Shown here piece after piece: positions 1 through 64,000 of a DNA stretch of 64,000 bases. The notes beneath the pieces are model-generated. The model was not told where the DNA came from. It searched no databases and worked only from the letters and a program-made list of their open reading frames with translations. The stretch comes from Leptolyngbya sp. FACHB-8 (GTDB lineage Bacteria > Cyanobacteriota > Cyanobacteriia > Elainellales > Elainellaceae), in NCBI RefSeq assembly GCF_014695575.1, contig NZ_JACJOO010000089.1, positions 1-64,000 of the forward strand, given 5' to 3'. A program made the position numbers and the translations under genes. Position 1 is the stretch's first letter. Each line of letters starts with the position of its first letter.

Positions 1-399
1 AGCTGCTTGGTCGCTGGGGCTAAGGGTCAAAACTGGAGGGCGGAGTCCAGGCATAATCTTAGGGAGCAGTGCAACCCTCTAATCATAGGCAAACTTAAGC
101 CGCTGAGTACTAGTACATTTAATAGAGTTGAGTTATTTAGGATGTGCCTTCAATCACCTATCATTCTTTTTGCGAGAATGATGGCGATGCTGCGACTCCC
201 ACAAAAAGAATGACAGGTTATTTTGTTTGTGCTTCTCAGCGGCTTGTTAAGAGGTTAAATCTTGGGAAATTTGCAAAGAAAGGTAAAGTCTTTCTTCCTA
301 AGTTTTAAGTATCTATACGGTTTTCTTTGCTCTTCTAGAAAAACGTCAGAATTGAGATGAGGAATGCTTCCACGATCGCCACAGATGAGAGGCAATACT
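1..399. other. gene-free stretch with one hairpin repeat
   Basis: I find no credible gene here. A 68-codon frame at 7-213 runs through the hairpin at 155-221, has no recognisable composition and is probably chance. The stretch after the hairpin is AT-rich and probably holds the promoter of the small gene that starts at 400. Confidence 0.6.
155..221. repeat. extragenic hairpin, family C (copy 1)
   Basis: The left arm ACCTATCATTCTTTTTG and the right arm CAAAAAGAATGACAGGT are nearly perfect inverted copies around a loop of about 30 bases. The same arms recur at 39441-39513, and a related form is at 15469-15533, so this is a dispersed element and not a private terminator. Confidence 0.8.
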
Positions 400-660
400 A
401 TGAACAGCCCCCTTAATTCAATAGAAACGGAGCCGCAGTCTACACAAAGCCCATCCCCCGATGAGCTTCAGGAGAACATGAGTGAGGAACTTGAAGAATC
501 CTCTACTACCGTAAAGGATGAGTTAGAGCGTCTAGAATCTCGCCTTGAAGTTGTTGAAGATCAGTTGTCTCATCTAAATTCCAATTCCTGTTTAAAGGTT
601 TCGAATCCACGGATGGCCGCTTTTCACCATGTTTATGATCCTGCCCATCGCACTTGGTAA
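400..660 (+). CDS. small hypothetical protein, acidic coiled-coil
   Basis: An 86-residue protein that I do not recognise. The ATG at 400 is chosen over the one at 364 because GAGAGG lies seven bases upstream of it. The N-terminal half is rich in Ser, Pro and Glu. It is followed by a short charged heptad-like segment around residues 40-60 (LERLESRLEVVEDQL), which probably forms a coiled coil, and a tail rich in His and aromatics. It has no membrane segment and no cysteine pair. It stands alone between two hairpin-bearing gaps. Translation is plausible from the ribosome-binding site, but the protein could be a minor or lineage-specific product. Confidence 0.55.
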   Translation: MNSPLNSIETEPQSTQSPSPDELQENMSEELEESSTTVKDELERLESRLEVVEDQLSHLNSNSCLKVSNPRMAAFHHVYDPAHRTW

Positions 661-750
661 AGAAAATGGGCAAAATTAAACATAAAATCTAAAAGACTGT
701 ACCACCCGTTTCACGAGCAACACAGGTTCTGGCTTTTTGTTCAATTGAAT

Positions 751-854
751 TACAGCGCTTTGCGCTTGAATCAGCCACGCTTGTTTTTGTGAGAGCTGCG
801 CGGCTCTAGCTCTCACAAAAACAACCAGGTTTAAGCGCTTGAAAAGCGTTGTAA
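751..854 (+). repeat. extragenic hairpin, family A (copy 1)
   Basis: The inner stem is TTGTTTTTGTGAGAGC paired with GCTCTCACAAAAACAA. The outer arms, TACAGCGCTTTGCGCTTGAA and TTTAAGCGCTTGAAAAGCG, each contain small palindromes around GCGCTT. Other copies are at 4840-4939, 12469-12572, 22676-22780, 40805-40910 and 47630-47720. All six lie between genes, in both orientations. Confidence 0.88.
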
Positions 855-879
855 GCCTACGTATGCAATGCAGCTCAGT

Positions 880-970
880 CAGGACTTACGCATTTGTGTT
901 GTGGGTGGGGTGCTTCGCACCCCACCCACAACACAAATGCGCTACAGATAGCGGACTTGCGTAAGTCCTG
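880..970. repeat. long extragenic hairpin with nested stems
   Basis: The outer arms CAGGACTTACG and CGTAAGTCCTG enclose a near-perfect inner stem, GCATTTGTGTTGTGGGTGGGGTG paired with its complement across a short GCTTCGC-type tip. It has no trailing U-tract, so it is not a typical intrinsic terminator. Confidence 0.82.
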
Positions 971-1085
971 TCAGTATGAGACAAAAAATAAACTATCTCT
1001 AAAACCCAAATTTTTCGCTATGAGGGCAAAGCTGCCATAACGGAAAAGCTGGGGTTTAAGGGTTTTGTCCTGCACTGAGCGATAC
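971..1085. repeat. degenerate dispersed repeat, family D
   Basis: The segment pairs AGACAAAAAATAAAC and CTAAAACCC with the downstream GGGGTTTAAGGGTTTTGTCCTGCACTGAGC. Close relatives occur at 54483-54546 (GAGGTAGTTTTATTTTTTGTCCTGCACTGAGC) and, split in two, around 38447-38520 and 38640-38675. It is intergenic in every case. Confidence 0.6.
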
Positions 1086-1215
1086 AGATACAAAACTAGA
1101 GATGCTAGAAAACTGTGTGAATGGTTGTTCTGGCACTTTTGGAGTTAGGAATCGTCTGGTGATGTAGTGTATCCAAATCTTTAGACATACACGGTTCATT
1201 ACAACGAGAAATTTT

Positions 1216-3492
1216 ATGGTGAGCGTGCAAATACAGCCCCGCTGGTTGAGTGGGGTGATGGCCCTTTGTCTGATGGGACCGCTTGCTTCGGCTTGGGTGC
1301 CTGTACAGGCACAGGGTCCTATCCAGGCGCAACCTGTAGTCTGTGCAACAGAGCGGCAGCAAGTGATACAGGGAGCCTTGCTCGATATTCAAAACGAATT
1401 TGAGCGTGAACTACGGAAACAGAATTATCCTCAGGCTGGGCAAACCCTGGGCGATTTTTTTGAGGCAACTCGTCAGTTAGATGAGCAAACGCGGGCAGGT
1501 TATCTAACTTTGTTTTTGTTAGAGGAATCAAATCAGCAATATGCTCAATGGCGGCAATTAGTTGATTACTCGGTTAAAACAAAAGACACAACGGCGATCG
1601 CTCCTGCTCTCACTGCGGCAGTCGAGGCGACCCAAACCCTGAGTAGTGGGCATAGTTTTTCTAAAACTCGCCTCTTTACAGTTCTGGCGGGTATTTATAC
1701 AGAACTGGGCTATCCAGAATCCGCGTTAACACTTTTGAACCAGGCTCTACAGGCCAGCCAGACAATTCGTGGAGCGGAATTTCAGACCAATGCTCTGGCC
1801 CCTCTGGCAGAAGCCTACTTAAAGATTCAGGAACCCGTGCGAGCAATGACCGTTCTTGATCAGACACGAGCCATTGCAGATCAGGTCAATGATCCAGCTT
1901 ACCCAAGTCGGCGGGGACGGGCTTTAGGGCAGGTGGCAGTTGTCTACGCCAAGGCCGATCAAGTTGGAACAGCGCTGGACTTGGCTGAGCAGATTAAAAA
2001 TGATCCCGAAAATCAGGGTTACGTGCTGCAAGCAGTCGCGGAAGCTTACCTCCGGGCGGGAGATCGAACGACCGCCATGAACCTGACCGGTACGATTGCA
2101 TCCCCTGCGGTACGAGCCGCAACATTGCTCAAAATTGCCGAGTATGAAGCCAGTCAGGGTAATTCTGAGCAGGCTGCGGCGTTATATGCCCAGGTTGGGG
2201 AAATGTCTCCAGAAGAGATTGGGATTTTAAATCCATTTATCGAGGGCTATGCTCAGCTCCAACCTGAGACAGCCTTGAGGGTGGCTCGTGCTTTGTCAAG
2301 GCCAGAACAACGATTCTCTGCTCTATCGACTGTTTCACTAGCCTACCGACAGGCTGGAAACGCAGAGCGGGCAGATGCCGTCGTTGAAGAAATGGTAGCG
2401 GCTGCCCAGCAACTTCCAGAGGATTGGCAAGGTTTCAACATTAGCCGTGAGGTGGAACGGGCAATCGCAATCCAGGCGTATGACCAGGCGATTCGTCTGG
2501 CCCTAGTTCCCGATCCGGCGCTCCCCTACTACTCGCGAGGGCAGGTGCTGGCTGACATTGCCTATCGTGCTGCGGAGGCGGGGAATGATGCCAGCGTAAG
2601 CCAGGCACTCGCGGCGATCAATCCAGCAGAGGTGGAGATCCGTACTCTTGCCTTGGAATCTGTAGCACAGGTTTATGTGCGAGCCAATCAAGTGGATCGG
2701 GCATTAAGCTTGGCCGAGCAGATCGAAGCAGCCTATACGGCTTACCGGATTCGGGTTGTGGCAGCGATCGCCGGGGAAGTGTACCGCATCGGTGGTATCG
2801 ATCCAGCTACACCGTTGTTTGATCAGGCACTTCAACAAACGCGGGCCTTGTCTCGGCCCGAGGATAAGGTGATAGCATTGGGGGCGATCGCCCTGGCCTA
2901 CAGCCGCACCGGTCAGATCAGCCAGGCACAGGAATTGATCGATCAGATGAAACCCATCGTGCCAAGCTTTACGGAACCGTATTTAGCAACAGCGGCTTTA
3001 AAGCCTCTGGTGGAAAAGTTTAGCGCGACTGACCAGCATGTCATTGCTCTGCAACTGGCTCAGTTGATACCGGAAACTAGCCCGCGTAGTTATACGCTTG
3101 AGGCGGCGATTGAGCAAGCAATTGATGCTGAGCAGTATGGGTTGATTCCACCTATGTTGGATGGGCTGGAGTTGCCGGAGACACGGGCACGATGGTTGTT
3201 GGTACTGAGCGATCGCTATCGCCAAACGGATCAAGCCGTGGAAGCTTTAGGAGCACTGACACAAGCTCTAGAGGTAACACGTACCGTGGCAGATCCAGAA
3301 ACCCGTGTTTTGGTGTTTGGAACAGAAGGAGCAACGGTAGTAGAGGATGATTTTGATCGGGCCAGTTTACTGGAAAAAATTGCCCTGCGTTATGTGTTGA
3401 TGGGGCGACGACCTCAAGCGCTCCAGGTGACGGCACTGATTCAGGATCAGGCAAATCGCGATCGGGTAAATCAGCGGCTTCGCTGTTGGTAG
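1216..3492 (+). CDS. secreted TPR-repeat protein
   Basis: A 758-residue protein. A signal peptide is likely: Arg near the N-terminus, a hydrophobic core at about residues 11-26 (VMALCLMGPLASAW), then a small-residue cleavage region near VQAQ. The rest is an unbroken series of degenerate helical hairpins of about 35 residues, with recurring motifs such as LAEAYLKIQ, AVVYAKADQ, AEAYLRAGDRTTAM, IALAYSRTGQ and IALRYVLMGR, typical of tetratricopeptide repeats. It has no catalytic domain and ends soon after a last TPR-like helix. It probably acts as a periplasmic or exported protein-protein scaffold; partners cannot be read from the sequence. The start at 1216 is preceded only by a weak GAGAAA. An imperfect hairpin at about 3516-3552 follows the stop and could terminate it. 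Confidence 0.85.
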   Translation: MVSVQIQPRWLSGVMALCLMGPLASAWVPVQAQGPIQAQPVVCATERQQVIQGALLDIQNEFERELRKQNYPQAGQTLGDFFEATRQLDEQTRAGYLTLFLLEESNQQYAQWRQLVDYSVKTKDTTAIAPALTAAVEATQTLSSGHSFSKTRLFTVLAGIYTELGYPESALTLLNQALQASQTIRGAEFQTNALAPLAEAYLKIQEPVRAMTVLDQTRAIADQVNDPAYPSRRGRALGQVAVVYAKADQVGTALDLAEQIKNDPENQGYVLQAVAEAYLRAGDRTTAMNLTGTIASPAVRAATLLKIAEYEASQGNSEQAAALYAQVGEMSPEEIGILNPFIEGYAQLQPETALRVARALSRPEQRFSALSTVSLAYRQAGNAERADAVVEEMVAAAQQLPEDWQGFNISREVERAIAIQAYDQAIRLALVPDPALPYYSRGQVLADIAYRAAEAGNDASVSQALAAINPAEVEIRTLALESVAQVYVRANQVDRALSLAEQIEAAYTAYRIRVVAAIAGEVYRIGGIDPATPLFDQALQQTRALSRPEDKVIALGAIALAYSRTGQISQAQELIDQMKPIVPSFTEPYLATAALKPLVEKFSATDQHVIALQLAQLIPETSPRSYTLEAAIEQAIDAEQYGLIPPMLDGLELPETRARWLLVLSDRYRQTDQAVEALGALTQALEVTRTVADPETRVLVFGTEGATVVEDDFDRASLLEKIALRYVLMGRRPQALQVTALIQDQANRDRVNQRLRCW

Positions 3493-3590
3493 GAGCACAA
3501 GTTATACCTCACCAGTATTGTGGGCATGGCCCAGAGCGTCACGCCCACAATAGCTGGCCAAACAAACCTTAAGGATCTCGTACAAAATAA

Positions 3591-3648
3591 GACCCTGATT
3601 TTTGAGGAAAGCTCGACATAGTCGAGCCTTCCTCAAAAATCAGGGTCC
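3591..3648. repeat. extragenic hairpin with family C-like flanks
   Basis: GACCCTGATTTTTGAGGAA pairs with TTCCTCAAAAATCAGGGTC across a smaller CTCGAC/GTCGAG stem. The bases just outside (GGATCTCGTACAAAATAA on the left, TATTAAATTCACG on the right) resemble those flanking the hairpin at 15469-15533, although the stem sequence differs. Confidence 0.75.
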
Positions 3649-3664
3649 TATTAAATTCACGCTC

Positions 3665-3711
3665 TTAAGGGATTGATGGTGTGTGCGAAGCACGCCACAT
3701 CAATCCCTTAA
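3665..3711. terminator. hairpin abutting the 3' end of the EamA gene
   Basis: TTAAGGGATTGATG pairs with CATCAATCCCTTAA around a GCGAAGC-capped tip. It lies seven bases beyond the stop codon of the minus-strand EamA gene and about 170 bases after the plus-strand TPR gene, so it could serve as a bidirectional terminator. It belongs to the general hairpin population of this window. Confidence 0.55.
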
Positions 3712-3718
3712 CGAATTA

Positions 3719-4636
3719 TCAGCTGGAACGGGCGATCGGCGCTTTTTTCCCCAGAGCAACCATGACTACCACAATGAGAGCTGTACCAATCGTCATCGGT
3801 GTGACTGTCTCATGGAGCAAGAACGCAGAGGCAAAGAGGGTCAAAAAAGGTTGCAACAGCTGCACCTGACTAACACGGGCAACACCGCCGATCGCCAACC
3901 CATGGTACCAGGCAAAAAAGCCCAAAAACATACTAAACACACTGACATAGCCAAAGCCCAACCAGGCTTGAAGCGAACCCTGTATCCCATGATTGATTAC
4001 GCTGAAGGCAACCGGCACTGCCAGAAACGGGGCAGATAACACCAATGCCCAACAAATTACTTGCCATCCTCCTAATTCGCGGGATAGGCGGCCACCTTCG
4101 CCATAGCCAATAGCCGCTGCGATCACCGCACCCAACAATGCCAGATCTGCCAGTTGCAGGTGCCCCCCACCCGATAGGATGGCAAACCCAACGACGATCG
4201 CACTACCTAGACTGCTGCATACCCAGAAAGCTGGAGAGGGGCGATCGCCTGTCCGTAATGCTCCGGCTAACGCTGTCGCCAGGGGTAAAATGCCCAATAC
4301 AATTGCACCGTGGGAAGCTGGTAAGAATTGCATGGCCCAGGCAGAGAGCAGAGGAAAACCGACAATGACTCCCAGTCCGATAATTCCCAGGCTGGCTATA
4401 TAACGACGAGCGGGAAGCGGTTGCCGAGTTACTTTTAGCAACACAGCCGCGAGCATTGCTGCCACGACAGCCCGCCCCAAGCCAACGACGGTGGCCTCCA
4501 ACTCTGCTACGGCCACACGAGTCGCTGGCAACGTCAGGCTAAACGTTAACACCCCTAAAAAACCATAGAACAGCCCCAGAGTTTCGGGATGAATGTCCTT
4601 CAGGGTATGTCGGTAAGCAACGAATCGATTTCCCAT
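3719..4636 (-). CDS. EamA/DMT-family permease
   Basis: A 305-residue integral membrane protein with about ten hydrophobic segments in two homologous halves. The first half starts at about residue 18 (GLFYGFLGVLTFSLTLPATRVAV) and the second at about residue 165. This is the duplicated EamA layout of drug/metabolite transporters. The motif LPASHGAIVLGILPLATAL in the fourth to fifth segments and ARVSQVQLLQPFLTL near the end are typical of the family. Substrates of DMT permeases are varied (amino acids, metabolites, toxic compounds) and cannot be told here. It stands alone and converges on the TPR gene, with hairpins between them. The ATG at 4636 gives a complete first helix. Confidence 0.85.
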   Translation of the reverse strand: MGNRFVAYRHTLKDIHPETLGLFYGFLGVLTFSLTLPATRVAVAELEATVVGLGRAVVAAMLAAVLLKVTRQPLPARRYIASLGIIGLGVIVGFPLLSAWAMQFLPASHGAIVLGILPLATALAGALRTGDRPSPAFWVCSSLGSAIVVGFAILSGGGHLQLADLALLGAVIAAAIGYGEGGRLSRELGGWQVICWALVLSAPFLAVPVAFSVINHGIQGSLQAWLGFGYVSVFSMFLGFFAWYHGLAIGGVARVSQVQLLQPFLTLFASAFLLHETVTPMTIGTALIVVVMVALGKKAPIARSS

Positions 4637-4839
4637 GGTTGTTGGCAGTGTGATGCGCTGTTACCAGCTCAAAATTGAGAAACCTACAATGTGTTTCTTT
4701 ATTTTTTAGAACATGACAGTGTATAACTGCTTGAGCTTAGCGAGATGGATTGAGTCTTTGCAAGGGCCAATTTCTACCTGTTGTAGCAAACCACTTTGGT
4801 ACGATTGGCGTACTCAGCCCCATTAAATATAGGACTTAA

Positions 4840-4939
4840 AAGGCTGTGCCCTTGAATCAACCACGTTGTTTTTGTGAAAGCCGCGCTCTGCGTGGCTCTC
4901 ACAAAAACAACCAGATTTAAGCGCTTGAAAAGCGCTGTA
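4840..4939 (+). repeat. extragenic hairpin, family A (copy 2)
   Basis: The core GTTGTTTTTGTGAAAGCC pairs with GGCTCTCACAAAAACAAC (one mismatch). The right outer arm TTTAAGCGCTTGAAAAGCGCTG is intact; the left outer arm is eroded to GGCTGTGCCCTTGAATCAACCACG. Confidence 0.82.
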
Positions 4940-4974
4940 CGTTTAAGTGCAACCACTTACTCTGTTATTTGGGT

Positions 4975-5041
4975 CATGTTTCAAATACATGGATGGGGTG
5001 TGGTGAAAGAGGCACAAAGTGTCCTTTTCACCACACCCGCA
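4975..5041. repeat. extragenic hairpin, family F (copy 1)
   Basis: GGGGTGTGGTGAAAGAGG pairs with the downstream CCTTTTCACCACACCC, preceded by CATGTTTCAAATACATGGAT. The same lead-in and stem recur at 51741-51806. Confidence 0.75.
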
Positions 5042-5076
5042 GAACACTACCGTTACGTGGAAAAGCTGGTTGAGTA

Positions 5077-6057
5077 TTAATCCTGGACCAACTTTTTCAG
5101 ATCCTCAACCATCACGGCTAGTAAATCAACACTTCTGGTTTGAAGCGCAACCCAGGCATTGGCCGATTGCTTTGCACTATGACGGCGATCGAATAATGTT
5201 TTCCCTCGTGTCCAGGTTCCCTGCATTTCAATTTCTACCTTTGCTCGCTGAAAGTGCAGCATTTCAGGGTAGAACAAATAAGCCAATGTTGCGGCATCAT
5301 GCACCAGAAACCCAGAAACTCCCTTTGTTTCACGGTAGGCCAAGGCCGTGCTCGTCATAAATTCACAGAGCGGCACGATGAATTGAGAAATTTTATTTTG
5401 TGGGTTTACCTGGCTGACTTGTCTGGCCATCTCTGGCGTAAAGATCAGGTGATGCGTCACATCAAGCGGAATGACAACTAAGTCATCCCGGCTGTTCAAC
5501 ACGACGTTCGCCGCTTCTGGATCAAACGCAATATTAAACTCGGCTTCAGGTGTCACATTTCCCCACGTTTGAAAGGCTCCCCCCATGATCACAATTTCTT
5601 TGGCATTTTTGAGAATGCCGGGTGACTTTTGTTCTGCGGCTGCCAGATTGGTGAGGGGGGCGATCGCAACGATCGTAATTTCCCCCGGCATCTGATTGAG
5701 TTTCTCAATCAAAACCTCATCAGATGGACGGGCTGTCTCAAAGGATTGGCTCACCTCAGGTAGCGTATGGGACAAATTCCCCATCCCATCTGCTCCATGG
5801 ATGTGAGCCGCATCTTCAATCTCGGCTCCCGGTTGCCCCACGCCTCGACCGACTTCTACAGCATCAAAGCCGCCTGCAACAAGCAGCTTGCTGGCCCCCA
5901 AAAAGGTGTTGCGTGCATTCACATTGCCGGCTGAAGCGGTGACTGCAACAATATCCGCTAATCCCTGTTTCGCTAAACTCTGCAACCACAGCAGCGCAAA
6001 CGAATCATCACCACCCGGATCAGTATCTAAGATAATTTTGGGTTTATCGAGTTGCAT
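5077..6057 (-). CDS. nucleoside hydrolase (IUNH family)
   Basis: A 326-residue enzyme that cleaves the N-glycosidic bond of ribonucleosides to give ribose and base. The N-terminal Asp cluster DTDPGGDD (residues 11-18) is the family's calcium and ribose-binding signature. HGADGMGNL (about 88-96), the segment ITIVAIAPLTNLA, MGGAF, the stretch with AEFNIAFDPEAA and the C-terminal VHDAATLAY fit the fold. Length is normal (310-330). It lies 76 bases downstream of a nucleoside transporter on the same strand, with ribokinase divergent beyond that, which supports a ribonucleoside-catabolic role. Base preference cannot be assigned. Confidence 0.93.
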   Translation of the reverse strand: MQLDKPKIILDTDPGGDDSFALLWLQSLAKQGLADIVAVTASAGNVNARNTFLGASKLLVAGGFDAVEVGRGVGQPGAEIEDAAHIHGADGMGNLSHTLPEVSQSFETARPSDEVLIEKLNQMPGEITIVAIAPLTNLAAAEQKSPGILKNAKEIVIMGGAFQTWGNVTPEAEFNIAFDPEAANVVLNSRDDLVVIPLDVTHHLIFTPEMARQVSQVNPQNKISQFIVPLCEFMTSTALAYRETKGVSGFLVHDAATLAYLFYPEMLHFQRAKVEIEMQGTWTRGKTLFDRRHSAKQSANAWVALQTRSVDLLAVMVEDLKKLVQD

Positions 6058-6133
6058 GATTGTGAATTGGAGTTCCTTGAGGGATAACTTTTTTGTGCTC
6101 GTATCGCATACGGAATAGCTCTTTGAAGAAGAA

Positions 6134-7534
6134 TTAGAGCAATAACCCAGCGATCGCAGCGGTGATAAAGTTGCATAACGTTCCAGTCAGCATGGCTCGG
6201 AAGCCCAGCTTGGCAAGGTCTGGAATTCGTTTGGGTGCAATTCCGCCAATACCACCGATTTGCTGACCAATTGACGAAATATTTGCAAAACCACAGAGCG
6301 CAAAGGTCGCGATCAGGATTGATCGTTCAGAAATTGCCCTGGCTTCTACCATGCCTCTCAAATCAACATAGGCAACGAACTCATTAATAATCGTTCTTTT
6401 ACCGAGCAGAACCCCAACTTGCCCGGCATCTTGCCAGGGAACTCCCATGAGGAAAGCGAGCGGAGCGAGCAGCAAAGATAGTAGCCATTCCAGGGAGAGT
6501 TGGGGAAATCCAACCAATCCACCTAACCAGCCCAGAATAGCATTCAAAAATGCGATAAGTGCCAGGAATGCAATCAAAATGGCAATGATATTGAGAACCA
6601 GCTTCATCCCTTGAATAGCGCCATCTGCGATGGCAGCGATCGGGTTATCAATAGATTGTTCTGATTTGATTTCTTCGTCTTCCTGTAAACGTTCTTCAAT
6701 TACATCTTCTGTATTAGCGTCTGGATCAATATCTCTGCCGACATCGTCATTCGGATACCGGGCCATCGTTGCTGCAGGAGCACCAGGATTCGGGCCAGCA
6801 ATCTCATCTCCTAATGATTTGGTATGCTCTCTACGATTCACAGGCAATACCGCACTTCTTTCCTTTCTGTTTGATCGATAGCGAGACCTTTCTAGCTCTG
6901 GATACACAATTTTTGATATAGCTAACGCACCCGGCGCATTCATTACAGTTGCTGAAATCAAGGCTTGTGCAGAAAGCCCAAACCCAATGAAGGCGGCTAG
7001 CACACTTCCAGCAACCGTTGCAAATCCACCCACCATAACGGCATGAAGTTCTGATTCCGTTAGATGGTTGATAAACGGCTTAATCAATAAGGGAGCCTCT
7101 GTCTGCCCGACAAAAATATTGGCCGCACAGGATGTTGTTTCAGGACCTGAAGTTTTCATAGTTCGCTGCATAACCCAGGCGATGCCACTCACAAGCCGCT
7201 GCAAGATGCCGTAATAGTAGAGCAGGCTAATAAAGGCAGAAAAGAATATGACCGTAGGCATTACCTTAAAGGCAAAGAATATGTCTCTAAAATTTTCACC
7301 AAAGACAAACTCCGCCCCTGCATCTGAAAAATTCAGAAAGGCGGTCACTAAATTACCAATTCCATTAAATAGGTGAAAACCAACTCCTGTTCTTAACACA
7401 AACACGCCAAACAGAAATTGCAGCGCAAAGCCCCATACAACAGTACGCCACTGAATAGCTCTACGGTCAACGGATAATAGATAGGCAAGCCCAAAAAATA
7501 CCAGGATGCCAATCAAAGAGATAAAGCGTTCCAT
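6134..7534 (-). CDS. concentrative nucleoside transporter, NupC/CNT family
   Basis: A 466-residue inner-membrane symporter that takes up nucleosides with H+ or Na+. The CNT motifs are present: GQTEAPLL (about 143-150), the helix following ESELHAVMVGGFATVAGSVLA, NEFVAY (about 385-390) and the C-terminal GFANISSIGQQIGGIGG. Bacterial CNTs are usually near 400 residues. The excess here is a hydrophilic, acidic insertion at about residues 216-293, between the ISKIVYPE helix end and the segment leading into DGAIQGMKL. It is first in a probable two-gene unit with the nucleoside hydrolase. The start at 7534 sits 181 bases from the divergent ribokinase start, so the two directions may share a control region. 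Confidence 0.93.
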   Translation of the reverse strand: MERFISLIGILVFFGLAYLLSVDRRAIQWRTVVWGFALQFLFGVFVLRTGVGFHLFNGIGNLVTAFLNFSDAGAEFVFGENFRDIFFAFKVMPTVIFFSAFISLLYYYGILQRLVSGIAWVMQRTMKTSGPETTSCAANIFVGQTEAPLLIKPFINHLTESELHAVMVGGFATVAGSVLAAFIGFGLSAQALISATVMNAPGALAISKIVYPELERSRYRSNRKERSAVLPVNRREHTKSLGDEIAGPNPGAPAATMARYPNDDVGRDIDPDANTEDVIEERLQEDEEIKSEQSIDNPIAAIADGAIQGMKLVLNIIAILIAFLALIAFLNAILGWLGGLVGFPQLSLEWLLSLLLAPLAFLMGVPWQDAGQVGVLLGKRTIINEFVAYVDLRGMVEARAISERSILIATFALCGFANISSIGQQIGGIGGIAPKRIPDLAKLGFRAMLTGTLCNFITAAIAGLLL

Positions 7535-7715
7535 CTACTTTTAACCGTATGTTATGGATTCGTTCACACAATTCAATATTGCGATCTCTAAGATTATAGA
7601 AACAGCAACCTGAAGATTAGATATGAGAAATAAAGCAGGAAATTTGAGGCGAAAAGTGTAAAATCAACACCGAATAACTAATAATTAAAGTATTCCTATT
7701 TAATTCTCCTCTATC
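7535..7715. promoter_or_regulatory. divergent promoter region of the nucleoside-salvage cluster
   Basis: This AT-rich gap of 181 bases separates the transporter/hydrolase genes (minus strand) from ribokinase (plus strand). It is one of the few gaps in the window without a long hairpin. I could not pick out a convincing -35/-10 pair or an operator palindrome, so its regulatory role is inferred from gene orientation only. Confidence 0.45.
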
Positions 7716-8633
7716 ATGAGTGTGATTATTTTTGGCAGTATTAACATGGATTTGGTCGCCCGCACGCCACGGCTACCAGCTCCCGGTGAAACGTTAACTG
7801 GACATACATTTGAAATGATTCCGGGAGGTAAAGGAGCAAATCAAGCGGTTGCTGTAGCGCGCTTGGGAATCCCTACAACTCTGGTTGGGCGTGTAGGAAA
7901 TGATAGCTTCGGCCAAACACTACTACAAGGGTTAAAAACTGACAGAATTGCATGTGACCCTGTTTTAGTCGATCATTCAACCCATTCGGGTGTTGCTGTT
8001 ATTGCTGTTGATGACGCCAGCGAGAACAACATTATTGTGATTCCAGGAGCTAACGGCAATATTGAAACTTCAGATGTTGATCGGTTGCGATCGCTACTTC
8101 CTCAGTTTCAAGTTTTGTTACTTCAGCTTGAAATTCCGTTACCTGCTGTCATATCGGCAGCTCAAGCTGCCAAAGAAGCTGGCGTAACCGTCATTCTCGA
8201 CCCCGCTCCAGCCCAATCTAATTTACCTGCCGAACTGTATCCTCTCATTGATATCATTACTCCCAATCAGGTTGAAACCAGTCAACTGGTTAGCTTTCCA
8301 GTTAAAGACTTAGAAACTGCGCATCAGGCTGCACTGGTTTTACAGCAACGAGGTGTACAAACCGTGATCACAAAATTGGGTAAGCTAGGGGCACTGTGCT
8401 TAACAGGGTCTGAAACCTTGCAAGTTCCCATCTTTCCAGTACAAGCCGTTGACACTGTTGCTGCGGGTGATGCTTTTAATGGGGGGCTAGCCGCAGGTTT
8501 AGCAGAAGGTCTTCCGCTAGCGCAAGCAGTGACTCAGGCCACCGCAGTTGCAGCGCTCTCTGTTACAAAAGCAGGTGCTCAGCCCTCGCTGCCAACGCGC
8601 GAGGAGCTCAACACATTTCTGGCTCAGCACTAG
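7716..8633 (+). CDS. rbsK: ribokinase
   Basis: A 305-residue PfkB-family sugar kinase that phosphorylates ribose with ATP. The N-terminal substrate motif GSINMDLV (7-14) and GGKGANQAVA (37-46) match ribokinases. The C-terminal signature DTVAAGDAFNGG carries the catalytic base Asp252 and the anion hole before it. NPN-like ITPNQVE (about 181-187) is also conserved. Length is normal. It sits divergently from a nucleoside transporter and hydrolase, so its likely substrate is the ribose released by the hydrolase. No ribose ABC transporter is nearby. Confidence 0.93.
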   Translation: MSVIIFGSINMDLVARTPRLPAPGETLTGHTFEMIPGGKGANQAVAVARLGIPTTLVGRVGNDSFGQTLLQGLKTDRIACDPVLVDHSTHSGVAVIAVDDASENNIIVIPGANGNIETSDVDRLRSLLPQFQVLLLQLEIPLPAVISAAQAAKEAGVTVILDPAPAQSNLPAELYPLIDIITPNQVETSQLVSFPVKDLETAHQAALVLQQRGVQTVITKLGKLGALCLTGSETLQVPIFPVQAVDTVAAGDAFNGGLAAGLAEGLPLAQAVTQATAVAALSVTKAGAQPSLPTREELNTFLAQH

Positions 8634-8656
8634 TAGGCTGCGGCCTAAGTTCACAA

Positions 8657-8701
8657 CCTATGTTTTGTGTGGGGTGCGAAGCACCCCACACAAAACATAG
8701 G
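8657..8701. terminator. perfect hairpin downstream of ribokinase
   Basis: CCTATGTTTTGTGTGGGGTGC pairs perfectly with its complement around a GCGAAGC tip, 24 bases after the ribokinase stop and before the convergent kinase gene. There is no U-tract. It may act as a terminator or simply be another extragenic hairpin of the kind common here. Confidence 0.6.
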
Positions 8702-8798
8702 TGATGGATTTCCGCCTCAGCGTACTAGTTTAATCGGTTGCAGGTTCCCCTTCCATCCACCTATTGAAACGTCATTCTAAAACAGGTATTGCAATAGC

Positions 8799-11700
8799 TC
8801 AGCGAGACGCGCCTATAGATGATGGCGTTGGTATCATGACAAGCTTAGCGATCGCCCTTACCAATGCTTCCGGGTCCACAGGTTTCGAGAGATGCAGCTG
8901 AAATCCTGCTTCAAGGGCTTGCTTCTGGTCATATTCCCCCGCGTAGGCGGTGAGGGCAAGTGCAGGTAAAGGAGTTTTTGCCTGTTGGGCTTCTTGCGAT
9001 CGCACCTGTTGCATGAGCATATACCCATTCACCTCGGGCATACCGATATCGCTTAGAAGGACATCTGCCTTGGTATGTTCCAGCAATTGCAGTGCAAATA
9101 CCGCAGAGGAGGCTGTTGTAACCGTTGCTCCCGCCTGTTCCAGAACATAGCAAACAAAATCGCGGCTGTCGTCTTCGTCATCCACCACAAGCGCATGAAT
9201 CCCGTGCAAAGCCAAATCGGCAGCAAATGAGGTTATATCGGAAGGCCCATCGAACTCTTGTTTTAATTCACATAACACGGGTAGTTTAACGGTAAATGTT
9301 GCACCCTGGCCTTCACCTGCACTCTCAGCCCATACCGTTCCTCCATGTAACTCCACCAAATGCCGAACGATCGCCAAACCTAAGCCCAATCCTCCAAATC
9401 TGCGGGTCGTCGTGCTATCAGCTTGCCGAAAATAATCAAACACATAGGGCAGAAACTCCTGAGAAATACCTCGGCCTGTATCTTGCACAGTAATGAGTGC
9501 ATCAGAACCCACCTGAGTTAAGCACACTTCAATTCGCCCTGCCGGATCAGTAAACTTAACCGCATTGGATAGCAAATTCCAGACAATTTGTTGGAGCCGG
9601 GTTTTGTCACCCAGCACGTGCCCAGCCTGAGTATCTAACTGGGTTTGGATTGTGATGTTTTTTGCAAAGGCGGCAGCTTGTACCGTTTCAATGGATGCCT
9701 GAATGACAGAGGCCAAATCTATACGCACCATCGTGAGGCTAAGTTTGCCCCGTAAAATGCGCGAGACATCCAACAAGTCTTCAATCAGTTGCGACTGTAA
9801 GTTGGCATTGCGTTCGATGGTGGCGAATGCTTTTTGTAAGGTAGGTTTGTCAAATTCACGGGTTTGTAGCAGTTTGGCCCATCCCAGAATGGGGTTGAGG
9901 GGCGATCGCAACTCATGGGACAACACCGCTAGGAATTCATCTTTAATACGATTGGCAGATTCAGCTTGCTCACGGGCCAGACGCTCCCGAGTCAACAGTT
10001 GCTCGCGTTCCTGTTCCATTTGCTTGCGTTCTGTCAGATCGAGTACAAAGCCAATCACCTGGTTTGACGCTTCTTCAATCAATGCACAACCCATTAGCAC
10101 AGGTACACGGCTACCGTCTTTACGGATGTATTCCTTCTCAAAGGGAGTACACACGCCCTGAGTTTTGAGTTCATGCACAGAGTGCTGACTGATAGCTCTA
10201 AACTCCGGAGGCGTCATTGTCTTCCATCCGATGCGATTGCAACGCAAATCCTCACGGGTATAGCCAATGATTTGTAGAAATGCGTCATTTGCTTCCAAAA
10301 CTGAGCCGTTTAGATCCGCCAGAATCACACCGATCACATTTGATTCCACTAGACGACGCATTTTAGCTTCGCTCTGGCGTAATTCAACTTCGGCCTGATC
10401 GCGCTCTGCGGTACGGGCTATGAGGCGATCGCGCATAGTCCCAAAGGCGTGAGAAAGGTGCGCTACTTCTGTAATACGACTGCGTGGAAGGGGAGCCTGG
10501 CGATCGCCCAATGCCAGTTGCTCGGTAGCATAGGCCAGGGTACTGAGCGGTTTTGTGAGCCTGCGAGCAATTAATAAGCCAATGAGTAGGGCGATCGTTG
10601 CAATAATAATCAGGGTGACAAAGTCACGGTTACGCCGTGTATTCAGTGCCCGTAAAACATCCGCTACCGGACGTTCTACGATCACTCCCCACCCTAGCTT
10701 TGGCACATGGGCATACCCAGCCAATTGCCAGGATGACGAATCCCAGTAATGTATCCCCCCATAGCCCGTGGTTGGATTAAGTACTGCTGCTACCGGAGGC
10801 GATGCTGAATAATCGGCGAACTCATTTACCAGGGCTGTATTCGGATGGGCAACAACCCGTCCCAGGTCATCCACTAAATACGCTTTCAAGTTCGCTGTAC
10901 CGGAGGTTTCTACTAACTGTTTCGTCACCTCTGTAGCCTCAATGGCCCCCGACACCACCCCAGCAAACTCTCGATTACGGGTATACAAGGGGCTTAAAAA
11001 GACGAAAACAGGTTTGCCGATAACGCGTCCGACACGAATGCTGAGCGTTGGTTCTCCCGTCCGGCGCGCAGTCTGAAAGGAGGAGCGATCGGCAATAGAA
11101 GGCCCTAAAGGGCGATTGTCACTGCGGGCGATCGCATTGCCTCCTGCATCGTAGGTGGCCAGAACGACGAAATCGGTATAGGTCTGGTTAATCAACCGTA
11201 AAAAGTTTCGCTGCTCCGTTGGAGACATGCTGGCCAAATTAGGTTGTTGCGCGAGTGCATGGACAGCTGCCCGATGTAAGCTCACATAACTGGCAATATC
11301 TTGGGATAAAGCTTTGGCAAGCGTTTGTTGCAGCGCCAGCGCTTGCTGAATGACGGTCTGCTCCTGAGGGAGGGTCACGAGGGTCACTGCCGTCAGGAGG
11401 GGCAACACGACTACACTGACCAGAGTGACAGCTAGTTGAGTTTGCAGAGAGCCCGGATCGACCCGTCGCAGCCAGGGGGAGAGCCATGGCAAAAGGGCCA
11501 ATAGGCTACCCAGTCCACCATAGTAGAGAACAGAGTTCCAGGTGGGAGCTCCCAATCCAATCGTCCACGCCCACATGACCCCACCGGCTATTAGATGAGC
11601 ACATCGAAAGCACCAGGGTGGAGTCTTTGGATAAAAATAGGCAGCGAATAAGGCTAACCCGCCTACCAGGTAACCAATACCGTACCAGAGCAGATAGGGG

Positions 11701-12197
11701 CGAACCGGATCATAGAGGTGAGCCTCAAATTGAGGGTTGAAGGGGGCCAGCACAATCAAGCCATCTAACAGGCTTCGAGTGGCCATGATGAAGGCAAACA
11801 GATCAATTTGCCGGGGGAGGGATAGCCGCCAGGAGCTAGGAATCAGGGGGGCGATCGCAATCCCAATCCCTAAAAGGCTGAAGTCTACCAGTGCTGTCCA
11901 GGTGTTTGCCAAAAAATGCCCACGAGCAACCTGAAACAGTGCAAAAGCCACCATGAGGTGGGCAGCCATCAGAAACAGACGACGCGGTAGCAGGGTGATC
12001 GCCATAATCAGGGTTACCCCGGCAATGACTTGCCAGGCCCCTAACCAGGGCAATTGGGCTTGAATCGCAACAAATACATGAGTCTTGAGGGTATGAGGCA
12101 GCATCAGCATCAACATCCCTCGGACGACAATGTAAATCCCGATGAACCACTGTAAAGTGTCAATTCTGATGGGCTGTTTCATTCTCTGCTTCCACAA
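8799..12197 (-). CDS. membrane hybrid histidine kinase (7-8 TM, Cache, HAMP, PAS, HisKA, HATPase, REC)
   Basis: An 1,132-residue sensor kinase. Residues 1-250 hold about seven or eight hydrophobic segments. A further helix at about 255-275 leads into an extracytoplasmic Cache-like sensor (about 280-515), and a last helix at 525-545 into HAMP (about 545-600). A PAS domain (about 610-725) precedes HisKA with the phosphoacceptor His761 (SHELRSPL). The ATPase domain has its N-box around Asn874 (NLLSNAVKF), G1 DTGRG (906-910) and G2 GGLGLGLA (935-942). The C-terminal receiver has acidic residues DDEDD (1006-1010), phosphoacceptor Asp1050 and Lys1105. Cache domains usually bind small ligands such as amino acids or carboxylates; the ligand here is unknown. 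It has no obvious partner gene, so intramolecular transfer to its own receiver is likely. Confidence 0.9.
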   Translation of the reverse strand: MWKQRMKQPIRIDTLQWFIGIYIVVRGMLMLMLPHTLKTHVFVAIQAQLPWLGAWQVIAGVTLIMAITLLPRRLFLMAAHLMVAFALFQVARGHFLANTWTALVDFSLLGIGIAIAPLIPSSWRLSLPRQIDLFAFIMATRSLLDGLIVLAPFNPQFEAHLYDPVRPYLLWYGIGYLVGGLALFAAYFYPKTPPWCFRCAHLIAGGVMWAWTIGLGAPTWNSVLYYGGLGSLLALLPWLSPWLRRVDPGSLQTQLAVTLVSVVVLPLLTAVTLVTLPQEQTVIQQALALQQTLAKALSQDIASYVSLHRAAVHALAQQPNLASMSPTEQRNFLRLINQTYTDFVVLATYDAGGNAIARSDNRPLGPSIADRSSFQTARRTGEPTLSIRVGRVIGKPVFVFLSPLYTRNREFAGVVSGAIEATEVTKQLVETSGTANLKAYLVDDLGRVVAHPNTALVNEFADYSASPPVAAVLNPTTGYGGIHYWDSSSWQLAGYAHVPKLGWGVIVERPVADVLRALNTRRNRDFVTLIIIATIALLIGLLIARRLTKPLSTLAYATEQLALGDRQAPLPRSRITEVAHLSHAFGTMRDRLIARTAERDQAEVELRQSEAKMRRLVESNVIGVILADLNGSVLEANDAFLQIIGYTREDLRCNRIGWKTMTPPEFRAISQHSVHELKTQGVCTPFEKEYIRKDGSRVPVLMGCALIEEASNQVIGFVLDLTERKQMEQEREQLLTRERLAREQAESANRIKDEFLAVLSHELRSPLNPILGWAKLLQTREFDKPTLQKAFATIERNANLQSQLIEDLLDVSRILRGKLSLTMVRIDLASVIQASIETVQAAAFAKNITIQTQLDTQAGHVLGDKTRLQQIVWNLLSNAVKFTDPAGRIEVCLTQVGSDALITVQDTGRGISQEFLPYVFDYFRQADSTTTRRFGGLGLGLAIVRHLVELHGGTVWAESAGEGQGATFTVKLPVLCELKQEFDGPSDITSFAADLALHGIHALVVDDEDDSRDFVCYVLEQAGATVTTASSAVFALQLLEHTKADVLLSDIGMPEVNGYMLMQQVRSQEAQQAKTPLPALALTAYAGEYDQKQALEAGFQLHLSKPVDPEALVRAIAKLVMIPTPSSIGASR

Positions 12198-12468
12198 GGA
12201 AATATAGGCAATTTAGTGCAGCAGCAGATCTCCGCAGCCCTCAAAAAGGATTTTATTTGGCAAATAGCTAGTTTCAAGGTACTATTCAGCAATTCTTTGG
12301 TAGCAAGTGATGATGCTGGAACATCGAACACAAGCTTAATTCTCAGTCCAAAGAGAGCGGATCTTATCTACCCTTAGCAGGATTTACAGCGGACGAGCGA
12401 CTTCACTAATTCCACATTCGCTACCACTGGATACTTTCGCCACATCAGTTAGTTCTGCCAGTAGAACC

Positions 12469-12572
12469 TACAGCACTTTGCGTTTGAATCAACCACGGTT
12501 GTTTTTGTGAGAGCCGCTCTTCGCGCGGCTCTCACAAAAACAACCAGATTTTGAATGCTTGAAAGCACTGTA
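12469..12572 (+). repeat. extragenic hairpin, family A (copy 3)
   Basis: The core GGTTGTTTTTGTGAGAGCCG pairs with the matching CTCTCACAAAAACAACC. The outer arms are TACAGCACTTTGCGTTTGAATC on the left and TTGAATGCTTGAAAGCACTGTA on the right, with several compensating changes against the other copies. Confidence 0.86.
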
Positions 12573-12851
12573 ATAGAAGAACTTTTAGGATTTAGGGTTA
12601 TCTGTTGTTTTTTCAAAGCAGAAAATATTGTGAAGTAATGAGATCCTCTCAAATACTTAGGCAGCTTTAAAATTATGATGCAAACGTCATCTCAGATCGA
12701 TTGGATAGAACCGTTTAAACACACACCAATCCGATGCGGAAAATGGAAAAAAAGAAGGAGTTAATTAGTACAGAATTACAACTTTCATTTCATTGATTTG
12801 TTCGAGAAGAATTAATGACGTGTTTACAACAGCATGAATACAATAATTAAG

Positions 12852-12979
12852 TTAACCTCAGTTCGGGATAAGCTGAAGTGCCCATTTTGGCGTGCGCAAA
12901 GCGCACGCCAAAATGAGCGTTTTCGAGTGCCGCGCGTTACGCGGCACTCGAAAACGCCCTTAACCCGAACTCAGGTTAA
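12852..12979 (+). repeat. extragenic double hairpin, family B (copy 1, complete)
   Basis: The outer arms TTAACCTCAGTTCGGG and CCCGAACTCAGGTTAA pair with few mismatches. Inside are two separate hairpins in tandem: CATTTTGGCGTGCGC around AAA with its complement, then CGTTTTCGAGTGCCGCG around a short loop with its complement. Together they could form a cruciform-like three-way structure. A fused derivative is at 21335-21426 and a decayed copy at 40651-40774, both in reverse orientation. Confidence 0.9.
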
Positions 12980-13187
12980 GTTAAGTGGGCATAGCTCAAG
13001 CAAAGTTATAAACCCTCCTCAATTGCCGAAGGACTCATTCGCCATCTGGGGGGAGAACATGCGCCCGTTCCATTCCACCTAACCACACATTTGAAATATC
13101 ACCAAAGCACTAAGTATCCAGGCTTTTACATTTGTGCCACCAAGGCAGTTCGCGTGTACTATTAAAGCAGTGAGCTGCGGTTGGGCG

Positions 13188-15452
13188 ATGGCAAATCTGT
13201 TGTTGATTGAGAGTCCAGGTAAATCTAAAAAGCTAAGCCAGATTCTGGGTCCAGGATGGATTGTCAAAGCCAGCATGGGGCACATTCGGGAACTGGCAAA
13301 CGACGGAGAAGATGCCCTCGGATTTGACCTGGGCAACACCATCGACTGTCGCTATATTCCACGGGGCGATCGCGGCAAAAAGGTAATCGCCGACTTACGG
13401 CAGGCCGTGAAACAAGCCGAGGCCGTCTACATCGCCACTGATCCAGATCGAGAAGGGGAAACCATCGGCTGGCATTTGCAACAGGAATTGCGGATCAAGA
13501 ACCCTCGCCGCGTAGTCTATAGCGAAATCACGCCTCAGGCAGTACGGGCCGCGATCGCCCATCCCCGTTCTCTGGATCAATCGCTCATTGCAGCAGGGCG
13601 CGCGCGCGATTGCCTGGACAAGTTGGTAGGTTATAAAGGCAGCAAGCATGTGGTTTGGAAGCTCAACATTGGAGCAAAATCCATGGGACGGGTGCAAAGT
13701 GCAACGTTGCACCTGCTGTGCCTGCGCGAGAAGGAGATTCAGGCATTCCAGCCTCAGGATTATTGGAGTGTCTGGGTGGAGTATGCAGAAGGATTCAAGG
13801 CGTTTTATCGGGCCAACTTGAAAGCGCTCAAGCCAGCGTCGGAGGAGGAACTGGATGATGCGGCAGCAGAAAAGAAGGGGCCAGAATCGGACCGGGTGAC
13901 GAGCCAGGAAGAGGCAGATCGGTTAGTGGCGATCGCCCGCAACCATCCTCATCAAGTCGTCAAGGTAGACGGCAAAGTGACAACCCAGTCACCACCCCCA
14001 CCCTTCATTACCTCCAGCTTGCAACAGGCCGCCGGAGCCAAGCTCAAGTTTAGCCCGGATAAGACTATGAAGGTAGCCCAATCCCTTTACGAGGCGGGCT
14101 TCATTACCTACATGCGAACGGACTCAGTGATGCTGGCAGCCCCCTTCTGCGATGCGGTGCGAGAGTATTTGGAGCGCAACGATCCAGACAATGTGCCCAG
14201 TACAACAACACGCCATCGGGCCGTGAAGGGTGCCCAGGAAGCTCACGAAGCGATTCGTCCGACGGATGTGAATCGGCTCCCAGCCCAGTTGAGTGGAGAT
14301 GACGGTAGGCTATATGAGCTGATTTGGAACCGGGCGATCGCCTCTCAGTGCTGCCCCGCTCGTCTGCGCAAAAGCCGCATCCTATCGCGATCTGAGAATG
14401 CCCATTGGGAAGCCCGAGGGCAGATAGTCGAGTTTGCAGGCTACACCCGCTACTGGAATAACCTGAGTGCTGACACGCAACTACCCACTGTTCAGCAGGG
14501 GCAACCCCTGACATTGAAGCAAGCAGGCTCGGAGAAAAAGCAAACTCAGCCGCCACCCCGCTATACGGAGCCAAAGCTGGTGCAACTCATGGAACGTAAA
14601 GGGATTGGACGACCCAGTACCTATGCCCCCACCATCAAAACTCTGAAGGAACGGGACTATGTGCAGGTAAACAAGGGCAAACTCCACCCAACAGCTCTGG
14701 GGTTATCGTTGGATGGGGCACTGGAGGAGTTGTTACCTGACCTGCTCCAACCAGAATTTACAGCTCAGATGGAGTCTGCTCTGGATACGATTGCCCAGGG
14801 GCAGCAGGATTGGCAGGCTTATTTGACAACCTGGCATCAAACTTACTTTGCCCCTGCTCTAGAGAAAGCCCGTCAAATTCTGGGCTCAAGTGCCTCTCCT
14901 GGGCTACGAACTGAAAATTTCTCAGCATCAAAAGCAAAGCCAGCATCTACGAAGACTAAGAAAAGGTCTTCCAAGACCGCTTCGCCTCCGGAAATGGCTT
15001 CTGCCAAAGCTGGTGGTGCAATAGAGGAAATTTCAGAGGGACAGCATCGATCGCATGGGATCCCGACTCAAACTCCTTGCCCCAAGTGCCAGAACCCAAT
15101 GCATAAGATTTCGTCCCACTCCAAAAAGATGAAGGCGGATCATTTCCTGAAATGTATTACTCCAGCCTGTGGCACGGTGATGTTCTGGAACCCTAAAAAT
15201 AAGCGTTATGAGTTGCCCTATGCAGAGCGATCGCTCAGCCCCGATCGTTTTGTAGATCATCCATGCCCGGTTTGCGGTGCTTTGCTAGAACGCTACGTCT
15301 ACACCAAAGAGGGAAAAGAAAAGGCGATGTTGCGCTGCTCCCTGCCAGATCATCGGCGTGATAAGTGTAAAGAGGTGGCATTTTTTGAGGGGCGTGATGG
15401 GTTCTGGTCACCCAAGTTTGGCACTCTGAAGCTGGAGACGTTGCATCGTTAA
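13188..15452 (+). CDS. topA: type IA DNA topoisomerase (topoisomerase I)
   Basis: A 754-residue enzyme that relaxes negatively supercoiled DNA through a 5'-phosphotyrosyl intermediate. The TOPRIM domain opens with LLIESPGKSKK and carries DPDREGE (85-91). The catalytic tyrosine is Tyr308 in AGFITYMRTDS, and GIGRPSTYAPTI (473-484) is the conserved DNA-binding segment. The C-terminal tail has a Lys/Ser-rich linker (about 580-610) and two zinc-finger-like cysteine clusters (631-661 and 693-727). The ATG at 13188 is chosen over the open frame from 13134 because homology begins exactly there. At 754 residues it is shorter than many cyanobacterial TopA proteins, so it could be the second type IA paralogue. 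Confidence 0.9.
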   Translation: MANLLLIESPGKSKKLSQILGPGWIVKASMGHIRELANDGEDALGFDLGNTIDCRYIPRGDRGKKVIADLRQAVKQAEAVYIATDPDREGETIGWHLQQELRIKNPRRVVYSEITPQAVRAAIAHPRSLDQSLIAAGRARDCLDKLVGYKGSKHVVWKLNIGAKSMGRVQSATLHLLCLREKEIQAFQPQDYWSVWVEYAEGFKAFYRANLKALKPASEEELDDAAAEKKGPESDRVTSQEEADRLVAIARNHPHQVVKVDGKVTTQSPPPPFITSSLQQAAGAKLKFSPDKTMKVAQSLYEAGFITYMRTDSVMLAAPFCDAVREYLERNDPDNVPSTTTRHRAVKGAQEAHEAIRPTDVNRLPAQLSGDDGRLYELIWNRAIASQCCPARLRKSRILSRSENAHWEARGQIVEFAGYTRYWNNLSADTQLPTVQQGQPLTLKQAGSEKKQTQPPPRYTEPKLVQLMERKGIGRPSTYAPTIKTLKERDYVQVNKGKLHPTALGLSLDGALEELLPDLLQPEFTAQMESALDTIAQGQQDWQAYLTTWHQTYFAPALEKARQILGSSASPGLRTENFSASKAKPASTKTKKRSSKTASPPEMASAKAGGAIEEISEGQHRSHGIPTQTPCPKCQNPMHKISSHSKKMKADHFLKCITPACGTVMFWNPKNKRYELPYAERSLSPDRFVDHPCPVCGALLERYVYTKEGKEKAMLRCSLPDHRRDKCKEVAFFEGRDGFWSPKFGTLKLETLHR

Positions 15453-15468
15453 GGATCACGAACAAAAT

Positions 15469-15533
15469 AACCTGTAATTCTTGTTGTGAGAGGGGCGGCT
15501 TTGCCGCCCCTCTCACAACAAGAATTACAGGTT
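15469..15533. terminator. perfect hairpin after the topoisomerase gene, family C-like (copy 3)
   Basis: AACCTGTAATTCTTGTTGTG continues into a G/C-rich stem and pairs perfectly over more than 30 bp around a TTTG loop. The flanks AGGATCACGAACAAAATAA and TAATAAATACACGATCCT also pair weakly. It begins 17 bases after the stop codon at 15452, so it probably ends the transcript, but it is built like the dispersed family C hairpins. Confidence 0.7.
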
Positions 15534-15560
15534 AATAAATACACGATCCTAAGCTCGTTT

Positions 15561-15607
15561 TAGACATATTTTTTTCGTGCGCGACGCGCACGAAAAAAAT
15601 ATGTCTA
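15561..15607. repeat. perfect extragenic hairpin
   Basis: TAGACATATTTTTTTCGTGCGC pairs perfectly with its complement around a GA loop. The GTGCGC tip and T-run resemble the family G elements at 24889-24951 and 38709-38771. Confidence 0.75.
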
Positions 15608-15711
15608 GCAGAGTGTGAACGATGGAAACTCATGAATAAATACTTTGGGCAGTAGCCTGAATAAGCAATCGTACTGTATTGTCCTATTTTGATAATGCTG
15701 TCCTCGCCTTC

Positions 15712-16899
15712 ATGAATCGCAATTTTTGGATTATTGCTCTCATTTCGCTGATCAACTCTCTGAGCCTCACCATTCTGATTCCCGTCATTTACTTGTACGG
15801 TAAGCAATTTGGCCTCAATGAGCTACAGACCAGCCTGCTTTTCGCAGCTTACTCCATCGCTCAATTTTTTGCGACTCCTATTATTGGCAGATTATCCGAT
15901 CGGTTTGGGCGGAAGCCGTTGTTGATGATTTGCCTATTCGGCACTGTAATTGCCAACCTGATTGCCGGATTCGCCTCTGCTGCCTGGATTCTATTTCTAG
16001 CGCGATTTTTAGATGGCATCACAGGTGGAAATGCCTCTGTTGCCCAGGCTGTAATTTCTGATGTGACGACCCCGGCAACACGGGCACGAGGATTTGGCAT
16101 CAATGGCGCAGCCTTTGGGCTGGGGTTTGTGTTGGGGCCTGCCATTAGCTTGTTGGCGCAGCAAATCTCTCTGGGAGCGGCGTTTCTGGTGTCAGGGGCG
16201 ATCGCAGCCGTCGCCTTCGTAATCACCCTGTTCTTTCTTCCCGAAAGCTTACCAACACGAACTCAAGCCGGTAATCTGTTTGACTTAGGTTTGGCTTCAC
16301 TCATTCGGGGGTTAACGTTGCCACGAATCGGGATTTTGTTGATTCTCAATTTTCTAATTGGTACAACCTTCACGATCTTTACCTTTGCATTTCAGCCCTA
16401 TTTCATTCAGGTATTAAACCAGACAAACAAAGAACTAACGTTAATGTTCTTTACATTTGGTGTTTTAGGAGTTTTGATGCAGGCCTGGGGGGTAACAATA
16501 TTAACCAAGCGTTTTAGCTTAGTTTCAATTCTATTCTTAGGTTTAGCCATTCGTAGTGTTTCCTTTATTTTGATGCCAGTTTGGCCCAACGTTGTCTATT
16601 TTGTTGTGGTTAGTGTTGTATTTTCCCTATTTAATTCCCTGGTACAACCGATGATCAACGCGTTGATTTCGTTAAACGCAAAACCAGAGGAACAGGGATT
16701 TGCATTGGGTCTAAATTCGTCTTATCTTGGGATTTCTAACGCCTTTGGTCCTGTTATTGCCGGGTTACTAATTCGTCAATCGAATCCAGCGACCTATTCA
16801 CATCCGTTATATTTAGCAGGGGTCTTGACCTTCATTGTCTTGGTATTGGCGATCGCAACTCGCCAACGCTATCAAATTGAACCCCAGGCTGCGCCTTAA
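15712..16899 (+). CDS. MFS transporter, DHA1-type (multidrug/tetracycline-exporter-like)
   Basis: A 395-residue transporter with twelve hydrophobic segments in two halves joined by a loop near residues 180-200. Motif A, GRLSDRFGRKPLL, lies between helices 2 and 3, and the sequence GPAISLLAQQ near helix 5 fits the motif C region of antiporters. The family exports drugs or metabolites in exchange for protons; the substrate is unknown. The ATG at 15712 is preferred to the TTG at 15679, which would add 11 residues. It stands alone, 59 bases before the 2'-5' RNA ligase-like gene on the same strand. Confidence 0.87.
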   Translation: MNRNFWIIALISLINSLSLTILIPVIYLYGKQFGLNELQTSLLFAAYSIAQFFATPIIGRLSDRFGRKPLLMICLFGTVIANLIAGFASAAWILFLARFLDGITGGNASVAQAVISDVTTPATRARGFGINGAAFGLGFVLGPAISLLAQQISLGAAFLVSGAIAAVAFVITLFFLPESLPTRTQAGNLFDLGLASLIRGLTLPRIGILLILNFLIGTTFTIFTFAFQPYFIQVLNQTNKELTLMFFTFGVLGVLMQAWGVTILTKRFSLVSILFLGLAIRSVSFILMPVWPNVVYFVVVSVVFSLFNSLVQPMINALISLNAKPEEQGFALGLNSSYLGISNAFGPVIAGLLIRQSNPATYSHPLYLAGVLTFIVLVLAIATRQRYQIEPQAAP

Positions 16900-16959
16900 A
16901 CACGGATGATGAACCCAGTCGTTGCATGAGAGATCTTCACCATCTGTGAAAGAAATGGT

Positions 16960-17472
16960 ATGGCAAACGATCCACGGCCTCTGATTCTAACCCTCAAACT
17001 GGATACACCCGCCTTTGAGGTATTCAACACCATGCGGCAGCAGCACTTTCCGTCGGAGCGGAATTTTTTACCGGCCCACGTTACACTATTTCATGCCCTT
17101 CCGGGTCAACACCTTGAAGCTGTTTGCTCAACCCTGCGTGAAGTTTGCGCAGAAACAGCACCTTTATCTCTCTCGTTTCCAACGGTACGCTTTCTGGGTA
17201 AAGGTGTTGCGATTCAGGTGGAAGCTCCAGACTTGTTGCACGTTCACAAACGCCTCGCCGCTGTGTGGCAAGACTGGTTAACGCGACAAGATCAACAATC
17301 CTATCGACCTCACATTACTGTGCAGAATAAAGTTGATGCGGCAGTGGCGCGATCGCTATACAACCAGTTAAACCAGACCTGGCAGCCGTTTACGGGATGT
17401 GGTGAAGGGCTTCTGTTATGGTCTTACGAGGGAGGCCCATGGGCTCTAATCGAAGAATTTTTATTTATATAG
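16960..17472 (+). CDS. 2'-5' RNA ligase family protein (2H phosphoesterase)
   Basis: A 170-residue protein of the 2H phosphoesterase superfamily. Both catalytic HxT motifs are visible: HVTLFH with His40/Thr42 and RPHITVQN with His118/Thr120. Proteins of this fold ligate or hydrolyse 2',3'-cyclic or 2'-5' phosphodiesters in RNA or nucleotides; the substrate here is not known. Length is normal for the LigT-like group. It follows the MFS gene by 59 bases and may be cotranscribed, but the pairing gives no functional clue. Two hairpins (17521-17588 and 17608-17661) follow the stop. Confidence 0.85.
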   Translation: MANDPRPLILTLKLDTPAFEVFNTMRQQHFPSERNFLPAHVTLFHALPGQHLEAVCSTLREVCAETAPLSLSFPTVRFLGKGVAIQVEAPDLLHVHKRLAAVWQDWLTRQDQQSYRPHITVQNKVDAAVARSLYNQLNQTWQPFTGCGEGLLLWSYEGGPWALIEEFLFI

Positions 17473-17520
17473 AGTATTGCCCAGCACAGGCTAAAACCCT
17501 TAAAGCCTATATCATGTCGT

Positions 17521-17588
17521 GTTAAATGCACACAACAAAAAGCAATGTGACGCAAAGCGTCACATTGCTTTTTGTTGTGTGCATTTAA
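17521..17588. repeat. perfect extragenic hairpin
   Basis: GTTAAATGCACACAACAAAA pairs with its complement through AGCAATGTGACGC, giving a stem of about 32 bp around AAA. It lies between convergent genes. Confidence 0.8.
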
Positions 17589-17607
17589 CCTTATTTGTTA
17601 TTACATC

Positions 17608-17661
17608 AAAATTCAGAGCCTCTGTTTTCGCCTAATGCCCAAAATAGAGGCTCTGAATTTT
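17608..17661. terminator. probable bidirectional terminator
   Basis: AAAATTCAGAGCCTCT pairs with AGAGGCTCTGAATTTTT. A-run and T-run on the two sides give an intrinsic-terminator shape for both the plus-strand RNA ligase gene and the convergent response-regulator gene. Confidence 0.65.
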
Positions 17662-17699
17662 TATGCAATGTGCAAAATATAAATTTTGTCGTACAAGAA

Positions 17700-18101
17700 C
17701 TAGCTACTAGGGGGGAGAATGGCACGAACCTGGTTGAGTAATTGAGTGATGTCTACAGGCTTCCGAATAAATCCATCAGCTCCTACATTAAAGCCGTCAG
17801 CGGCTGTAGGCTGGTCGTGTCCGGTTACCAGCACAATAGGAATAAAGGGGAGATTCGGATTTGCACGAATCTGCTGAGTGACCTCATAGCCGTTCATGTC
17901 AGGCATCATCACATCCAACAAAACCAGATCGGGAGGCTCAGCGGCGATTTTTTCTAAAGCTGCCGGACCGCTATCAACTACATCTACCTGATATCCCTCT
18001 GACTCCAAAAGAGTTTGCAGGAAGAAGGTGTTATCAGGGATATCATCAACAACCAAAATCCGATCCATTTCGATGCTTGGGGGGGGATACGGAGTGTTCA
18101 T
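17700..18101 (-). CDS. single-domain response regulator (CheY-like)
   Basis: A receiver domain without output domain, 133 residues from the ATG at 18101. A TTG at 18125 would add eight residues. The acidic pair is in RILVVDDIPDN, the phosphoacceptor Asp in VLLDVMMPDMNGYE, the conserved Thr in VLVTGHD and the Lys in IRKPVD. It lies 183 bases downstream of the ethylene-receptor-like kinase on the same strand and is clearly paralogous to the receiver gene at 21632-22012 on its other side. A role as phosphate acceptor or sink for that kinase is inferred from context. Confidence 0.88.
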   Translation of the reverse strand: MNTPYPPPSIEMDRILVVDDIPDNTFFLQTLLESEGYQVDVVDSGPAALEKIAAEPPDLVLLDVMMPDMNGYEVTQQIRANPNLPFIPIVLVTGHDQPTAADGFNVGADGFIRKPVDITQLLNQVRAILPPSS

Positions 18102-18307
18102 TTTACCGTGAGAGCAAATTTTCAACAGGGAAGGGATGTGCTCATTGTCGTTAATGTAACATCCTTTGCCCTCCTTCTAAAGGGAGGGGCCAGGTCTACT
18201 AGAAAAAATAAGCAGTATCCCTTAAGGTGTACATGAATAGCCTTTCATGCTGGGTTTCACACCCCATAATTCTGTAACAGTGCCCCGATCTTGAGCTTCT
18301 TCAGAGG

Positions 18308-20869
18308 TTATGAATGGGTAGGCAAGGTCACTGTAAAGATTGCGCCCTTGCCTTCTCCTGGGCTTTCGGCCTGAATGCTGCCGCCGTGTAGCTCAACCAG
18401 TTGGCGGGCGATCGCCAGACCTAAGCCCAGGCCCCCGTGTGACCTGGTATTAGAAGCATCAGCCTGACGGAAGCATTCAAAAATATAAGGTAGTGCCTCC
18501 GGCCTGATGCCCAATCCGGTATCGCTAATTTGCAGGCAGATGTTACTACTATTCTGCTTCAAAGCAACTTTGACAGACCCGTCTTGAGGCGTAAATTTGA
18601 CGGCATTGGCTAATAGGTGTTCAAACACCTCCCGTAATCGGTCAGGATCGCCAGGAATAGGGGCGATCGCGTCAGGAATTTGGCTTTCCAGATGAATAGA
18701 CTTACTTGCTGCTACTGGCTGTATGGTTTCTAGCACTTGAGTTAGCACCACTGGCAAACTCACCGGACTACAATTTAGAGCGATTTCTCCCCGTAGCAGA
18801 CGAGAAATATCAAGCAAATTATCGATGAGCTGGGTTTGCAGGCGAGCATTGCGCTCAATTGTTTCTAAAGCGCGTTCTGTGACCGTGGCATCAAACTTAC
18901 GACTTCGTAGCGCTTGCGACCAGCCCAGAATGGAATTAAGAGGAGTCCGTAATTCGTGAGAAACCAGACCTAAAAACTCTTCCTTCAGGCGGTTAGCCTG
19001 CTCCAACTTTTGAGTTTGCACCTGGAGGGTATTAACAGCGATTTGCAACTCTTGTCGTCGCTGGCTAACCTCTTCGACCAGGGCTTCCAAATCATGGCTC
19101 TGGCTTGCTAATTCGCGTTGCAGCCGATCGCGCACTCGATTAATAGCAATTAAATTGCCAATGCGAACTCGCAACTCTTCTACGGAAAAGGGTTTCATTA
19201 AGTAATCCTGTGCCCCCCAGCGCAGTAACTCAATCCGCAAATCCACATCCGATTTTGCCGTCAACATAACAACGGGAATGGTGTCCAGCTCTGGGTACGT
19301 GCGAAGCTGGTGGATAAATTGATCGCCGCTCAGGTAGGGCATCATGACATCACTCAGAATCAGGTCAGGCTGAAGGGCGATCGCCTGCTCCAACCCGTCC
19401 TTTCCATTGGAGGCAGTAGCGGTGCGGTAATCAGAAGCTAGAGTTGAGGTGATGAACTGATTCATTTCGGGATTGTCTTCGACCACCAGTACCAGAGGTT
19501 TACCTTCAGGTTGTACGGGGCCAGATTGACCAGCGGGATTAATCGTGCGAAGCTCTTCAACAATGAGATTGGCAATATCATCAGAGCTAGAAACAACGTA
19601 AGGAGATGTTGTTTCTTCTCCGGAAAGAGCATGAATGGGAAGTTCTACAGTGAACTGTGCGCCGCCATCGGGTGCATCCCCAACCGTAATCGTGCCACCC
19701 TGCAACGTGACAAACTCACGGGTAATGGCGAGACCGAGGCCGGTGCCACCGAACCGCCGTGTTGTGCCGCCTTCCCCCTGGCTAAACCGCTCAAAAATAG
19801 TTTCTCTCAACTCCACGGGAACCCCACAACCGCTATCCTGAACTGACAGGACTGCCCGTGGAAGTGGCTCGGAGTTGTCAGCCTCCACAGACTGCACCCG
19901 TAAGCGACAACGAATAGTGCCACCCTGGGGGGTAAATTTGAAGGCATTGGAAAGCAGATTCAAACATATCCGCTGGGTTTTGGCCGCATCAAGCTGCAAT
20001 GGAAGCGACTCGGGAACATCAACAATAAAGGTAATTTGCTTCTCCTGAGCTATCCCATCAAAGTTGGCAGCCGTCAGGCGTACCAGATGAGCCAAGTCAA
20101 CGGGAACATAAGTTACCGCCATTTTGTTGGCTTCTAGTTTAGACACATCCAGCAAATCGTTGACTTGCTTGAGAAGAAGGCGCGCATTACGCTCCACAAT
20201 ATCTAACGACTGGCGTTGCTCCGAGGGTAGGTCGGAACGGCTGAGTAAGGTTTCCAGTGGCCCCAGAATAAGAGCCAGGGGTGTGCGCAATTCATGGCTG
20301 ACGTTGGTAAAAAACTGAGTTTTTAGAACGTCTAGTTCTTTCAGACGTTCGTTGAAAGCTTCTAGTTTGAGATTAGCGGTTTCTAAATGCGATCGCCGCT
20401 CCTCCGATAGCTTAGCGGCCTCGACCAGGGCTAAGGCCTGAGGCACCAGCATCGGCAGGATGACCGCCGTTGTTACAGAGGCGATCGCTGTCACTACTTT
20501 CAGTGCCCCTGACAACCAGTAGGTTGGGTGCCACAGCGTCCACACATCCATAAAGTGGGTGCTGGCGCAGGCCACAATAAATGAGCCAAAAGCCAGAAAC
20601 ATCCAGTGGAAGGGGATTTCTCGGCGAGTTTTATATACCAAGTAAGCCAGAGTTGCAGAGATCGCCACATAGGCGATTGCAATCAGCGAATCTGAAATGA
20701 CGTGCATCCATACCAGACCCGGCCTCCACAAGTAGCAGTGCCCATGAGGGATAAACCCACTTACGGATAGGAGAGATTTCCAGCCTCCGGTAAAGGTGAG
20801 GAGAAAGGCGATCGCTCCCAGGGCTATCGCAACGGCATAACTAACATTGTTTTGACGGGTACTAATCAT
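18308..20869 (-). CDS. ethylene-receptor-like hybrid kinase (EBD-HK-REC-HK)
   Basis: An 853-residue protein. After one extra N-terminal helix (about 10-28), residues 52-145 form a three-helix ethylene-binding domain of the plant ETR1 type. Asp60, Tyr67 and Ile70 match ETR1 Asp25, Tyr32 and Ile35. Cys101 and His105 (CASTH) match the copper ligands Cys65 and His69. The Pro of ETR1 position 36 is Ser71 here. A coiled coil leads to a first HisKA (His192, SHELRTPL) and ATPase (NLLSNAFKF, GGTGLGLA), a receiver (about 458-575, Asp507, Lys559), then a second HisKA (His638) and ATPase (GGLGLGLA). There is no GAF, PAS or phytochrome module. It probably senses ethylene, or another small ligand through copper, in the membrane. 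Two lone receivers flank it. Confidence 0.9.
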   Translation of the reverse strand: MISTRQNNVSYAVAIALGAIAFLLTFTGGWKSLLSVSGFIPHGHCYLWRPGLVWMHVISDSLIAIAYVAISATLAYLVYKTRREIPFHWMFLAFGSFIVACASTHFMDVWTLWHPTYWLSGALKVVTAIASVTTAVILPMLVPQALALVEAAKLSEERRSHLETANLKLEAFNERLKELDVLKTQFFTNVSHELRTPLALILGPLETLLSRSDLPSEQRQSLDIVERNARLLLKQVNDLLDVSKLEANKMAVTYVPVDLAHLVRLTAANFDGIAQEKQITFIVDVPESLPLQLDAAKTQRICLNLLSNAFKFTPQGGTIRCRLRVQSVEADNSEPLPRAVLSVQDSGCGVPVELRETIFERFSQGEGGTTRRFGGTGLGLAITREFVTLQGGTITVGDAPDGGAQFTVELPIHALSGEETTSPYVVSSSDDIANLIVEELRTINPAGQSGPVQPEGKPLVLVVEDNPEMNQFITSTLASDYRTATASNGKDGLEQAIALQPDLILSDVMMPYLSGDQFIHQLRTYPELDTIPVVMLTAKSDVDLRIELLRWGAQDYLMKPFSVEELRVRIGNLIAINRVRDRLQRELASQSHDLEALVEEVSQRRQELQIAVNTLQVQTQKLEQANRLKEEFLGLVSHELRTPLNSILGWSQALRSRKFDATVTERALETIERNARLQTQLIDNLLDISRLLRGEIALNCSPVSLPVVLTQVLETIQPVAASKSIHLESQIPDAIAPIPGDPDRLREVFEHLLANAVKFTPQDGSVKVALKQNSSNICLQISDTGLGIRPEALPYIFECFRQADASNTRSHGGLGLGLAIARQLVELHGGSIQAESPGEGKGAIFTVTLPTHS

Positions 20870-21206
20870 GAAATATTTGAGTCTGGAGGCGGGCTTTGTT
20901 CTGACTCATTCCCTATTCTGGCATTTTGCCCAAATAAACATATCTACCCTCACATCTTATTCAAGACTACAACTCCTCTGATCCAGCATCGCAACTCAAA
21001 ACACCAATTTTGCCATCGTAAAGCAGCAGAATAGGTACAGCTCAGTCTTGAGCGTGGAACTACCTACCCACTAAAAGAAAAAATCACCCATGTTTTGAAA
21101 AGGGAGTAAGAAGTACCCTCCCTTCAAACATAAACAAGGGTATAGGAATTAATCCCTTCAAACTCTTTTCACATATTCCGGGCTTATACAAGCCTGCCAT
21201 GTCTGG

Positions 21207-21259
21207 AGTATTTTTGTTATGGATGGTGTGTGAGACACATCCCCCATAACAAAAATACT
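21207..21259. repeat. extragenic hairpin
   Basis: AGTATTTTTGTTATGG pairs with CCATAACAAAAATACT around GATGGTGTGTGAGACACATC, itself a short stem. The GGATGGTGTG loop side resembles family F. Confidence 0.72.
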
Positions 21260-21334
21260 TAAGTCCTAATTTCTATATACCTGTCTGAAGGAAATTGATT
21301 TCTCTTGCACTTGTAGCAGGACAAACCAATTATT

Positions 21335-21426
21335 TTAGCCTGAGTTCGGGTTAAGGGTATTTTCGAGTGCCGCGCAAAGCGCACACCAAAATGGGCACTT
21401 CAACTTATCCCGAACTGAGGTTATTT
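21335..21426 (-). repeat. family B element, loop-fused derivative (copy 2)
   Basis: The outer arms CCTGAGTTCGGGTTAAGGG and TTATCCCGAACTGAGG match the complete element at 12852-12979 in reverse. The inside has only the left arm of one hairpin (TTTTCGAGTGCCGCG) joined directly to the right arm of the other (CGCACACCAAAATGGGCAC). The central half of the double hairpin is missing, so neither inner stem can form. Confidence 0.85.
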
Positions 21427-21444
21427 TAAGAGATTTTGCAAGAA

Positions 21445-21601
21445 CTATAGCGGGTGCATCCCACTTTTGTAAGTGAGGCGGGCTAAGCCCGCCTCACTTA
21501 CAAAAGTGGGTTTCCAAATCTGCAAAAGTGGGATGCACCCACTATAGCGAGGTAGGAGAGATGGATGCAGAACTTTTTCCTGTATCCATCTCTCCTACCT
21601 C
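21445..21601. repeat. two adjacent long inverted repeats
   Basis: The first, 21445-21547, has CTATAGCGGGTGCATCCCAC paired with its near-complement, and nested inside it a second stem ACTTTTGTAAGTGAGGCGGGC with its own complement plus a repeat of CAAAAGTGGG. The second, 21549-21601, pairs GAGGTAGGAGAGATGGAT with ATCCATCTCTCCTACCTC. They sit just beyond the stop of the receiver gene at 21632 and may end its transcript. Confidence 0.78.
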
Positions 21602-21631
21602 ACCAGATTGGAGAGGAATATGTTCGAATGA

Positions 21632-22012
21632 TTAGGATGGCTTTAGAAAAGCTTCGATACGGCTCAATAGCTGATCAAAGTCAATGGGTTTACGAATAAA
21701 ATCATTAGCTCCCAATGATAACCCTTGCCTTGCATCTGTTTCAGAATAGGCTGTCACTAGCAGAATAGGAATAGATGATAATGCCTGGTTCTGTCGAATT
21801 TGTTGGGTCACTTCATACCCACTCATGTCCGGCATCATAACATCCATGAGGATTAGAGCAGGTGGCGAATTTTCAACTTTTTCTAGAGCCGAATGACCGC
21901 TGTCAGCCACTTCAATGTTATATCCCTCTGCCTGCAAAAGGGTTTGCAGCAAAAACAAATTGTCAGCTGAGTCGTCTACGATCAAAATGTAGGGACTTGG
22001 AATGGAACACAC
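21632..22012 (-). CDS. single-domain response regulator (CheY-like)
   Basis: A 126-residue receiver domain alone. Acidic residues lie in ILIVDDSADN, the phosphoacceptor Asp in ILMDVMMPDMSGYE, Thr in LLVTAY and Lys in IRKPID. It starts with GTG at 22012; an ATG-initiated form would lose part of the first strand. It shares long identical stretches with the receiver at 17700-18101 (FLQTLL, EGY, MMPDM, GYEVTQQIR, FIRKP), and both lie on the same strand as the ethylene-receptor-like kinase between them. A phosphotransfer partnership is likely but inferred. Confidence 0.87.
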   Translation of the reverse strand: MCSIPSPYILIVDDSADNLFLLQTLLQAEGYNIEVADSGHSALEKVENSPPALILMDVMMPDMSGYEVTQQIRQNQALSSIPILLVTAYSETDARQGLSLGANDFIRKPIDFDQLLSRIEAFLKPS

Positions 22013-22063
22013 AAAATACAGATTTTAGAAAGAGGATTGTTATACAAATATTATTATATAGCA

Positions 22064-22143
22064 TGAGTTCAGGAGGTTTATGAAGGATCGATCTTGTCTT
22101 TATCATGAAGACAAAATCAATCCTTCATAAACCCTCCGGACTC
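22064..22143. promoter_or_regulatory. long inverted repeat upstream of the receiver gene
   Basis: GAGTTCAGGAGGTTTATGAAGGAT pairs with ATCCTTCATAAACCCTCCGGACTC (two interruptions), with an inner TTGTCTTTATCATGAAGACAA stem. It starts about 50 bases before the start codon on the minus strand, so it may lie in the leader. It could act as a leader structure or be another dispersed hairpin. Confidence 0.5.
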
Positions 22144-22675
22144 TCTATCAAACGCTTGTTCTATAAGTACAAATATAGCCGCGCGATGATGGAAGTTTCG
22201 AAACGAGTTATCGTGATCTTCTCCAAATCACATCTAGCTTCAGACAGAAATATTTACTTTCACGTCTTTTACTAGCCCCAGAATCTATTTATAAAATAAG
22301 TGGATGTCATTAAACATAAAATCCTAAAAATCTTTGTCGCTCAATTTGCAGGTGAGACAGATTTTCGGAATTTTATATGGAATTGAGCTGGGTAACTCAC
22401 CATCACAACCAAATGGCAAAAAGAATCGTAAATCTAGTTTTACTCTCAAGAAACTTATAGATTTTTATATAAGGAAATTAAGGGCGATCGCCCCGAACTC
22501 TCCAAGAGGCTCCTAAAACCATACCTAATTTCCCATAATTTCCCTCACCAAGCCAAATAGTAGAACGGCTTTGTTTAGTGAAGAGCTTACAGCTTATATC
22601 TGCACAAACCCAAAACTTGAAACTCCTATCTTTTTGTTGTCTTACAAAAAGAACAGGCGTTGCCGCATAGGTACA

Positions 22676-22780
22676 TACAGCGCTTTTTAAGCGCTTAAAA
22701 TCTGGTTGTTTTTGTGAGAGCCGCGCGGAGCGCGGCTCTCACAAAAACAAGAGTGGCTGATTCAAGCGCAAACCGCTATA
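22676..22780 (-). repeat. extragenic hairpin, family A (copy 4)
   Basis: Reverse orientation: TACAGCGCTTTTTAAGCGCTT, then a perfect core GTTGTTTTTGTGAGAGCCGCG around CGGAG with its complement, then GAGTGGCTGATTCAAGCGCAAACCGC. Confidence 0.88.
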
Positions 22781-22857
22781 AACCTGGAATAGGAAACTAT
22801 AGTTTTCCATTTCATATTCATATATCTACTCAGCAACAGAAGAAAATACATTAGTTC

Positions 22858-22932
22858 GGACAGTTTTTCTGAAACCCTTGATTTTGCGTGCGCGAAGCGC
22901 ACGCAAAATCAAGGGTTTCAGAAAAACTGTCC
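22858..22932. repeat. perfect 35-bp-stem hairpin
   Basis: GGACAGTTTTTCTGAAACCC continues as TTGATTTTGCGTGC and pairs perfectly with the downstream arm around a GCGAAGC tip. The inner arm CCCTTGATTTTGCGTGC is shared with the hairpin at 39358-39430. Confidence 0.85.
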
Positions 22933-23122
22933 AGAGTATTGAAAATAGAAGTTACACATTTTGCTGCAGAGCACGAGTTTAGCAAGATGAAAGATAGAGC
23001 TGTAGCTGTTTCTGCTCAATCCCTAGGAGATGGATCCTGGCTTGCCTAGATCTTTCATATGACAGACGTTATCGCTAACAAGCTGACGTTATTCTCCGGA
23101 CATCAAGACAGGAGTAATATTC

Positions 23123-24133
23123 ATGCAACTGAAGCCAATTCAGGATCAGGTTGCCGTCGTCGTTGGTGCAACCAGTGGCATTGGTCGAGCAACCGCCCTT
23201 CAGTTTGCCGAACAAGGAGCGAAGGTTGTTGTTTCAGGACGGTCTGAAACAAAGCTAGCATCCCTAATGGATGAAATGCGCAGCCTTCCCGGTGAGGCAA
23301 CTCCAATCGTGGCTGAGGTCGCTGATTTCAATCAGGTTAAGGCGATCGCGGATAAAGCCATTGATGTTTATGGGCGGATAGACACCTGGGTACATACCCC
23401 GGCAACGGCAGTGTTCGCTCCCTTTGAGCAAACAACCCCCGACGAATTTAAGCGTATTGTTGAAGTGAGTTTGCTGGGACAAGCCTACGGAGCTATGGCA
23501 GCTCTTCCTCACCTGAAGCAAGGGGGCGGAGCTTTAATTCATATTTCTTCCGTGGAAGGGACACGAGCGTTGCCCTTGCAGAGCGCCTATGGAGCCTCCA
23601 AGCATGGCATTGAAGGCTTCCTGGAGGCGCTGCGGGTTGAGTTGAAACACGAAAAGGCTCCCGTTAGCGTCACCAGCATTCGTCCAGCCGTTATCAATAC
23701 GCCCTTCTGGAACAATGGTTTGACTCGCTTAGGGGTGCAGCCCGCTGGCCCACCACCTTACTATGACCCTCGCTTAGTGGCTGATGCGGTGCTATATACG
23801 GCAACCCATCCCACTCGCGATTTCATCGTGGGGGATGCAGGCCGCGCAGTGGATTTGATCCAGCGGATTTCTCCGGCTTTAATGGACACTATCCTACTTC
23901 AGATTGGTTTTCCCATGCAGGACTCGCGCAGGCCCAAGTCTGAGGATGACCCCAACAATTTATACGAGTCTGTGTCAGATCCAAAGCACAACCGCATTGA
24001 TGGTGATTACAGCCACCTTGTGGCTCCCAGTGTTTTAGATTGGGTCGATAAGAACCCAATGCTGAAGTGGGGAGCACTGGTCAGTCTGGCCGCCATCTTT
24101 GCCCTAACCCAAGGAATTCGGGAAGGTTCTTAA
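23123..24133 (+). CDS. SDR-family oxidoreductase with C-terminal membrane helix
   Basis: A 336-residue short-chain dehydrogenase. The dinucleotide motif GATSGIG is near residues 15-21, the catalytic Ser in HISSVEG and the catalytic pair YGASK near residue 155. The core ends at about residue 240. A C-terminal extension with a hydrophobic segment (WGALVSLAAIFALTQG) could anchor it to a membrane. The start is supported by AGGAG seven bases upstream. The substrate is unknown. A small membrane protein follows 285 bases downstream on the same strand. Confidence 0.88.
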   Translation: MQLKPIQDQVAVVVGATSGIGRATALQFAEQGAKVVVSGRSETKLASLMDEMRSLPGEATPIVAEVADFNQVKAIADKAIDVYGRIDTWVHTPATAVFAPFEQTTPDEFKRIVEVSLLGQAYGAMAALPHLKQGGGALIHISSVEGTRALPLQSAYGASKHGIEGFLEALRVELKHEKAPVSVTSIRPAVINTPFWNNGLTRLGVQPAGPPPYYDPRLVADAVLYTATHPTRDFIVGDAGRAVDLIQRISPALMDTILLQIGFPMQDSRRPKSEDDPNNLYESVSDPKHNRIDGDYSHLVAPSVLDWVDKNPMLKWGALVSLAAIFALTQGIREGS

Positions 24134-24221
24134 TCATGCCGTTCCTGGACTGACAAATGTAAGATGCTCACTCTCAACTCCTGTTCCAACATGGAATAGG
24201 AGTTTGAGAGTTCTTACCAAT

Positions 24222-24310
24222 TCTAGGGTCTGCTTTAAATGTTGTTTTTGATTGCACAAAGCATACAAAAAATACCCTTCCAGCCAGCTTTAAAGCTCAC
24301 TCTAGAATAA
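24222..24310. repeat. decayed family G element
   Basis: GTTTTTGATTGCACAAAGCATACAAAAAATACCCTTCCAGCCAGCTTTAAAGC aligns by eye with the family G elements at 38709-38771 and 51269-51350, with the stem partly eroded. Confidence 0.5.
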
Positions 24311-24418
24311 TACTTTTTCCTGAATGAGAAGGGGTTGGGCGGTAAGGAAATACGTTCTGTAAGTGATGAGCCTGTCTCCACAGCGAACCTTTATAAAACC
24401 TCATTGAGAGAAGTCGTC

Positions 24419-24832
24419 ATGAATGATTTGGCATTCTGGAAATCTGTTTTCCTAGCAAAGTCTGTCATTACCGCTGCTGAAGGTGCAGCCCTGTTTATTG
24501 GAGATGCCTGGTTGCGTTACATTCTCCATGCACCACCGCTGGTCAATACAGAATACTCTCAATTGTTTTATGGAGTTGTATTTTTCATTGGAATTGCCTA
24601 CAGTTGGGTAAGCAGTGATGTGGTAAGGAATCTCGGCATTATCAAATTTGGTGTTTGTGTGCAAACCTTTGTATTTGTCGTTTTGGCTTATCACACGTTT
24701 GCCGGGAACATCCACCCGTTGTACTTTACACCTGGCATTATCGACCTGATCTTTGCCATTCTCTACAGTGTATTTCTAGTGCAGTATTCTCAAAATTCTC
24801 CTGAGCCTGTTCTGGGAAGCGATCTTGCTTAA
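24419..24832 (+). CDS. small four-helix membrane protein, unknown function
   Basis: A 137-residue protein that I do not recognise. The ATG at 24419 is preferred to the upstream TTG frame (24335), because GAGAG lies just before it and the upstream 28 residues look non-coding. Hydrophobic segments are at about residues 8-28, 45-63, 74-92 and 103-122, with short polar loops; the tail is polar. It has no cofactor or catalytic motif. Compact hydrophobic proteins of this kind are often listed as DUF membrane proteins in cyanobacteria. A strong hairpin (24841-24881) follows. Confidence 0.65.
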   Translation: MNDLAFWKSVFLAKSVITAAEGAALFIGDAWLRYILHAPPLVNTEYSQLFYGVVFFIGIAYSWVSSDVVRNLGIIKFGVCVQTFVFVVLAYHTFAGNIHPLYFTPGIIDLIFAILYSVFLVQYSQNSPEPVLGSDLA

Positions 24833-24840
24833 AAAGATAT

Positions 24841-24881
24841 GGTTGCGAGGCATCAAACCAATGGTTTCACGCCTCGCAACC
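24841..24881 (+). terminator. hairpin terminator after the small membrane protein gene
   Basis: GGTTGCGAGGC pairs perfectly with GCCTCGCAACC, with an inner AAACCAATGGTTT stem, starting nine bases after the stop codon. It lacks a long T-run, but position and stem support termination. Confidence 0.65.
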
Positions 24882-24888
24882 ATATTAG

Positions 24889-24951
24889 AGCCTGTTTAAA
24901 GATCATTTTTTCACGCGCGAAGCACATGAAAAAATGATCTTTAAACAGGCC
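24889..24951. repeat. extragenic hairpin, family G (copy 1)
   Basis: GCCTGTTTAAAGATCATTTTTTCA pairs with the downstream complement around a CGCGCGAAGCAC tip. The end GCCTGTTT and the T-run plus GTGC tip are shared with 38709-38771. Confidence 0.75.
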
Positions 24952-25014
24952 CAAAACCAAGAATGTATAGAAAGCGCATGGAGGAAATTTTCATAATATA
25001 GGAACTTAAGAACT

Positions 25015-26355
25015 ATGAACTGTGATTATGAGCTTCTGGTGATTGGAGCCGGCTCTGGTGGATTAGCGGCAGCGCAACGGGCGGCATCTTACGGGGTAAA
25101 GGTAGCGATCGCAGAACGCTTCAAGCCCGGAGGAGCCTGTGTCAACTATGGCTGCATCCCCGAGAAGCTGCTGGATCATGCGGCGAGCTTTCGACGGCTC
25201 AATCACGTGGCCATCCATTACGGATGGGGAGAAGACCAGCGGCAGTTCCACTGGCCAGAGTTCGTGGAAGCGGAAGAACAGCACATTGACTTCTTGAATG
25301 CCTTACACCAGAAGCATTTAGAAGATGCTGGAGTAACCTTGCTGCGGGGTCAGGCCTACTTCGCAGATGAGCATACAGTAATAATTAATGATCAGCCCGT
25401 TACCGCTGACAAAATTCTCATTGCTGTGGGCGCAAAGCCCTGTAAGCCCGCAATTCCCGGTATTGAGCATACTATCACCTGGCATGAACTCTATTACTTG
25501 AAAGAGCAACCAAAAAGCGTTGCCGTGATGGGAGGTGATCCCATCGGTGTGAAGATTTGCGGCAGTCTCAATGCCCTTGGCTCTCAGGTAACGCAAATTA
25601 TTCTAGAAGATCGCATTCTTCCGCTTCTAGACGAAGAATTGATTTATGTCATTCAAGACCGTATGCAGCAACATGGTGTCCAATTATTAACGCAGCGGGT
25701 GGTCGAGAAAATTGAACCCATTAGCGAAGGTTTCGCGCTTAGTCTGGTCGGTCATTCTGCACCCCTCATTGCTGCATCCGTTCTTGCAGATACGGGTCGC
25801 ATGCCAGATACCGATGGGCTACAACTCGAAAATGTAGGGGTAAAGCTAGCTTCCGGCATGGTTCAGGTTGATGAGTTTAGTCGCACCCACTGCCCACACA
25901 TTTTTGCGATTGGTGATTGCACCGGACGAATGCCCCTGACCCCCAGTGCGATCGTCCAGGGGCGTATCTTTGCTGATAGCGAGTTCGGCAATCACGCTAA
26001 ACCTGTTCGTCTGGATTTAATTCCAATGTCGTTATCGTCGCATCCAGAAGCCGCGACGGTGGGGTTATCTGAGGCACAGGCCCGCGATCGGTATGGGGAG
26101 GCGATCGCCTGCTACCGCAAGCACTTTCGCCCCCTGCTCTACGCCATCACCGGTCTGGAGGAGAGAACTTTTATGAAAGTGGTCGTGAACCGGGAGGATG
26201 GCGATCGCATTCTCGGAATCCACATGGTCGGTGAAGGTGCCGTGGAAATTGTGCAAAGCCTCGCCGTTTCCCTCCGCCTCGGTGCTACGAAACAGGACTT
26301 AGATGCAACCATCGGCATCCATCCCTCCAGCGCTGAAGAATTGTTCTCGCTCTAG
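25015..26355 (+). CDS. FAD-dependent disulfide oxidoreductase, glutathione-reductase-like
   Basis: A 446-residue flavoprotein of the class I pyridine-nucleotide disulfide oxidoreductases. FAD-binding GAGSGG is at 11-16, the redox cysteines Cys42 and Cys47 in ACVNYGCIPEK and the second FAD motif in FAIGDCTGRMPLTP. The C-terminal GIHPSSAEE (434-442) is the His-Glu pair of glutathione reductase. The NAD(P)H Rossmann motif is unusual: GGDPIGVKIC replaces the family's GGGYIAVEFA, losing the third Gly and the Glu. The second strand ends ILEDRILP, acidic as in NADH-using lipoamide dehydrogenases. Substrate and cofactor are therefore uncertain. The gene stands apart from its neighbours. Confidence 0.82.
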   Translation: MNCDYELLVIGAGSGGLAAAQRAASYGVKVAIAERFKPGGACVNYGCIPEKLLDHAASFRRLNHVAIHYGWGEDQRQFHWPEFVEAEEQHIDFLNALHQKHLEDAGVTLLRGQAYFADEHTVIINDQPVTADKILIAVGAKPCKPAIPGIEHTITWHELYYLKEQPKSVAVMGGDPIGVKICGSLNALGSQVTQIILEDRILPLLDEELIYVIQDRMQQHGVQLLTQRVVEKIEPISEGFALSLVGHSAPLIAASVLADTGRMPDTDGLQLENVGVKLASGMVQVDEFSRTHCPHIFAIGDCTGRMPLTPSAIVQGRIFADSEFGNHAKPVRLDLIPMSLSSHPEAATVGLSEAQARDRYGEAIACYRKHFRPLLYAITGLEERTFMKVVVNREDGDRILGIHMVGEGAVEIVQSLAVSLRLGATKQDLDATIGIHPSSAEELFSL

Positions 26356-26423
26356 AGTCTGTTTTGTACACGAATGATAAGCCTTTTGCATTGTAGAGTA
26401 GGATTGGATTTGGCAATGGGATT

Positions 26424-27932
26424 ATGGCCGTTTCTCCTCAATACATTCTCGCTTTAGATTTAGGCACAACCGGTAACCGGGCGTTTGTATTTAATGCGGC
26501 GGGGCAAGTTGTCAGTCAGGCTTACCAGGAGTTAACCCAGTATTACCCTCAACCGGGTTGGCTGGAGCATGACCCTATGGAAATCTGGCAGGCGACCTGT
26601 ACTGTCATGCAGTCTGCCATTCAACAAGCGGGGATCCAACCGTCTGAGATCGCAGCTATGGGTCTGACGGTGCAGCGCGAAACCTGTTTGCTGTGGGATA
26701 AAACTACAGGCCAACCTCTGCATCGTGCCATTGTATGGCAGGATCGCCGTACAGCCTCCCTTTGCCAAAAACTACAAAACGAGGGGTATGGAGCCGAGAT
26801 TTTTGAGCGAACGGGTTTGGTCATTGATGCGTATTTTTCAGCGACCAAATTGGCATGGCTCTTAGAACACACTGTTCAGGCAGAAAACGTTGCGCTAGAT
26901 CAGGTTTTAGCCGGCACGATCGATACCTGGATCCTGTGGAATCTCACTGGACGCAACGTGCATGCAACGGATGACAGTAATGCGAGCCGCACGATGTTAT
27001 ACAACCTGACAACCCGCCAATGGGACGAACGGTTGTTATCACTATTCAATATTCCAGCCCACCTCTTACCCACTATTCAACCCAGCCTGGGATACTTTGG
27101 TGCCACCGATCCCCAGGTGGCCGGAGCTGAAATTCCAATCATGGCAATTTTGGGTGATCAGCAAGCCTCGTTGTTTGGGCATGGGTGCGATCGCCCCGGC
27201 CTGGTCAAATGCACCTACGGTACCGGTAGCTTTCTCGTCGCTCATACAGGGAACCAGATTGTGCGATCGCCTCACCAGTTGATTGCCACCATCGCCTGGA
27301 GCCAGTCAAGTGCCGAGGGCGAAACTACGGCTGGCTATGCCCTGGAGGGTAGCATGTTCACCACTGGAGCCTGCATTCAGTGGTTGCGGGATGGACTGGG
27401 GCTAATTCGCACAGCGGATGAAACAGATGCATTAGCCCAACAAGTCTCTGATAATGGAGGTGTCTATTTCGTTCCGGCTCTGAGTGGCCTGGGTACGCCC
27501 CATTGGGATATGGATGCTCGGGGGGCGTTTTTAGGGATCACCGGAGGTGTGCAGCGGCCTCACATGGTGCGAGCGGTGCTGGAGGCGGTCGCCTACCAGG
27601 TGAAGGAGGTCGTTGAGGCCATCAACAGTTCTGGGGCAGCTCCTATTGAGCGCTTAAAGGTGGATGGAGGAGCCTGCCAGAATAATTTCTTGATGCAGCT
27701 TCAGGCGGATGTGTTGGGCATTCCGGTAGAGCGACCCAGGATGCAAGATACTACGGTGCAGGGCGTAGCCTTTGCCGCAGGAATAGCCAGCGGTTTCTGG
27801 CCATCGAGGGATGGGTTGCAGGGCAAGCAGGTTGTAGACCGGGTATTTGAGCCGGGGGAGGGAGGTGAAGAGGCGATCGCCAACTTTGCCACCTGGCAGA
27901 AAGCAGTGGAACGCGCAAAGCACTGGGCCTAG
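26424..27932 (+). CDS. glpK: glycerol kinase
   Basis: A 502-residue FGGY-family kinase that makes glycerol-3-phosphate. LDLGTTGNRAF at the N-terminus, the glycerol-binding QRET (about residues 81-84), WQDRR, the Asp-containing LGDQQASLFGHG and the C-terminal VDGGACQNNFLMQLQADVLG are family signatures. Length is normal. It lies 68 bases after the flavoprotein gene on the same strand, but I see no glpF or glpD nearby. A short unstructured gap separates it from the convergent signalling block. Confidence 0.93.
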   Translation: MAVSPQYILALDLGTTGNRAFVFNAAGQVVSQAYQELTQYYPQPGWLEHDPMEIWQATCTVMQSAIQQAGIQPSEIAAMGLTVQRETCLLWDKTTGQPLHRAIVWQDRRTASLCQKLQNEGYGAEIFERTGLVIDAYFSATKLAWLLEHTVQAENVALDQVLAGTIDTWILWNLTGRNVHATDDSNASRTMLYNLTTRQWDERLLSLFNIPAHLLPTIQPSLGYFGATDPQVAGAEIPIMAILGDQQASLFGHGCDRPGLVKCTYGTGSFLVAHTGNQIVRSPHQLIATIAWSQSSAEGETTAGYALEGSMFTTGACIQWLRDGLGLIRTADETDALAQQVSDNGGVYFVPALSGLGTPHWDMDARGAFLGITGGVQRPHMVRAVLEAVAYQVKEVVEAINSSGAAPIERLKVDGGACQNNFLMQLQADVLGIPVERPRMQDTTVQGVAFAAGIASGFWPSRDGLQGKQVVDRVFEPGEGGEEAIANFATWQKAVERAKHWA

Positions 27933-28030
27933 ATTGAGCTTCCTCCATGGATTTTCCGGCTTCACCACACAACAATTCACGCCCCACAGTGTGTAGAAGG
28001 CGAGACGAAGCCCTGCCTCTACGGCTCTCA

Positions 28031-29845
28031 TTAGCCCTGATCCATAGCAAGTAGAACGGTAAAACGGGTTTGATCAGGGTTACTTTCGACCTGGATATGG
28101 CCTTGCATCTGCTCAACAAGCTTTTTCACCAGGGTTAAGCCTAAGCCTGTACCGCCATGCTTCCAGGGGTCGTTATTGGGAATGCGGTAGAACTTGTCAA
28201 AAATGCGGGGGAGTTCAGTGGGCATAATCTCAACCCCCGTGTTGGTGACGGAGAGACGCAGCTTGATCGGCTCTGTTCCTTCATTTTGGGCAGAAGCTCT
28301 GGCCATGACAGAGATCGTCCCTCCGGCCGGGGTGTACTTACAAGCATTACTGAGCAGTTCAGTCACTACGCGCGTTAGGCTCAATGGATCGAGATTGAGG
28401 GTTGGAAGATCTGGGGCGATGGTTACATTCAGGCGTTGCTGCTGATTGTGGGCACGCGCCTCAAAGGGTTCGAGCAGATAGGGGATAAAATCCTGAAGGA
28501 AAACTGGGGTGGGCTGATTGTCGTAGGTTCCAGCTTCAATATGCTGAAGGTGTAATAAATCTTCCACCAGGGCGAGCTCACGATCGCACTCCTCCTGCAA
28601 AACCGTCAAGTATTGCACAGCCTTTTGCCGATGCTCCATGGAGTGTTCCATCATGTCGACGAAATTCTGTCCCTGATCGGTCAGGTTCATCAGCAATTTC
28701 AGAACCATTTTCATGCTGGCAACGGGCGATCGCAACTCATGGGAAATCGTACTCAAAAAGTCATCCTTAAGCTGATTCAATCGCTCCAATTCTCGTACCT
28801 GCGATTGGGCGGCCTCGTAGAGTCTGGCCTGACGGAGGGCGATCGCGCATTGATTAGCGGCCTGCTGCACTAAATGGACTTCCATCGCACTGAAGCTGGC
28901 GTAAACCTCCCGGAACAACCAGAGATCGCCTAGAATCCCTGATTGGTCTACCTGATGGTCAAAAATAGGGCAGGCCAGAATGGCTGAGTGATGACGAATA
29001 GCGGTGGGTTGAATTTGGCAGAACGCGAAGCAGAGCCGCTCTTGTAACTGCTCATATAACTCTGGGAAATCGGCCATGTACAGGGTTTGACCCTGGGTTA
29101 CTGCTAGCCCAGGCTGAAGCCACTGATACCGAATAGTAGAGGTTGCATGATCAGCACTGTAGAGGGCAGCATCACAGCAATGCACATTGAGCACCTGGGC
29201 CAGGGTCTCAACCGCAGTTTGTAGAATCTGGTTTTGATCAAGGGAATCTCGCACCTGATCAGAGATGCGTTGCAAGGCTAGTTTCAGGTTTAGAGCCTGT
29301 TGTAATTCTCGGGTACGGGCTTCAACTCGTTGCTCCAGGTCAGCGTTCAGTCGCCGGACTTCTGCTTCAACGCGCTGACGCTCTTCAATCTCCTGGTGCA
29401 GTTTTTCGTTCTTCTGAATAACCAGCGCTTGTTGTTCCAAAATTTCTTTTTGCTGTTGCCGGATGAGAAGCTGATTTTTAATGCGAGCGAGCACCTCCAT
29501 CTCATGGAAGGGTTTGGTAATATAGTCTTGCCCACCCACCTCAAAGGCGTAAACTTTATCACTTACATGATCAAGGGCGCTGATAAATATGATGGGGATA
29601 TGCTGAGTTGTAGCCGAAGCCCTCAACTGTTGGCAGACCTCATAACCGCTCATCTCCGGCATATTAATATCCAGCAAGATCAGATCAGGTGGATCTCGGA
29701 AGATGGCTTGTAGAGCCATTTTGCCGCTCAATGATTTGCGTACGAGGTAATCATGGGATTCGAGTATTTTTGCCAACAGTCGTAAGTTATCTGGCGTATC
29801 ATCCACCAGTAAAATATTCGCGATGGAGGGATTGGATGATACCAT
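28031..29845 (-). CDS. REC-coiled coil-GAF-histidine kinase
   Basis: A 604-residue response-regulator kinase. The receiver (1-125) has DDTPDN, phosphoacceptor Asp59 and Lys111. A coiled coil (about 125-185) leads to a GAF-like domain (190-340), then HisKA with His369 (SHELRSP) and an ATPase domain (LLSNACKYT, GGTGLGLTL, with VTNTGVEI in the G1 position). It ends without a further receiver. It lies 24 bases after the REC-GGDEF gene on the same strand, and its receiver and linker are closely similar to that protein's. It is probably the last gene of the signalling block and may receive phosphate from an upstream kinase. Confidence 0.9.
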   Translation of the reverse strand: MVSSNPSIANILLVDDTPDNLRLLAKILESHDYLVRKSLSGKMALQAIFRDPPDLILLDINMPEMSGYEVCQQLRASATTQHIPIIFISALDHVSDKVYAFEVGGQDYITKPFHEMEVLARIKNQLLIRQQQKEILEQQALVIQKNEKLHQEIEERQRVEAEVRRLNADLEQRVEARTRELQQALNLKLALQRISDQVRDSLDQNQILQTAVETLAQVLNVHCCDAALYSADHATSTIRYQWLQPGLAVTQGQTLYMADFPELYEQLQERLCFAFCQIQPTAIRHHSAILACPIFDHQVDQSGILGDLWLFREVYASFSAMEVHLVQQAANQCAIALRQARLYEAAQSQVRELERLNQLKDDFLSTISHELRSPVASMKMVLKLLMNLTDQGQNFVDMMEHSMEHRQKAVQYLTVLQEECDRELALVEDLLHLQHIEAGTYDNQPTPVFLQDFIPYLLEPFEARAHNQQQRLNVTIAPDLPTLNLDPLSLTRVVTELLSNACKYTPAGGTISVMARASAQNEGTEPIKLRLSVTNTGVEIMPTELPRIFDKFYRIPNNDPWKHGGTGLGLTLVKKLVEQMQGHIQVESNPDQTRFTVLLAMDQG

Positions 29846-29869
29846 GGCACGTTTGCGATCAAGGATAAG

Positions 29870-30832
29870 TCAATGGCGTATTGAGTACTTAGCACGTTTA
29901 TGCTCATACATGAGTTGATCAGCCTGGGCTATGAGTTGAGTCAGAGAAAAGCGATCGCCCAGGTTACATTGGCTAATACCAATACTCATAGATACCTGTT
30001 CAGCAGGTTCGCAAGTTTGATTGAAATTGCAGAGATTTGTCTCTAAACGATGACTGACATCTGCGGCATGGTCCGGACAAGCTGGAATAAAGACCGCAAA
30101 CTCATCGCCGCCTAACCGCCCTACAATGTCAGCATCGCGAAAGGTTTGCTTGAGTAATTGAGCTGCATGGGTGATCATGCGATCGCCCACGGCATGGCCC
30201 AAAGTGTCATTAACGACTTTTAGTCCATCCAGATCAATAAACACTAAACAGCACGGCATCTGACTGCGCCAAGCAGCTTTAAGTTGGTGCTCGGCCAGGA
30301 CAAAAAAGCCTCGTCGGTTATAAAGGCCCGTTAATTCATCGGTTAAGGAGAGCTGCCTGACCTCTGCTTCTGCTTTTAGCCGTTCTTTAATTTCCTGTTC
30401 TAATCGTTGGTTTTGTATCAAAAGTTGTTGTCGTTGCTGTTGAATGAGAAGCTGATTTTTTACGCGCATTAATATTTCTAGCTCTTGAAAGGGTTTGGCA
30501 ATGTAGTCTTGCCCTCCGATTTCAAACGCTCGAACTTTATCATTGATCTGATTCAAAGCACTAATAAAAATAATAGGAATATGGGCTGTGCTTTCAGATG
30601 CTTTTAACTCCTGGCAGACAGCATAACCACTGATGTCAGGCATATTAATATCTAACAGGATTAGATCGGGAGGATCGCGGTAAACTCCCTGAAGCGCCAT
30701 CCTGCCTGACAAAGATTTACGTACCATATACCCCTCAGCCTCCAGGATGCGGGCCAGCAACCGTAAGTTATCAGGGGTATCGTCAACAATTAAAATATTC
30801 GTCTCAGTAACAGATTTTAGTAAGGTAATCAT
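29870..30832 (-). CDS. response-regulator diguanylate cyclase (REC-GGDEF)
   Basis: A 320-residue protein that makes cyclic di-GMP. The receiver (about 12-125) has DDTPDN, phosphoacceptor Asp61 and Lys113; a coiled coil links it to the cyclase domain (about 160-320). The active-site motif GGDEF (241-245) is intact, and RDAD (232-235) five residues upstream matches the RxxD product-inhibition site, so an active, feedback-regulated enzyme is expected. There is no EAL domain. Its receiver is a close paralogue of that of the next gene. It is third in transcription order after two sensor kinases. Confidence 0.93.
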   Translation of the reverse strand: MITLLKSVTETNILIVDDTPDNLRLLARILEAEGYMVRKSLSGRMALQGVYRDPPDLILLDINMPDISGYAVCQELKASESTAHIPIIFISALNQINDKVRAFEIGGQDYIAKPFQELEILMRVKNQLLIQQQRQQLLIQNQRLEQEIKERLKAEAEVRQLSLTDELTGLYNRRGFFVLAEHQLKAAWRSQMPCCLVFIDLDGLKVVNDTLGHAVGDRMITHAAQLLKQTFRDADIVGRLGGDEFAVFIPACPDHAADVSHRLETNLCNFNQTCEPAEQVSMSIGISQCNLGDRFSLTQLIAQADQLMYEHKRAKYSIRH

Positions 30833-30856
30833 AGCGTTCCTGTCCCAACGAATTCG

Positions 30857-30931
30857 GGTGTTTCTTCTACAACTCCTAATTTTGTAGACGCCTTAGATAC
30901 ACAAAATTAGGAATTACAGAAAAAATACCCA
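30857..30931. terminator. imperfect hairpin between the phytochrome and GGDEF genes
   Basis: GGGTGTTTCTTCTACAACTCC plus TAATTTTGT pairs with ACAAAATTAGGAATTACAGAAAAAATACCC with some bulges. It fills most of the 112-base gap after the phytochrome kinase and could separate the block into two transcripts or attenuate the downstream genes. Confidence 0.5.
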
Positions 30932-30944
30932 AGGTGTTGTTTAT

Positions 30945-33900
30945 CTAACATTGAGTGAGGTTGGCGATTGTCTCCAATTGAAAGTTGTCAACCAGAAATT
31001 TCATCACACCAATTAGGTTTTGCTCCTCCGTAGGAATTTGAGCAATTAGCTGACGAAGCTTTATATCGTTCAGATCCAATGCAGCTTCATGAACTTGAGT
31101 TACCCATTCTAATCCCATTATTCCCAGTTCCTGAGAAGTCAAGTACTTTTCTTGATGTGTGGCCGCTCTCAACGGTATTTCCTCCGCATAACGGTAACGG
31201 ATTCCTAAGTGATATGCCATTTTGTTAAACAGCACGCTTTCAGTAAAGGGTTTTGCGATGTAGTCGGTGCACCCCGCCTCGAAGCAAGCTATTCGATCAT
31301 TGTCAAAAGCATAGGCCGTTAAGGCAATAATAGGCGTGCTACTTTTCTGGAGGACGGTTCCTGCCTGCAAGAGAGTGGTCTGAGCTTCCTGCATACGAAT
31401 TTGCCGGATGGCCTCGTAGCCGTTCATTTCAGGCATTTGAATATCCATCAGAATGAGGTGTGGATGCCAGGCCTGCCAGTGGGCGATCGCCTCAACACCA
31501 TTCTTGACGGCTTGCACCTCAAATCCTATAGATTCCAGTAAGGTCACCAGTAATTGCCGATTTTCGGCGACATCTTCAGCGACCAAAATGCGAGGGGTGG
31601 GTTGTCCGGGAGCCAGGCCAACGACAGAATATTGCAATTCAGGTTCCACAATATCTAATCCTTCTGGCAGGCGCAGAACTACCTGGCAAGTAAATGTAGA
31701 ACCCCGGTTTACCACGCTCCGAACAGTCAGGGTACCCCCCATCAAGTTGGCAAACTGACGACTGATTGAGAGCCCCAATCCGGTGCCCTGAGCATGACGG
31801 CCCTGATCCGTCTGAATGAATGCTTCAAAGATGGAGTTCAAATCTGTACTGGCAATACCCGGGCCTGTATCTTCCACGTCAAACTGGAGAACAATGGGCT
31901 GCCGGGAGGAATTGGAGTGTGATTTTAAGTGTGTGAAGTCATTGCAGGATAATGCTTTAACTCGCAGGATGACCTTTCCTTCTACGGTAAATTTGATGGC
32001 ATTACTCAGCAGATTGATCACAATTTGGCGAAGCTTGGCCTCGTCACCGCAGACATAGCACGGCAGATTATCATCCTGTTCAGTTTCAAGCCGTAGACCC
32101 TTTTCTGATGCCTTTAAGGTGAACATCTCTTGAATGGACAAGATTAAGCGATGAATATCAAAACAGGATTCGGTTAAGACCAGTTGTCCGGCCTCAATTT
32201 TTGACATTTCCAGGACGTCATTAATCAGGGTCAAAAGATGTTCACCACTGCGGCTGATAATACCCAACTGTTCTCGAAACTCGGTGGGAGTTTCCTGGTT
32301 GCGAGCCATCAGTTGAGTGAATCCCAAAATGGCATTCAGGGGGGTTCGCAGTTCATGGCTCATTTTGGCCAGGAACTGACTTTTGGCGCGGTTGGCGATC
32401 GCCGCTCGCTCTGCCGCTTGTTCCAACGCCGCCTGGGAAAACTCCAGGACTGCAAGCATCAAGGTGTTGCGCATTTCTGCTGCAGCTTCCAGTTCCGCTA
32501 ACTGCCAGGGGCAAGACATCTCCTGCACCGTTTCCTTCCAGAGCTCAAAGGATTTCCGGGGATTGAGGCGCATGTTGCCAACTTCATCAACACTAATAGC
32601 TGACTGCGGATTCCCAGCCCAATTCACAGTTTGGACTTGTTCGGGTCGAAACCAGAGAATGTGGTATGACTTTTGCTTCACCTGACTCAGGACAATGGAA
32701 ATGGCCAGGATGCCGCTGGCACAATCCTTAAACTGCCGGGCCGGGGGGTATAAAGCGGGAAGCGTACTGGTCGCAAACACCCGCTCTCCAGGTGATAGTT
32801 CAGAGTTGGGTTGGTTGCTTCGGTGCTCCCCCAGCCAGGTAATTAAGGACTGCACCTCATCGCTAGAAGGTGTTTGCCCAATGAGGGTCAACTGACCATC
32901 AAGGAGTAAGGCGGCTCCCTGGGCATGAACCAGATTCAGGAGTTGCATCGTGTTGTCTGCGAGCACTTGTTCGATCGCGCTGGCATCTCGCAAAAAAGCC
33001 CATTGCAATTGATCTTGAATAGCCTTGACTTGCACCCGGTATTCGTTCAACTCACGCTCTTGTTGGTTAACCAATTCAATGGAGGCAAATTGGCCTAAAA
33101 ATTCACAGGTTTTGCGTAATTCGTAGTCCAACAGATGGGGGGTGTAGTGATGGCAGGCGATCAATCCCCACAGCTTTTTATCGTCAATCAGTGAAATGGT
33201 AAATGTCCCCGCAACACCCATGTTTTGCAAGTATTCCACATGGTATGGCGATACACCTCGCAGAACACAGGTACTGAGATCCAGTGATGAGGGCTTGTCG
33301 CTGTCAAGGATGAGTAAACGAGCCGAGGAAGCACTGACATCAGGGATTTGACGTACCCAATTGTGGCGGAAGAGTTGACGTGCCGGAACAGGAATATCGA
33401 AGGCGGGAAAATGCAGCCCCAGGTAGCTATCGAGATGGGGCTCCTTCTCTTCGGCAATGACCAATCCATGCTCATCCGCCTCAAATCGGTAAACCATGAC
33501 GCGATCGAATCCTGTCAGCGCCTTGATTTCTTGGGCAAGAATTTGAGCTAACTCCTCCAGGTTTGTGGACCGGCGAAGGCTCAGGGTTGCCATTTGGAGC
33601 CGATGGTAGAACTGAATGGAATGGGTTTTGTTGATGGGCGTGTGGGGTTCCAATTCCAACAAAAGGCCGTTTGACATTCGATGCAACGTGCAACGGAAAG
33701 CCCTTTTTCTTAGATGGGCCTGATGTCCTTTACGTTGAAATTTCAGGTCGAATGGATTGTGCAATTCCAGATTAGGATGAGCCAAAATCTGCCGCAGATG
33801 CTCGAGCTGTTTTCGGGAACATATTTGTTGTAAAGACCGGCCCAGTACCTTCGCAGCAGGGATACCCAGAAAGGCCTCTGTGTTATCGCTCACCTGCACA

Positions 33901-34046
33901 ATCTTGAGGGTTTCCTCCTCTAGCACCAACACCATTCCATGGGGCTGGATATAACCAGGAGCGTAGACGGATGCGTCATCACACACCTCCAGAGAGGCCA
34001 GTTTTGTAGCAGTTAATAAAGGAGTAAGTGCGATTTGTGACTTCAT
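30945..34046 (-). CDS. bacteriophytochrome hybrid kinase (PAS-GAF-PHY-HK-REC)
   Basis: A 1,033-residue photoreceptor from the ATG at 34046; a TTG at 34097 would add 17 residues. The PAS domain has Cys22 (LEVCDD) before YAPGYIQPHG, the biliverdin attachment site of bacteriophytochromes. The GAF domain has FPAFDIPVPAR (213-223) and His269 in SPYHVEYLQNMG, with no bilin-binding Cys next to it. The PHY domain shows the tongue motif PRKSF (496-500). HisKA has His564, the ATPase GGxG-type box is GTGLGLS, and the receiver has Asp868 and Lys932. A helical tail of about 70 residues follows. It should switch between red and far-red states and signal by phosphotransfer. It ends 112 bases before the cyclase gene. 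Confidence 0.93.
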   Translation of the reverse strand: MKSQIALTPLLTATKLASLEVCDDASVYAPGYIQPHGMVLVLEEETLKIVQVSDNTEAFLGIPAAKVLGRSLQQICSRKQLEHLRQILAHPNLELHNPFDLKFQRKGHQAHLRKRAFRCTLHRMSNGLLLELEPHTPINKTHSIQFYHRLQMATLSLRRSTNLEELAQILAQEIKALTGFDRVMVYRFEADEHGLVIAEEKEPHLDSYLGLHFPAFDIPVPARQLFRHNWVRQIPDVSASSARLLILDSDKPSSLDLSTCVLRGVSPYHVEYLQNMGVAGTFTISLIDDKKLWGLIACHHYTPHLLDYELRKTCEFLGQFASIELVNQQERELNEYRVQVKAIQDQLQWAFLRDASAIEQVLADNTMQLLNLVHAQGAALLLDGQLTLIGQTPSSDEVQSLITWLGEHRSNQPNSELSPGERVFATSTLPALYPPARQFKDCASGILAISIVLSQVKQKSYHILWFRPEQVQTVNWAGNPQSAISVDEVGNMRLNPRKSFELWKETVQEMSCPWQLAELEAAAEMRNTLMLAVLEFSQAALEQAAERAAIANRAKSQFLAKMSHELRTPLNAILGFTQLMARNQETPTEFREQLGIISRSGEHLLTLINDVLEMSKIEAGQLVLTESCFDIHRLILSIQEMFTLKASEKGLRLETEQDDNLPCYVCGDEAKLRQIVINLLSNAIKFTVEGKVILRVKALSCNDFTHLKSHSNSSRQPIVLQFDVEDTGPGIASTDLNSIFEAFIQTDQGRHAQGTGLGLSISRQFANLMGGTLTVRSVVNRGSTFTCQVVLRLPEGLDIVEPELQYSVVGLAPGQPTPRILVAEDVAENRQLLVTLLESIGFEVQAVKNGVEAIAHWQAWHPHLILMDIQMPEMNGYEAIRQIRMQEAQTTLLQAGTVLQKSSTPIIALTAYAFDNDRIACFEAGCTDYIAKPFTESVLFNKMAYHLGIRYRYAEEIPLRAATHQEKYLTSQELGIMGLEWVTQVHEAALDLNDIKLRQLIAQIPTEEQNLIGVMKFLVDNFQLETIANLTQC

Positions 34047-34112
34047 GGTGGTGGCGAGAGCAGGAATGAAGGAAGGGAAATCCGGGACAACCCACAAAAA
34101 CTTTAGGAACTG

Positions 34113-37100
34113 CTAGTGCTCAACGGGTTGGTGGAGCAGGTGTAAAATGTGCTCAAATGCAAACTGGTCAACCAGATCAAGCAGAAAGGTGGCGAGCTGA
34201 GTCGCCTGCGTGGGCAATTGGGCTACCAGTTCGGCGATCGCCCGGTCATTGCCACAGATCGCAGCATCCTCCAGAGCCTCTAACCAGGAGGCGGGCTGGG
34301 AAGTGAGTAAGGCCACATAAGGCTCGTTGGCATGAGGAGAGGCTGCTGGGAATGGAGTGATGGCCACATCCGGTTCTGCATAGATATACTCCAATCCCAG
34401 ATACTCCCTCATTTTCAGAAATAGGGTCTCTTCACGGAAGGGCTTGCTGATATAGTCATCGCAACCCGCAGCCAGAGCGAGGGTGCGATCGCTCTGGGAG
34501 GCTTGAGCGGTAAGGGCAATGATGATACTATTGGCCCCCTGTTCCAAAGCTCGAATTTGCCGGGTGGCCTCATACCCATCCATCCCGGGCATCCGAACAT
34601 CCATCCACGTGAGGTCAGGGTACCATTCCTGCCAGAGGTGAATTGCATCCTCCCCATTACTGGCTTCCCGCACCTCCAGTCCTGGCTGGGAGAGCAATCG
34701 CATCATGAGTGTACGGTTTTCGAGTTGGTCATCTACGACAAGAATGCGGCGAAGGGGTTGTCCGGGAGTTAGGCCGATGACAATGCGATCGCTGGCTTCG
34801 GGGACAACACTAACCCCACTGCAAGGCTGCACCGGGAGAGTAAGGGTAAAGGTACTTCCCTGTCCCAGGGTACTCCTGACGGTAATACGACCCTCCATCA
34901 ATTCCAGCAATTTGCGGCTGATGCTTAGCCCCAATCCCGTACCGCTGGCAGATTGTCGCCCAGCCTTCGCTTGCACAAAAGCATCAAAGATTGTGGTCAG
35001 TTCGTCCTCGGCGATGCCCGGCCCGGTGTCGATGATGGTGACCTGGAGCGTCAGGGGGGCAGGGGCAAGTGGATAGGTGGAGGGGTAGGGCCTAGACTTA
35101 GCGTCTCCACCGGGCCACTCAGCCACTCGGCCACGCGTCGGCTCCTTAATGCGCACCTGCAGCGTGACACTTCCCCGATCCGTGAACTTAATGGCATTGC
35201 TCAAGAGGTTGAGCAGGATTTGGCGCAGTTTTTGAATGTCGGAAAGAATGAATTGAGGAACTTCGGGGGCAATGTCAAAGAACAGGAGTAACCCTTTGGC
35301 TGTGGCGCGTTCGGCCAGCATGGTACGCAGGGAATGCAATAGTGCGATGAAGTCAAATCCGCTCAGGTCAATGGTGCTATAGCCAGCTTCAATTTTGGAG
35401 AGATCCAATACGTCGTTAATCAGATTCAGTAGATGATCGCCGCTACGGCGAATGGTTTGCAGGTCGGATTGTTGCGGGAGGGTGAGGGCCGGGTCGTGGG
35501 TCATGACCTGGGCAAAGCCGAGAATGACGTTGAGAGGGGTACGAAGCTCATGACTCATATTGGCGAGGAACAAACTTTTGGCCAGATTGGCCGCTTCTGC
35601 GGCTTCTACGGCCTGGCGCAGGGCTGACTCACGGCGTTTGCGATCGCTCACATCCTGCCCAATACCCAGGGAATGCCCGTTGGAAAGCTGCACATTGGCC
35701 CAGGAGATGTCGAGGTTCCGTCCAGACGCGGTTTGAATGGTAAAGTCATGCCATTTCCCACTGGCTGCCAGTCGATGGGCGCGCATTTGGTGTCGTGCGT
35801 CTGGGGAGCTGTTATGTTGAGCCGGAGTATCCAGGTGTTGCCAGTCTGCCAGTGACCAACCCAGTACCTTTTCCAGTTCGGGGTTGACCAATTCCACCTG
35901 GCCTTCCCCATTGAACAACACAATCATGAACGGAATGTGGTTAACAATGGCCTGAAAGATTTCTTTCTGGTGGCGTAGTTCAGCTTCGGCTTGTTTGCGA
36001 TCGCTAATATCCCGATAGGCTCCAATCATGCGGAGTGGCTTACCATTGGCATCATGAACAACGACCTTGCCATAGTCTGTAATCCATTTCCACGTGCCAG
36101 ATTTGCATCGAACCCGATAGTCACAGGTATAGGTGTGTGAATGATCGTGCAGGTGAGCTGTGAGGCACCTCAGCACTTCTGCTTGATCGTCTGGGTGAAT
36201 CGTTTCCTTCCAACTGGGTAAATCCAGGAGTACCTCACCAGGCTGGTATTCGAGGATCTCTAGATAGCGATCGCTATGGTAAATATCTCCCGTTTGCATA
36301 TTCCAATCCCATAGCCCATCCTGGGAGGCATCCAAAGCCAGCTTCAGGCGTTCCTCACTAAATTGGAGATTGGTCTCAGCGTGTTTGCGATCGCTCACAT
36401 CAATAGCATTGCCAATGATGCCCCTGACATGGCCATCTGCGTTGGTAAAGGGGCTGATAGTGGTTTGATACCAGCGGGTCATTCCGTAGCGATCTTGAAT
36501 TTCTTGATCAGGAAAGGTGATGGGCGTAAGGTTTTGAATGACAGCTTGGTTCTGGCTAGCAAATTCCTTCGATTGCAAAAGGTTCTCGTTGAAGTCGCAA
36601 TCCTGTTTACCAAGCATCTCGCTAATGGGAATGCCATAGATAGCAGATGCTGCTTGATTGACGATCAAGAATTTTCCCTGTTGGTCTTTCACAAAAATCG
36701 AACTGGGAACAGCATCGATTACCTGTTGCAAAAAGTTCTTCTGAGCTTGCAGCTCCGCCTCAGCCTGTTTGCGGGCGGTAATGTCGCGTACCATCACCAG
36801 TACATCATGTTGAGGAAGGGGTACCACACGCAACTCTTCATGGCGCTGTTGCCCACCGAGAAGAAACTCATGCTCATAGACCTGTAGTTCATGGCTTTGC
36901 AGAGCCTGGTGGATGGACTCCAGACGTAATTGAGCGAGATGAGGGGGCAACACTTTGTTCAGCGTAGCGCTGGCTGCGATCTGATTTGGGTAGAGATGAT
37001 CAAAGCCATTTTTAGACATAAAGTCCACATAGCTTCCATCAGAACGCATGTGAATAAGGAGGTCTGGAATGGCTTCGATGATGGCTTGCTTAGTGGCTTC

Positions 37101-38210
37101 ACTCTGGCGTAATGCGTTCTCAGCTGTTTGGCGTTCTAATTCCATGCGTTTACGTTCACGCAGGGCAGCCTGCTGCTCATTAATATCAATGAACGTCACA
37201 ACGACCTGAAGGAGCTGATGATTTTGATCAAATTCTGGAAATGCGTTTGCTAATAGCCATCGCGGAGGTTTTTCTGCTTGCTGGATGCCCAACACAACGT
37301 TTTTGAGAGGAGCCCGAGTCGCTAAAACCTGGTTCACAGGATGGCAATCCGGAGGGATGGGTAAGCCATCCTCATCGGTAAAATGCCAGGTTGGATCCAT
37401 TTCATCTTTTCCCAATGAGCCCATGGAAAGACCCAACAGATCACAGGCGATTTGATTGCACATCAAAATCTGGGTGGCTGTCCTATGAATCACAAAACCT
37501 GCGTTGAGATTTTGGATTAATCGTCGATAGCGTTCTTCGCTTTCCCGCAAACCGACTTCAGTTTGCTTCTGCTCTGTAATATCGGTGTGAGAACCTGTCA
37601 TACGAACTACACGCCCGGCATCATCCCAGAGCGCCTGCCCACGGTCAAGAATCCACTTATAGGAGCCGTCTTTACACAGTACTCGATGCTCCGTGATGTA
37701 AAACGGTGTTTTTTTCGCAAAATGATCTTGAATGGCCTGGGTAACCCAGCCTAGATCATCGGGGTGAACTCGTTTTGACCATTCATCGATATGATTAGCA
37801 ATTTCATGGTCTGCAAACCCTAGCATTTCCTTCCAACGGCTGGAAAAGAAAACGTCGTTTGTTTGCACGTTCCAGTCCCAGATGCCATCGTTATTACCCC
37901 GCAGTGCAAGTTGCCAGCGTTCTTCGCTTTCTCGCAGGTCTTGTTCAATGAGTTTCCGCTGGGCAATTTCGTGGTGTAGCTGCCGATTGAGCGCCTGGAT
38001 AGAGGTTGTTTGTTGGCGTAGATAGACCATGAAAGCGATCGCCCACCCGCCCACGGTCCCCAACAGCACCATCATGGTCAGGATTGAGGGTGCTTCACAG
38101 AAGGCCTCTCGATGGGTCCAGAAATGCCATATTTCTAAAATCAGAATTGTGGCGATCGTGGCTGAGCCAAAAACCGCGCCAATGAGAGGAAACCGTCGAT
38201 AAGCGCTCAT
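34113..38210 (-). CDS. six-PAS membrane hybrid histidine kinase
   Basis: A 1,365-residue kinase. Two hydrophobic helices (about 10-27 and 44-62) anchor it. Six PAS/PAC modules follow, at about 95-215, 222-348, 368-482, 490-608, 618-740 and 745-858. Modules 1 and 5 have the WDWN start of PAS_3-type folds and share a similar PAC end. HisKA has His887 (SHELRTPL), and the ATPase domain has NLLSNAIKF, DTGPGIA and GTGLGLS. The receiver has Asp1204 and Lys1256. A helical tail of about 70 residues resembles that of the phytochrome kinase next door. It is first in the block, 66 bases before the phytochrome start. No ligand-specific PAS motif was recognised. Confidence 0.9.
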   Translation of the reverse strand: MSAYRRFPLIGAVFGSATIATILILEIWHFWTHREAFCEAPSILTMMVLLGTVGGWAIAFMVYLRQQTTSIQALNRQLHHEIAQRKLIEQDLRESEERWQLALRGNNDGIWDWNVQTNDVFFSSRWKEMLGFADHEIANHIDEWSKRVHPDDLGWVTQAIQDHFAKKTPFYITEHRVLCKDGSYKWILDRGQALWDDAGRVVRMTGSHTDITEQKQTEVGLRESEERYRRLIQNLNAGFVIHRTATQILMCNQIACDLLGLSMGSLGKDEMDPTWHFTDEDGLPIPPDCHPVNQVLATRAPLKNVVLGIQQAEKPPRWLLANAFPEFDQNHQLLQVVVTFIDINEQQAALRERKRMELERQTAENALRQSEATKQAIIEAIPDLLIHMRSDGSYVDFMSKNGFDHLYPNQIAASATLNKVLPPHLAQLRLESIHQALQSHELQVYEHEFLLGGQQRHEELRVVPLPQHDVLVMVRDITARKQAEAELQAQKNFLQQVIDAVPSSIFVKDQQGKFLIVNQAASAIYGIPISEMLGKQDCDFNENLLQSKEFASQNQAVIQNLTPITFPDQEIQDRYGMTRWYQTTISPFTNADGHVRGIIGNAIDVSDRKHAETNLQFSEERLKLALDASQDGLWDWNMQTGDIYHSDRYLEILEYQPGEVLLDLPSWKETIHPDDQAEVLRCLTAHLHDHSHTYTCDYRVRCKSGTWKWITDYGKVVVHDANGKPLRMIGAYRDISDRKQAEAELRHQKEIFQAIVNHIPFMIVLFNGEGQVELVNPELEKVLGWSLADWQHLDTPAQHNSSPDARHQMRAHRLAASGKWHDFTIQTASGRNLDISWANVQLSNGHSLGIGQDVSDRKRRESALRQAVEAAEAANLAKSLFLANMSHELRTPLNVILGFAQVMTHDPALTLPQQSDLQTIRRSGDHLLNLINDVLDLSKIEAGYSTIDLSGFDFIALLHSLRTMLAERATAKGLLLFFDIAPEVPQFILSDIQKLRQILLNLLSNAIKFTDRGSVTLQVRIKEPTRGRVAEWPGGDAKSRPYPSTYPLAPAPLTLQVTIIDTGPGIAEDELTTIFDAFVQAKAGRQSASGTGLGLSISRKLLELMEGRITVRSTLGQGSTFTLTLPVQPCSGVSVVPEASDRIVIGLTPGQPLRRILVVDDQLENRTLMMRLLSQPGLEVREASNGEDAIHLWQEWYPDLTWMDVRMPGMDGYEATRQIRALEQGANSIIIALTAQASQSDRTLALAAGCDDYISKPFREETLFLKMREYLGLEYIYAEPDVAITPFPAASPHANEPYVALLTSQPASWLEALEDAAICGNDRAIAELVAQLPTQATQLATFLLDLVDQFAFEHILHLLHQPVEH

Positions 38211-38524
38211 AGTTTTTAACAGAGTACCCCTCTTAGGATTCCCTGACTAGGGACGCAAACATGAGAGATTTACGGCGTGAATGTTTAATCAAATATGAAA
38301 TATGGTTTCAGCTAGAGAGTCATACAGATTGGAGAAAGTTTTATTGATAATTCTTAATCCGTAGGTTGTGTTTGATGAGCTATAGTTCCAGGTTCTGTAG
38401 ATGGGGTACGCAAGTAGTCTCTCCTAAATACCCCATTTACAGGATTGCAGGATAACGCTAAAACCCAGATTTTTTCATTGCGAAGCGAAGCTCCCACAAT
38501 ATAGCAGTTCTCATTTTGAAATCA

Positions 38525-38617
38525 GGCCCGAAAACCGCGCGCCAAAGGCGCGCGGTTTTCGGGCCTCAAAGCCAAGAGTTCACGTCCTACGGGCGTGAAC
38601 TCTTGGCTTTGAGGCCC
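38525..38617. repeat. two overlapping hairpins sharing one arm
   Basis: GGCCCGAAAACCGCGCGCC pairs with the segment ending TTTTCGGGCC at 38565. GGGCCTCAAAGCCAAGAGTT, starting at 38560, pairs with AACTCTTGGCTTTGAGGCCC ending at 38617. Bases 38560-38565 belong to both stems, so the full stems exclude each other at that point. Confidence 0.85.
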
Positions 38618-38708
38618 ATACTAAGAATTACTGCCCACAATAAAAATCTGGGTTTTAGAGGTAGTTTTATTAATATTTAAGTGCTTCTTAAGCGCTTATT
38701 CCTTTCAA

Positions 38709-38771
38709 AAAGCTGTTTTTTCGTGTGCAAAGCACACGAAAAAACAAATCTTCCAAACAGCTTTAAAACAG
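38709..38771. repeat. extragenic hairpin, family G (copy 2)
   Basis: AAGCTGTTTTTTCGTGTGC around AAA pairs with GCACACGAAAAAAC, followed by AAATCTTCCAAACAGCTTTAAAACAGGC, whose AAACAGCTT pairs with the start. Confidence 0.8.
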
Positions 38772-38817
38772 GCACTAGGCAGGTGGGTATCACAGCCTGT
38801 TGGAGAGGAAGCGGCGT

Positions 38818-39222
38818 TTATCCTTTTAAGACTTGATCGAGTAGATTCCGGGCAGGTTGGGCTTTGTCTAACGCAACCTGGTAGTCGGTGTAAGACCGTA
38901 CCAGGCGAGAGAGGCCCCCAACCCCGACTTTTAGTTGTTCCAATTCGTCGCCGGAAACCAGTTCACCGTCCAGCAATCGCCCCACTAAAGGCTTGATGTC
39001 GCCTACTTCCTGACGGGCTTTTTGAAGTTTTTCGACGGTACTCAACAGAGTTTTGAGTGAACTGAAGATTTCGTCGATTTGCTGCATATCGGCAATGGGC
39101 TCAGACGAAGTGCTAGCAGGCTGCTTGCTGGCTTTGTCTGCAGGGGTAGATGATTCTCCGGAGGAGGCACTGTGAGATCGCTCGGCCGGGGTATGGGTTT
39201 CAACCTCTTTAGTCGGCTTCAT
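38818..39222 (-). CDS. small hypothetical protein, Ser/Thr-rich head and coiled-coil tail
   Basis: A 134-residue protein that I do not recognise. The second ATG at 39222 is preferred because AAGGA lies seven bases before it; the first ATG at 39228 would be too close. Residues 1-45 are Ser, Thr, Pro and Lys-rich and probably disordered. Residues 50-75 (IDEIFSSLKTLLSTVEKLQKAR) and 88-130 are amphipathic helices. It has no membrane segment or enzymatic motif. A strong hairpin at 39274-39332 lies just upstream. It stands alone between hairpin-filled gaps. Confidence 0.6.
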   Translation of the reverse strand: MKPTKEVETHTPAERSHSASSGESSTPADKASKQPASTSSEPIADMQQIDEIFSSLKTLLSTVEKLQKARQEVGDIKPLVGRLLDGELVSGDELEQLKVGVGGLSRLVRSYTDYQVALDKAQPARNLLDQVLKG

Positions 39223-39273
39223 CAACATTTCCTTTAAGAATTTCTTTCAGTGTATAGCAAGCATTTAGTTGCT

Positions 39274-39332
39274 TAGGGCCGTCGGTTTTGAAAACTTGTA
39301 CGTTTCACCAGTTTTCAAAACCGACGGCCCTA
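39274..39332. repeat. perfect hairpin upstream of a small gene
   Basis: TAGGGCCGTCGGTTTTGAAAACT pairs with AGTTTTCAAAACCGACGGCCCTA around a loop of about 13 bases. It begins about 50 bases before the start of the minus-strand gene at 39222. Confidence 0.8.
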
Positions 39333-39357
39333 AAAATTACAAATAAACCAATACCTC

Positions 39358-39430
39358 CGCCATTTTTCTCAAGCCCTTGATTTTGCGTGCGTAACGGGCA
39401 CGCAAAATCAAAAGCTTGGGAAAAATGGCG
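39358..39430. repeat. extragenic hairpin related to 22858-22932
   Basis: GCCATTTTTCTCAAGCCC pairs with GCTTGGGAAAAATGGC with a few mismatches, and the inner CTTGATTTTGCGTGC arm matches the hairpin at 22858-22932. The two share cores but not outer arms. Confidence 0.78.
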
Positions 39431-39440
39431 AGCATGGTGC

Positions 39441-39513
39441 AAAATAACCTGTCATTCTTTTTGTGGGAGTGGCAACTTCGTACCGTTTTCACAAAAAGAA
39501 TGACAGGTTATTC
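39441..39513. repeat. extragenic hairpin, family C (copy 2)
   Basis: AATAACCTGTCATTCTTTTTGTG pairs with ACAAAAAGAATGACAGGTTATT. The left flank GCAAAATAA and the right flank CAGTACACGGTCCT match the flanks of the copy at 15469-15533. Confidence 0.82.
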
Positions 39514-39578
39514 AGTACACGGTCCTGAGCAGATCTCCTAAGGTTATATAACCTTGCACAATCTGGTTAGGCCAGTTC

Positions 39579-39626
39579 ATTCTTGTTGAGTGTGGTGGGT
39601 TTCACAGGCCACACTCAATAAAAATG
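39579..39626. repeat. imperfect extragenic hairpin
   Basis: CATTCTTGTTGAGTGTGGTG pairs with CCACACTCAATAAAAATG, 18 bases beyond the stop of the gene at 39644. It may serve as its terminator. Confidence 0.55.
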
Positions 39627-39643
39627 CGTCAGCATTGGATGAT

Positions 39644-40216
39644 TTAGGCTGATTTGAATAAGCGGTTGAAGCCGTACCGTACCAGGCGGCGAATTTCTTC
39701 AACAGAAAGGGTAAGACGGGGTTTGTCGGGGTTTTCCATCAGACGCACCTGAGTAAACCCAAAAGATTCCACTCCCATCAGCCAGTAGAGCAGAGGAAGC
39801 ACGTCTGAGATCCGCACAGGCTTTGCGTACAGATCGAGACGGGGTCCGTTAGGGTGGACGGTCAATCCATCCTGCCGCAGACGCTGCTGGACAGACTCGG
39901 GCAAGGTTTCCATGTACAGTAGCCATTGAAGCTGGGATTCGCATTCCAGGGAAACCAGGATTTGGCAATCGACACAGGATTCCAGGGTCATCTCGTGGCG
40001 ATAGTTGGCTTTGTCGGTGATGACCAGGTGCTCACAGCCGACAGAGTCGAGGGCATCCGCCCAGATAGAGGCGATCGCCAGGGCTTTAGCCTTTGTCTCG
40101 TCGGGGGCAATGACAGTTAGAACACCTGTAACAATGTGAAACCGGACCCCCTCCAGGTGTTCCCAGAAGGTTTCGGGCAAGGCTCGTAGAATGGTTTCTT
40201 GCAGAATCGCGTCCAT
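39644..40216 (-). CDS. hypothetical protein, unknown function
   Basis: A 190-residue soluble protein that I do not recognise. It has mixed helix and strand composition: an N-terminal helix (ILQETILRALPETFWEHLE), alternating hydrophobic strands (RFHIVTGVLTVIAP), and a later hydrophobic helix (VLPLLYWLMG). Cys residues near the middle (GCEHL and CVDCQ) could bind metal or form a disulfide, but no known motif is complete. It has no signal peptide. It is alone on its strand between hairpins, with a weak ribosome-binding site. Confidence 0.6.
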   Translation of the reverse strand: MDAILQETILRALPETFWEHLEGVRFHIVTGVLTVIAPDETKAKALAIASIWADALDSVGCEHLVITDKANYRHEMTLESCVDCQILVSLECESQLQWLLYMETLPESVQQRLRQDGLTVHPNGPRLDLYAKPVRISDVLPLLYWLMGVESFGFTQVRLMENPDKPRLTLSVEEIRRLVRYGFNRLFKSA

Positions 40217-40650
40217 GGAGTTGCTCGCAGCATCGGCAGGGGAGGGCAGCTGAGCATCCTAGGCTGTACGGCATAGGGTGCAGTGTTTGGAGTAAGGTTA
40301 GAGAACCTAAGAGAAATGAATTTTCTATGGGTATCATGCATAAAAAATTCACGTTTCCAAACATCTCTAGTTAACAACGAAACCAGCTCATCAAAAAATC
40401 TCCTACCAGGGATAGATGAAATCTTTACAATTCACGACAATTGAATTAATTCGGCATAACGTGCTTGCGTTCAGATAACGACCCTGCAATGACTAAAGCG
40501 CACTTTTTCTGTCAGTAAGAGGTATTTCAACGTGAGCTTTTTCGAAGTGTTCCTTGCAAGCTGATGATGAAATAGCATTAACGCTTCGTGGGGCTGGCAC
40601 AACCGGAACTCTCAAGAATTGAGGTCAGGAATCTGAGCTCTTGATGAAGT

Positions 40651-40774
40651 AGCCTGGGTCCGGATCAGGGGCGTTTTCGAGTGCTGCACGTTACATAAAC
40701 ACTCGAAAATGCCCATTTTTGGGTACGCTTCGCGTCGCAAAAATGGGTACTTCAGCTTAGCCCAAACTGGGATT
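40651..40774 (-). repeat. family B double hairpin, decayed (copy 3)
   Basis: Reverse orientation. The outer arms AGCCTGGGTCCGGAT and TTAGCCCAAACTGGG, first hairpin GCGTTTTCGAGTG with CACTCGAAAATGC, and second hairpin GCCCATTTTTG with CAAAAATGGGTAC around a GCTTCGC tip. All parts of the complete element are present with scattered substitutions. Confidence 0.82.
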
Positions 40775-40804
40775 AAGTTAGTGCTTTTGTCGCTTTACGC
40801 AATT

Positions 40805-40910
40805 TACAGCGCTTTTCAAACGCTTAAAATCCGGTTGTTTTTGTGAGAGCCGCGCGGAGCGCGGCTCTCACAAAAACAACCGTGGCTGATTCAAGTGCAA
40901 AGCGCTGTAA
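40805..40910 (-). repeat. extragenic hairpin, family A (copy 5)
   Basis: TACAGCGCTTTTCAAACGCTT, a perfect core GGTTGTTTTTGTGAGAGCCG around GCGGAGC with its complement, then CCGTGGCTGATTCAAGTGCA ending in AAGCGCTGTA. It is nearly identical to the copy at 22676-22780. Confidence 0.88.
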
Positions 40911-40997
40911 GCTATAGCCCTGATGGTGCCGTTGTGAAGCAACTCATCTCACGCTTTTCTTTGTTGCAATGGAAGCATTAATCTTTGTTACAGAAAA

Positions 40998-41945
40998 CTA
41001 ACTCAGTTGCATAGGCTGCAACCACTCTTGCCGGAGGCGGGCGATCGCTTCCTCCTTGTGCTTGGCTTCAATTTCAATCCAGGGCACCTGACGGAAGGCT
41101 TCGGGCATATTCCAAATCACATCACTATGGCTGGGATCGTGAAGGGAGTCGCGCCCGTTGGAGATGTGCACCAGCTGCCAAGTGGGATCAGGCCAGGTGC
41201 TACGGGCCTGGGCGATCGCTTCCGCAATGCTGGGGTCGTCGTAGCTGTCTAAGCGTTCGCGTACAAGGTGATGATGAGCATCGAAGACCATGGCAACCCC
41301 TGAAGCCTGACAGATCTCGAAAATGGATGTTGCACTATACATGTGCTCGTCATTCTCCAGGGTAAGCCGGGTACGAATAGGATCAGGCAGATCACGAATC
41401 ACCTGGATTAACCGTTCTACGCGATCGCCTTTGCCCCCGTGGATGTTCATCGTAGTCCAGGGAGATTGGGGTTGGCCCATCAGGTCAAACTGGTAGGCGA
41501 GAGCGGATAGGACCGTAATGCTGTTCTCGATAACAGTGGGGTTATCGGAATTCAGCACAACAAATTGTTCGGGGTGTAGCACCAGACGGAGGCCGTACGC
41601 TTTGGCGCGATCGCCAGCCTGCCGCAATTGAGGAGCCAACTCATCGAGCAAATCGCGACCCAGGGGAGTATCGCCAAAGGGGAACAGGTTGGAGGGAAGG
41701 CGATACAGACGAATGGCCTGCTGATGGCAAAACTCAATGGCCTGGTTGAAGCGGCGCAGGTTCTCAAGATAAAGCGATCGCAATGCAGTGGTTTGCTCCT
41801 CTGGGCTCATCAGCAGGAGGCGCTTGCGAGTTAAGGTTTTGTAACGAACTGCTTGGGAGGTGGTGATACAAACAAGCCCTAATTCGGGGATTGCAACACT
41901 GGGGGATAAGCAGGACGGGCTGGTGGAGGAAGTCTGCACAGGCAT
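40998..41945 (-). CDS. uvsE: UV damage endonuclease UvdE
   Basis: A 315-residue enzyme that nicks DNA 5' to UV photoproducts in the alternative excision repair pathway. The TIM-barrel metal sites of the family are visible: NIHGGKGDR, LTLENDE, FDAHHHLV and VHISNGRDS. The N-terminal PELGLVCITTSQAVRYKTLT is the conserved start of the fold, after a short Ser-rich extension of about 20 residues. Length is normal. It is alone on its strand, with two hairpins upstream (42049-42099 and 42109-42153). UvdE is a sensible companion for a light-exposed phototroph. Confidence 0.92.
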   Translation of the reverse strand: MPVQTSSTSPSCLSPSVAIPELGLVCITTSQAVRYKTLTRKRLLLMSPEEQTTALRSLYLENLRRFNQAIEFCHQQAIRLYRLPSNLFPFGDTPLGRDLLDELAPQLRQAGDRAKAYGLRLVLHPEQFVVLNSDNPTVIENSITVLSALAYQFDLMGQPQSPWTTMNIHGGKGDRVERLIQVIRDLPDPIRTRLTLENDEHMYSATSIFEICQASGVAMVFDAHHHLVRERLDSYDDPSIAEAIAQARSTWPDPTWQLVHISNGRDSLHDPSHSDVIWNMPEAFRQVPWIEIEAKHKEEAIARLRQEWLQPMQLS

Positions 41946-42048
41946 AGACCTTAATCTGCACTTTCTTCCACTATGACAATGTGTAACAGACGAAAAATCA
42001 GCTTTTGGGTGGGGGTTTCCGTTGTTTTTGGCCGGATCTTTCTCCAGT

Positions 42049-42153
42049 GTTTGAATAGGCTGAAAAGCCCGTATGGAGGGATTTTTAGCCTATTCAAACT
42101 CAAAAATGGCTGCCTGGTGAAACCATCTCGAAGAGATAGCTCTACCAGGCAAC
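42049..42153. repeat. two hairpins between uvdE and the large membrane protein gene
   Basis: GTTTGAATAGGCTGAAAAGC pairs with TTTTTAGCCTATTCAAAC at 42049-42099, and GCTGCCTGGT pairs with ACCAGGCAACTG-type sequence at 42109-42153. The second lies just beyond the stop of the membrane protein gene and may end it. Confidence 0.65.
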
Positions 42154-42163
42154 TGCCCCTACC

Positions 42164-45100
42164 TTAGTCCCATTGCTCCAAAGCACCGAGCCAATAGCGA
42201 ACGAACTCTGCAATTTGGGCGCGGCGAGCTTCAAAATTGGCCGCAATCCAGATGAAGAGGAGGCCCAAAGCAATACCAACGGCCCAGAGGAGAAGGGGGT
42301 AAAGGTCGATGAGCACGACTAACTGACGGAGAACCTGGTAGATGAAGGCAAGCGTGCCGACGAACAAATAGGCGCGGACTCGAAAGGCTAAACCCGCAAT
42401 GACGAGAAGCAGGGCGATCGCCAGGGCGAAACCGGCCATCCCCAAGCCCCGCTCGGCTTCGTAAATGCTGGTCAGTACAATTAAGCCAACGGCTAGAATG
42501 CGCAACCAATGGCGATTCTGACGGCTGTTCGCCGTTTGCAGGTTAGGATCGACCTGGGCCAGATAGAGCAGGGATAGACCTATCAGCGACGCATAGGCCA
42601 AGGGTTCTTGAATGCCTTGCTCATTGAGCCATTGGAAAACGCCCCAGTTCGCCAACAGCACACTGAAGTAGCTCAACCGAACCTGATGCCTGACTTTAGC
42701 GACCCAGGCATAAAAGGCACCAACGATAAACAGCGATGGGGCAGCCGCCTGGTCAGCGAATAAAACAACGAGGGTGAGTGGAAGAATCAGGGCAGAGTTT
42801 TGCCAGGGGCGATCGCTCCAGCCAAGGCGAGGCCACGGTACCAGGTACATGGCGCAGGCGACAGGGGTAGCGATCGCGCCCGCCCAGGCCAGTAGTAACG
42901 CTGTATCAGGAACGGCAAGCCAGAGGCCGTAACCACAGGCCACGGTCGCCGCTGTGATACCGGCATAGGTTAGATTCTCCTGAGTGCGGCCCTGCCAGAG
43001 CGCATCAGCTGCCAGAATCAGAGCGACGCTAATCCAGAGCAGGCCACCCTGAAGGCTGCGGTCGAAGCTCAGTGCCATCAGGAGTAATCCACTGCCCAGA
43101 ACCCAATGACCCAGCGCAAAACTCTTAAATTCATCATGGGTTAATCGCAGATAGGGCCCAATCCAGCGGCTGAGGAGGCGATCGCCGACCCCCAGCACCG
43201 CTGCCAGTCCGGCCAGCAGGACCAATCCATCCCCTGCTGCCCCGCCGGATGCCTGGCTGAGTTGATAAATCAGTAACTCATAGAATCCGGCCGTGATGAG
43301 AAGCATGGCCCCAAAGGTCACGGGTTTGAGCCGGGGGCGTCGCCGTCCCACCCCTAGCCCGATGAGCGCAGCGGCGAGGGTGTAGAGTCCGGTGGCAGGG
43401 CTGAAGGGTTGCCCATGTCCGATGATGATGCCAGCAGCTCCGTATGACAGAGGGATCAAATGCCAGCTTTGGCGATAGGGTCGTGATTTCCGAGCCGTCC
43501 AGAAATCTCCAGCAATTTGGGTTCCTAGCCCCAGAGCCAGGTTGGCGATCGCCCACATCTGTCCATCCAGTGGGGCTGTTGGCTGGAGGTTGTGGATGAG
43601 AGCCAGCAGCAACATTTCGACGGCGATGGCAAGGCTATAGAAGCCGGGGTTGCGAGGGGCCAGCCAGAGGCGATAGGCGATGGCAGCGATCAGCAGGACT
43701 ATCCCTGCGGTCACTTGCCTGCTTAAGGGCACCTGCTCCGCAATGGTATAGAAAATGAAGCCATACAAGACGATGAACGTGCCGATGGAGAGGGCGATCG
43801 CCCATCCCGTCAAACTGGGTTTGTAAACCCGGCTGAGGGGGTTCTCTTTGCGAGATTGCCAATGCCAGAGACCCCATAAAGCAGCAATCATCAGGGGCAG
43901 CACTACGGGCCACTCAGGGGCTACTTGCTCCCGGACTTGCCAGAAGAGCGCACCGACAAACAGAAGACCCAACCCAATATGGGTAGTGGCATTGAGGCCA
44001 ACTGATTGCCTACGGGTGTTGAAGAGTAATAACCCCGTCATCAAACCCAAGCTGAATAGCCGAGTTTCCCAGGTTTCATAGGTCAGAGCCTGGACGAGAA
44101 CAGCCGCAGCGGTGCTACATCCAATTGCCGTTCTGTAAGGGGGAAAGGTGGGTAAATAGGCCAATCCAGTTAGAGCCAGAGGCACAGCCAGCCAGAGCCA
44201 GCCCCAGGGTTGAAGCACGGCTTCATTCCAAAACATCAGCCCACCCAAGCTGGCCAGCCCTAACCCGAGATGCCAGCTACTCTGGTGTACCCGAGACCAG
44301 CCAGGGCTGAGACAAAACCCCCACTCTACCAGAGCTGCCCCCAATAGCAGTAAGCTCCAGGTGGTGTAACTCAGCGTCGGGAAGGCCAGCGCAACCCAGG
44401 CCGCGATCGCCCCTAATCCTAGAAATTGTGCTCCATAGATGACCCAGCCCGGCAGCTCTTCCCGCCGACGGACGGTCACAATCAGGGTCAGGAAGGCAAG
44501 GCTGAGGGTGAGCGATCGCATCAACGGGTTAGGCAGACTTACAACCACCAGTCCGACGCCCAGGGCCAGAGCCAGGTGCTCAGCCGTACGACCTAGAGAC
44601 CTTTGGGATTGGCGGTAGTACCAGTTCCCCACCAGTAGTGTCCCGATCAGGTAAGGAAACATGGATACGCCCAACGCGGCCCAGGGCATACCCGCAGGGC
44701 CAGCCTGTTGCACTAACCAGGCAAAAATTCCTCGACGGGTTTCTGGCGGGATCACGCGGCCCATCAACCAGTAGGCTTGTAAGCCCACCAAAAACAGTGA
44801 GGCCAGATCTTCTCTCCGCTGCGTGTGAAGCAACTGCTCCAAAATCAACCCAACACCGATTAGACTGACGGCGATCGCCTGGAGCGGGGGCTGAGCTCCC
44901 ACCGTGACTCCCCAGCCGAGTAACAGCAAAGCTATCCCCAATTGCATCCACAAACGCCGGGCAGGGACGCGGCGAGATTGCCAGGCCAGAAGTCCACCAC
45001 AAATACCGAAGGCCAGCCCCAGTTGAGAAAAGGGCACCTGGGCAACCCATAAGGCTCGCACCAGCAGTATCAGCAGGGATAACAAAATTACGATAATAGG

Positions 45101-45937
45101 CTGGCTCAACCCAGAACCCGTTGGGGGTTCACCCTCCTGGGAAGTCGTGGGAGGAAATTGGGCCGTCAAGGTCAGGGCGCTGCCGATGGTGGCTCCATAG
45201 CTGGCAATCAGGGCCATCCCAGCGATAGCCCAACCTCCATGCAACCAACTCAGGGCGACGATAGTTGCGATGACCCAACGGGGTTGGGCTGGCGGCTCAA
45301 TGGTTGGTCGTAATAACGTGACCAGCATGGCGCTTAACATCAGGGCCGCCAGAGGAGCGATCGCCCAACCCCAGGGTTGCTGCCAGAGGGCGATCGTATC
45401 CATGCGCCAGAAATTAATTGGAATGAGCAGCAGGGTTGCCATCTGCACCATCTGGGTGGTGAGCTTCAGCGTCGGACGACGGGCCGTCCATGCCGTTGCT
45501 GCAAAGAAGGCCACGCTGTAAGCCAGCAAAACCAGGTATTGCCCTGTTGGAGAAAAGTTTTGCCATTGGCTGGCAGCCAGCACCCCTGAGGACACAATCA
45601 CCAAAAACACGCCCAAAAATAGCAACCAGATGATGCTGATTTCTTCCATCAGGGCCTGGAGGCGTTGAGTTAACCAACCGGGTTCGGCGACCGAGCGAGG
45701 AGCGACGGCACGCTGTCGATTTGCTGCTGTAGGTTCAACAAAATTGCCCACAGGGGAAGGAGGAGCAATAGCCTGAGGGGATGGCAAAGGGCAAGTTAAA
45801 TGGCGGTGGCAGAGTTGCCGTACTTGCTCATCGGAGAGCAAGCCGAGTTGCTGCCAGAGGGCTAACCCTTCGAGGAGAGCCGTATGGTGGGCAGGTACGA
45901 CAACTTCAAAGCGAATGGTGGATTGGGGGTCTGTCAC
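42164..45937 (-). CDS. very large polytopic membrane protein, unknown function
   Basis: A 1,257-residue protein with no family I can name with certainty. The first 105 residues are soluble, starting with a helical segment (HHTALLEGLALWQQLGLLSDEQVRQL) like the N-terminal region of DUF2157-type proteins, then a Pro-rich linker. From about residue 109 to the end it is a succession of well over 25 hydrophobic helices with very short loops. Polar loops often contain Arg/Glu pairs (RRREEL, RRQSVG). No catalytic, transport or binding motif is visible. It lies 125 bases downstream of the peptidoglycan-binding protein gene on the same strand, so they may be cotranscribed; an envelope function is only a guess. 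Confidence 0.75.
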   Translation of the reverse strand: MTDPQSTIRFEVVVPAHHTALLEGLALWQQLGLLSDEQVRQLCHRHLTCPLPSPQAIAPPSPVGNFVEPTAANRQRAVAPRSVAEPGWLTQRLQALMEEISIIWLLFLGVFLVIVSSGVLAASQWQNFSPTGQYLVLLAYSVAFFAATAWTARRPTLKLTTQMVQMATLLLIPINFWRMDTIALWQQPWGWAIAPLAALMLSAMLVTLLRPTIEPPAQPRWVIATIVALSWLHGGWAIAGMALIASYGATIGSALTLTAQFPPTTSQEGEPPTGSGLSQPIIVILLSLLILLVRALWVAQVPFSQLGLAFGICGGLLAWQSRRVPARRLWMQLGIALLLLGWGVTVGAQPPLQAIAVSLIGVGLILEQLLHTQRREDLASLFLVGLQAYWLMGRVIPPETRRGIFAWLVQQAGPAGMPWAALGVSMFPYLIGTLLVGNWYYRQSQRSLGRTAEHLALALGVGLVVVSLPNPLMRSLTLSLAFLTLIVTVRRREELPGWVIYGAQFLGLGAIAAWVALAFPTLSYTTWSLLLLGAALVEWGFCLSPGWSRVHQSSWHLGLGLASLGGLMFWNEAVLQPWGWLWLAVPLALTGLAYLPTFPPYRTAIGCSTAAAVLVQALTYETWETRLFSLGLMTGLLLFNTRRQSVGLNATTHIGLGLLFVGALFWQVREQVAPEWPVVLPLMIAALWGLWHWQSRKENPLSRVYKPSLTGWAIALSIGTFIVLYGFIFYTIAEQVPLSRQVTAGIVLLIAAIAYRLWLAPRNPGFYSLAIAVEMLLLALIHNLQPTAPLDGQMWAIANLALGLGTQIAGDFWTARKSRPYRQSWHLIPLSYGAAGIIIGHGQPFSPATGLYTLAAALIGLGVGRRRPRLKPVTFGAMLLITAGFYELLIYQLSQASGGAAGDGLVLLAGLAAVLGVGDRLLSRWIGPYLRLTHDEFKSFALGHWVLGSGLLLMALSFDRSLQGGLLWISVALILAADALWQGRTQENLTYAGITAATVACGYGLWLAVPDTALLLAWAGAIATPVACAMYLVPWPRLGWSDRPWQNSALILPLTLVVLFADQAAAPSLFIVGAFYAWVAKVRHQVRLSYFSVLLANWGVFQWLNEQGIQEPLAYASLIGLSLLYLAQVDPNLQTANSRQNRHWLRILAVGLIVLTSIYEAERGLGMAGFALAIALLLVIAGLAFRVRAYLFVGTLAFIYQVLRQLVVLIDLYPLLLWAVGIALGLLFIWIAANFEARRAQIAEFVRYWLGALEQWD

Positions 45938-46062
45938 CGATTTTAGAACGCAAAGTGATCCCTATTTATATCAATCACCCGTCCGGTTGCGACAAAACAG
46001 TGATGGAGCTTCACACCTGCTTGCTAGTCCACCTGCCCCTACCCGCCAATAACAGTGGTTAC

Positions 46063-47436
46063 TTATGCTGTTTTGCCGATAGTCAAGTTAAAAGACTTGT
46101 CGATAAACTCCCCACGGTTACTGGTGCGGCGAATGGTGATGGTTTTGTGAATGGGTTGACCCTTGCCATAGCGTTCCAGGCGACTCTTAAGAACACGCAG
46201 CTCATTGCCCCGCAACACAAATAAACCTTCAGCGCGATCGACTAGGGAATAGTGGAAGACCTCTTCTTCCAGGTCCGTTGCTGTGGCCGGAAGACGGGCG
46301 ACGACTTGTTCGTCGGATAGATCGACAATGTCGCTATCGTGATCTTCCAGATAAGGAAAGAGATAGTCTTCCGAGGTGAGCCGTCCGGCATTCGCCAGTG
46401 CAATGGGGACTTCCTCTCCGATCGCTTCCACCAGCGGCATTTCTGGGGCAGCGGGCGGTGGAGGTGAGGCGATCGCGATCGGTTCAGGTAAAGGAGCCGG
46501 ATGAGACTGCGGTGGAGGAGCCGGGGGTTTTGTGGGGGCTGCGATCGCGGCGACAGGTTCAGATCGGGGAGTGGGAGGGTTAGAGGGTTCGGTATTGGGA
46601 GCGGTTTCTGGGGGGTTGGGACTGGAGTGGTAAGTTGGGGGAGATTCAACGGGAATAGCGCGTTTTGTACGCCTGGCTTGATGCTGGCGCATTCCATCAC
46701 GGATGATGATGACCCAGCCTGCTCCATAAATGACAGCCCAACCAACGATCCACAGGGCGTAGGAGGGGGAGTCCGTGTCAAAATCGTAGGTGATCGGAGC
46801 CCGTGGGCGATCCTGGGGCTGAGGCGTAGCTTCCTGGAGAACCTCCGGGGCTTCTGTTAGCTGGGAAGGCTTAGCTGCCTGGGGTTGAGGCGTGGCTTCT
46901 GGAGACGATTCTGAGGTCTCGGCTGGAGGTTGTGCTGGAGCCTCAGGTGATTGAGTCGTGAAAGACGCTGAAGAAGGGTCTGAGGGTGAAGTCAGGGTGG
47001 CCCAAGTCTCTGCACCAACCATGCCATCGTCAGGTAGATTGTGCGATCGCTGCCATGCTCGTACGGCTGCCTGGGTGCGTCGTCCAAAAATGCCATCTGT
47101 GGCGTCGGTGTAGTAACCCTGTTGTTGGAGCTGGGTTTGCAAGCTTTGCACCGCTTCTCCCCGGCTACCCAGTTGCAGGAGGGGTTGGACGGGTGCGGCA
47201 GCTGATTGTATCCATGCACGATTGGGTTGGGTGGCCGGAACGGAAGGGGGCGTCTGAGGTGTACGCGCAAATTCAGCCTGAGTAATAGCATCGGGTGTCT
47301 CGATGCTGGGGGTGGAGAAGGATGTTGTGGCGATCGCCACCGTCACGTTATCCCCCTGCTCCACATCGGTCTGCTGAATGGAAACAGGGCCAATCTCGGA
47401 CGGGATGCAGTCAGGGCAGGTTAGAAGCATCACCAT
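46063..47436 (-). CDS. peptidoglycan-binding-domain membrane protein
   Basis: A 457-residue protein. Residues 87-150 form a PG_binding_1 domain (LGSRGEAVQSLQ, DGIFGRRTQAAVRAWQ, DGMVGAETWATL), which binds cell-wall glycopeptide or acts as a structural module. A Pro/Ser/Glu-rich linker leads to one membrane helix at about 225-246, then another Pro-rich linker (260-330) and a C-terminal domain (about 335-457) ending in basic strands. No catalytic domain follows. With the binding domain outside and the tail inside, it could tether envelope and cytoplasm. It is upstream of the large membrane protein gene on the same strand. The N-terminus before the binding domain is poorly conserved in appearance. 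Confidence 0.8.
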   Translation of the reverse strand: MVMLLTCPDCIPSEIGPVSIQQTDVEQGDNVTVAIATTSFSTPSIETPDAITQAEFARTPQTPPSVPATQPNRAWIQSAAAPVQPLLQLGSRGEAVQSLQTQLQQQGYYTDATDGIFGRRTQAAVRAWQRSHNLPDDGMVGAETWATLTSPSDPSSASFTTQSPEAPAQPPAETSESSPEATPQPQAAKPSQLTEAPEVLQEATPQPQDRPRAPITYDFDTDSPSYALWIVGWAVIYGAGWVIIIRDGMRQHQARRTKRAIPVESPPTYHSSPNPPETAPNTEPSNPPTPRSEPVAAIAAPTKPPAPPPQSHPAPLPEPIAIASPPPPAAPEMPLVEAIGEEVPIALANAGRLTSEDYLFPYLEDHDSDIVDLSDEQVVARLPATATDLEEEVFHYSLVDRAEGLFVLRGNELRVLKSRLERYGKGQPIHKTITIRRTSNRGEFIDKSFNLTIGKTA

Positions 47437-47837
47437 AATTACTGCTCAACTCGTTGGAGGGGCATGAAATTGTACGAATGGTGCAGGATTCAAGCCATGG
47501 GTAACGATCTTTCCTGGATATTTCCAGGGGAATTCACAACGGTCACAATTTTGCTTACCCCCCTTTACAAGCCACCATCCGGCAAACCGGATAATGCTTG
47601 ACAAAAGTTTTATCCAGTTGCGCAATATTTACAGCGTTTTTCAAGCACTTAAAATCTGGTTGTTTTTGTGAGAGCCGCGCTCCGCGTGGCTCTCACAAAA
47701 ACAACCGAATTTGATTCAAAGCAGTAAGGGGAGGGCTAAGCCCTCCCTTTACTGCTTTGAATCAAATTCGGTGAAAGAACCTTGTTATGGTTCTTTCACC
47801 GGAAATCTAAATACTGAGCTGAGCGACGTAGAGAAAA
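47437..47837. other. intergenic region with three chained hairpins
   Basis: No gene. Three hairpins follow one another from 47630 to 47802; the stretch from 47437 to 47629 is unique sequence upstream of the minus-strand gene at 47436 and probably holds its promoter. Confidence 0.7.
47630..47802. repeat. family A hairpin (copy 6) chained to two further hairpins
   Basis: A family A element at 47630-47705 (TACAGCGTTTTTCAAGCACTT, core GGTTGTTTTTGTGAGAGCC) loses its usual right arm. In its place GAATTTGATTCAAAGCAGTAA begins a new hairpin that ends with its complement at about 47773. GGTGAAAGAACC, overlapping that end, pairs with GGTTCTTTCACC up to 47802. The three stems run together without spacer. 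Confidence 0.85.
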
Positions 47838-50504
47838 CTATGCCAACGTGCTGCTAGATGCCATGCCTCGGAAATTGGACTCCGTCAACCCTTCGAGGGC
47901 GAGGGGTTGGGGTGCAGCAAGGGGATCCAGGGACGTTGTATTGCCATTGCCAACACCCGGGAGTGAGAGGACATCGCTATTGAGTGTGGCGATCGCCCCC
48001 GGTTGCCCGGCTACGGACGCCTGTAGGGGATGAGTAGGAGCCATCCATAGAGAAGCGGGTTGTTCACATCCTGGGAATTGACCGCCGACCAGAAGCTGAT
48101 CGGTTGCAACATCGCTACCATTCACACCACGACTACCGCCAGGGGTGGGCACCTGTGTTGTTCCGCTAATGGGGTCATCGGAAACAGAAACGGTGACATC
48201 ATCTGTGACGGCTTGCAAGCTGAAGTCGTCTCCACCGCGATTGGAGGCTTGAATGGAGCCATCAGAACCACTGGGGGCAAGGCTATTGGGGTCGTTCATA
48301 ACACGGCGATCGCTGGTGTTGCTCCCATCGACCGTGACCGCCAGGGGGGCGATCGCATTCGTTTCACTAAAGCCGCTGGTCGTCAGGGTCGTGGGGCTAG
48401 AACTTCCCGCGCTCAGGCGACTTTGAATGATGTCTTGCAATGCACTCCATTTAGGACTGGTGGTTTGATACAGGCTTTCCCGTGCCCCCCAACTGCCCCA
48501 TTTGCTGGGGGTATAAACGTCGCTAAAGTTGGTAAATAAATCTCCACCTGAGTTGTTCCAGTTATTGAGATATTGCCGATACAGGTCGCCCATACGCGGG
48601 TCACGGTTAGCGGCAATGAACAAGTTGGTGATGGCCTGGTTATTCGCAACGTTACCTACTCCCGCCAGGTGCTGCCCGCCTTCATAAGCTGTCATCGTCA
48701 GGCCATTTTGCCGGGCCAGGCTAGCAAAGTTTTGCATCCATCGCGTCGCAGAAGCCAGGGCACCCCCGGTGGGGCCGCCGCTCAACTGGCCACCACTGGA
48801 GAGTTCGCGGAATAGCCGATTAAGACCTCCATCTGCGTCCCGAGTCCAACTGGTGATGGTGCTTTCGTATTGGGAGTTGCCCAGGTAGCCGCCAAAATAG
48901 GGGGCGATCGCAATGGTATCAATCCCGGCTTGCTGCGGTGTCCAGCCCTGGCTACGAATGTAATTCAAGACAGACGTGGCAGTTCCCGTATTCGCAGCCT
49001 GAGCGGCTAATACGCCCATCACTCGACCTTTATCTGCACCAAATACCGAATCAAACATTCGGGTAATATCAGTGGTGCGCTTGGCGAAAAAGAGGCGATT
49101 GCGATCGAAGTCACTGCTGCCCTGATTGGGAAATAGAAGATTGCCCTGTTGTGTGGCGTAGCTGGTCTGGGAAAATATCCCATTCCATACTTCATTCGAG
49201 TACTCCACATACACTTTCAGCCCAGGATTGAGATGCTCTTTCACATATTGGGCAAAGTTGCGAACGTAGTCATCGGTGGCCTGATGGGGGATGTTAAACC
49301 AGGGGTCAACACCGGTCTGGTTTGCCAATTGCACCATCAGTTCCAGCGGCACTCCATCGGCCGAGTAAATGGCGTCGTTGGCCTGAGGGCGATCGCTCCA
49401 GTTTCTCTGGGTGGAGTTGTTGGTATCCATCCAATCCATAAACCGCAGGGTTTCCATTCCCCGCACGCTGTTAACAAAATCAGGATTAAAGGGCTGTGTC
49501 TGGTAAATGTTGATGTAGGGCTCTGGAATCACACGAATGTTGCGGACGTAATTACCCGTGCGATTAGGATCGGTGCTGACGATACTGAGCTGAATGGGGT
49601 TGTTGCCCGTGGTCGTGATCACATCCCGTCCGGGGCGTGAAGCGGTGGTGTCACGAGTGCCATTCCCGGCGTAGCGCAACTCCCCTTCCCCGTCATACAG
49701 CACGATGTAGCGATTGAACTTGGCGGCTGTAGGAACCAGGGTGGTGACTCGATTGAATTGCAGGCCACTGCTGCTAGTGGGTAGCGATCGCACCCAACCC
49801 TGGCTATCCAAATCAATGCGACTGGTTTCCCCAGTATTCCAGGTGCTGGATGTTCCCGGTATCCAGGCACGGGCGTTTTTGAAGAAGTCGGTAAAGGGAT
49901 ACTGAGTTGACCAATCGCTAATACCGTTTAGATTGGTGCCAATGTTTGTATTGGCTGCCGCGGTGCCCGTGGTGGGGGGTGTGCTGCCGCCGCTGGTGGG
50001 AGGTGTGCTACCTCCTGATGGGGCAGAGATAGGCACAAACTCAATGTAATCAAACCGAGCATATTCGCCCTGATTGCGCGTGCCTTGAATCTCGATGCGA
50101 TCGCCCGGATTCAACTGAATTGAGTTATGGGTTACACGTGTTGTGAAGGTTCTGGGACTGGCGAGGTTATCAAGGGTGCTGCGATTGAACGAAAAGGAGT
50201 TACTCTGCCCAGCAACGCGAATAGTTGCCGAAGCGACGCCATCATTCTCATCAAAGTAACCTACACGAACCTGGTAAGTACCTGCTGGCCCACTAAAGGT
50301 GCCAACAGCGGACCCTGTATTGCTGGTCGATTGGTTTAGGGAAATCTGGCTTCCCCCAGAAGCTCCAGAACCCGAGGTCGTTTCAGTACGATATCCCGTT
50401 AACGTCAGACGCTCAGCTTCAATGCGAATGGGCGTAGCCGTGGTTGTTAGCTCAGTGCCTAAAAGATTGGTTTCCTGAGAAAGGAGCGTATTGTTAGTCG
50501 CCAT
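47838..50504 (-). CDS. probable secreted glycoside hydrolase with N-terminal carbohydrate-binding module
   Basis: An 888-residue protein. Residues about 25-157 look like a CBM6/CBM35-type beta-sandwich (RIEAERLTLTGY, GTYQVRVGYFDENDG, YARFDYIEFVP). A Gly/Ser/Thr/Pro linker (160-180) leads to a large domain (about 185-695). Its VYVEYSNEVWNG with Asn437-Glu438 and the later TAYEGGQH resemble the acid/base and nucleophile segments of clan-A glycoside hydrolases. The last 190 residues are low-complexity, Ser/Asp-rich. No classical signal peptide is visible, yet composition is exoprotein-like: almost Cys-free and rich in Asn, Ser, Thr. Export by a non-Sec route is possible. It might act on the cell's own sheath polysaccharide; substrate unknown. 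Confidence 0.7.
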   Translation of the reverse strand: MATNNTLLSQETNLLGTELTTTATPIRIEAERLTLTGYRTETTSGSGASGGSQISLNQSTSNTGSAVGTFSGPAGTYQVRVGYFDENDGVASATIRVAGQSNSFSFNRSTLDNLASPRTFTTRVTHNSIQLNPGDRIEIQGTRNQGEYARFDYIEFVPISAPSGGSTPPTSGGSTPPTTGTAAANTNIGTNLNGISDWSTQYPFTDFFKNARAWIPGTSSTWNTGETSRIDLDSQGWVRSLPTSSSGLQFNRVTTLVPTAAKFNRYIVLYDGEGELRYAGNGTRDTTASRPGRDVITTTGNNPIQLSIVSTDPNRTGNYVRNIRVIPEPYINIYQTQPFNPDFVNSVRGMETLRFMDWMDTNNSTQRNWSDRPQANDAIYSADGVPLELMVQLANQTGVDPWFNIPHQATDDYVRNFAQYVKEHLNPGLKVYVEYSNEVWNGIFSQTSYATQQGNLLFPNQGSSDFDRNRLFFAKRTTDITRMFDSVFGADKGRVMGVLAAQAANTGTATSVLNYIRSQGWTPQQAGIDTIAIAPYFGGYLGNSQYESTITSWTRDADGGLNRLFRELSSGGQLSGGPTGGALASATRWMQNFASLARQNGLTMTAYEGGQHLAGVGNVANNQAITNLFIAANRDPRMGDLYRQYLNNWNNSGGDLFTNFSDVYTPSKWGSWGARESLYQTTSPKWSALQDIIQSRLSAGSSSPTTLTTSGFSETNAIAPLAVTVDGSNTSDRRVMNDPNSLAPSGSDGSIQASNRGGDDFSLQAVTDDVTVSVSDDPISGTTQVPTPGGSRGVNGSDVATDQLLVGGQFPGCEQPASLWMAPTHPLQASVAGQPGAIATLNSDVLSLPGVGNGNTTSLDPLAAPQPLALEGLTESNFRGMASSSTLA

Positions 50505-50925
50505 CTATTTGTCCTCTGAACGAAATGTTTGCACAGATTGCACAGCAAAATCTGTAATGAATTGGCAGACGCAAACGATCGAATGACAGAATCAAACGAT
50601 GGTTAGGGAAACTGTTTCATAAGGTTTAGCGAAACTTTTGAGAAACTGTTCTCCCAATACTTGAAATTGACCTGACAAGACTAGGAATACAGGTGGAATG
50701 AAACTTACTGAAAAACTTCCTCCCAGAACTTAGCCTAATGTTTATGAAGATGGCAACAATTTTCTGATGTCTACTGGAATTAATTTATTCATTCTTATAA
50801 GCACTTTCTATTATTAGAAAACGCAAGCAACTGTCTTATCACGGAAAACATAGAACAAATATTTTTTTGCACAATTTCCGGATGCTTAAACTCTGGTTAA
50901 ATTTAGGGATATCGGAGGAATTGTC

Positions 50926-51048
50926 ATGAAAAATTGTAGAAAAAACCAGTAGAAGTACGGATTTATCTTGCTGAGTAAGGAGACGGGAATATTATTTATT
51001 ACTGCAAAAGTAAAATACTCAGCGCGAGTGGTAGTAGAAAACGGGTAA
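50926..51048 (+). pseudogene. possible 40-codon micro-ORF with internal amber codon
   Basis: GGAGGA ends six bases before the ATG at 50926. The frame reads MKNCRKNQ, a TAG, then KYGFILLSKETGILF and on to TAA at 51046-51048. It may be a broken small gene, a regulatory leader peptide of eight codons or chance. The protein is not recognisable. Confidence 0.25.
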
Positions 51049-51268
51049 TAACCCCGAAATATAGATTTGTGATAAATAAGTCATCTAAAAGTCAAGAAAT
51101 ATCAGTTCTGTGAGTCTTTCAGGCGGCTTGCTTGGCCTCTTGAAGGTTGTGCCGGGCGATCGCACCAAACATGGAAGAGTGTTTTTTCTACCAGCGGATT
51201 GATACAGGTTCAGGCTAACGATAGAGCCAGGTTCAGCGATCCAGTTGCTACGCTTGTTAAATACTAAG

Positions 51269-51350
51269 GTCTGTTTTAAGGGGTCTTTTTCCTACGCGAA
51301 GCGCACGAAAAAATAACTCTTCCAACCAGCTTTAAAACATACCCTAGATT
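51269..51350. repeat. extragenic element, family G (copy 3)
   Basis: GTCTGTTTTAAGGGGTC, TTTTTCCTACGCGAAGCGCACGAAAAA and TCTTCCAACCAGCTTTAAAAC match the 38709-38771 element piece by piece, with a shortened, imperfect stem. Confidence 0.7.
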
Positions 51351-51387
51351 TTTCTAACCCTATAGAAGCGATAAAAGGAATATAACC

Positions 51388-51576
51388 ATGAGTATCAACG
51401 ATAGAGCGAAAGCAACAGGTAAAAATATTGAAGGCAAGATTCAAGAAGCGGTTGGCAAGGTGACAGGCAATCCTCAAGATGAAGTGGCAGGCCGGGCAAA
51501 ACAGCAAGAAGCATCCGCTGAACACACCGTAGAAAACATCAAGGATAATTTGAAAAAAGCAGTAGATGGACTATAA
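51388..51576 (+). CDS. CsbD family stress protein
   Basis: A 62-residue hydrophilic protein with the CsbD pattern: SINDRAKATGKNIEGKIQEA, then VGKVTGNPQDEVAGRAKQ. The family is general-stress associated in Bacillus and widespread in bacteria, with unknown mechanism. AAGGA lies eight bases before the ATG. It is rich in Lys, Glu and Ala and probably helical or partly disordered. It is followed by two hairpins (51620-51647 and 51688-51717), the second a clear intrinsic terminator. Confidence 0.9.
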   Translation: MSINDRAKATGKNIEGKIQEAVGKVTGNPQDEVAGRAKQQEASAEHTVENIKDNLKKAVDGL

Positions 51577-51619
51577 ATAGCATCTGCAAGCCGCTTTAGT
51601 GAATGAGATGAAACCCTGA

Positions 51620-51717
51620 GGGAGTTGGGGCGATCGCCCCAACTCCCTGACACAAGAAGAAACAACCATCTTGAAAGCATATAAGAAGCATCCCATCTTC
51701 GAGGATGCTTTTTTTGT
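51620..51717 (+). terminator. two terminator hairpins after the CsbD gene
   Basis: GGGAGTTGGGGCGATCGCCC continues as a perfect palindrome centred on a HIP1 site at 51620-51647. Further on, AGCATCC pairs with GGATGCT followed by TTTTTTT at 51688-51717, which is a classical intrinsic terminator. Confidence 0.8.
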
Positions 51718-51740
51718 ATGCTCACGCGAACACAAAACAG

Positions 51741-51806
51741 TCATGTTTCAAACAAATGGATGGGGTGTGATGAAAGGGACATAACTGTCTCTTTCATCAC
51801 ACCCCA
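51741..51806. repeat. extragenic hairpin, family F (copy 2)
   Basis: CATGTTTCAAACAAATGGAT precedes GGGGTGTGATGAAAGGGACA, which pairs with TGTCTCTTTCATCACACCCC. The lead-in and stem match the copy at 4975-5041, 46.8 kb away. Confidence 0.8.
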
Positions 51807-52046
51807 TCTGCATAAGTACAAGTCCGCATGAAGCGACAAGCGCAAGAAGCATAGGTAAGTCCTATCCTAACCACTTAATGACTTTTAGACTATATAATCA
51901 TCAAGTTACTCCTTTAAATAGGCTGTATTTCCCTATCAACCCACGGGATTGTACAAACGCAACACTTGTATTCTTCCTTATAGAACTGGCGGGAACTGTG
52001 TTCTCTCCCTAAGCTATTAAAGACTATTTCCAGGGAACCCCCTACC

Positions 52047-53312
52047 ATGGTTATTCCAAAGTCTCTCGTTCACACGCCAGTTCCTATCGCTCTGGCGGAC
52101 GCCTATCCCCAGGTGCGCCGCCTGAGTGAAGCCATCTGCAACCCCCTGGCGATTGAAGATTACGGCATCCAAAGTATGCCTGATGTGAGCCCCCCGAAGT
52201 GGCATCTGGCTCACACCACCTGGTTCTTTGAAACATTTCTACTCGTGCCCCATTTGCCGGGGTATGAGGTGTTTCACCCCCAATATGGCTATCTATTCAA
52301 CTCCTACTATGAGGCAGTGGGGCAGCGTCATCCTCGACCTCAGCGGGGGTTACTGTCTCGCCCCACGGTGGAAGAGGTGTATCGTTACCGGGCCTACGTG
52401 GATGATGGGATGCGATCGCTCCTCAACACACCGCTCAGCCCTGAAGTAAAAGATCTGATTACGCTAGGACTCCACCACGAACAACAACATCAAGAATTAC
52501 TGCTGACGGACATCAAACACATTTTTGCGATTAATCCTCTACGTCCTGCATACCGAACTGATCTGAAGGAGGCCACGCAATCCACAACTCCTTCTAAAGA
52601 GTCCTGGCTGGATTATCCCGGCAACCTCTATGCCATTGGCTTTGAGGGCAATGAGTTTGCCTTTGACAATGAACTGCCCCGGCACCAGGTCTACCTTCAA
52701 GACTTTTGGTTGGCGGCCCATCTCGTCACCAATGGAGAATACCTGGAATTTATTGAGGCTGGGGGATACCAGCAACCGGATCATTGGCTATCGGAGGGCT
52801 GGGCAACGGTGCAAACGCAGCGCTGGGAAGCCCCCCTCTACTGGGAGAAACGGGATGGTGACTGGTGGATTATGACGTTGGGAGGAATGCGTCCATTAAA
52901 CCTCAATGAGCCTGTTTGCCATGTCAGCTTCTTTGAAGCAGATGCCTACGCTCGCTGGGCCGGAAAACGGCTGCCTACAGAGGCAGAGTGGGAAGTTGCA
53001 ACGGCATCTGTGCCAGTCAAAGGCAACTTTCTTGAAGATGATTACCTCCATCCCATACCCGCTGCTGGTCTAACTCGTCCCGACCAGTTGTTTGGGGATG
53101 TGTGGGAATGGACGCAGAGCGCCTATCTTCCCTACCCCGGCTTTAAGACCGCACCTGGGGCAGTGGGTGAGTATAACGGCAAGTTTATGTGCAACCAGAT
53201 TGTGCTGCGGGGCGGTTCTTGCGTGACGCCTCCAAACCACATTCGTCCCACCTACCGCAATTTCTTCCCGCCCTCAGCTCGCTGGCAATTCAGCGGCTTC
53301 CGGTTGGCATAG
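52047..53312 (+). CDS. egtB: ergothioneine sulfoxide synthase EgtB
   Basis: A 421-residue non-heme iron enzyme that joins cysteine or gamma-glutamylcysteine to trimethylhistidine with oxygen. The N-terminal DinB-like domain has KWHLAHTTWF (His56) and the HX3HXE metal site His144-His148-Glu150 in LHHEQQHQE. The C-terminal half is the FGE-sulfatase fold (HQVYLQDFWLAAHLVTNGEY, WAGKRLPTEAEWE, FGDVWEWT, RGGSC) ending in SGFRLA. Length matches the family. egtD follows 53 bases downstream on the same strand. Whether cysteine or gamma-glutamylcysteine is used cannot be read here; no egtA or egtC is present in the window. Confidence 0.94.
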   Translation: MVIPKSLVHTPVPIALADAYPQVRRLSEAICNPLAIEDYGIQSMPDVSPPKWHLAHTTWFFETFLLVPHLPGYEVFHPQYGYLFNSYYEAVGQRHPRPQRGLLSRPTVEEVYRYRAYVDDGMRSLLNTPLSPEVKDLITLGLHHEQQHQELLLTDIKHIFAINPLRPAYRTDLKEATQSTTPSKESWLDYPGNLYAIGFEGNEFAFDNELPRHQVYLQDFWLAAHLVTNGEYLEFIEAGGYQQPDHWLSEGWATVQTQRWEAPLYWEKRDGDWWIMTLGGMRPLNLNEPVCHVSFFEADAYARWAGKRLPTEAEWEVATASVPVKGNFLEDDYLHPIPAAGLTRPDQLFGDVWEWTQSAYLPYPGFKTAPGAVGEYNGKFMCNQIVLRGGSCVTPPNHIRPTYRNFFPPSARWQFSGFRLA

Positions 53313-53365
53313 CAACAACGAGAGATCCCCCCATTCTCAAACCACTTATTTGGAGACAACATTCA

Positions 53366-54346
53366 ATGGCTGCAATTCTCAATCAGCAAGCCCCCGTTAC
53401 CCTTTACGACTTGCATCCGCCCCTGGAGGATTTTCGAACCGAAGTGTTGCAGGGCTTAAGCCAGCCACAAAAAACACTTTCCCCTAAGTTCCTGTATGAC
53501 AAGACAGGTTCGGAGTTGTTTGACGCCATCTGTGAGCTGGATGAGTATTATCTGACCCGTACAGAGATGGCAATTTTGCAAACCAATGCGGCAGAAATCG
53601 CCACATTCATTGGAGATGGTGTGCTGGTCGAATTTGGCAGCGGCAGTAGCCAGAAAGTGAGGCTCTTACTGGATGCCATGCCCCATTTAGAAACCTATGT
53701 TGCCCTGGATATTTCCAAACAACACTTGTATGAATCTTGTGTGCAATTGGTCGGGGCTTATGAAGGATTAGAGGCGATCGCCATCTGCACTGATTACACC
53801 CAACCCCTCCATCTTCCAGAAATTCCGCCTTTGAAAGGCAAGCGTAAGGTTGGTTTTTTCCCCGGTTCTTCCATTGGTAACTTAGAACCTACGGATGTCA
53901 TTCAGTTTCTCAAAAATGCGGCCATGATTCTGGAACCCCAGGGAGATTTCCTCATTGGAGTTGACCTGAAAAAGGATAAAGTTATTTTGGAGCCAGCTTA
54001 TGATGATGCAAAAGGTGTCTCAGCCGCGTTTGCATTAAATGTATTGACCCGTATCAACCGTGAGTTGAACGCCAATTTCAACCTGCAAAACTTCTCTTAC
54101 AAAGCGTTCTACAATCCCATCGGGCGGATTGAAATGTACATTGTCAGCCTCATCGAGCAAGAGGTTCAAATTGGAGATGCGAGTATTTCTTTCCAGGCGG
54201 GTGAGCACATTCGCACTGAACATTCTTACAAATACAGCACCGTTGAGTTCCAAGACTTAGCCGCTATGGCAGGATTCCAGACGAAATGTGTTTGGACTGA
54301 TCCCGATCAACTTTTTAGCCTGCATTATTTACACTCCGTTGCCTAG
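53366..54346 (+). CDS. egtD: L-histidine N-alpha-methyltransferase EgtD
   Basis: A 326-residue SAM-dependent methyltransferase that trimethylates histidine to hercynine, the first step of ergothioneine synthesis. SAM motif I is LVEFGSGSSQKVRLLLDAM; FLYDKTGSELFDAI and DEYYLTRTE near the N-terminus and FFPGSSIGNLEP are family hallmarks. The ATG at 53366 with GGAG upstream is chosen over the frame opening at 53189, which would lie inside egtB in another frame. It forms an egtB-egtD operon with the preceding gene. Confidence 0.94.
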   Translation: MAAILNQQAPVTLYDLHPPLEDFRTEVLQGLSQPQKTLSPKFLYDKTGSELFDAICELDEYYLTRTEMAILQTNAAEIATFIGDGVLVEFGSGSSQKVRLLLDAMPHLETYVALDISKQHLYESCVQLVGAYEGLEAIAICTDYTQPLHLPEIPPLKGKRKVGFFPGSSIGNLEPTDVIQFLKNAAMILEPQGDFLIGVDLKKDKVILEPAYDDAKGVSAAFALNVLTRINRELNANFNLQNFSYKAFYNPIGRIEMYIVSLIEQEVQIGDASISFQAGEHIRTEHSYKYSTVEFQDLAAMAGFQTKCVWTDPDQLFSLHYLHSVA

Positions 54347-54370
54347 GAAAAGTTAACGCTGAGTGCCCGT

Positions 54371-54480
54371 GAGATCCCCCGGCTCTTTCCCAAAGAAAAG
54401 CTAAAGTCGTAAAACGGCTTTTATACCACAGCAAAGCCATCTCTCCAATCCCGCGTCAAACGCGGGATTCAGGGGATCTC
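54371..54480 (+). terminator. long imperfect inverted repeat after egtD
   Basis: GAGATCCCC and GGGGATCTC form the outer stem; AATCCCGCG with CGCGGGATT is nested near the right end and AAAGCCGTTTTACGACTTTAG-type pairing near the left. It begins 25 bases after the egtD stop and may end the egt transcript. Confidence 0.55.
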
Positions 54481-54546
54481 ATTTGCCCCACAGCGAAAAA
54501 CCTGGTTTTTATGAGGTAGTTTTATTTTTTGTCCTGCACTGAGCAA

Positions 54547-54596
54547 CCCAATATGAAGCTGCTCTGTCAGCTTCATATAGAAACGGTATTGGGTCG
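54547..54596. repeat. hairpin
   Basis: ACCCAATATGAAGCTG pairs with CAGCTTCATAT, then AATACCGTTTC-type bulge and ATTGGGT close the stem. Confidence 0.6.
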
Positions 54597-55328
54597 GCCA
54601 CTGCATAGTTTGGTAGAAATGTCATACTCAAAATTAAGGTTTTACAGAAAATTTATTGCTTCCAAGAAACAGAGAAGTATTCAAGCTTTGTACGTAAAGT
54701 CTCTGTAATTACCCGTTAAACTTTTGAGCTACCTCTGTCTTTAGACTTAAATATACGAATATAGTCGAGGAGAGGCTAGTTTTGAGGTCAGTCAATTTAC
54801 CGATGGTTGAACCATAGAAGCGTAGTTCTCTTTCCGCCCGAAGGATAAAATCGGTATTATTGCGCTGTCAAGCCGCCGATTGGGTGCCCACTAGGGCCGT
54901 CTACTGAGAAGGTGTTTGAAACTGCATTCCCGTCAGGATATTTACTGCTCCTGCATCTCGATTCCAGTTTCAACTACCTTCCTGGCAGTTGGTCCCTCAA
55001 GTTCAAGTTCAGTCTCGTGAGCATCATCGTGTTATTCAGTCAACTCAACCACCCGAACAGTTACTCCTGTTTCAAAAGCTGTTTATACAGTTTCCTGAAG
55101 CCCTCATCGTACAAAGCTTTGTTGGCCCAAGCAACGGCTTAACCATTTGATTGGGTAGGCATCCTACCTCATTCCACTCATTGAGCTCCTCCTTAGAGCG
55201 CTGATGCTCGTATCTTGCTTTTGGCGATACGGCAATTTTTCCATGCCAAACCTCCGAAAGAAGGTTTGGTTTGCAGCAGAAACTTCCTGAAGTCCTAAAC
55301 CACTATCGTTCCCGAAATCCCCCTTTCT

Positions 55329-58300
55329 ATGTCTATAAAACTCATTTCTACTTCCAATCAAGCTCTGACCACTTTCTTTGGGGCTTCCACCAGTCGATCT
55401 GAGTACCAAACTTCTGAGCAATTAGCCGTTATTGATGCTCGGATTGCTGACTTACCAATTTTGCTCGAAGCGATCAGGAAAGGGGTTGCAACGTACGTTG
55501 TCGGGCCAGAAGAAGATGCACTCCTTCAAATCACCCGATTACTCTCGGAAACTGGAGCAAAGCATCTGGCACTGGTGGCTCACGGAGAACCCGGTGTCGT
55601 ACATTTGGGAGGCGAGGCGATCGCACTAGATCAGTTAAAGCGGCGATCGGCTCTACTTCAGGAATGGAGTCTCGAAACCATCAGCCTCTATAGCTGCAAC
55701 GTTGCCCAGGATGAGCGCTTCATCTCAGAACTGGAGCAGTTGACTGGCGCTAGGGTATTTGGGGCGATCGGAAAGGTCGGTTCTGCGGCTCAAGGTGGAA
55801 GCTGGAATATCGAGGAAAAGCCTGCTAAGTCATTTCTTGATCTGGGAGCCATAGCCGCTTATCAACATACTTTAGCGTTCAGTAATGTAAGCATCTCTGG
55901 CGCTGGTCCTGATAACATCTTCAACGCAACTGAGGCACAGAGCGTTACCATTTCTGGCAACCTCAGTCTGAATACTGGTAATGGGCAAGATCCTCAAGAA
56001 GATGTTTTAGTCGGCATCTACACAACTAGTGGAACACTACTGTATTGGATGATTGTTAATAATCTTTCCAATACTGCAACTTCTTTCACTACAAGCTTAA
56101 ACCTCAAGCAAGCTATAGGTTCTTACGAAGGTGGCCTGAACTTTCGCTTTTGGCAAGGAACTTATGGGGGAAATGGAAGTTTAGCTTCCCCAAACTATAC
56201 CAACGGTGCTACGCAAAGTTTACCGAATGAGACCGTTTTTGATGTTGTTCCTGCTGCTAATGGTCAAGGAAATAGAGGGCCTGCTGACAACGGCAATGCC
56301 AACAGTATTAGTACGCTTCCCAGCTTTTCAGTTAATACCGTTGCTCCAAGCACTGCCGCAATTAATGCTATTACCTCTCTTAGCAGTGATACGGGCACCA
56401 CAGGTGACTTTATTACAAATGCTGCTACCCAGAATGTTCAAGGTACCTTCACAGGCTCTCTTGCTGCGGGTGAATCTATTCAAGTCTCTGCTAATGGTGG
56501 CGTCACTTGGATAACAGCAACAACTAGCGGGCAAACATGGACAGCCAGTAACGTTACGCTTGTATCTGGAACCAACACCCTACAGACCCGTGTAATCAAT
56601 AGTGCTGGCAATACAACGAGTGGTGCAACGCGGTCTTATACCCTCGACACAACCGCTCCCACGGTTACTATCGCTAGCAATAGAACAACGTTCAGGGCAG
56701 GCGAGACAGCAACGGTTACCTTTACCTTTTCAGAAGCGCCGGTTGGTTTTGATGCGACCGACATTGCTGTTTCAGGGGGAACCATCACGGGGTTAACCGC
56801 CACTGCGAATCCTCTGGTTTATACCGCTACCTTCACCCCCACCGCCAACACAAATAGCCTCAGCGGCTCGATCTCAGTCGCATCAGGACGTTTCACAGAT
56901 ACCGCTGCCAACAGTAACACAGTCAGTAATACCCTCCCCATCACTGGCGACACATTAGCTCCCCTAGTCCCCACATTAAGCCTGACTACCGATTCCGGTA
57001 CCGCTGGTGATAACATCACCAGCTCCGGGGTGATCAGCGTTGCAGGGCTGGAGAACGGTTCCACGCGCCAGTACAGCACGGACAATGGGCAAAACTGGAC
57101 GACCTTTACGGGCACCAGCTTCACCCTCACCGGTGATGGAACAAAGGCTGTCCTCGTTCGTCAAACTGATGCTGCAGGAAACACTTCCACCTCCAACGCC
57201 TTCAATTTCACGCTTGATACGACTGCACTGGCTCCGGGTGTTGCTTTAAACAACGATACAGGTAGCTCGAATACTGACCGAGTCACCAGCAATGGTGCCC
57301 TTGCCATCACAGCGGAAAATGGTGCCACGACTCAGTACAGCACTAACGGGGGAACAACCTGGACCAATTCTTTTACACCAGTGGAAGGGAGTAACACTGT
57401 CCAGGTGCGCCAAGTTGACGTAGCAGGCAATACCTCTGCAGCCGCCACTTTTACCTTCACGCTGGATACAGGTGCCGTTGCTCCAGGCGTTGCGCTCACC
57501 AGCGACACTGGCAGTTCCAACACAGACAGAGTTACCAGCAATGGTGCGCTGACGATCAGTGCCGAGACAGGAGCCACAATTCAGTACAGCACCAACGGAG
57601 GTACGAGCTGGAGTAATTCCTTTACACCAGTGGAAGGCAGCAACACCATCCAGGTGCGTCAGATTGATGTAGCAGGCAATACCTCTGCAGCTACCACCTT
57701 TACCTTCACCCTGGATACAGGTGCCGTTGCTCCGGGTGTGGCTTTAGCCAACGACACGGGTACCTCCAACAGCGACAGAATCACCAGCAATGGCGTGCTG
57801 ACGATCAGTACCGAGAGTGGGGCCACGATTCAATACAGCACTAACGGTGGCACTGCTTGGACCAATTCCTTCACGCCTGTGGAAGGCAGCAACACGGTTC
57901 AGGTACGGCAAATTGATACCGCAGGTAACATCTCTGCGGCTACCCCCTTCACGTTCACGTTGGATACAGGTGCCGCAGCACCCGGTGTTGCATTGACCAG
58001 CGATACGGGTACTTCTAGTAGCGATCGCATTACCCGCAACGGTGCCCTCAGCATCAGCGCTGAGAGTGGCGCTACCGTTCAATACAGCACCAACGGGGGC
58101 ACCACTTGGACGAATACCTTCACACCCGTGGAAGGTAGCAACACGGTCTTGGTACGGCAAATTGATACCGCAGGTAATACTTCTCCGACTAGCACCTTTG
58201 CCTTCACCCTGGATACCACGGCACCTGTCAACCCAACAATCAATGTGATTGCTGGCGATAACATCGTTAATGCAGCGGAAGCAAATGCTGGATTTGTCCT

Positions 58301-61300
58301 CACCGGTACGACTGAAGCAGGGTCTACCGTAACCCTCAATTTCTTAGGAATTAATCGCACTGCCACAGTAACGGGTAACACCTGGAGCTACGCCGTTACT
58401 GGTAGCGATAGTACCCTTCTAGCCAGCCTTCAGGGCCCAGGCAGAACGGTTGTTGTGACGGCAACAGATGTAGCTGGAAATACTACGTCTATTACTTCAC
58501 AGCCCTTTACAATCGATACCCTTGCACCCGTAGCTCCTGGGGTTGCACTTAGCAGCGACACTGGCAACTCTAATACAGATAGAGTCACCAGTAATGGGGC
58601 CCTCTCGATTACGGCAGAAAATGGGGCCACCATTCAATACAGCACGAACGGTAGCTCTACCTGGGCAACCACCTTTACTCCCGTTGAGGGCAACAACACC
58701 GTCCAGGTGCGCCAAATTGATGTGGCGGGTAATACCTCCCCGGCTACCACGTTCAACTTCACCCTCGATACCACTGCTGCAGCTCCAGGTGTTGCGCTCA
58801 CCAGCGACACTGGCAGCTCCAACACTGACCGCGTTACCAGCAACGGAGCGTTAACTGTCAGCGCTGAGAATGGTGCGACGATTCAGTACAGCGCAGACGG
58901 AGGCAGCAACTGGAGCAACTCCTTTAACGCCGTAGAAGGTAACAATACCGTTCAGGTGCGCCAGATTGATGCTGCGGGTAACACCTCGTCTGCCACCACC
59001 TTCACCTTTACACTGGATACCGGTGCGCTGGCTCCCGGTGTTGCCCTGGCTAATGACACGGGAAGCTCCAGTACCGACCGAATCACCAACAATGGGGCCC
59101 TATCCGTTGCTACAGAAACTGGAGCCACCGTTGAATACAGCACAGATGGTGGCAATACCTGGATCACATCCTTCACCCCAGCCGAGGGGAGCAACACCGT
59201 CCAGGTACGCCAAGTTGACGGGGCGGGCAATACGTCTCCTGCCACCACTTTCACCTTTACATTAGACACCATTGCGGCCGCTCCGGGGGTCGCACTCACC
59301 AATGATACGGGAAGCTCCAGTACTGACAGAGTCACCAGCAACGGTGCCCTCTCGGTTACAGCGGAAACTGGAGCCACGATTCAGTACAGCATTGATGGTG
59401 GCAATACCTGGACACCCTCCTTCACCCCGATTGAAGGAAGTAACACAGTTCAAGTACGGCAGGTTGATGTCGCTGGCAACACCTCCGCAGCTACGACTTA
59501 CACCTTCACCCTGGATACGGGCGTCTTGGCCCCAGGCGTTGCCCTTGCTAACGACACTGGCAGTTCCGACAGCGATCGCATCACCAACAATGGTGCATTA
59601 ACTATCGCAGCGGAAAACGGTGCAACGGTTCAATACAGCATAGACGGTGGCACCAACTGGACGACCTCCTTCACCCCCGTGGAGGGCAACAACACGGTTC
59701 AGGTGCGGCAGATTGATGTGGCTGGCAACACTTCGGCGGCCACAACCTTCACGTTTGTGTTGGATACAGGCGTTATTGCTCCCAGTGTTGCACTCACCAC
59801 GGATACTGGAAGCTCCAGCACTGACCGAATCACCAGCAATGGTGCGCTGTCCATCACGGCAGAGCCAGGAGCCACGATCCAGTACAGCACCAACGGAGGC
59901 ACGACCTGGACAAACTCCTTCATTGCCGTTGAAGGTAACAATACGGTTCAGGTGCGCCAAATTGATGTTGCTGGCAATACTTCTGCGGCCACGACCTTCA
60001 CCTTTGTGTTGGATACAGGGGCGATCGCTCCTAGCGTTGCCCTAACTAGCGATACCGGAAACTCCAATACGGACCGAATTACGAACAACGATGCACTAAC
60101 CGTTGTGGCAGAAAACGGCGCCACAATTCAATACAGCACTAATGGGGGCAACACCTGGAGCAATACCTTCATCCCAGTTGAAGGTAACAACACCGTTCAG
60201 GTGCGTCAGATTGATGGGGCCGGTAACACCTCCCCGGCTACTACCTTTACCTTTACCCTCGACACAACAGTTGTGGCTCCGGGTGTTGCTCTTAGCAATG
60301 ACACAGGCCCGTCAAACACTGACAGAGTCACTAGCAATGGTGCGCTGAGTATCACAGCAGAAAATGGTGCCACAATTCCATACAGCACCGATGGTGGAAA
60401 CGGTTGGAGCAATACCTTCACTCCAGTTGAAGGCAGCAACACAGTCCAAGTACGCCAGATTGACATAGCTGGGAATACCTCTGCTGCCACTAGCTTTACC
60501 TTCACTCTAGATACAGGTGTGGTTGCTCCAGGTGTTGCTTTGAGCAATGATACTGGCAGTTCTAACACCGACCGAATTACCAACAATGGTGCCCTCTCTA
60601 TTACAGCGGAAGATGGTGCCACAATTCAATACAGTACCGATGGTGGCACAACTTGGTCACCTACCTTCACAGCAGTTGAAGGGAACAACACAGTTCAGGT
60701 GCGTCAGATTGATGTCGCCGGTAACACTTCTCCTGCTACCACTCTTACCTTCACCCTCGACACAACGGTTGTGGCTCCGGGTGTCGCTCTTAGCAATGAT
60801 ACAGGTCCGTCAAATACAGACAGAGTTACTAGCAATGGTGCGCTGAATATTACAGCAGAAAATGGCGCCACGATTCAATACAGCACCGATGGTGGAAACA
60901 ACTGGGCCACCTCCTTCACTCCGGTTGAGGGCAACAATACCGTTCAGGTACGGCAGGTTGACGTAGCCGGTAACACTTCTCCTGCCACTAGTTTCACCTT
61001 CACCTTAGATACAGGTGTGGTTGCTCCGGGTGTTGCTTTGAGCAATGACACTGGCAGCTCCAACACTGACCGAATTACCAACAATGGTGCCCTCTCTGTT
61101 ACAGCAGAGGATGGTGCCACAATTCAATACAGTACCGATGGTGGTACGACCTGGACACCTACCTTTACTCCTGTTGAAGGTAGCAACACAGTTCAGGTGC
61201 GCCAGATTGATGTCGCCGGTAACACTTCTCCTGCTACCACCTTTACCTTCACCCTTGATACAACTGTTGCGGCTCCAGGTGTTGCTCTTAGCAATGACAC

Positions 61301-64000
61301 AGGCCCGTCAAATACCGACAGAGCCACCAGTAATGGTGCCCTCTCTGTTACAGCGGAAAATGGCACCACGATTCAATACAGCACCGACGGTGGCACGACC
61401 TGGACACCTACCTTCACAGCAGTTGAAGGCAGCAACATAGTCCAAGTGCGACAAGTTGATGTCGCGGGTAATACTTCTGCTTCCACTAGTTTCACCTTTA
61501 CCTTGGATACAGGTGTTGTTGCTCCCAGTGTTGCTTTAACCAGTGATACTGGCAGCTCCACCACCGACCGAATCACCAATAATGGTGCCCTCTCTGTTAC
61601 ACCGGAGACCGGTGCTACTGTTCAATACAGCACCGATGGTGGAAATAATTGGACACCCTCCTTCACTCCGGTTGAAGGCAGCAACACAGTTCAGGTGCGA
61701 CAGATTGATGTCGCCGGTAACACTTCTCCTGCTACCACCTTTAACTTCACCCTCGACACAACTGTTGCGGCTCCGGGTGTCGCTCTTAGCAATGATACAG
61801 GTCCGTCAAATACCGACAGAGTTACTAGCAATGGTGCGCTGAATATTACAGCAGAAAATGGCGCTACGATTCAATACAGCACCGATGGTGGAAACAACTG
61901 GGCCACCTCCTTCACTCCGGTTGAGGGCAACAATACCGTTCAGGTACGGCAGGTTGACGTAGCCGGTAACACTTCTACTGCCACTAGTTTCACCTTCACT
62001 TTAGATACAGGTGTCGTTGCTCCGGGCGTTGCTTTAACCAGTGATACTGGCAGTTCCACCACTGACCGAATTACTAATAATGGGGCCCTCTCTGTTACAG
62101 CGGAGGATGGTGCCACAATTCAATACAGTACCGATGGTGGTACGACCTGGACACCTTCCTTTACTCCTGTTGAAGGTAGCAATACAGTTCAGGTGCGACA
62201 GGTTGATGTCGCGGGTAACGTCTCCACAGCTACCACCTTTAACTTCACCCTTGATACAGCCGTTGTTGCTCCAGGTGTTGCTCTTAGCGATGACACAGGT
62301 CCTTCAAACACTGACAGAATCACCAGCAATGGTGCGCTAAGCATCACCGCGGAAAATGGCGCAACGATTCAATACAGCACCGATGGTGGAAATAATTGGA
62401 CCACTTCCTTTACTCCGGTTGAAGGCAACAACACGGTTCAGGTGCGACAGGTTGATGTCGCGGGTAACGTCTCCACAGCTACTACCTTCAATTTCACCCT
62501 GGATGCCGGTGTTGTCGCTCCAGTGGTTGCGTTGGCTAGTGATACTGGTATCTCTAGCAGCGATCGCATCACCAACAATGGTGCATTAAGCATCACGGCA
62601 GAAAATGGCGCCACAATTCAATACAGCACCGATGGCGGAAGCACCTGGGGTACCTCCTTTGCTCCAGGTGAAGGCACTAACACCATTCAGGTGCGCCAAA
62701 TTGATGTAGCTGGCAACATTTCTCCTGCTGCTAGCTTCACCTTCGTCCTCGATACAATAGTTGCCGCTCCGGGAATTGCGTTGGCCAATGACACAGGCAC
62801 ATCCAATACCGATAGGGTGACTAGTGACGCTGCACTTGCTATTACGGCAGAGAGTGGGGCCACAATTCAGTACAGCATCGATGGTGGCACAAACTGGACA
62901 ACGAATTTCACCCCCGTTGAGGGCAACAACACGGTTCAAGTGCGCCAGATTGATGTGGCGGGTAATACGTCCACGGCCACGACCTTTACCTTCACGCTGG
63001 ATACGGGTGCTGTGGCTCCGGGTGTTGCTTTAGTTAGCGACACGGGTAGTTCCAATACTGACAGAATTACGAACAGCGGTGCCCTGGCTATCAGTGCAGA
63101 AACCGGTGCGACGATCCAGTACAGCACCAACGGGGGCACAACCTGGACAAACTCCTTTACGCCGGTCGAAGGTAACAACACGGTTCAAGTGCGCCAGATT
63201 GATGCAACGGGTAATATTTCTGCTCCAACGACCTTTAGCTTTACTCTGGATACGGTTGCAGCCGCTCCGGGTGTTGCACTGGCGAACGACACTGGCCCAT
63301 CCAATGCTGACAGAGTGACCAGCGATGGCACCCTGACTATTGCTGCTGAACCAGGAGCGACCATCCAGTACAGCACCAACGGGGGGACGACCTGGACAAA
63401 CTCCTTTACCCCAATTGAAGGCAACAATACCGTTCTAGTGCGGCAGGTTGATATTGCGGGTAATACCTCTGCCACCAATAGCTTTACCTTTACGCTGGAT
63501 ACGGGTGTTGTGGCTCCGGGTATTGATTTGAATAGTGATACCGGTAGCTCCAATACCGACAGAATCACGAGCAATGGTGCACTGTCCATTACGACAGAGA
63601 CAGGTGCCACCGTCGAGTACAGCACGAATGGGGGGACGACCTGGACAAACACCTTTACACCCGTGGAAGGCAGTAATACCGTTCTGGTACGGCAGACCGA
63701 TACATCTGGTAATACTTCTACGGCTACGAGCTTCACCTTTACCCTTGATACAACGGTGGCTGCTCCTGGGGTTGCGCTGACCAATGACACCGGCCCCTCT
63801 AATACCGACCGAGTGACGGGTGATGGTGCGTTGGCGATCGCCGCTGAAAATGGTGCCACGATTCAATACAGCACCAATGGTGGCTCTACCTGGAGCAATG
63901 CCTTCACACCAGTAGAAGGCAGTAACACCGTTCAGGTGCGGCAGATTGATGTCGCGGGTAACACCTCTGCGGCTACCATCTTCACATTCACCCTGGATAC
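55329..64000 (+). CDS. giant DUF4347/Ig-like repeat surface protein (3' end outside window)
   Basis: An open frame of at least 2,890 codons, still open at the window edge. The ATG at 55329 is the first start after an in-frame TAA at 55296. Residues about 32-165 are a DUF4347 domain (LALVAHGEPG, YSCNVAQDE), found at the N-terminus of very large cyanobacterial exoproteins. A beta-sandwich-like segment (about 185-320), an Ig-like module and a TFRAGETATVTFTFSEAP-type bacterial Ig domain (about 435-545) follow, then a divergent first repeat. From residue 630 it is a tandem array of 83-residue Ig-like units. The array is almost free of Lys and Cys and rich in Thr, Asn, Asp and Gly. It has no signal peptide. 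It is likely a cell-surface or released adhesin; its C-terminal secretion signal is not seen. Confidence 0.9.
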   Translation, partial: MSIKLISTSNQALTTFFGASTSRSEYQTSEQLAVIDARIADLPILLEAIRKGVATYVVGPEEDALLQITRLLSETGAKHLALVAHGEPGVVHLGGEAIALDQLKRRSALLQEWSLETISLYSCNVAQDERFISELEQLTGARVFGAIGKVGSAAQGGSWNIEEKPAKSFLDLGAIAAYQHTLAFSNVSISGAGPDNIFNATEAQSVTISGNLSLNTGNGQDPQEDVLVGIYTTSGTLLYWMIVNNLSNTATSFTTSLNLKQAIGSYEGGLNFRFWQGTYGGNGSLASPNYTNGATQSLPNETVFDVVPAANGQGNRGPADNGNANSISTLPSFSVNTVAPSTAAINAITSLSSDTGTTGDFITNAATQNVQGTFTGSLAAGESIQVSANGGVTWITATTSGQTWTASNVTLVSGTNTLQTRVINSAGNTTSGATRSYTLDTTAPTVTIASNRTTFRAGETATVTFTFSEAPVGFDATDIAVSGGTITGLTATANPLVYTATFTPTANTNSLSGSISVASGRFTDTAANSNTVSNTLPITGDTLAPLVPTLSLTTDSGTAGDNITSSGVISVAGLENGSTRQYSTDNGQNWTTFTGTSFTLTGDGTKAVLVRQTDAAGNTSTSNAFNFTLDTTALAPGVALNNDTGSSNTDRVTSNGALAITAENGATTQYSTNGGTTWTNSFTPVEGSNTVQVRQVDVAGNTSAAATFTFTLDTGAVAPGVALTSDTGSSNTDRVTSNGALTISAETGATIQYSTNGGTSWSNSFTPVEGSNTIQVRQIDVAGNTSAATTFTFTLDTGAVAPGVALANDTGTSNSDRITSNGVLTISTESGATIQYSTNGGTAWTNSFTPVEGSNTVQVRQIDTAGNISAATPFTFTLDTGAAAPGVALTSDTGTSSSDRITRNGALSISAESGATVQYSTNGGTTWTNTFTPVEGSNTVLVRQIDTAGNTSPTSTFAFTLDTTAPVNPTINVIAGDNIVNAAEANAGFVLTGTTEAGSTVTLNFLGINRTATVTGNTWSYAVTGSDSTLLASLQGPGRTVVVTATDVAGNTTSITSQPFTIDTLAPVAPGVALSSDTGNSNTDRVTSNGALSITAENGATIQYSTNGSSTWATTFTPVEGNNTVQVRQIDVAGNTSPATTFNFTLDTTAAAPGVALTSDTGSSNTDRVTSNGALTVSAENGATIQYSADGGSNWSNSFNAVEGNNTVQVRQIDAAGNTSSATTFTFTLDTGALAPGVALANDTGSSSTDRITNNGALSVATETGATVEYSTDGGNTWITSFTPAEGSNTVQVRQVDGAGNTSPATTFTFTLDTIAAAPGVALTNDTGSSSTDRVTSNGALSVTAETGATIQYSIDGGNTWTPSFTPIEGSNTVQVRQVDVAGNTSAATTYTFTLDTGVLAPGVALANDTGSSDSDRITNNGALTIAAENGATVQYSIDGGTNWTTSFTPVEGNNTVQVRQIDVAGNTSAATTFTFVLDTGVIAPSVALTTDTGSSSTDRITSNGALSITAEPGATIQYSTNGGTTWTNSFIAVEGNNTVQVRQIDVAGNTSAATTFTFVLDTGAIAPSVALTSDTGNSNTDRITNNDALTVVAENGATIQYSTNGGNTWSNTFIPVEGNNTVQVRQIDGAGNTSPATTFTFTLDTTVVAPGVALSNDTGPSNTDRVTSNGALSITAENGATIPYSTDGGNGWSNTFTPVEGSNTVQVRQIDIAGNTSAATSFTFTLDTGVVAPGVALSNDTGSSNTDRITNNGALSITAEDGATIQYSTDGGTTWSPTFTAVEGNNTVQVRQIDVAGNTSPATTLTFTLDTTVVAPGVALSNDTGPSNTDRVTSNGALNITAENGATIQYSTDGGNNWATSFTPVEGNNTVQVRQVDVAGNTSPATSFTFTLDTGVVAPGVALSNDTGSSNTDRITNNGALSVTAEDGATIQYSTDGGTTWTPTFTPVEGSNTVQVRQIDVAGNTSPATTFTFTLDTTVAAPGVALSNDTGPSNTDRATSNGALSVTAENGTTIQYSTDGGTTWTPTFTAVEGSNIVQVRQVDVAGNTSASTSFTFTLDTGVVAPSVALTSDTGSSTTDRITNNGALSVTPETGATVQYSTDGGNNWTPSFTPVEGSNTVQVRQIDVAGNTSPATTFNFTLDTTVAAPGVALSNDTGPSNTDRVTSNGALNITAENGATIQYSTDGGNNWATSFTPVEGNNTVQVRQVDVAGNTSTATSFTFTLDTGVVAPGVALTSDTGSSTTDRITNNGALSVTAEDGATIQYSTDGGTTWTPSFTPVEGSNTVQVRQVDVAGNVSTATTFNFTLDTAVVAPGVALSDDTGPSNTDRITSNGALSITAENGATIQYSTDGGNNWTTSFTPVEGNNTVQVRQVDVAGNVSTATTFNFTLDAGVVAPVVALASDTGISSSDRITNNGALSITAENGATIQYSTDGGSTWGTSFAPGEGTNTIQVRQIDVAGNISPAASFTFVLDTIVAAPGIALANDTGTSNTDRVTSDAALAITAESGATIQYSIDGGTNWTTNFTPVEGNNTVQVRQIDVAGNTSTATTFTFTLDTGAVAPGVALVSDTGSSNTDRITNSGALAISAETGATIQYSTNGGTTWTNSFTPVEGNNTVQVRQIDATGNISAPTTFSFTLDTVAAAPGVALANDTGPSNADRVTSDGTLTIAAEPGATIQYSTNGGTTWTNSFTPIEGNNTVLVRQVDIAGNTSATNSFTFTLDTGVVAPGIDLNSDTGSSNTDRITSNGALSITTETGATVEYSTNGGTTWTNTFTPVEGSNTVLVRQTDTSGNTSTATSFTFTLDTTVAAPGVALTNDTGPSNTDRVTGDGALAIAAENGATIQYSTNGGSTWSNAFTPVEGSNTVQVRQIDVAGNTSAATIFTFTLD
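57216..58211 (+). repeat. tandem Ig-like units 1-4 (249 bp each)
   Basis: Units begin at the Asp codon of LDT at 57216, 57465, 57714 and 57963, each exactly 249 bp. Consensus pieces are APGVAL, DTGSSNTDR, NGAL, GATIQYSTNGG, FTPVEGSN, VQVRQ and AGNTS. No indel occurs. Confidence 0.95.
58212..58514 (+). repeat. divergent 303-bp module interrupting the array
   Basis: This 101-codon module (TAPVNPTINVIAGDN, then AGFVLTGTTEAGSTVTLNF and VVVTATDVAGNT) resembles the Ig-like Big/Ig_6-type domains of other adhesins, not the 249-bp units. It replaces one unit in register, and the array resumes with a 252-bp unit at 58515. Confidence 0.85.
58515..64000 (+). repeat. tandem Ig-like units 5-26 and beyond
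   Basis: One unit of 252 bp starts at 58515. From 58767 to 63996, 21 successive units are all exactly 249 bp. The last LDT starts at 63996, four bases from the edge. Units at 60261-62501 alternate between two subtypes (DTTVxAPG..SNDTGPSN and DTGVVAPG..DTGSS), giving a 498-bp higher-order period. Confidence 0.95.

Follow-up and report, generated by a model that had tools for sequence, protein, structure and literature searches.

The minus strand of a Leptolyngbya sp. FACHB-8 contig (NZ_JACJOO010000089.1) encodes, within the window (the whole 64,000-nucleotide stretch analysed here), an 853-aa protein with an ethylene-binding-type domain (EBD) and two histidine kinases (HK) around a receiver (REC). 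The coding strand is minus, and a plus-strand reading of the same interval contains 38 stops. A gene for a receiver-only protein lies on either side. The features are as follows.

18308–20869, minus strand: EBD-HK-REC-HK sensor gene, 853 aa (ORF, translation, Pfam)
20426–20716, minus strand: ETR1_N (ethylene-binding-type) domain, residues 52–148 (Pfam PF25487)
20657–20659, minus strand: codon TCT for Ser71, which aligns with Pro36 of ETR1 (sequence comparison)
20453–20455, minus strand: Pro139 codon, helix III, ETR1 position ~106, clade-diagnostic proline (sequence comparison)
20324–20425, minus strand: residues 149–182, between the EBD and HisKA 1, no further domain found; inside modelled helix 117–195
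20129–20323, minus strand: HisKA 1, residues 183–247, phospho-acceptor His192 (Pfam and motif)
19634–20000, minus strand: HATPase 1, residues ~290–412, bounds set by hand (Pfam and motifs)
19160–19492, minus strand: receiver domain, residues 460–570, Asp507 (Pfam and motif)
18800–19001, minus strand: HisKA 2, residues ~623–690, bounds set by hand, His638 (Pfam and motif)
18317–18652, minus strand: HATPase 2, residues 740–851 (Pfam)
21632–22012, minus strand: upstream receiver-only protein, 126 aa, candidate partner, 762 nt before the sensor gene (coordinates)
17700–18125, minus strand: downstream receiver-only protein, candidate partner; TTG start as listed, with a Met nine codons in, 133 aa thence

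A Pfam domain search of the sensor protein (E up to 0.01) matched ETR1_N at 1e-35, with 122.3 bits against a cut-off of 27, making it a member of this domain family; the same profile search matched none of 14 control genomes, so the match is far beyond chance. Two HisKA, two HATPase_c and one Response_reg domain (460–570) were also found, with a weak HATPase_c_2 match below the cut-off. Motif scanning located SHELRTP at 191 and 637 (His192 and His638), SDVMMP at 506 (Asp507), N-box-like motifs at 304 and 751, and G-box-like motifs at 345/374 and 783/812. The order is thus LvrA-like with intact phospho-sites, and a sequence-only reading that had proposed an ETR1-type sensor on a chassis of two complete kinases around a receiver is borne out. 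Its further claim that the EBD joins the kinase without GAF or PHY also holds: GAF, PHY and PAS were all absent at E up to 0.01, and the protein has no GAF/PHY region behind the EBD of the kind that defines EBD-phytochrome photoreceptors of the Slr1212 type. PADLOC returned nothing beyond weak partial kinase and receiver matches.

The sensor retains six of the seven residues on which ethylene binding by ETR1 depends: Asp60 (Asp25 in ETR1), Tyr67 (Tyr32, which we take to be the seventh essential residue), Ile70 (Ile35), Ile98 (Ile62), Cys101 (Cys65) and His105 (His69). The exception is Pro36, replaced by Ser71. Translation confirmed the residue numbers first assigned to Asp60, Tyr67, Ser71, Cys101 and His105. 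An AlphaFold2 model built from 48 sequences (moderate confidence, mean pLDDT 71.2, pTM 0.48) has helices at 5–25, 27–33, 50–80 and 88–113 and one long helix at 117–195. At this moderate confidence, there are three membrane helices (50–80, 88–113 and 117–195) of the ETR1/SynEtr1 type, and Cys101 and His105, on whose sharing a helix the earlier reading had staked its case, lie four residues apart on helix II. In the model, helix III (117–195) continues from the membrane into the first kinase as one helix. A phmmer search (E up to 1) found no solved structure matching the membrane domain.

The two flanking receiver-only proteins are 58% identical over 118 residues. Near-perfect palindromes with arms of 21–45 nt occupy intergenic DNA around the sensor gene (17521–17589, 21460–21510, 22706–22750 and 22849–22941). 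Elsewhere in the window, the minus strand at 28031–38210 carries a run of signalling genes (REC-GAF-HK, REC-GGDEF, a PAS-GAF-PHY-HK-REC phytochrome and a multi-PAS HK-REC). An overlapping gene pair at 52047–54346, with FGE-sulfatase/DinB_2 and Methyltransf_33 domains, presumably resembles the ergothioneine genes egtB and egtD, and two large ORFs (42164–45937, 1257 aa; 47838–50504, 888 aa) matched nothing in Pfam at E up to 1e-5.

A serine clade at the Pro36 position

In the available parts of the literature, Pro36 is reported to belong to the seven residues that ETR1 needs to bind ethylene, five of which are named there (PMC6586836), and Asp25 is named as essential elsewhere (PMC11819568, likewise in part); tomato ETR3 carrying Pro36Leu is described as leading to ethylene insensitivity (PMC6727826, excerpt). 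We compared 231 distinct ETR1_N proteins (EBD matches covering >75 profile positions, near-identical domains merged) from the window's genome, related genomes, a named genome collection (best 80 of 319 confirmed stretches) and further fetched loci, a set biased towards relatives of the window's protein, with a draw across the phylum as its less biased part. The Pro36 column holds Pro in 171 proteins, Ser in 46, Ala in 10, Leu in 2, and Gly and Phe in one each.

Forty of the 46 Ser proteins group in a single clade that contains no other row (SH-aLRT 99), in a tree of 124 of the 231 rows that took in all non-Pro or directly joined proteins and every third of the rest, at ≥85 aa. Support was 95 with the Ser column masked (113-row tree, eleven long-branch loci excluded) and 99/95 with columns 71 and 139 masked (97-row tree, sixteen loci and the rogue long-branch row L160 excluded). 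When six diagnostic columns were masked, the clade was not one branch and took two changes, with a single clade in 20% of 200 bootstrap trees, so its support partly rests on the diagnostic columns themselves; with L160 kept, that row fell within the clade (41 tips; 101-row tree, every fourth of the rest, thirteen loci excluded). The bootstraps of the 101-row and 97-row trees had not settled, and in the 113-row and 101-row trees two rows of one locus could share a name, one overwriting the other.

The Ser codon is TCN in each of the 46 proteins, and all four bases occur in third position; the simplest reading would be one change from a CCN proline codon followed by silent drift. Ser71 as a private oddity or sequencing error was ruled out by its fixation in 40/40 clade members. 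The suspicion raised from the sequence that Ser71 might alter binding is supported. Among the best 80 of 319 stretches, the clade spans at least 13 named genera: Myxacorys, Leptolyngbya, Pantanalinema, Nodosilinea, Cyanosarcina, Symplocastrum, Coleofasciculus, Aphanothece, Microseira, Laspinema, Phormidium, Oscillatoria and Planktothrix.

Asp60, Tyr67, Ile70, Ile98, His105 and Lys124 are present in all 40 clade members and Cys101 in 39; the lowest pairwise identity of the clade domains is 0.52. The one member with Gly in place of the copper-ligand Cys (L251:1737-4154) comes from a genome that belongs to a different class within the phylum and is listed with 9% contamination. Outside the clade, in two related ETR1_N proteins (L256 and L258), Tyr32 is replaced by Cys, Pro36 by Ser and His69 by Pro, which suggests a copper site likely to be dead or changed.

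A second proline and the ligand

A second position separates the clade from its relatives: Pro139, in helix III, occurs in 37 of the 38 readable members (one Ala, two gaps) and in 0/191 others, including 0/6 Ser36 and 0/10 Ala36 proteins outside the clade. Judged from these two columns, the clade has in effect moved its proline from helix I to helix III. Linked changes are Leu/Met to Ala at 93 (Ala in 37/40; Leu or Met in 182/191 others), Tyr/Phe to Val at 68 (Val in 33/40; Tyr or Phe in 187/191 others), Ile/Val/Leu to Ala at 75 and Val/Ile to Ala at 130; these residue statistics, like those on gene neighbours below, are not independent, the genomes being related. Averaged over the three helices, side-chain volume is 136.6 cubic angstroms in the clade versus 141.4 in the others, 4% of the 191 falling below the clade mean.

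With six residues of the seven present and Pro36 the one found changed, we do not class the sensor as an ethylene receptor of the ETR1/SynEtr1 type. The description of it as a 'dedicated ethylene sensor' is unsupported as stated and was only a guess, since its subfamily is without one of the seven essential ETR1 residues. The kinase may nonetheless work like an ethylene receptor. A Cu(I) transmembrane sensor driving a two-stage kinase is the most likely reading, and ethylene is our best guess at the ligand.

The loss of an essential residue in all 40 members, together with the changes at 93, 68, 75 and 130 and the lower helix volume, would also fit a clade retuned to another ligand (a larger alkene, a volatile or Cu(I) itself) that no longer binds ethylene tightly. 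This we consider unlikely, though deserving of weight: the other six essential residues stay, helix II volume by itself is unremarkable (30% of the others fall below the clade mean), and positions 89, 125 and 106 have grown (W89, V125, F106). As the trend is confined to one clade, it amounts to one evolutionary event, not many. A specific form, equally tentative, is that the clade rebuilt its sensor by the proline shift and smaller side chains so that the copper site would sense isoprene, a 1-alkene or copper, not ethylene, through the directly joined two-stage kinase.

The two proline changes coincide, which invites another reading: the protein would be a full ethylene receptor, with binding and output as in SynEtr1, its helix III proline compensating for the one lost from helix I. 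Since a coincidence within one clade cannot tell such compensation apart from two unrelated changes along the same branch, we hold this to be improbable. That the EBD binds no ligand and is only a membrane anchor or dimeriser, as the loss of Pro36 from the essential set and the L251 protein without its copper Cys might suggest, is very improbable given copper-site residues kept in 39 or 40 of 40 members despite domains differing by up to 48%.

Architecture, neighbours and a putative relay

The EBD sits directly on HK-REC and a second kinase in 34/40 clade members, five of which have a long stretch between receiver and second kinase (L042, L043, L073, L082 and L240; in L073 it holds PAS and GAF). 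The other six comprise four pieces (L011, L014, L015 and L019) and two proteins with spacers: L249, with 271 aa between EBD and kinase, and L084, whose GAF there rules out a clade wholly without GAF in that position. In the phylum draw, at least 74 of 291 genomes, including the window's own, have an ETR1_N match (E up to 0.001). Among the matches listed, Ser occurs in 5/5 directly joined two-kinase proteins, Pro in 6/6 directly joined single-kinase proteins, and Ser in 7/137 others, one of them (L249) a clade member. That direct joining always goes with Ser was ruled out by ten directly joined EBD kinases that have Pro, none of which has a second kinase in the part seen (L270 is incomplete).

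Near-full-length relatives with 68–71% identity were found in four of 60 related genomes (G011, G018, G053 and, over residues 1–771, G003), and G033 has one in two pieces. A PAS-HK-REC-HK relative (L016) is 37% identical over residues 149–850, and the HK-REC-HK chassis therefore also occurs with another sensor. The window's genome encodes five ETR1_N proteins including the sensor, the other four being EBD-GAF-HK-REC, EBD-PAS-GAF-HK-REC, EBD-PAS-GAF-HK and EBD-GGDEF. In the last (L005:1300-2337), ETR1_N is joined to GGDEF, possibly forming an ethylene-type sensor that makes c-di-GMP.

A same-strand receiver-only gene lies upstream within ~1.2 kb in 10/36 testable clade members versus 4/186 others (Fisher 2.4e-6), and on either side in 14/36 versus 18/186 (Fisher 4.8e-5), P values that flatter the association because the genomes counted are related. 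No such neighbour was found on the same strand within ~1.2 kb in 22/36.

We lean towards placing the sensor in a distinct cyanobacterial subfamily of ETR1_N kinases, with putative Cu(I)/ethylene sensing through a two-stage kinase relay. The EBD would hold Cu(I) and bind ethylene or a like small alkene. Helix III would run on into the first kinase as a continuous signalling helix, so that binding would change autophosphorylation at His192. LvrA/LvrB biochemistry and the L016 chassis suggest the rest of the chain: the phosphoryl group would pass from His192 to Asp507, the receiver would then control the second kinase (His638) in the manner of Rec-controlled kinases, and that kinase would pass the signal to receiver-only proteins like the two encoded by the flanking genes. 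This proposal draws support from the copper ligands kept in the clade, the single helix 117–195, the clade-wide Ser/Pro139 pair and the receiver-only neighbours; counted against it are the essential role of Pro36 in ETR1, the ethylene insensitivity reported for Pro36Leu in tomato ETR3, the L251 protein and the 22 of 36 members with no such neighbour.

The need for each of the seven ETR1 residues in ethylene binding is known only from mutants. At one of these positions the clade has long kept a natural exception, alongside its diagnostic proline at another site. This allows two questions to be tested directly: does binding itself depend on Pro36, or only helix geometry, and can an ETR1-type copper sensor have a ligand that is not ethylene? 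The sensor meets its two kinases with no further sensory domain found in between, a simple setting for work on membrane-domain signalling.

Comparison with known systems

EBD proteins with varied outputs have been reported (PMC7700396, in part); in the full-text literature, mostly non-subscription, we found neither a Pro36-to-Ser subfamily nor an EBD on HK-REC-HK described. With ETR1 and the plant receptors the sensor shares a three-helix ETR1_N domain, the Cys65/His69 copper ligands and six of the seven essential residues. It differs in having Ser at Pro36, Pro at ~106, two active-looking kinases around a receiver and no GAF, which plant subfamily 1 receptors are described as having next to their EBD (PMC5285503, excerpt).

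Synechocystis SynEtr1 (Slr1212) is likewise a cyanobacterial EBD kinase. It is reported to bind ethylene through Cu(I) and to sense light and ethylene, with a cyanobacteriochrome-type light domain (PMC6682694, in part), whereas no light domain was found in the sensor; Slr1213 is its reported downstream regulator (PMC7700396).

Azospirillum AzoEtr1 is described, in the part of the source available, as an EBD-PAS-HK protein that binds ethylene through Cu(I) and adjoins a 135-aa receiver-only regulator (PMC11819568). The absence of GAF/PHY and the adjacent receiver-only regulator are common to both proteins; AzoEtr1 differs in its PAS domain, single kinase and full set of seven residues.

The HK-REC-HK order is shared with Leptospira LvrA/LvrB. 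LvrA (NF047465) is the best NCBIfam match of the sensor, at 612.2 bits against a cut-off of 1200, which leaves the sensor outside that family. LvrA is reported as a PAS-HK-REC-HK protein without membrane helices whose first kinase phosphorylates its own receiver Asp (PMC5863495, in part), and in LvrB receiver phosphorylation is said to switch on the kinase behind the receiver (PMC13269768, in part); LvrA differs from the sensor in its PAS sensor and lack of membrane helices. Both traits thus have precedents, the EBD kinase free of GAF/PHY in AzoEtr1 and the HK-REC-HK chassis in LvrA.
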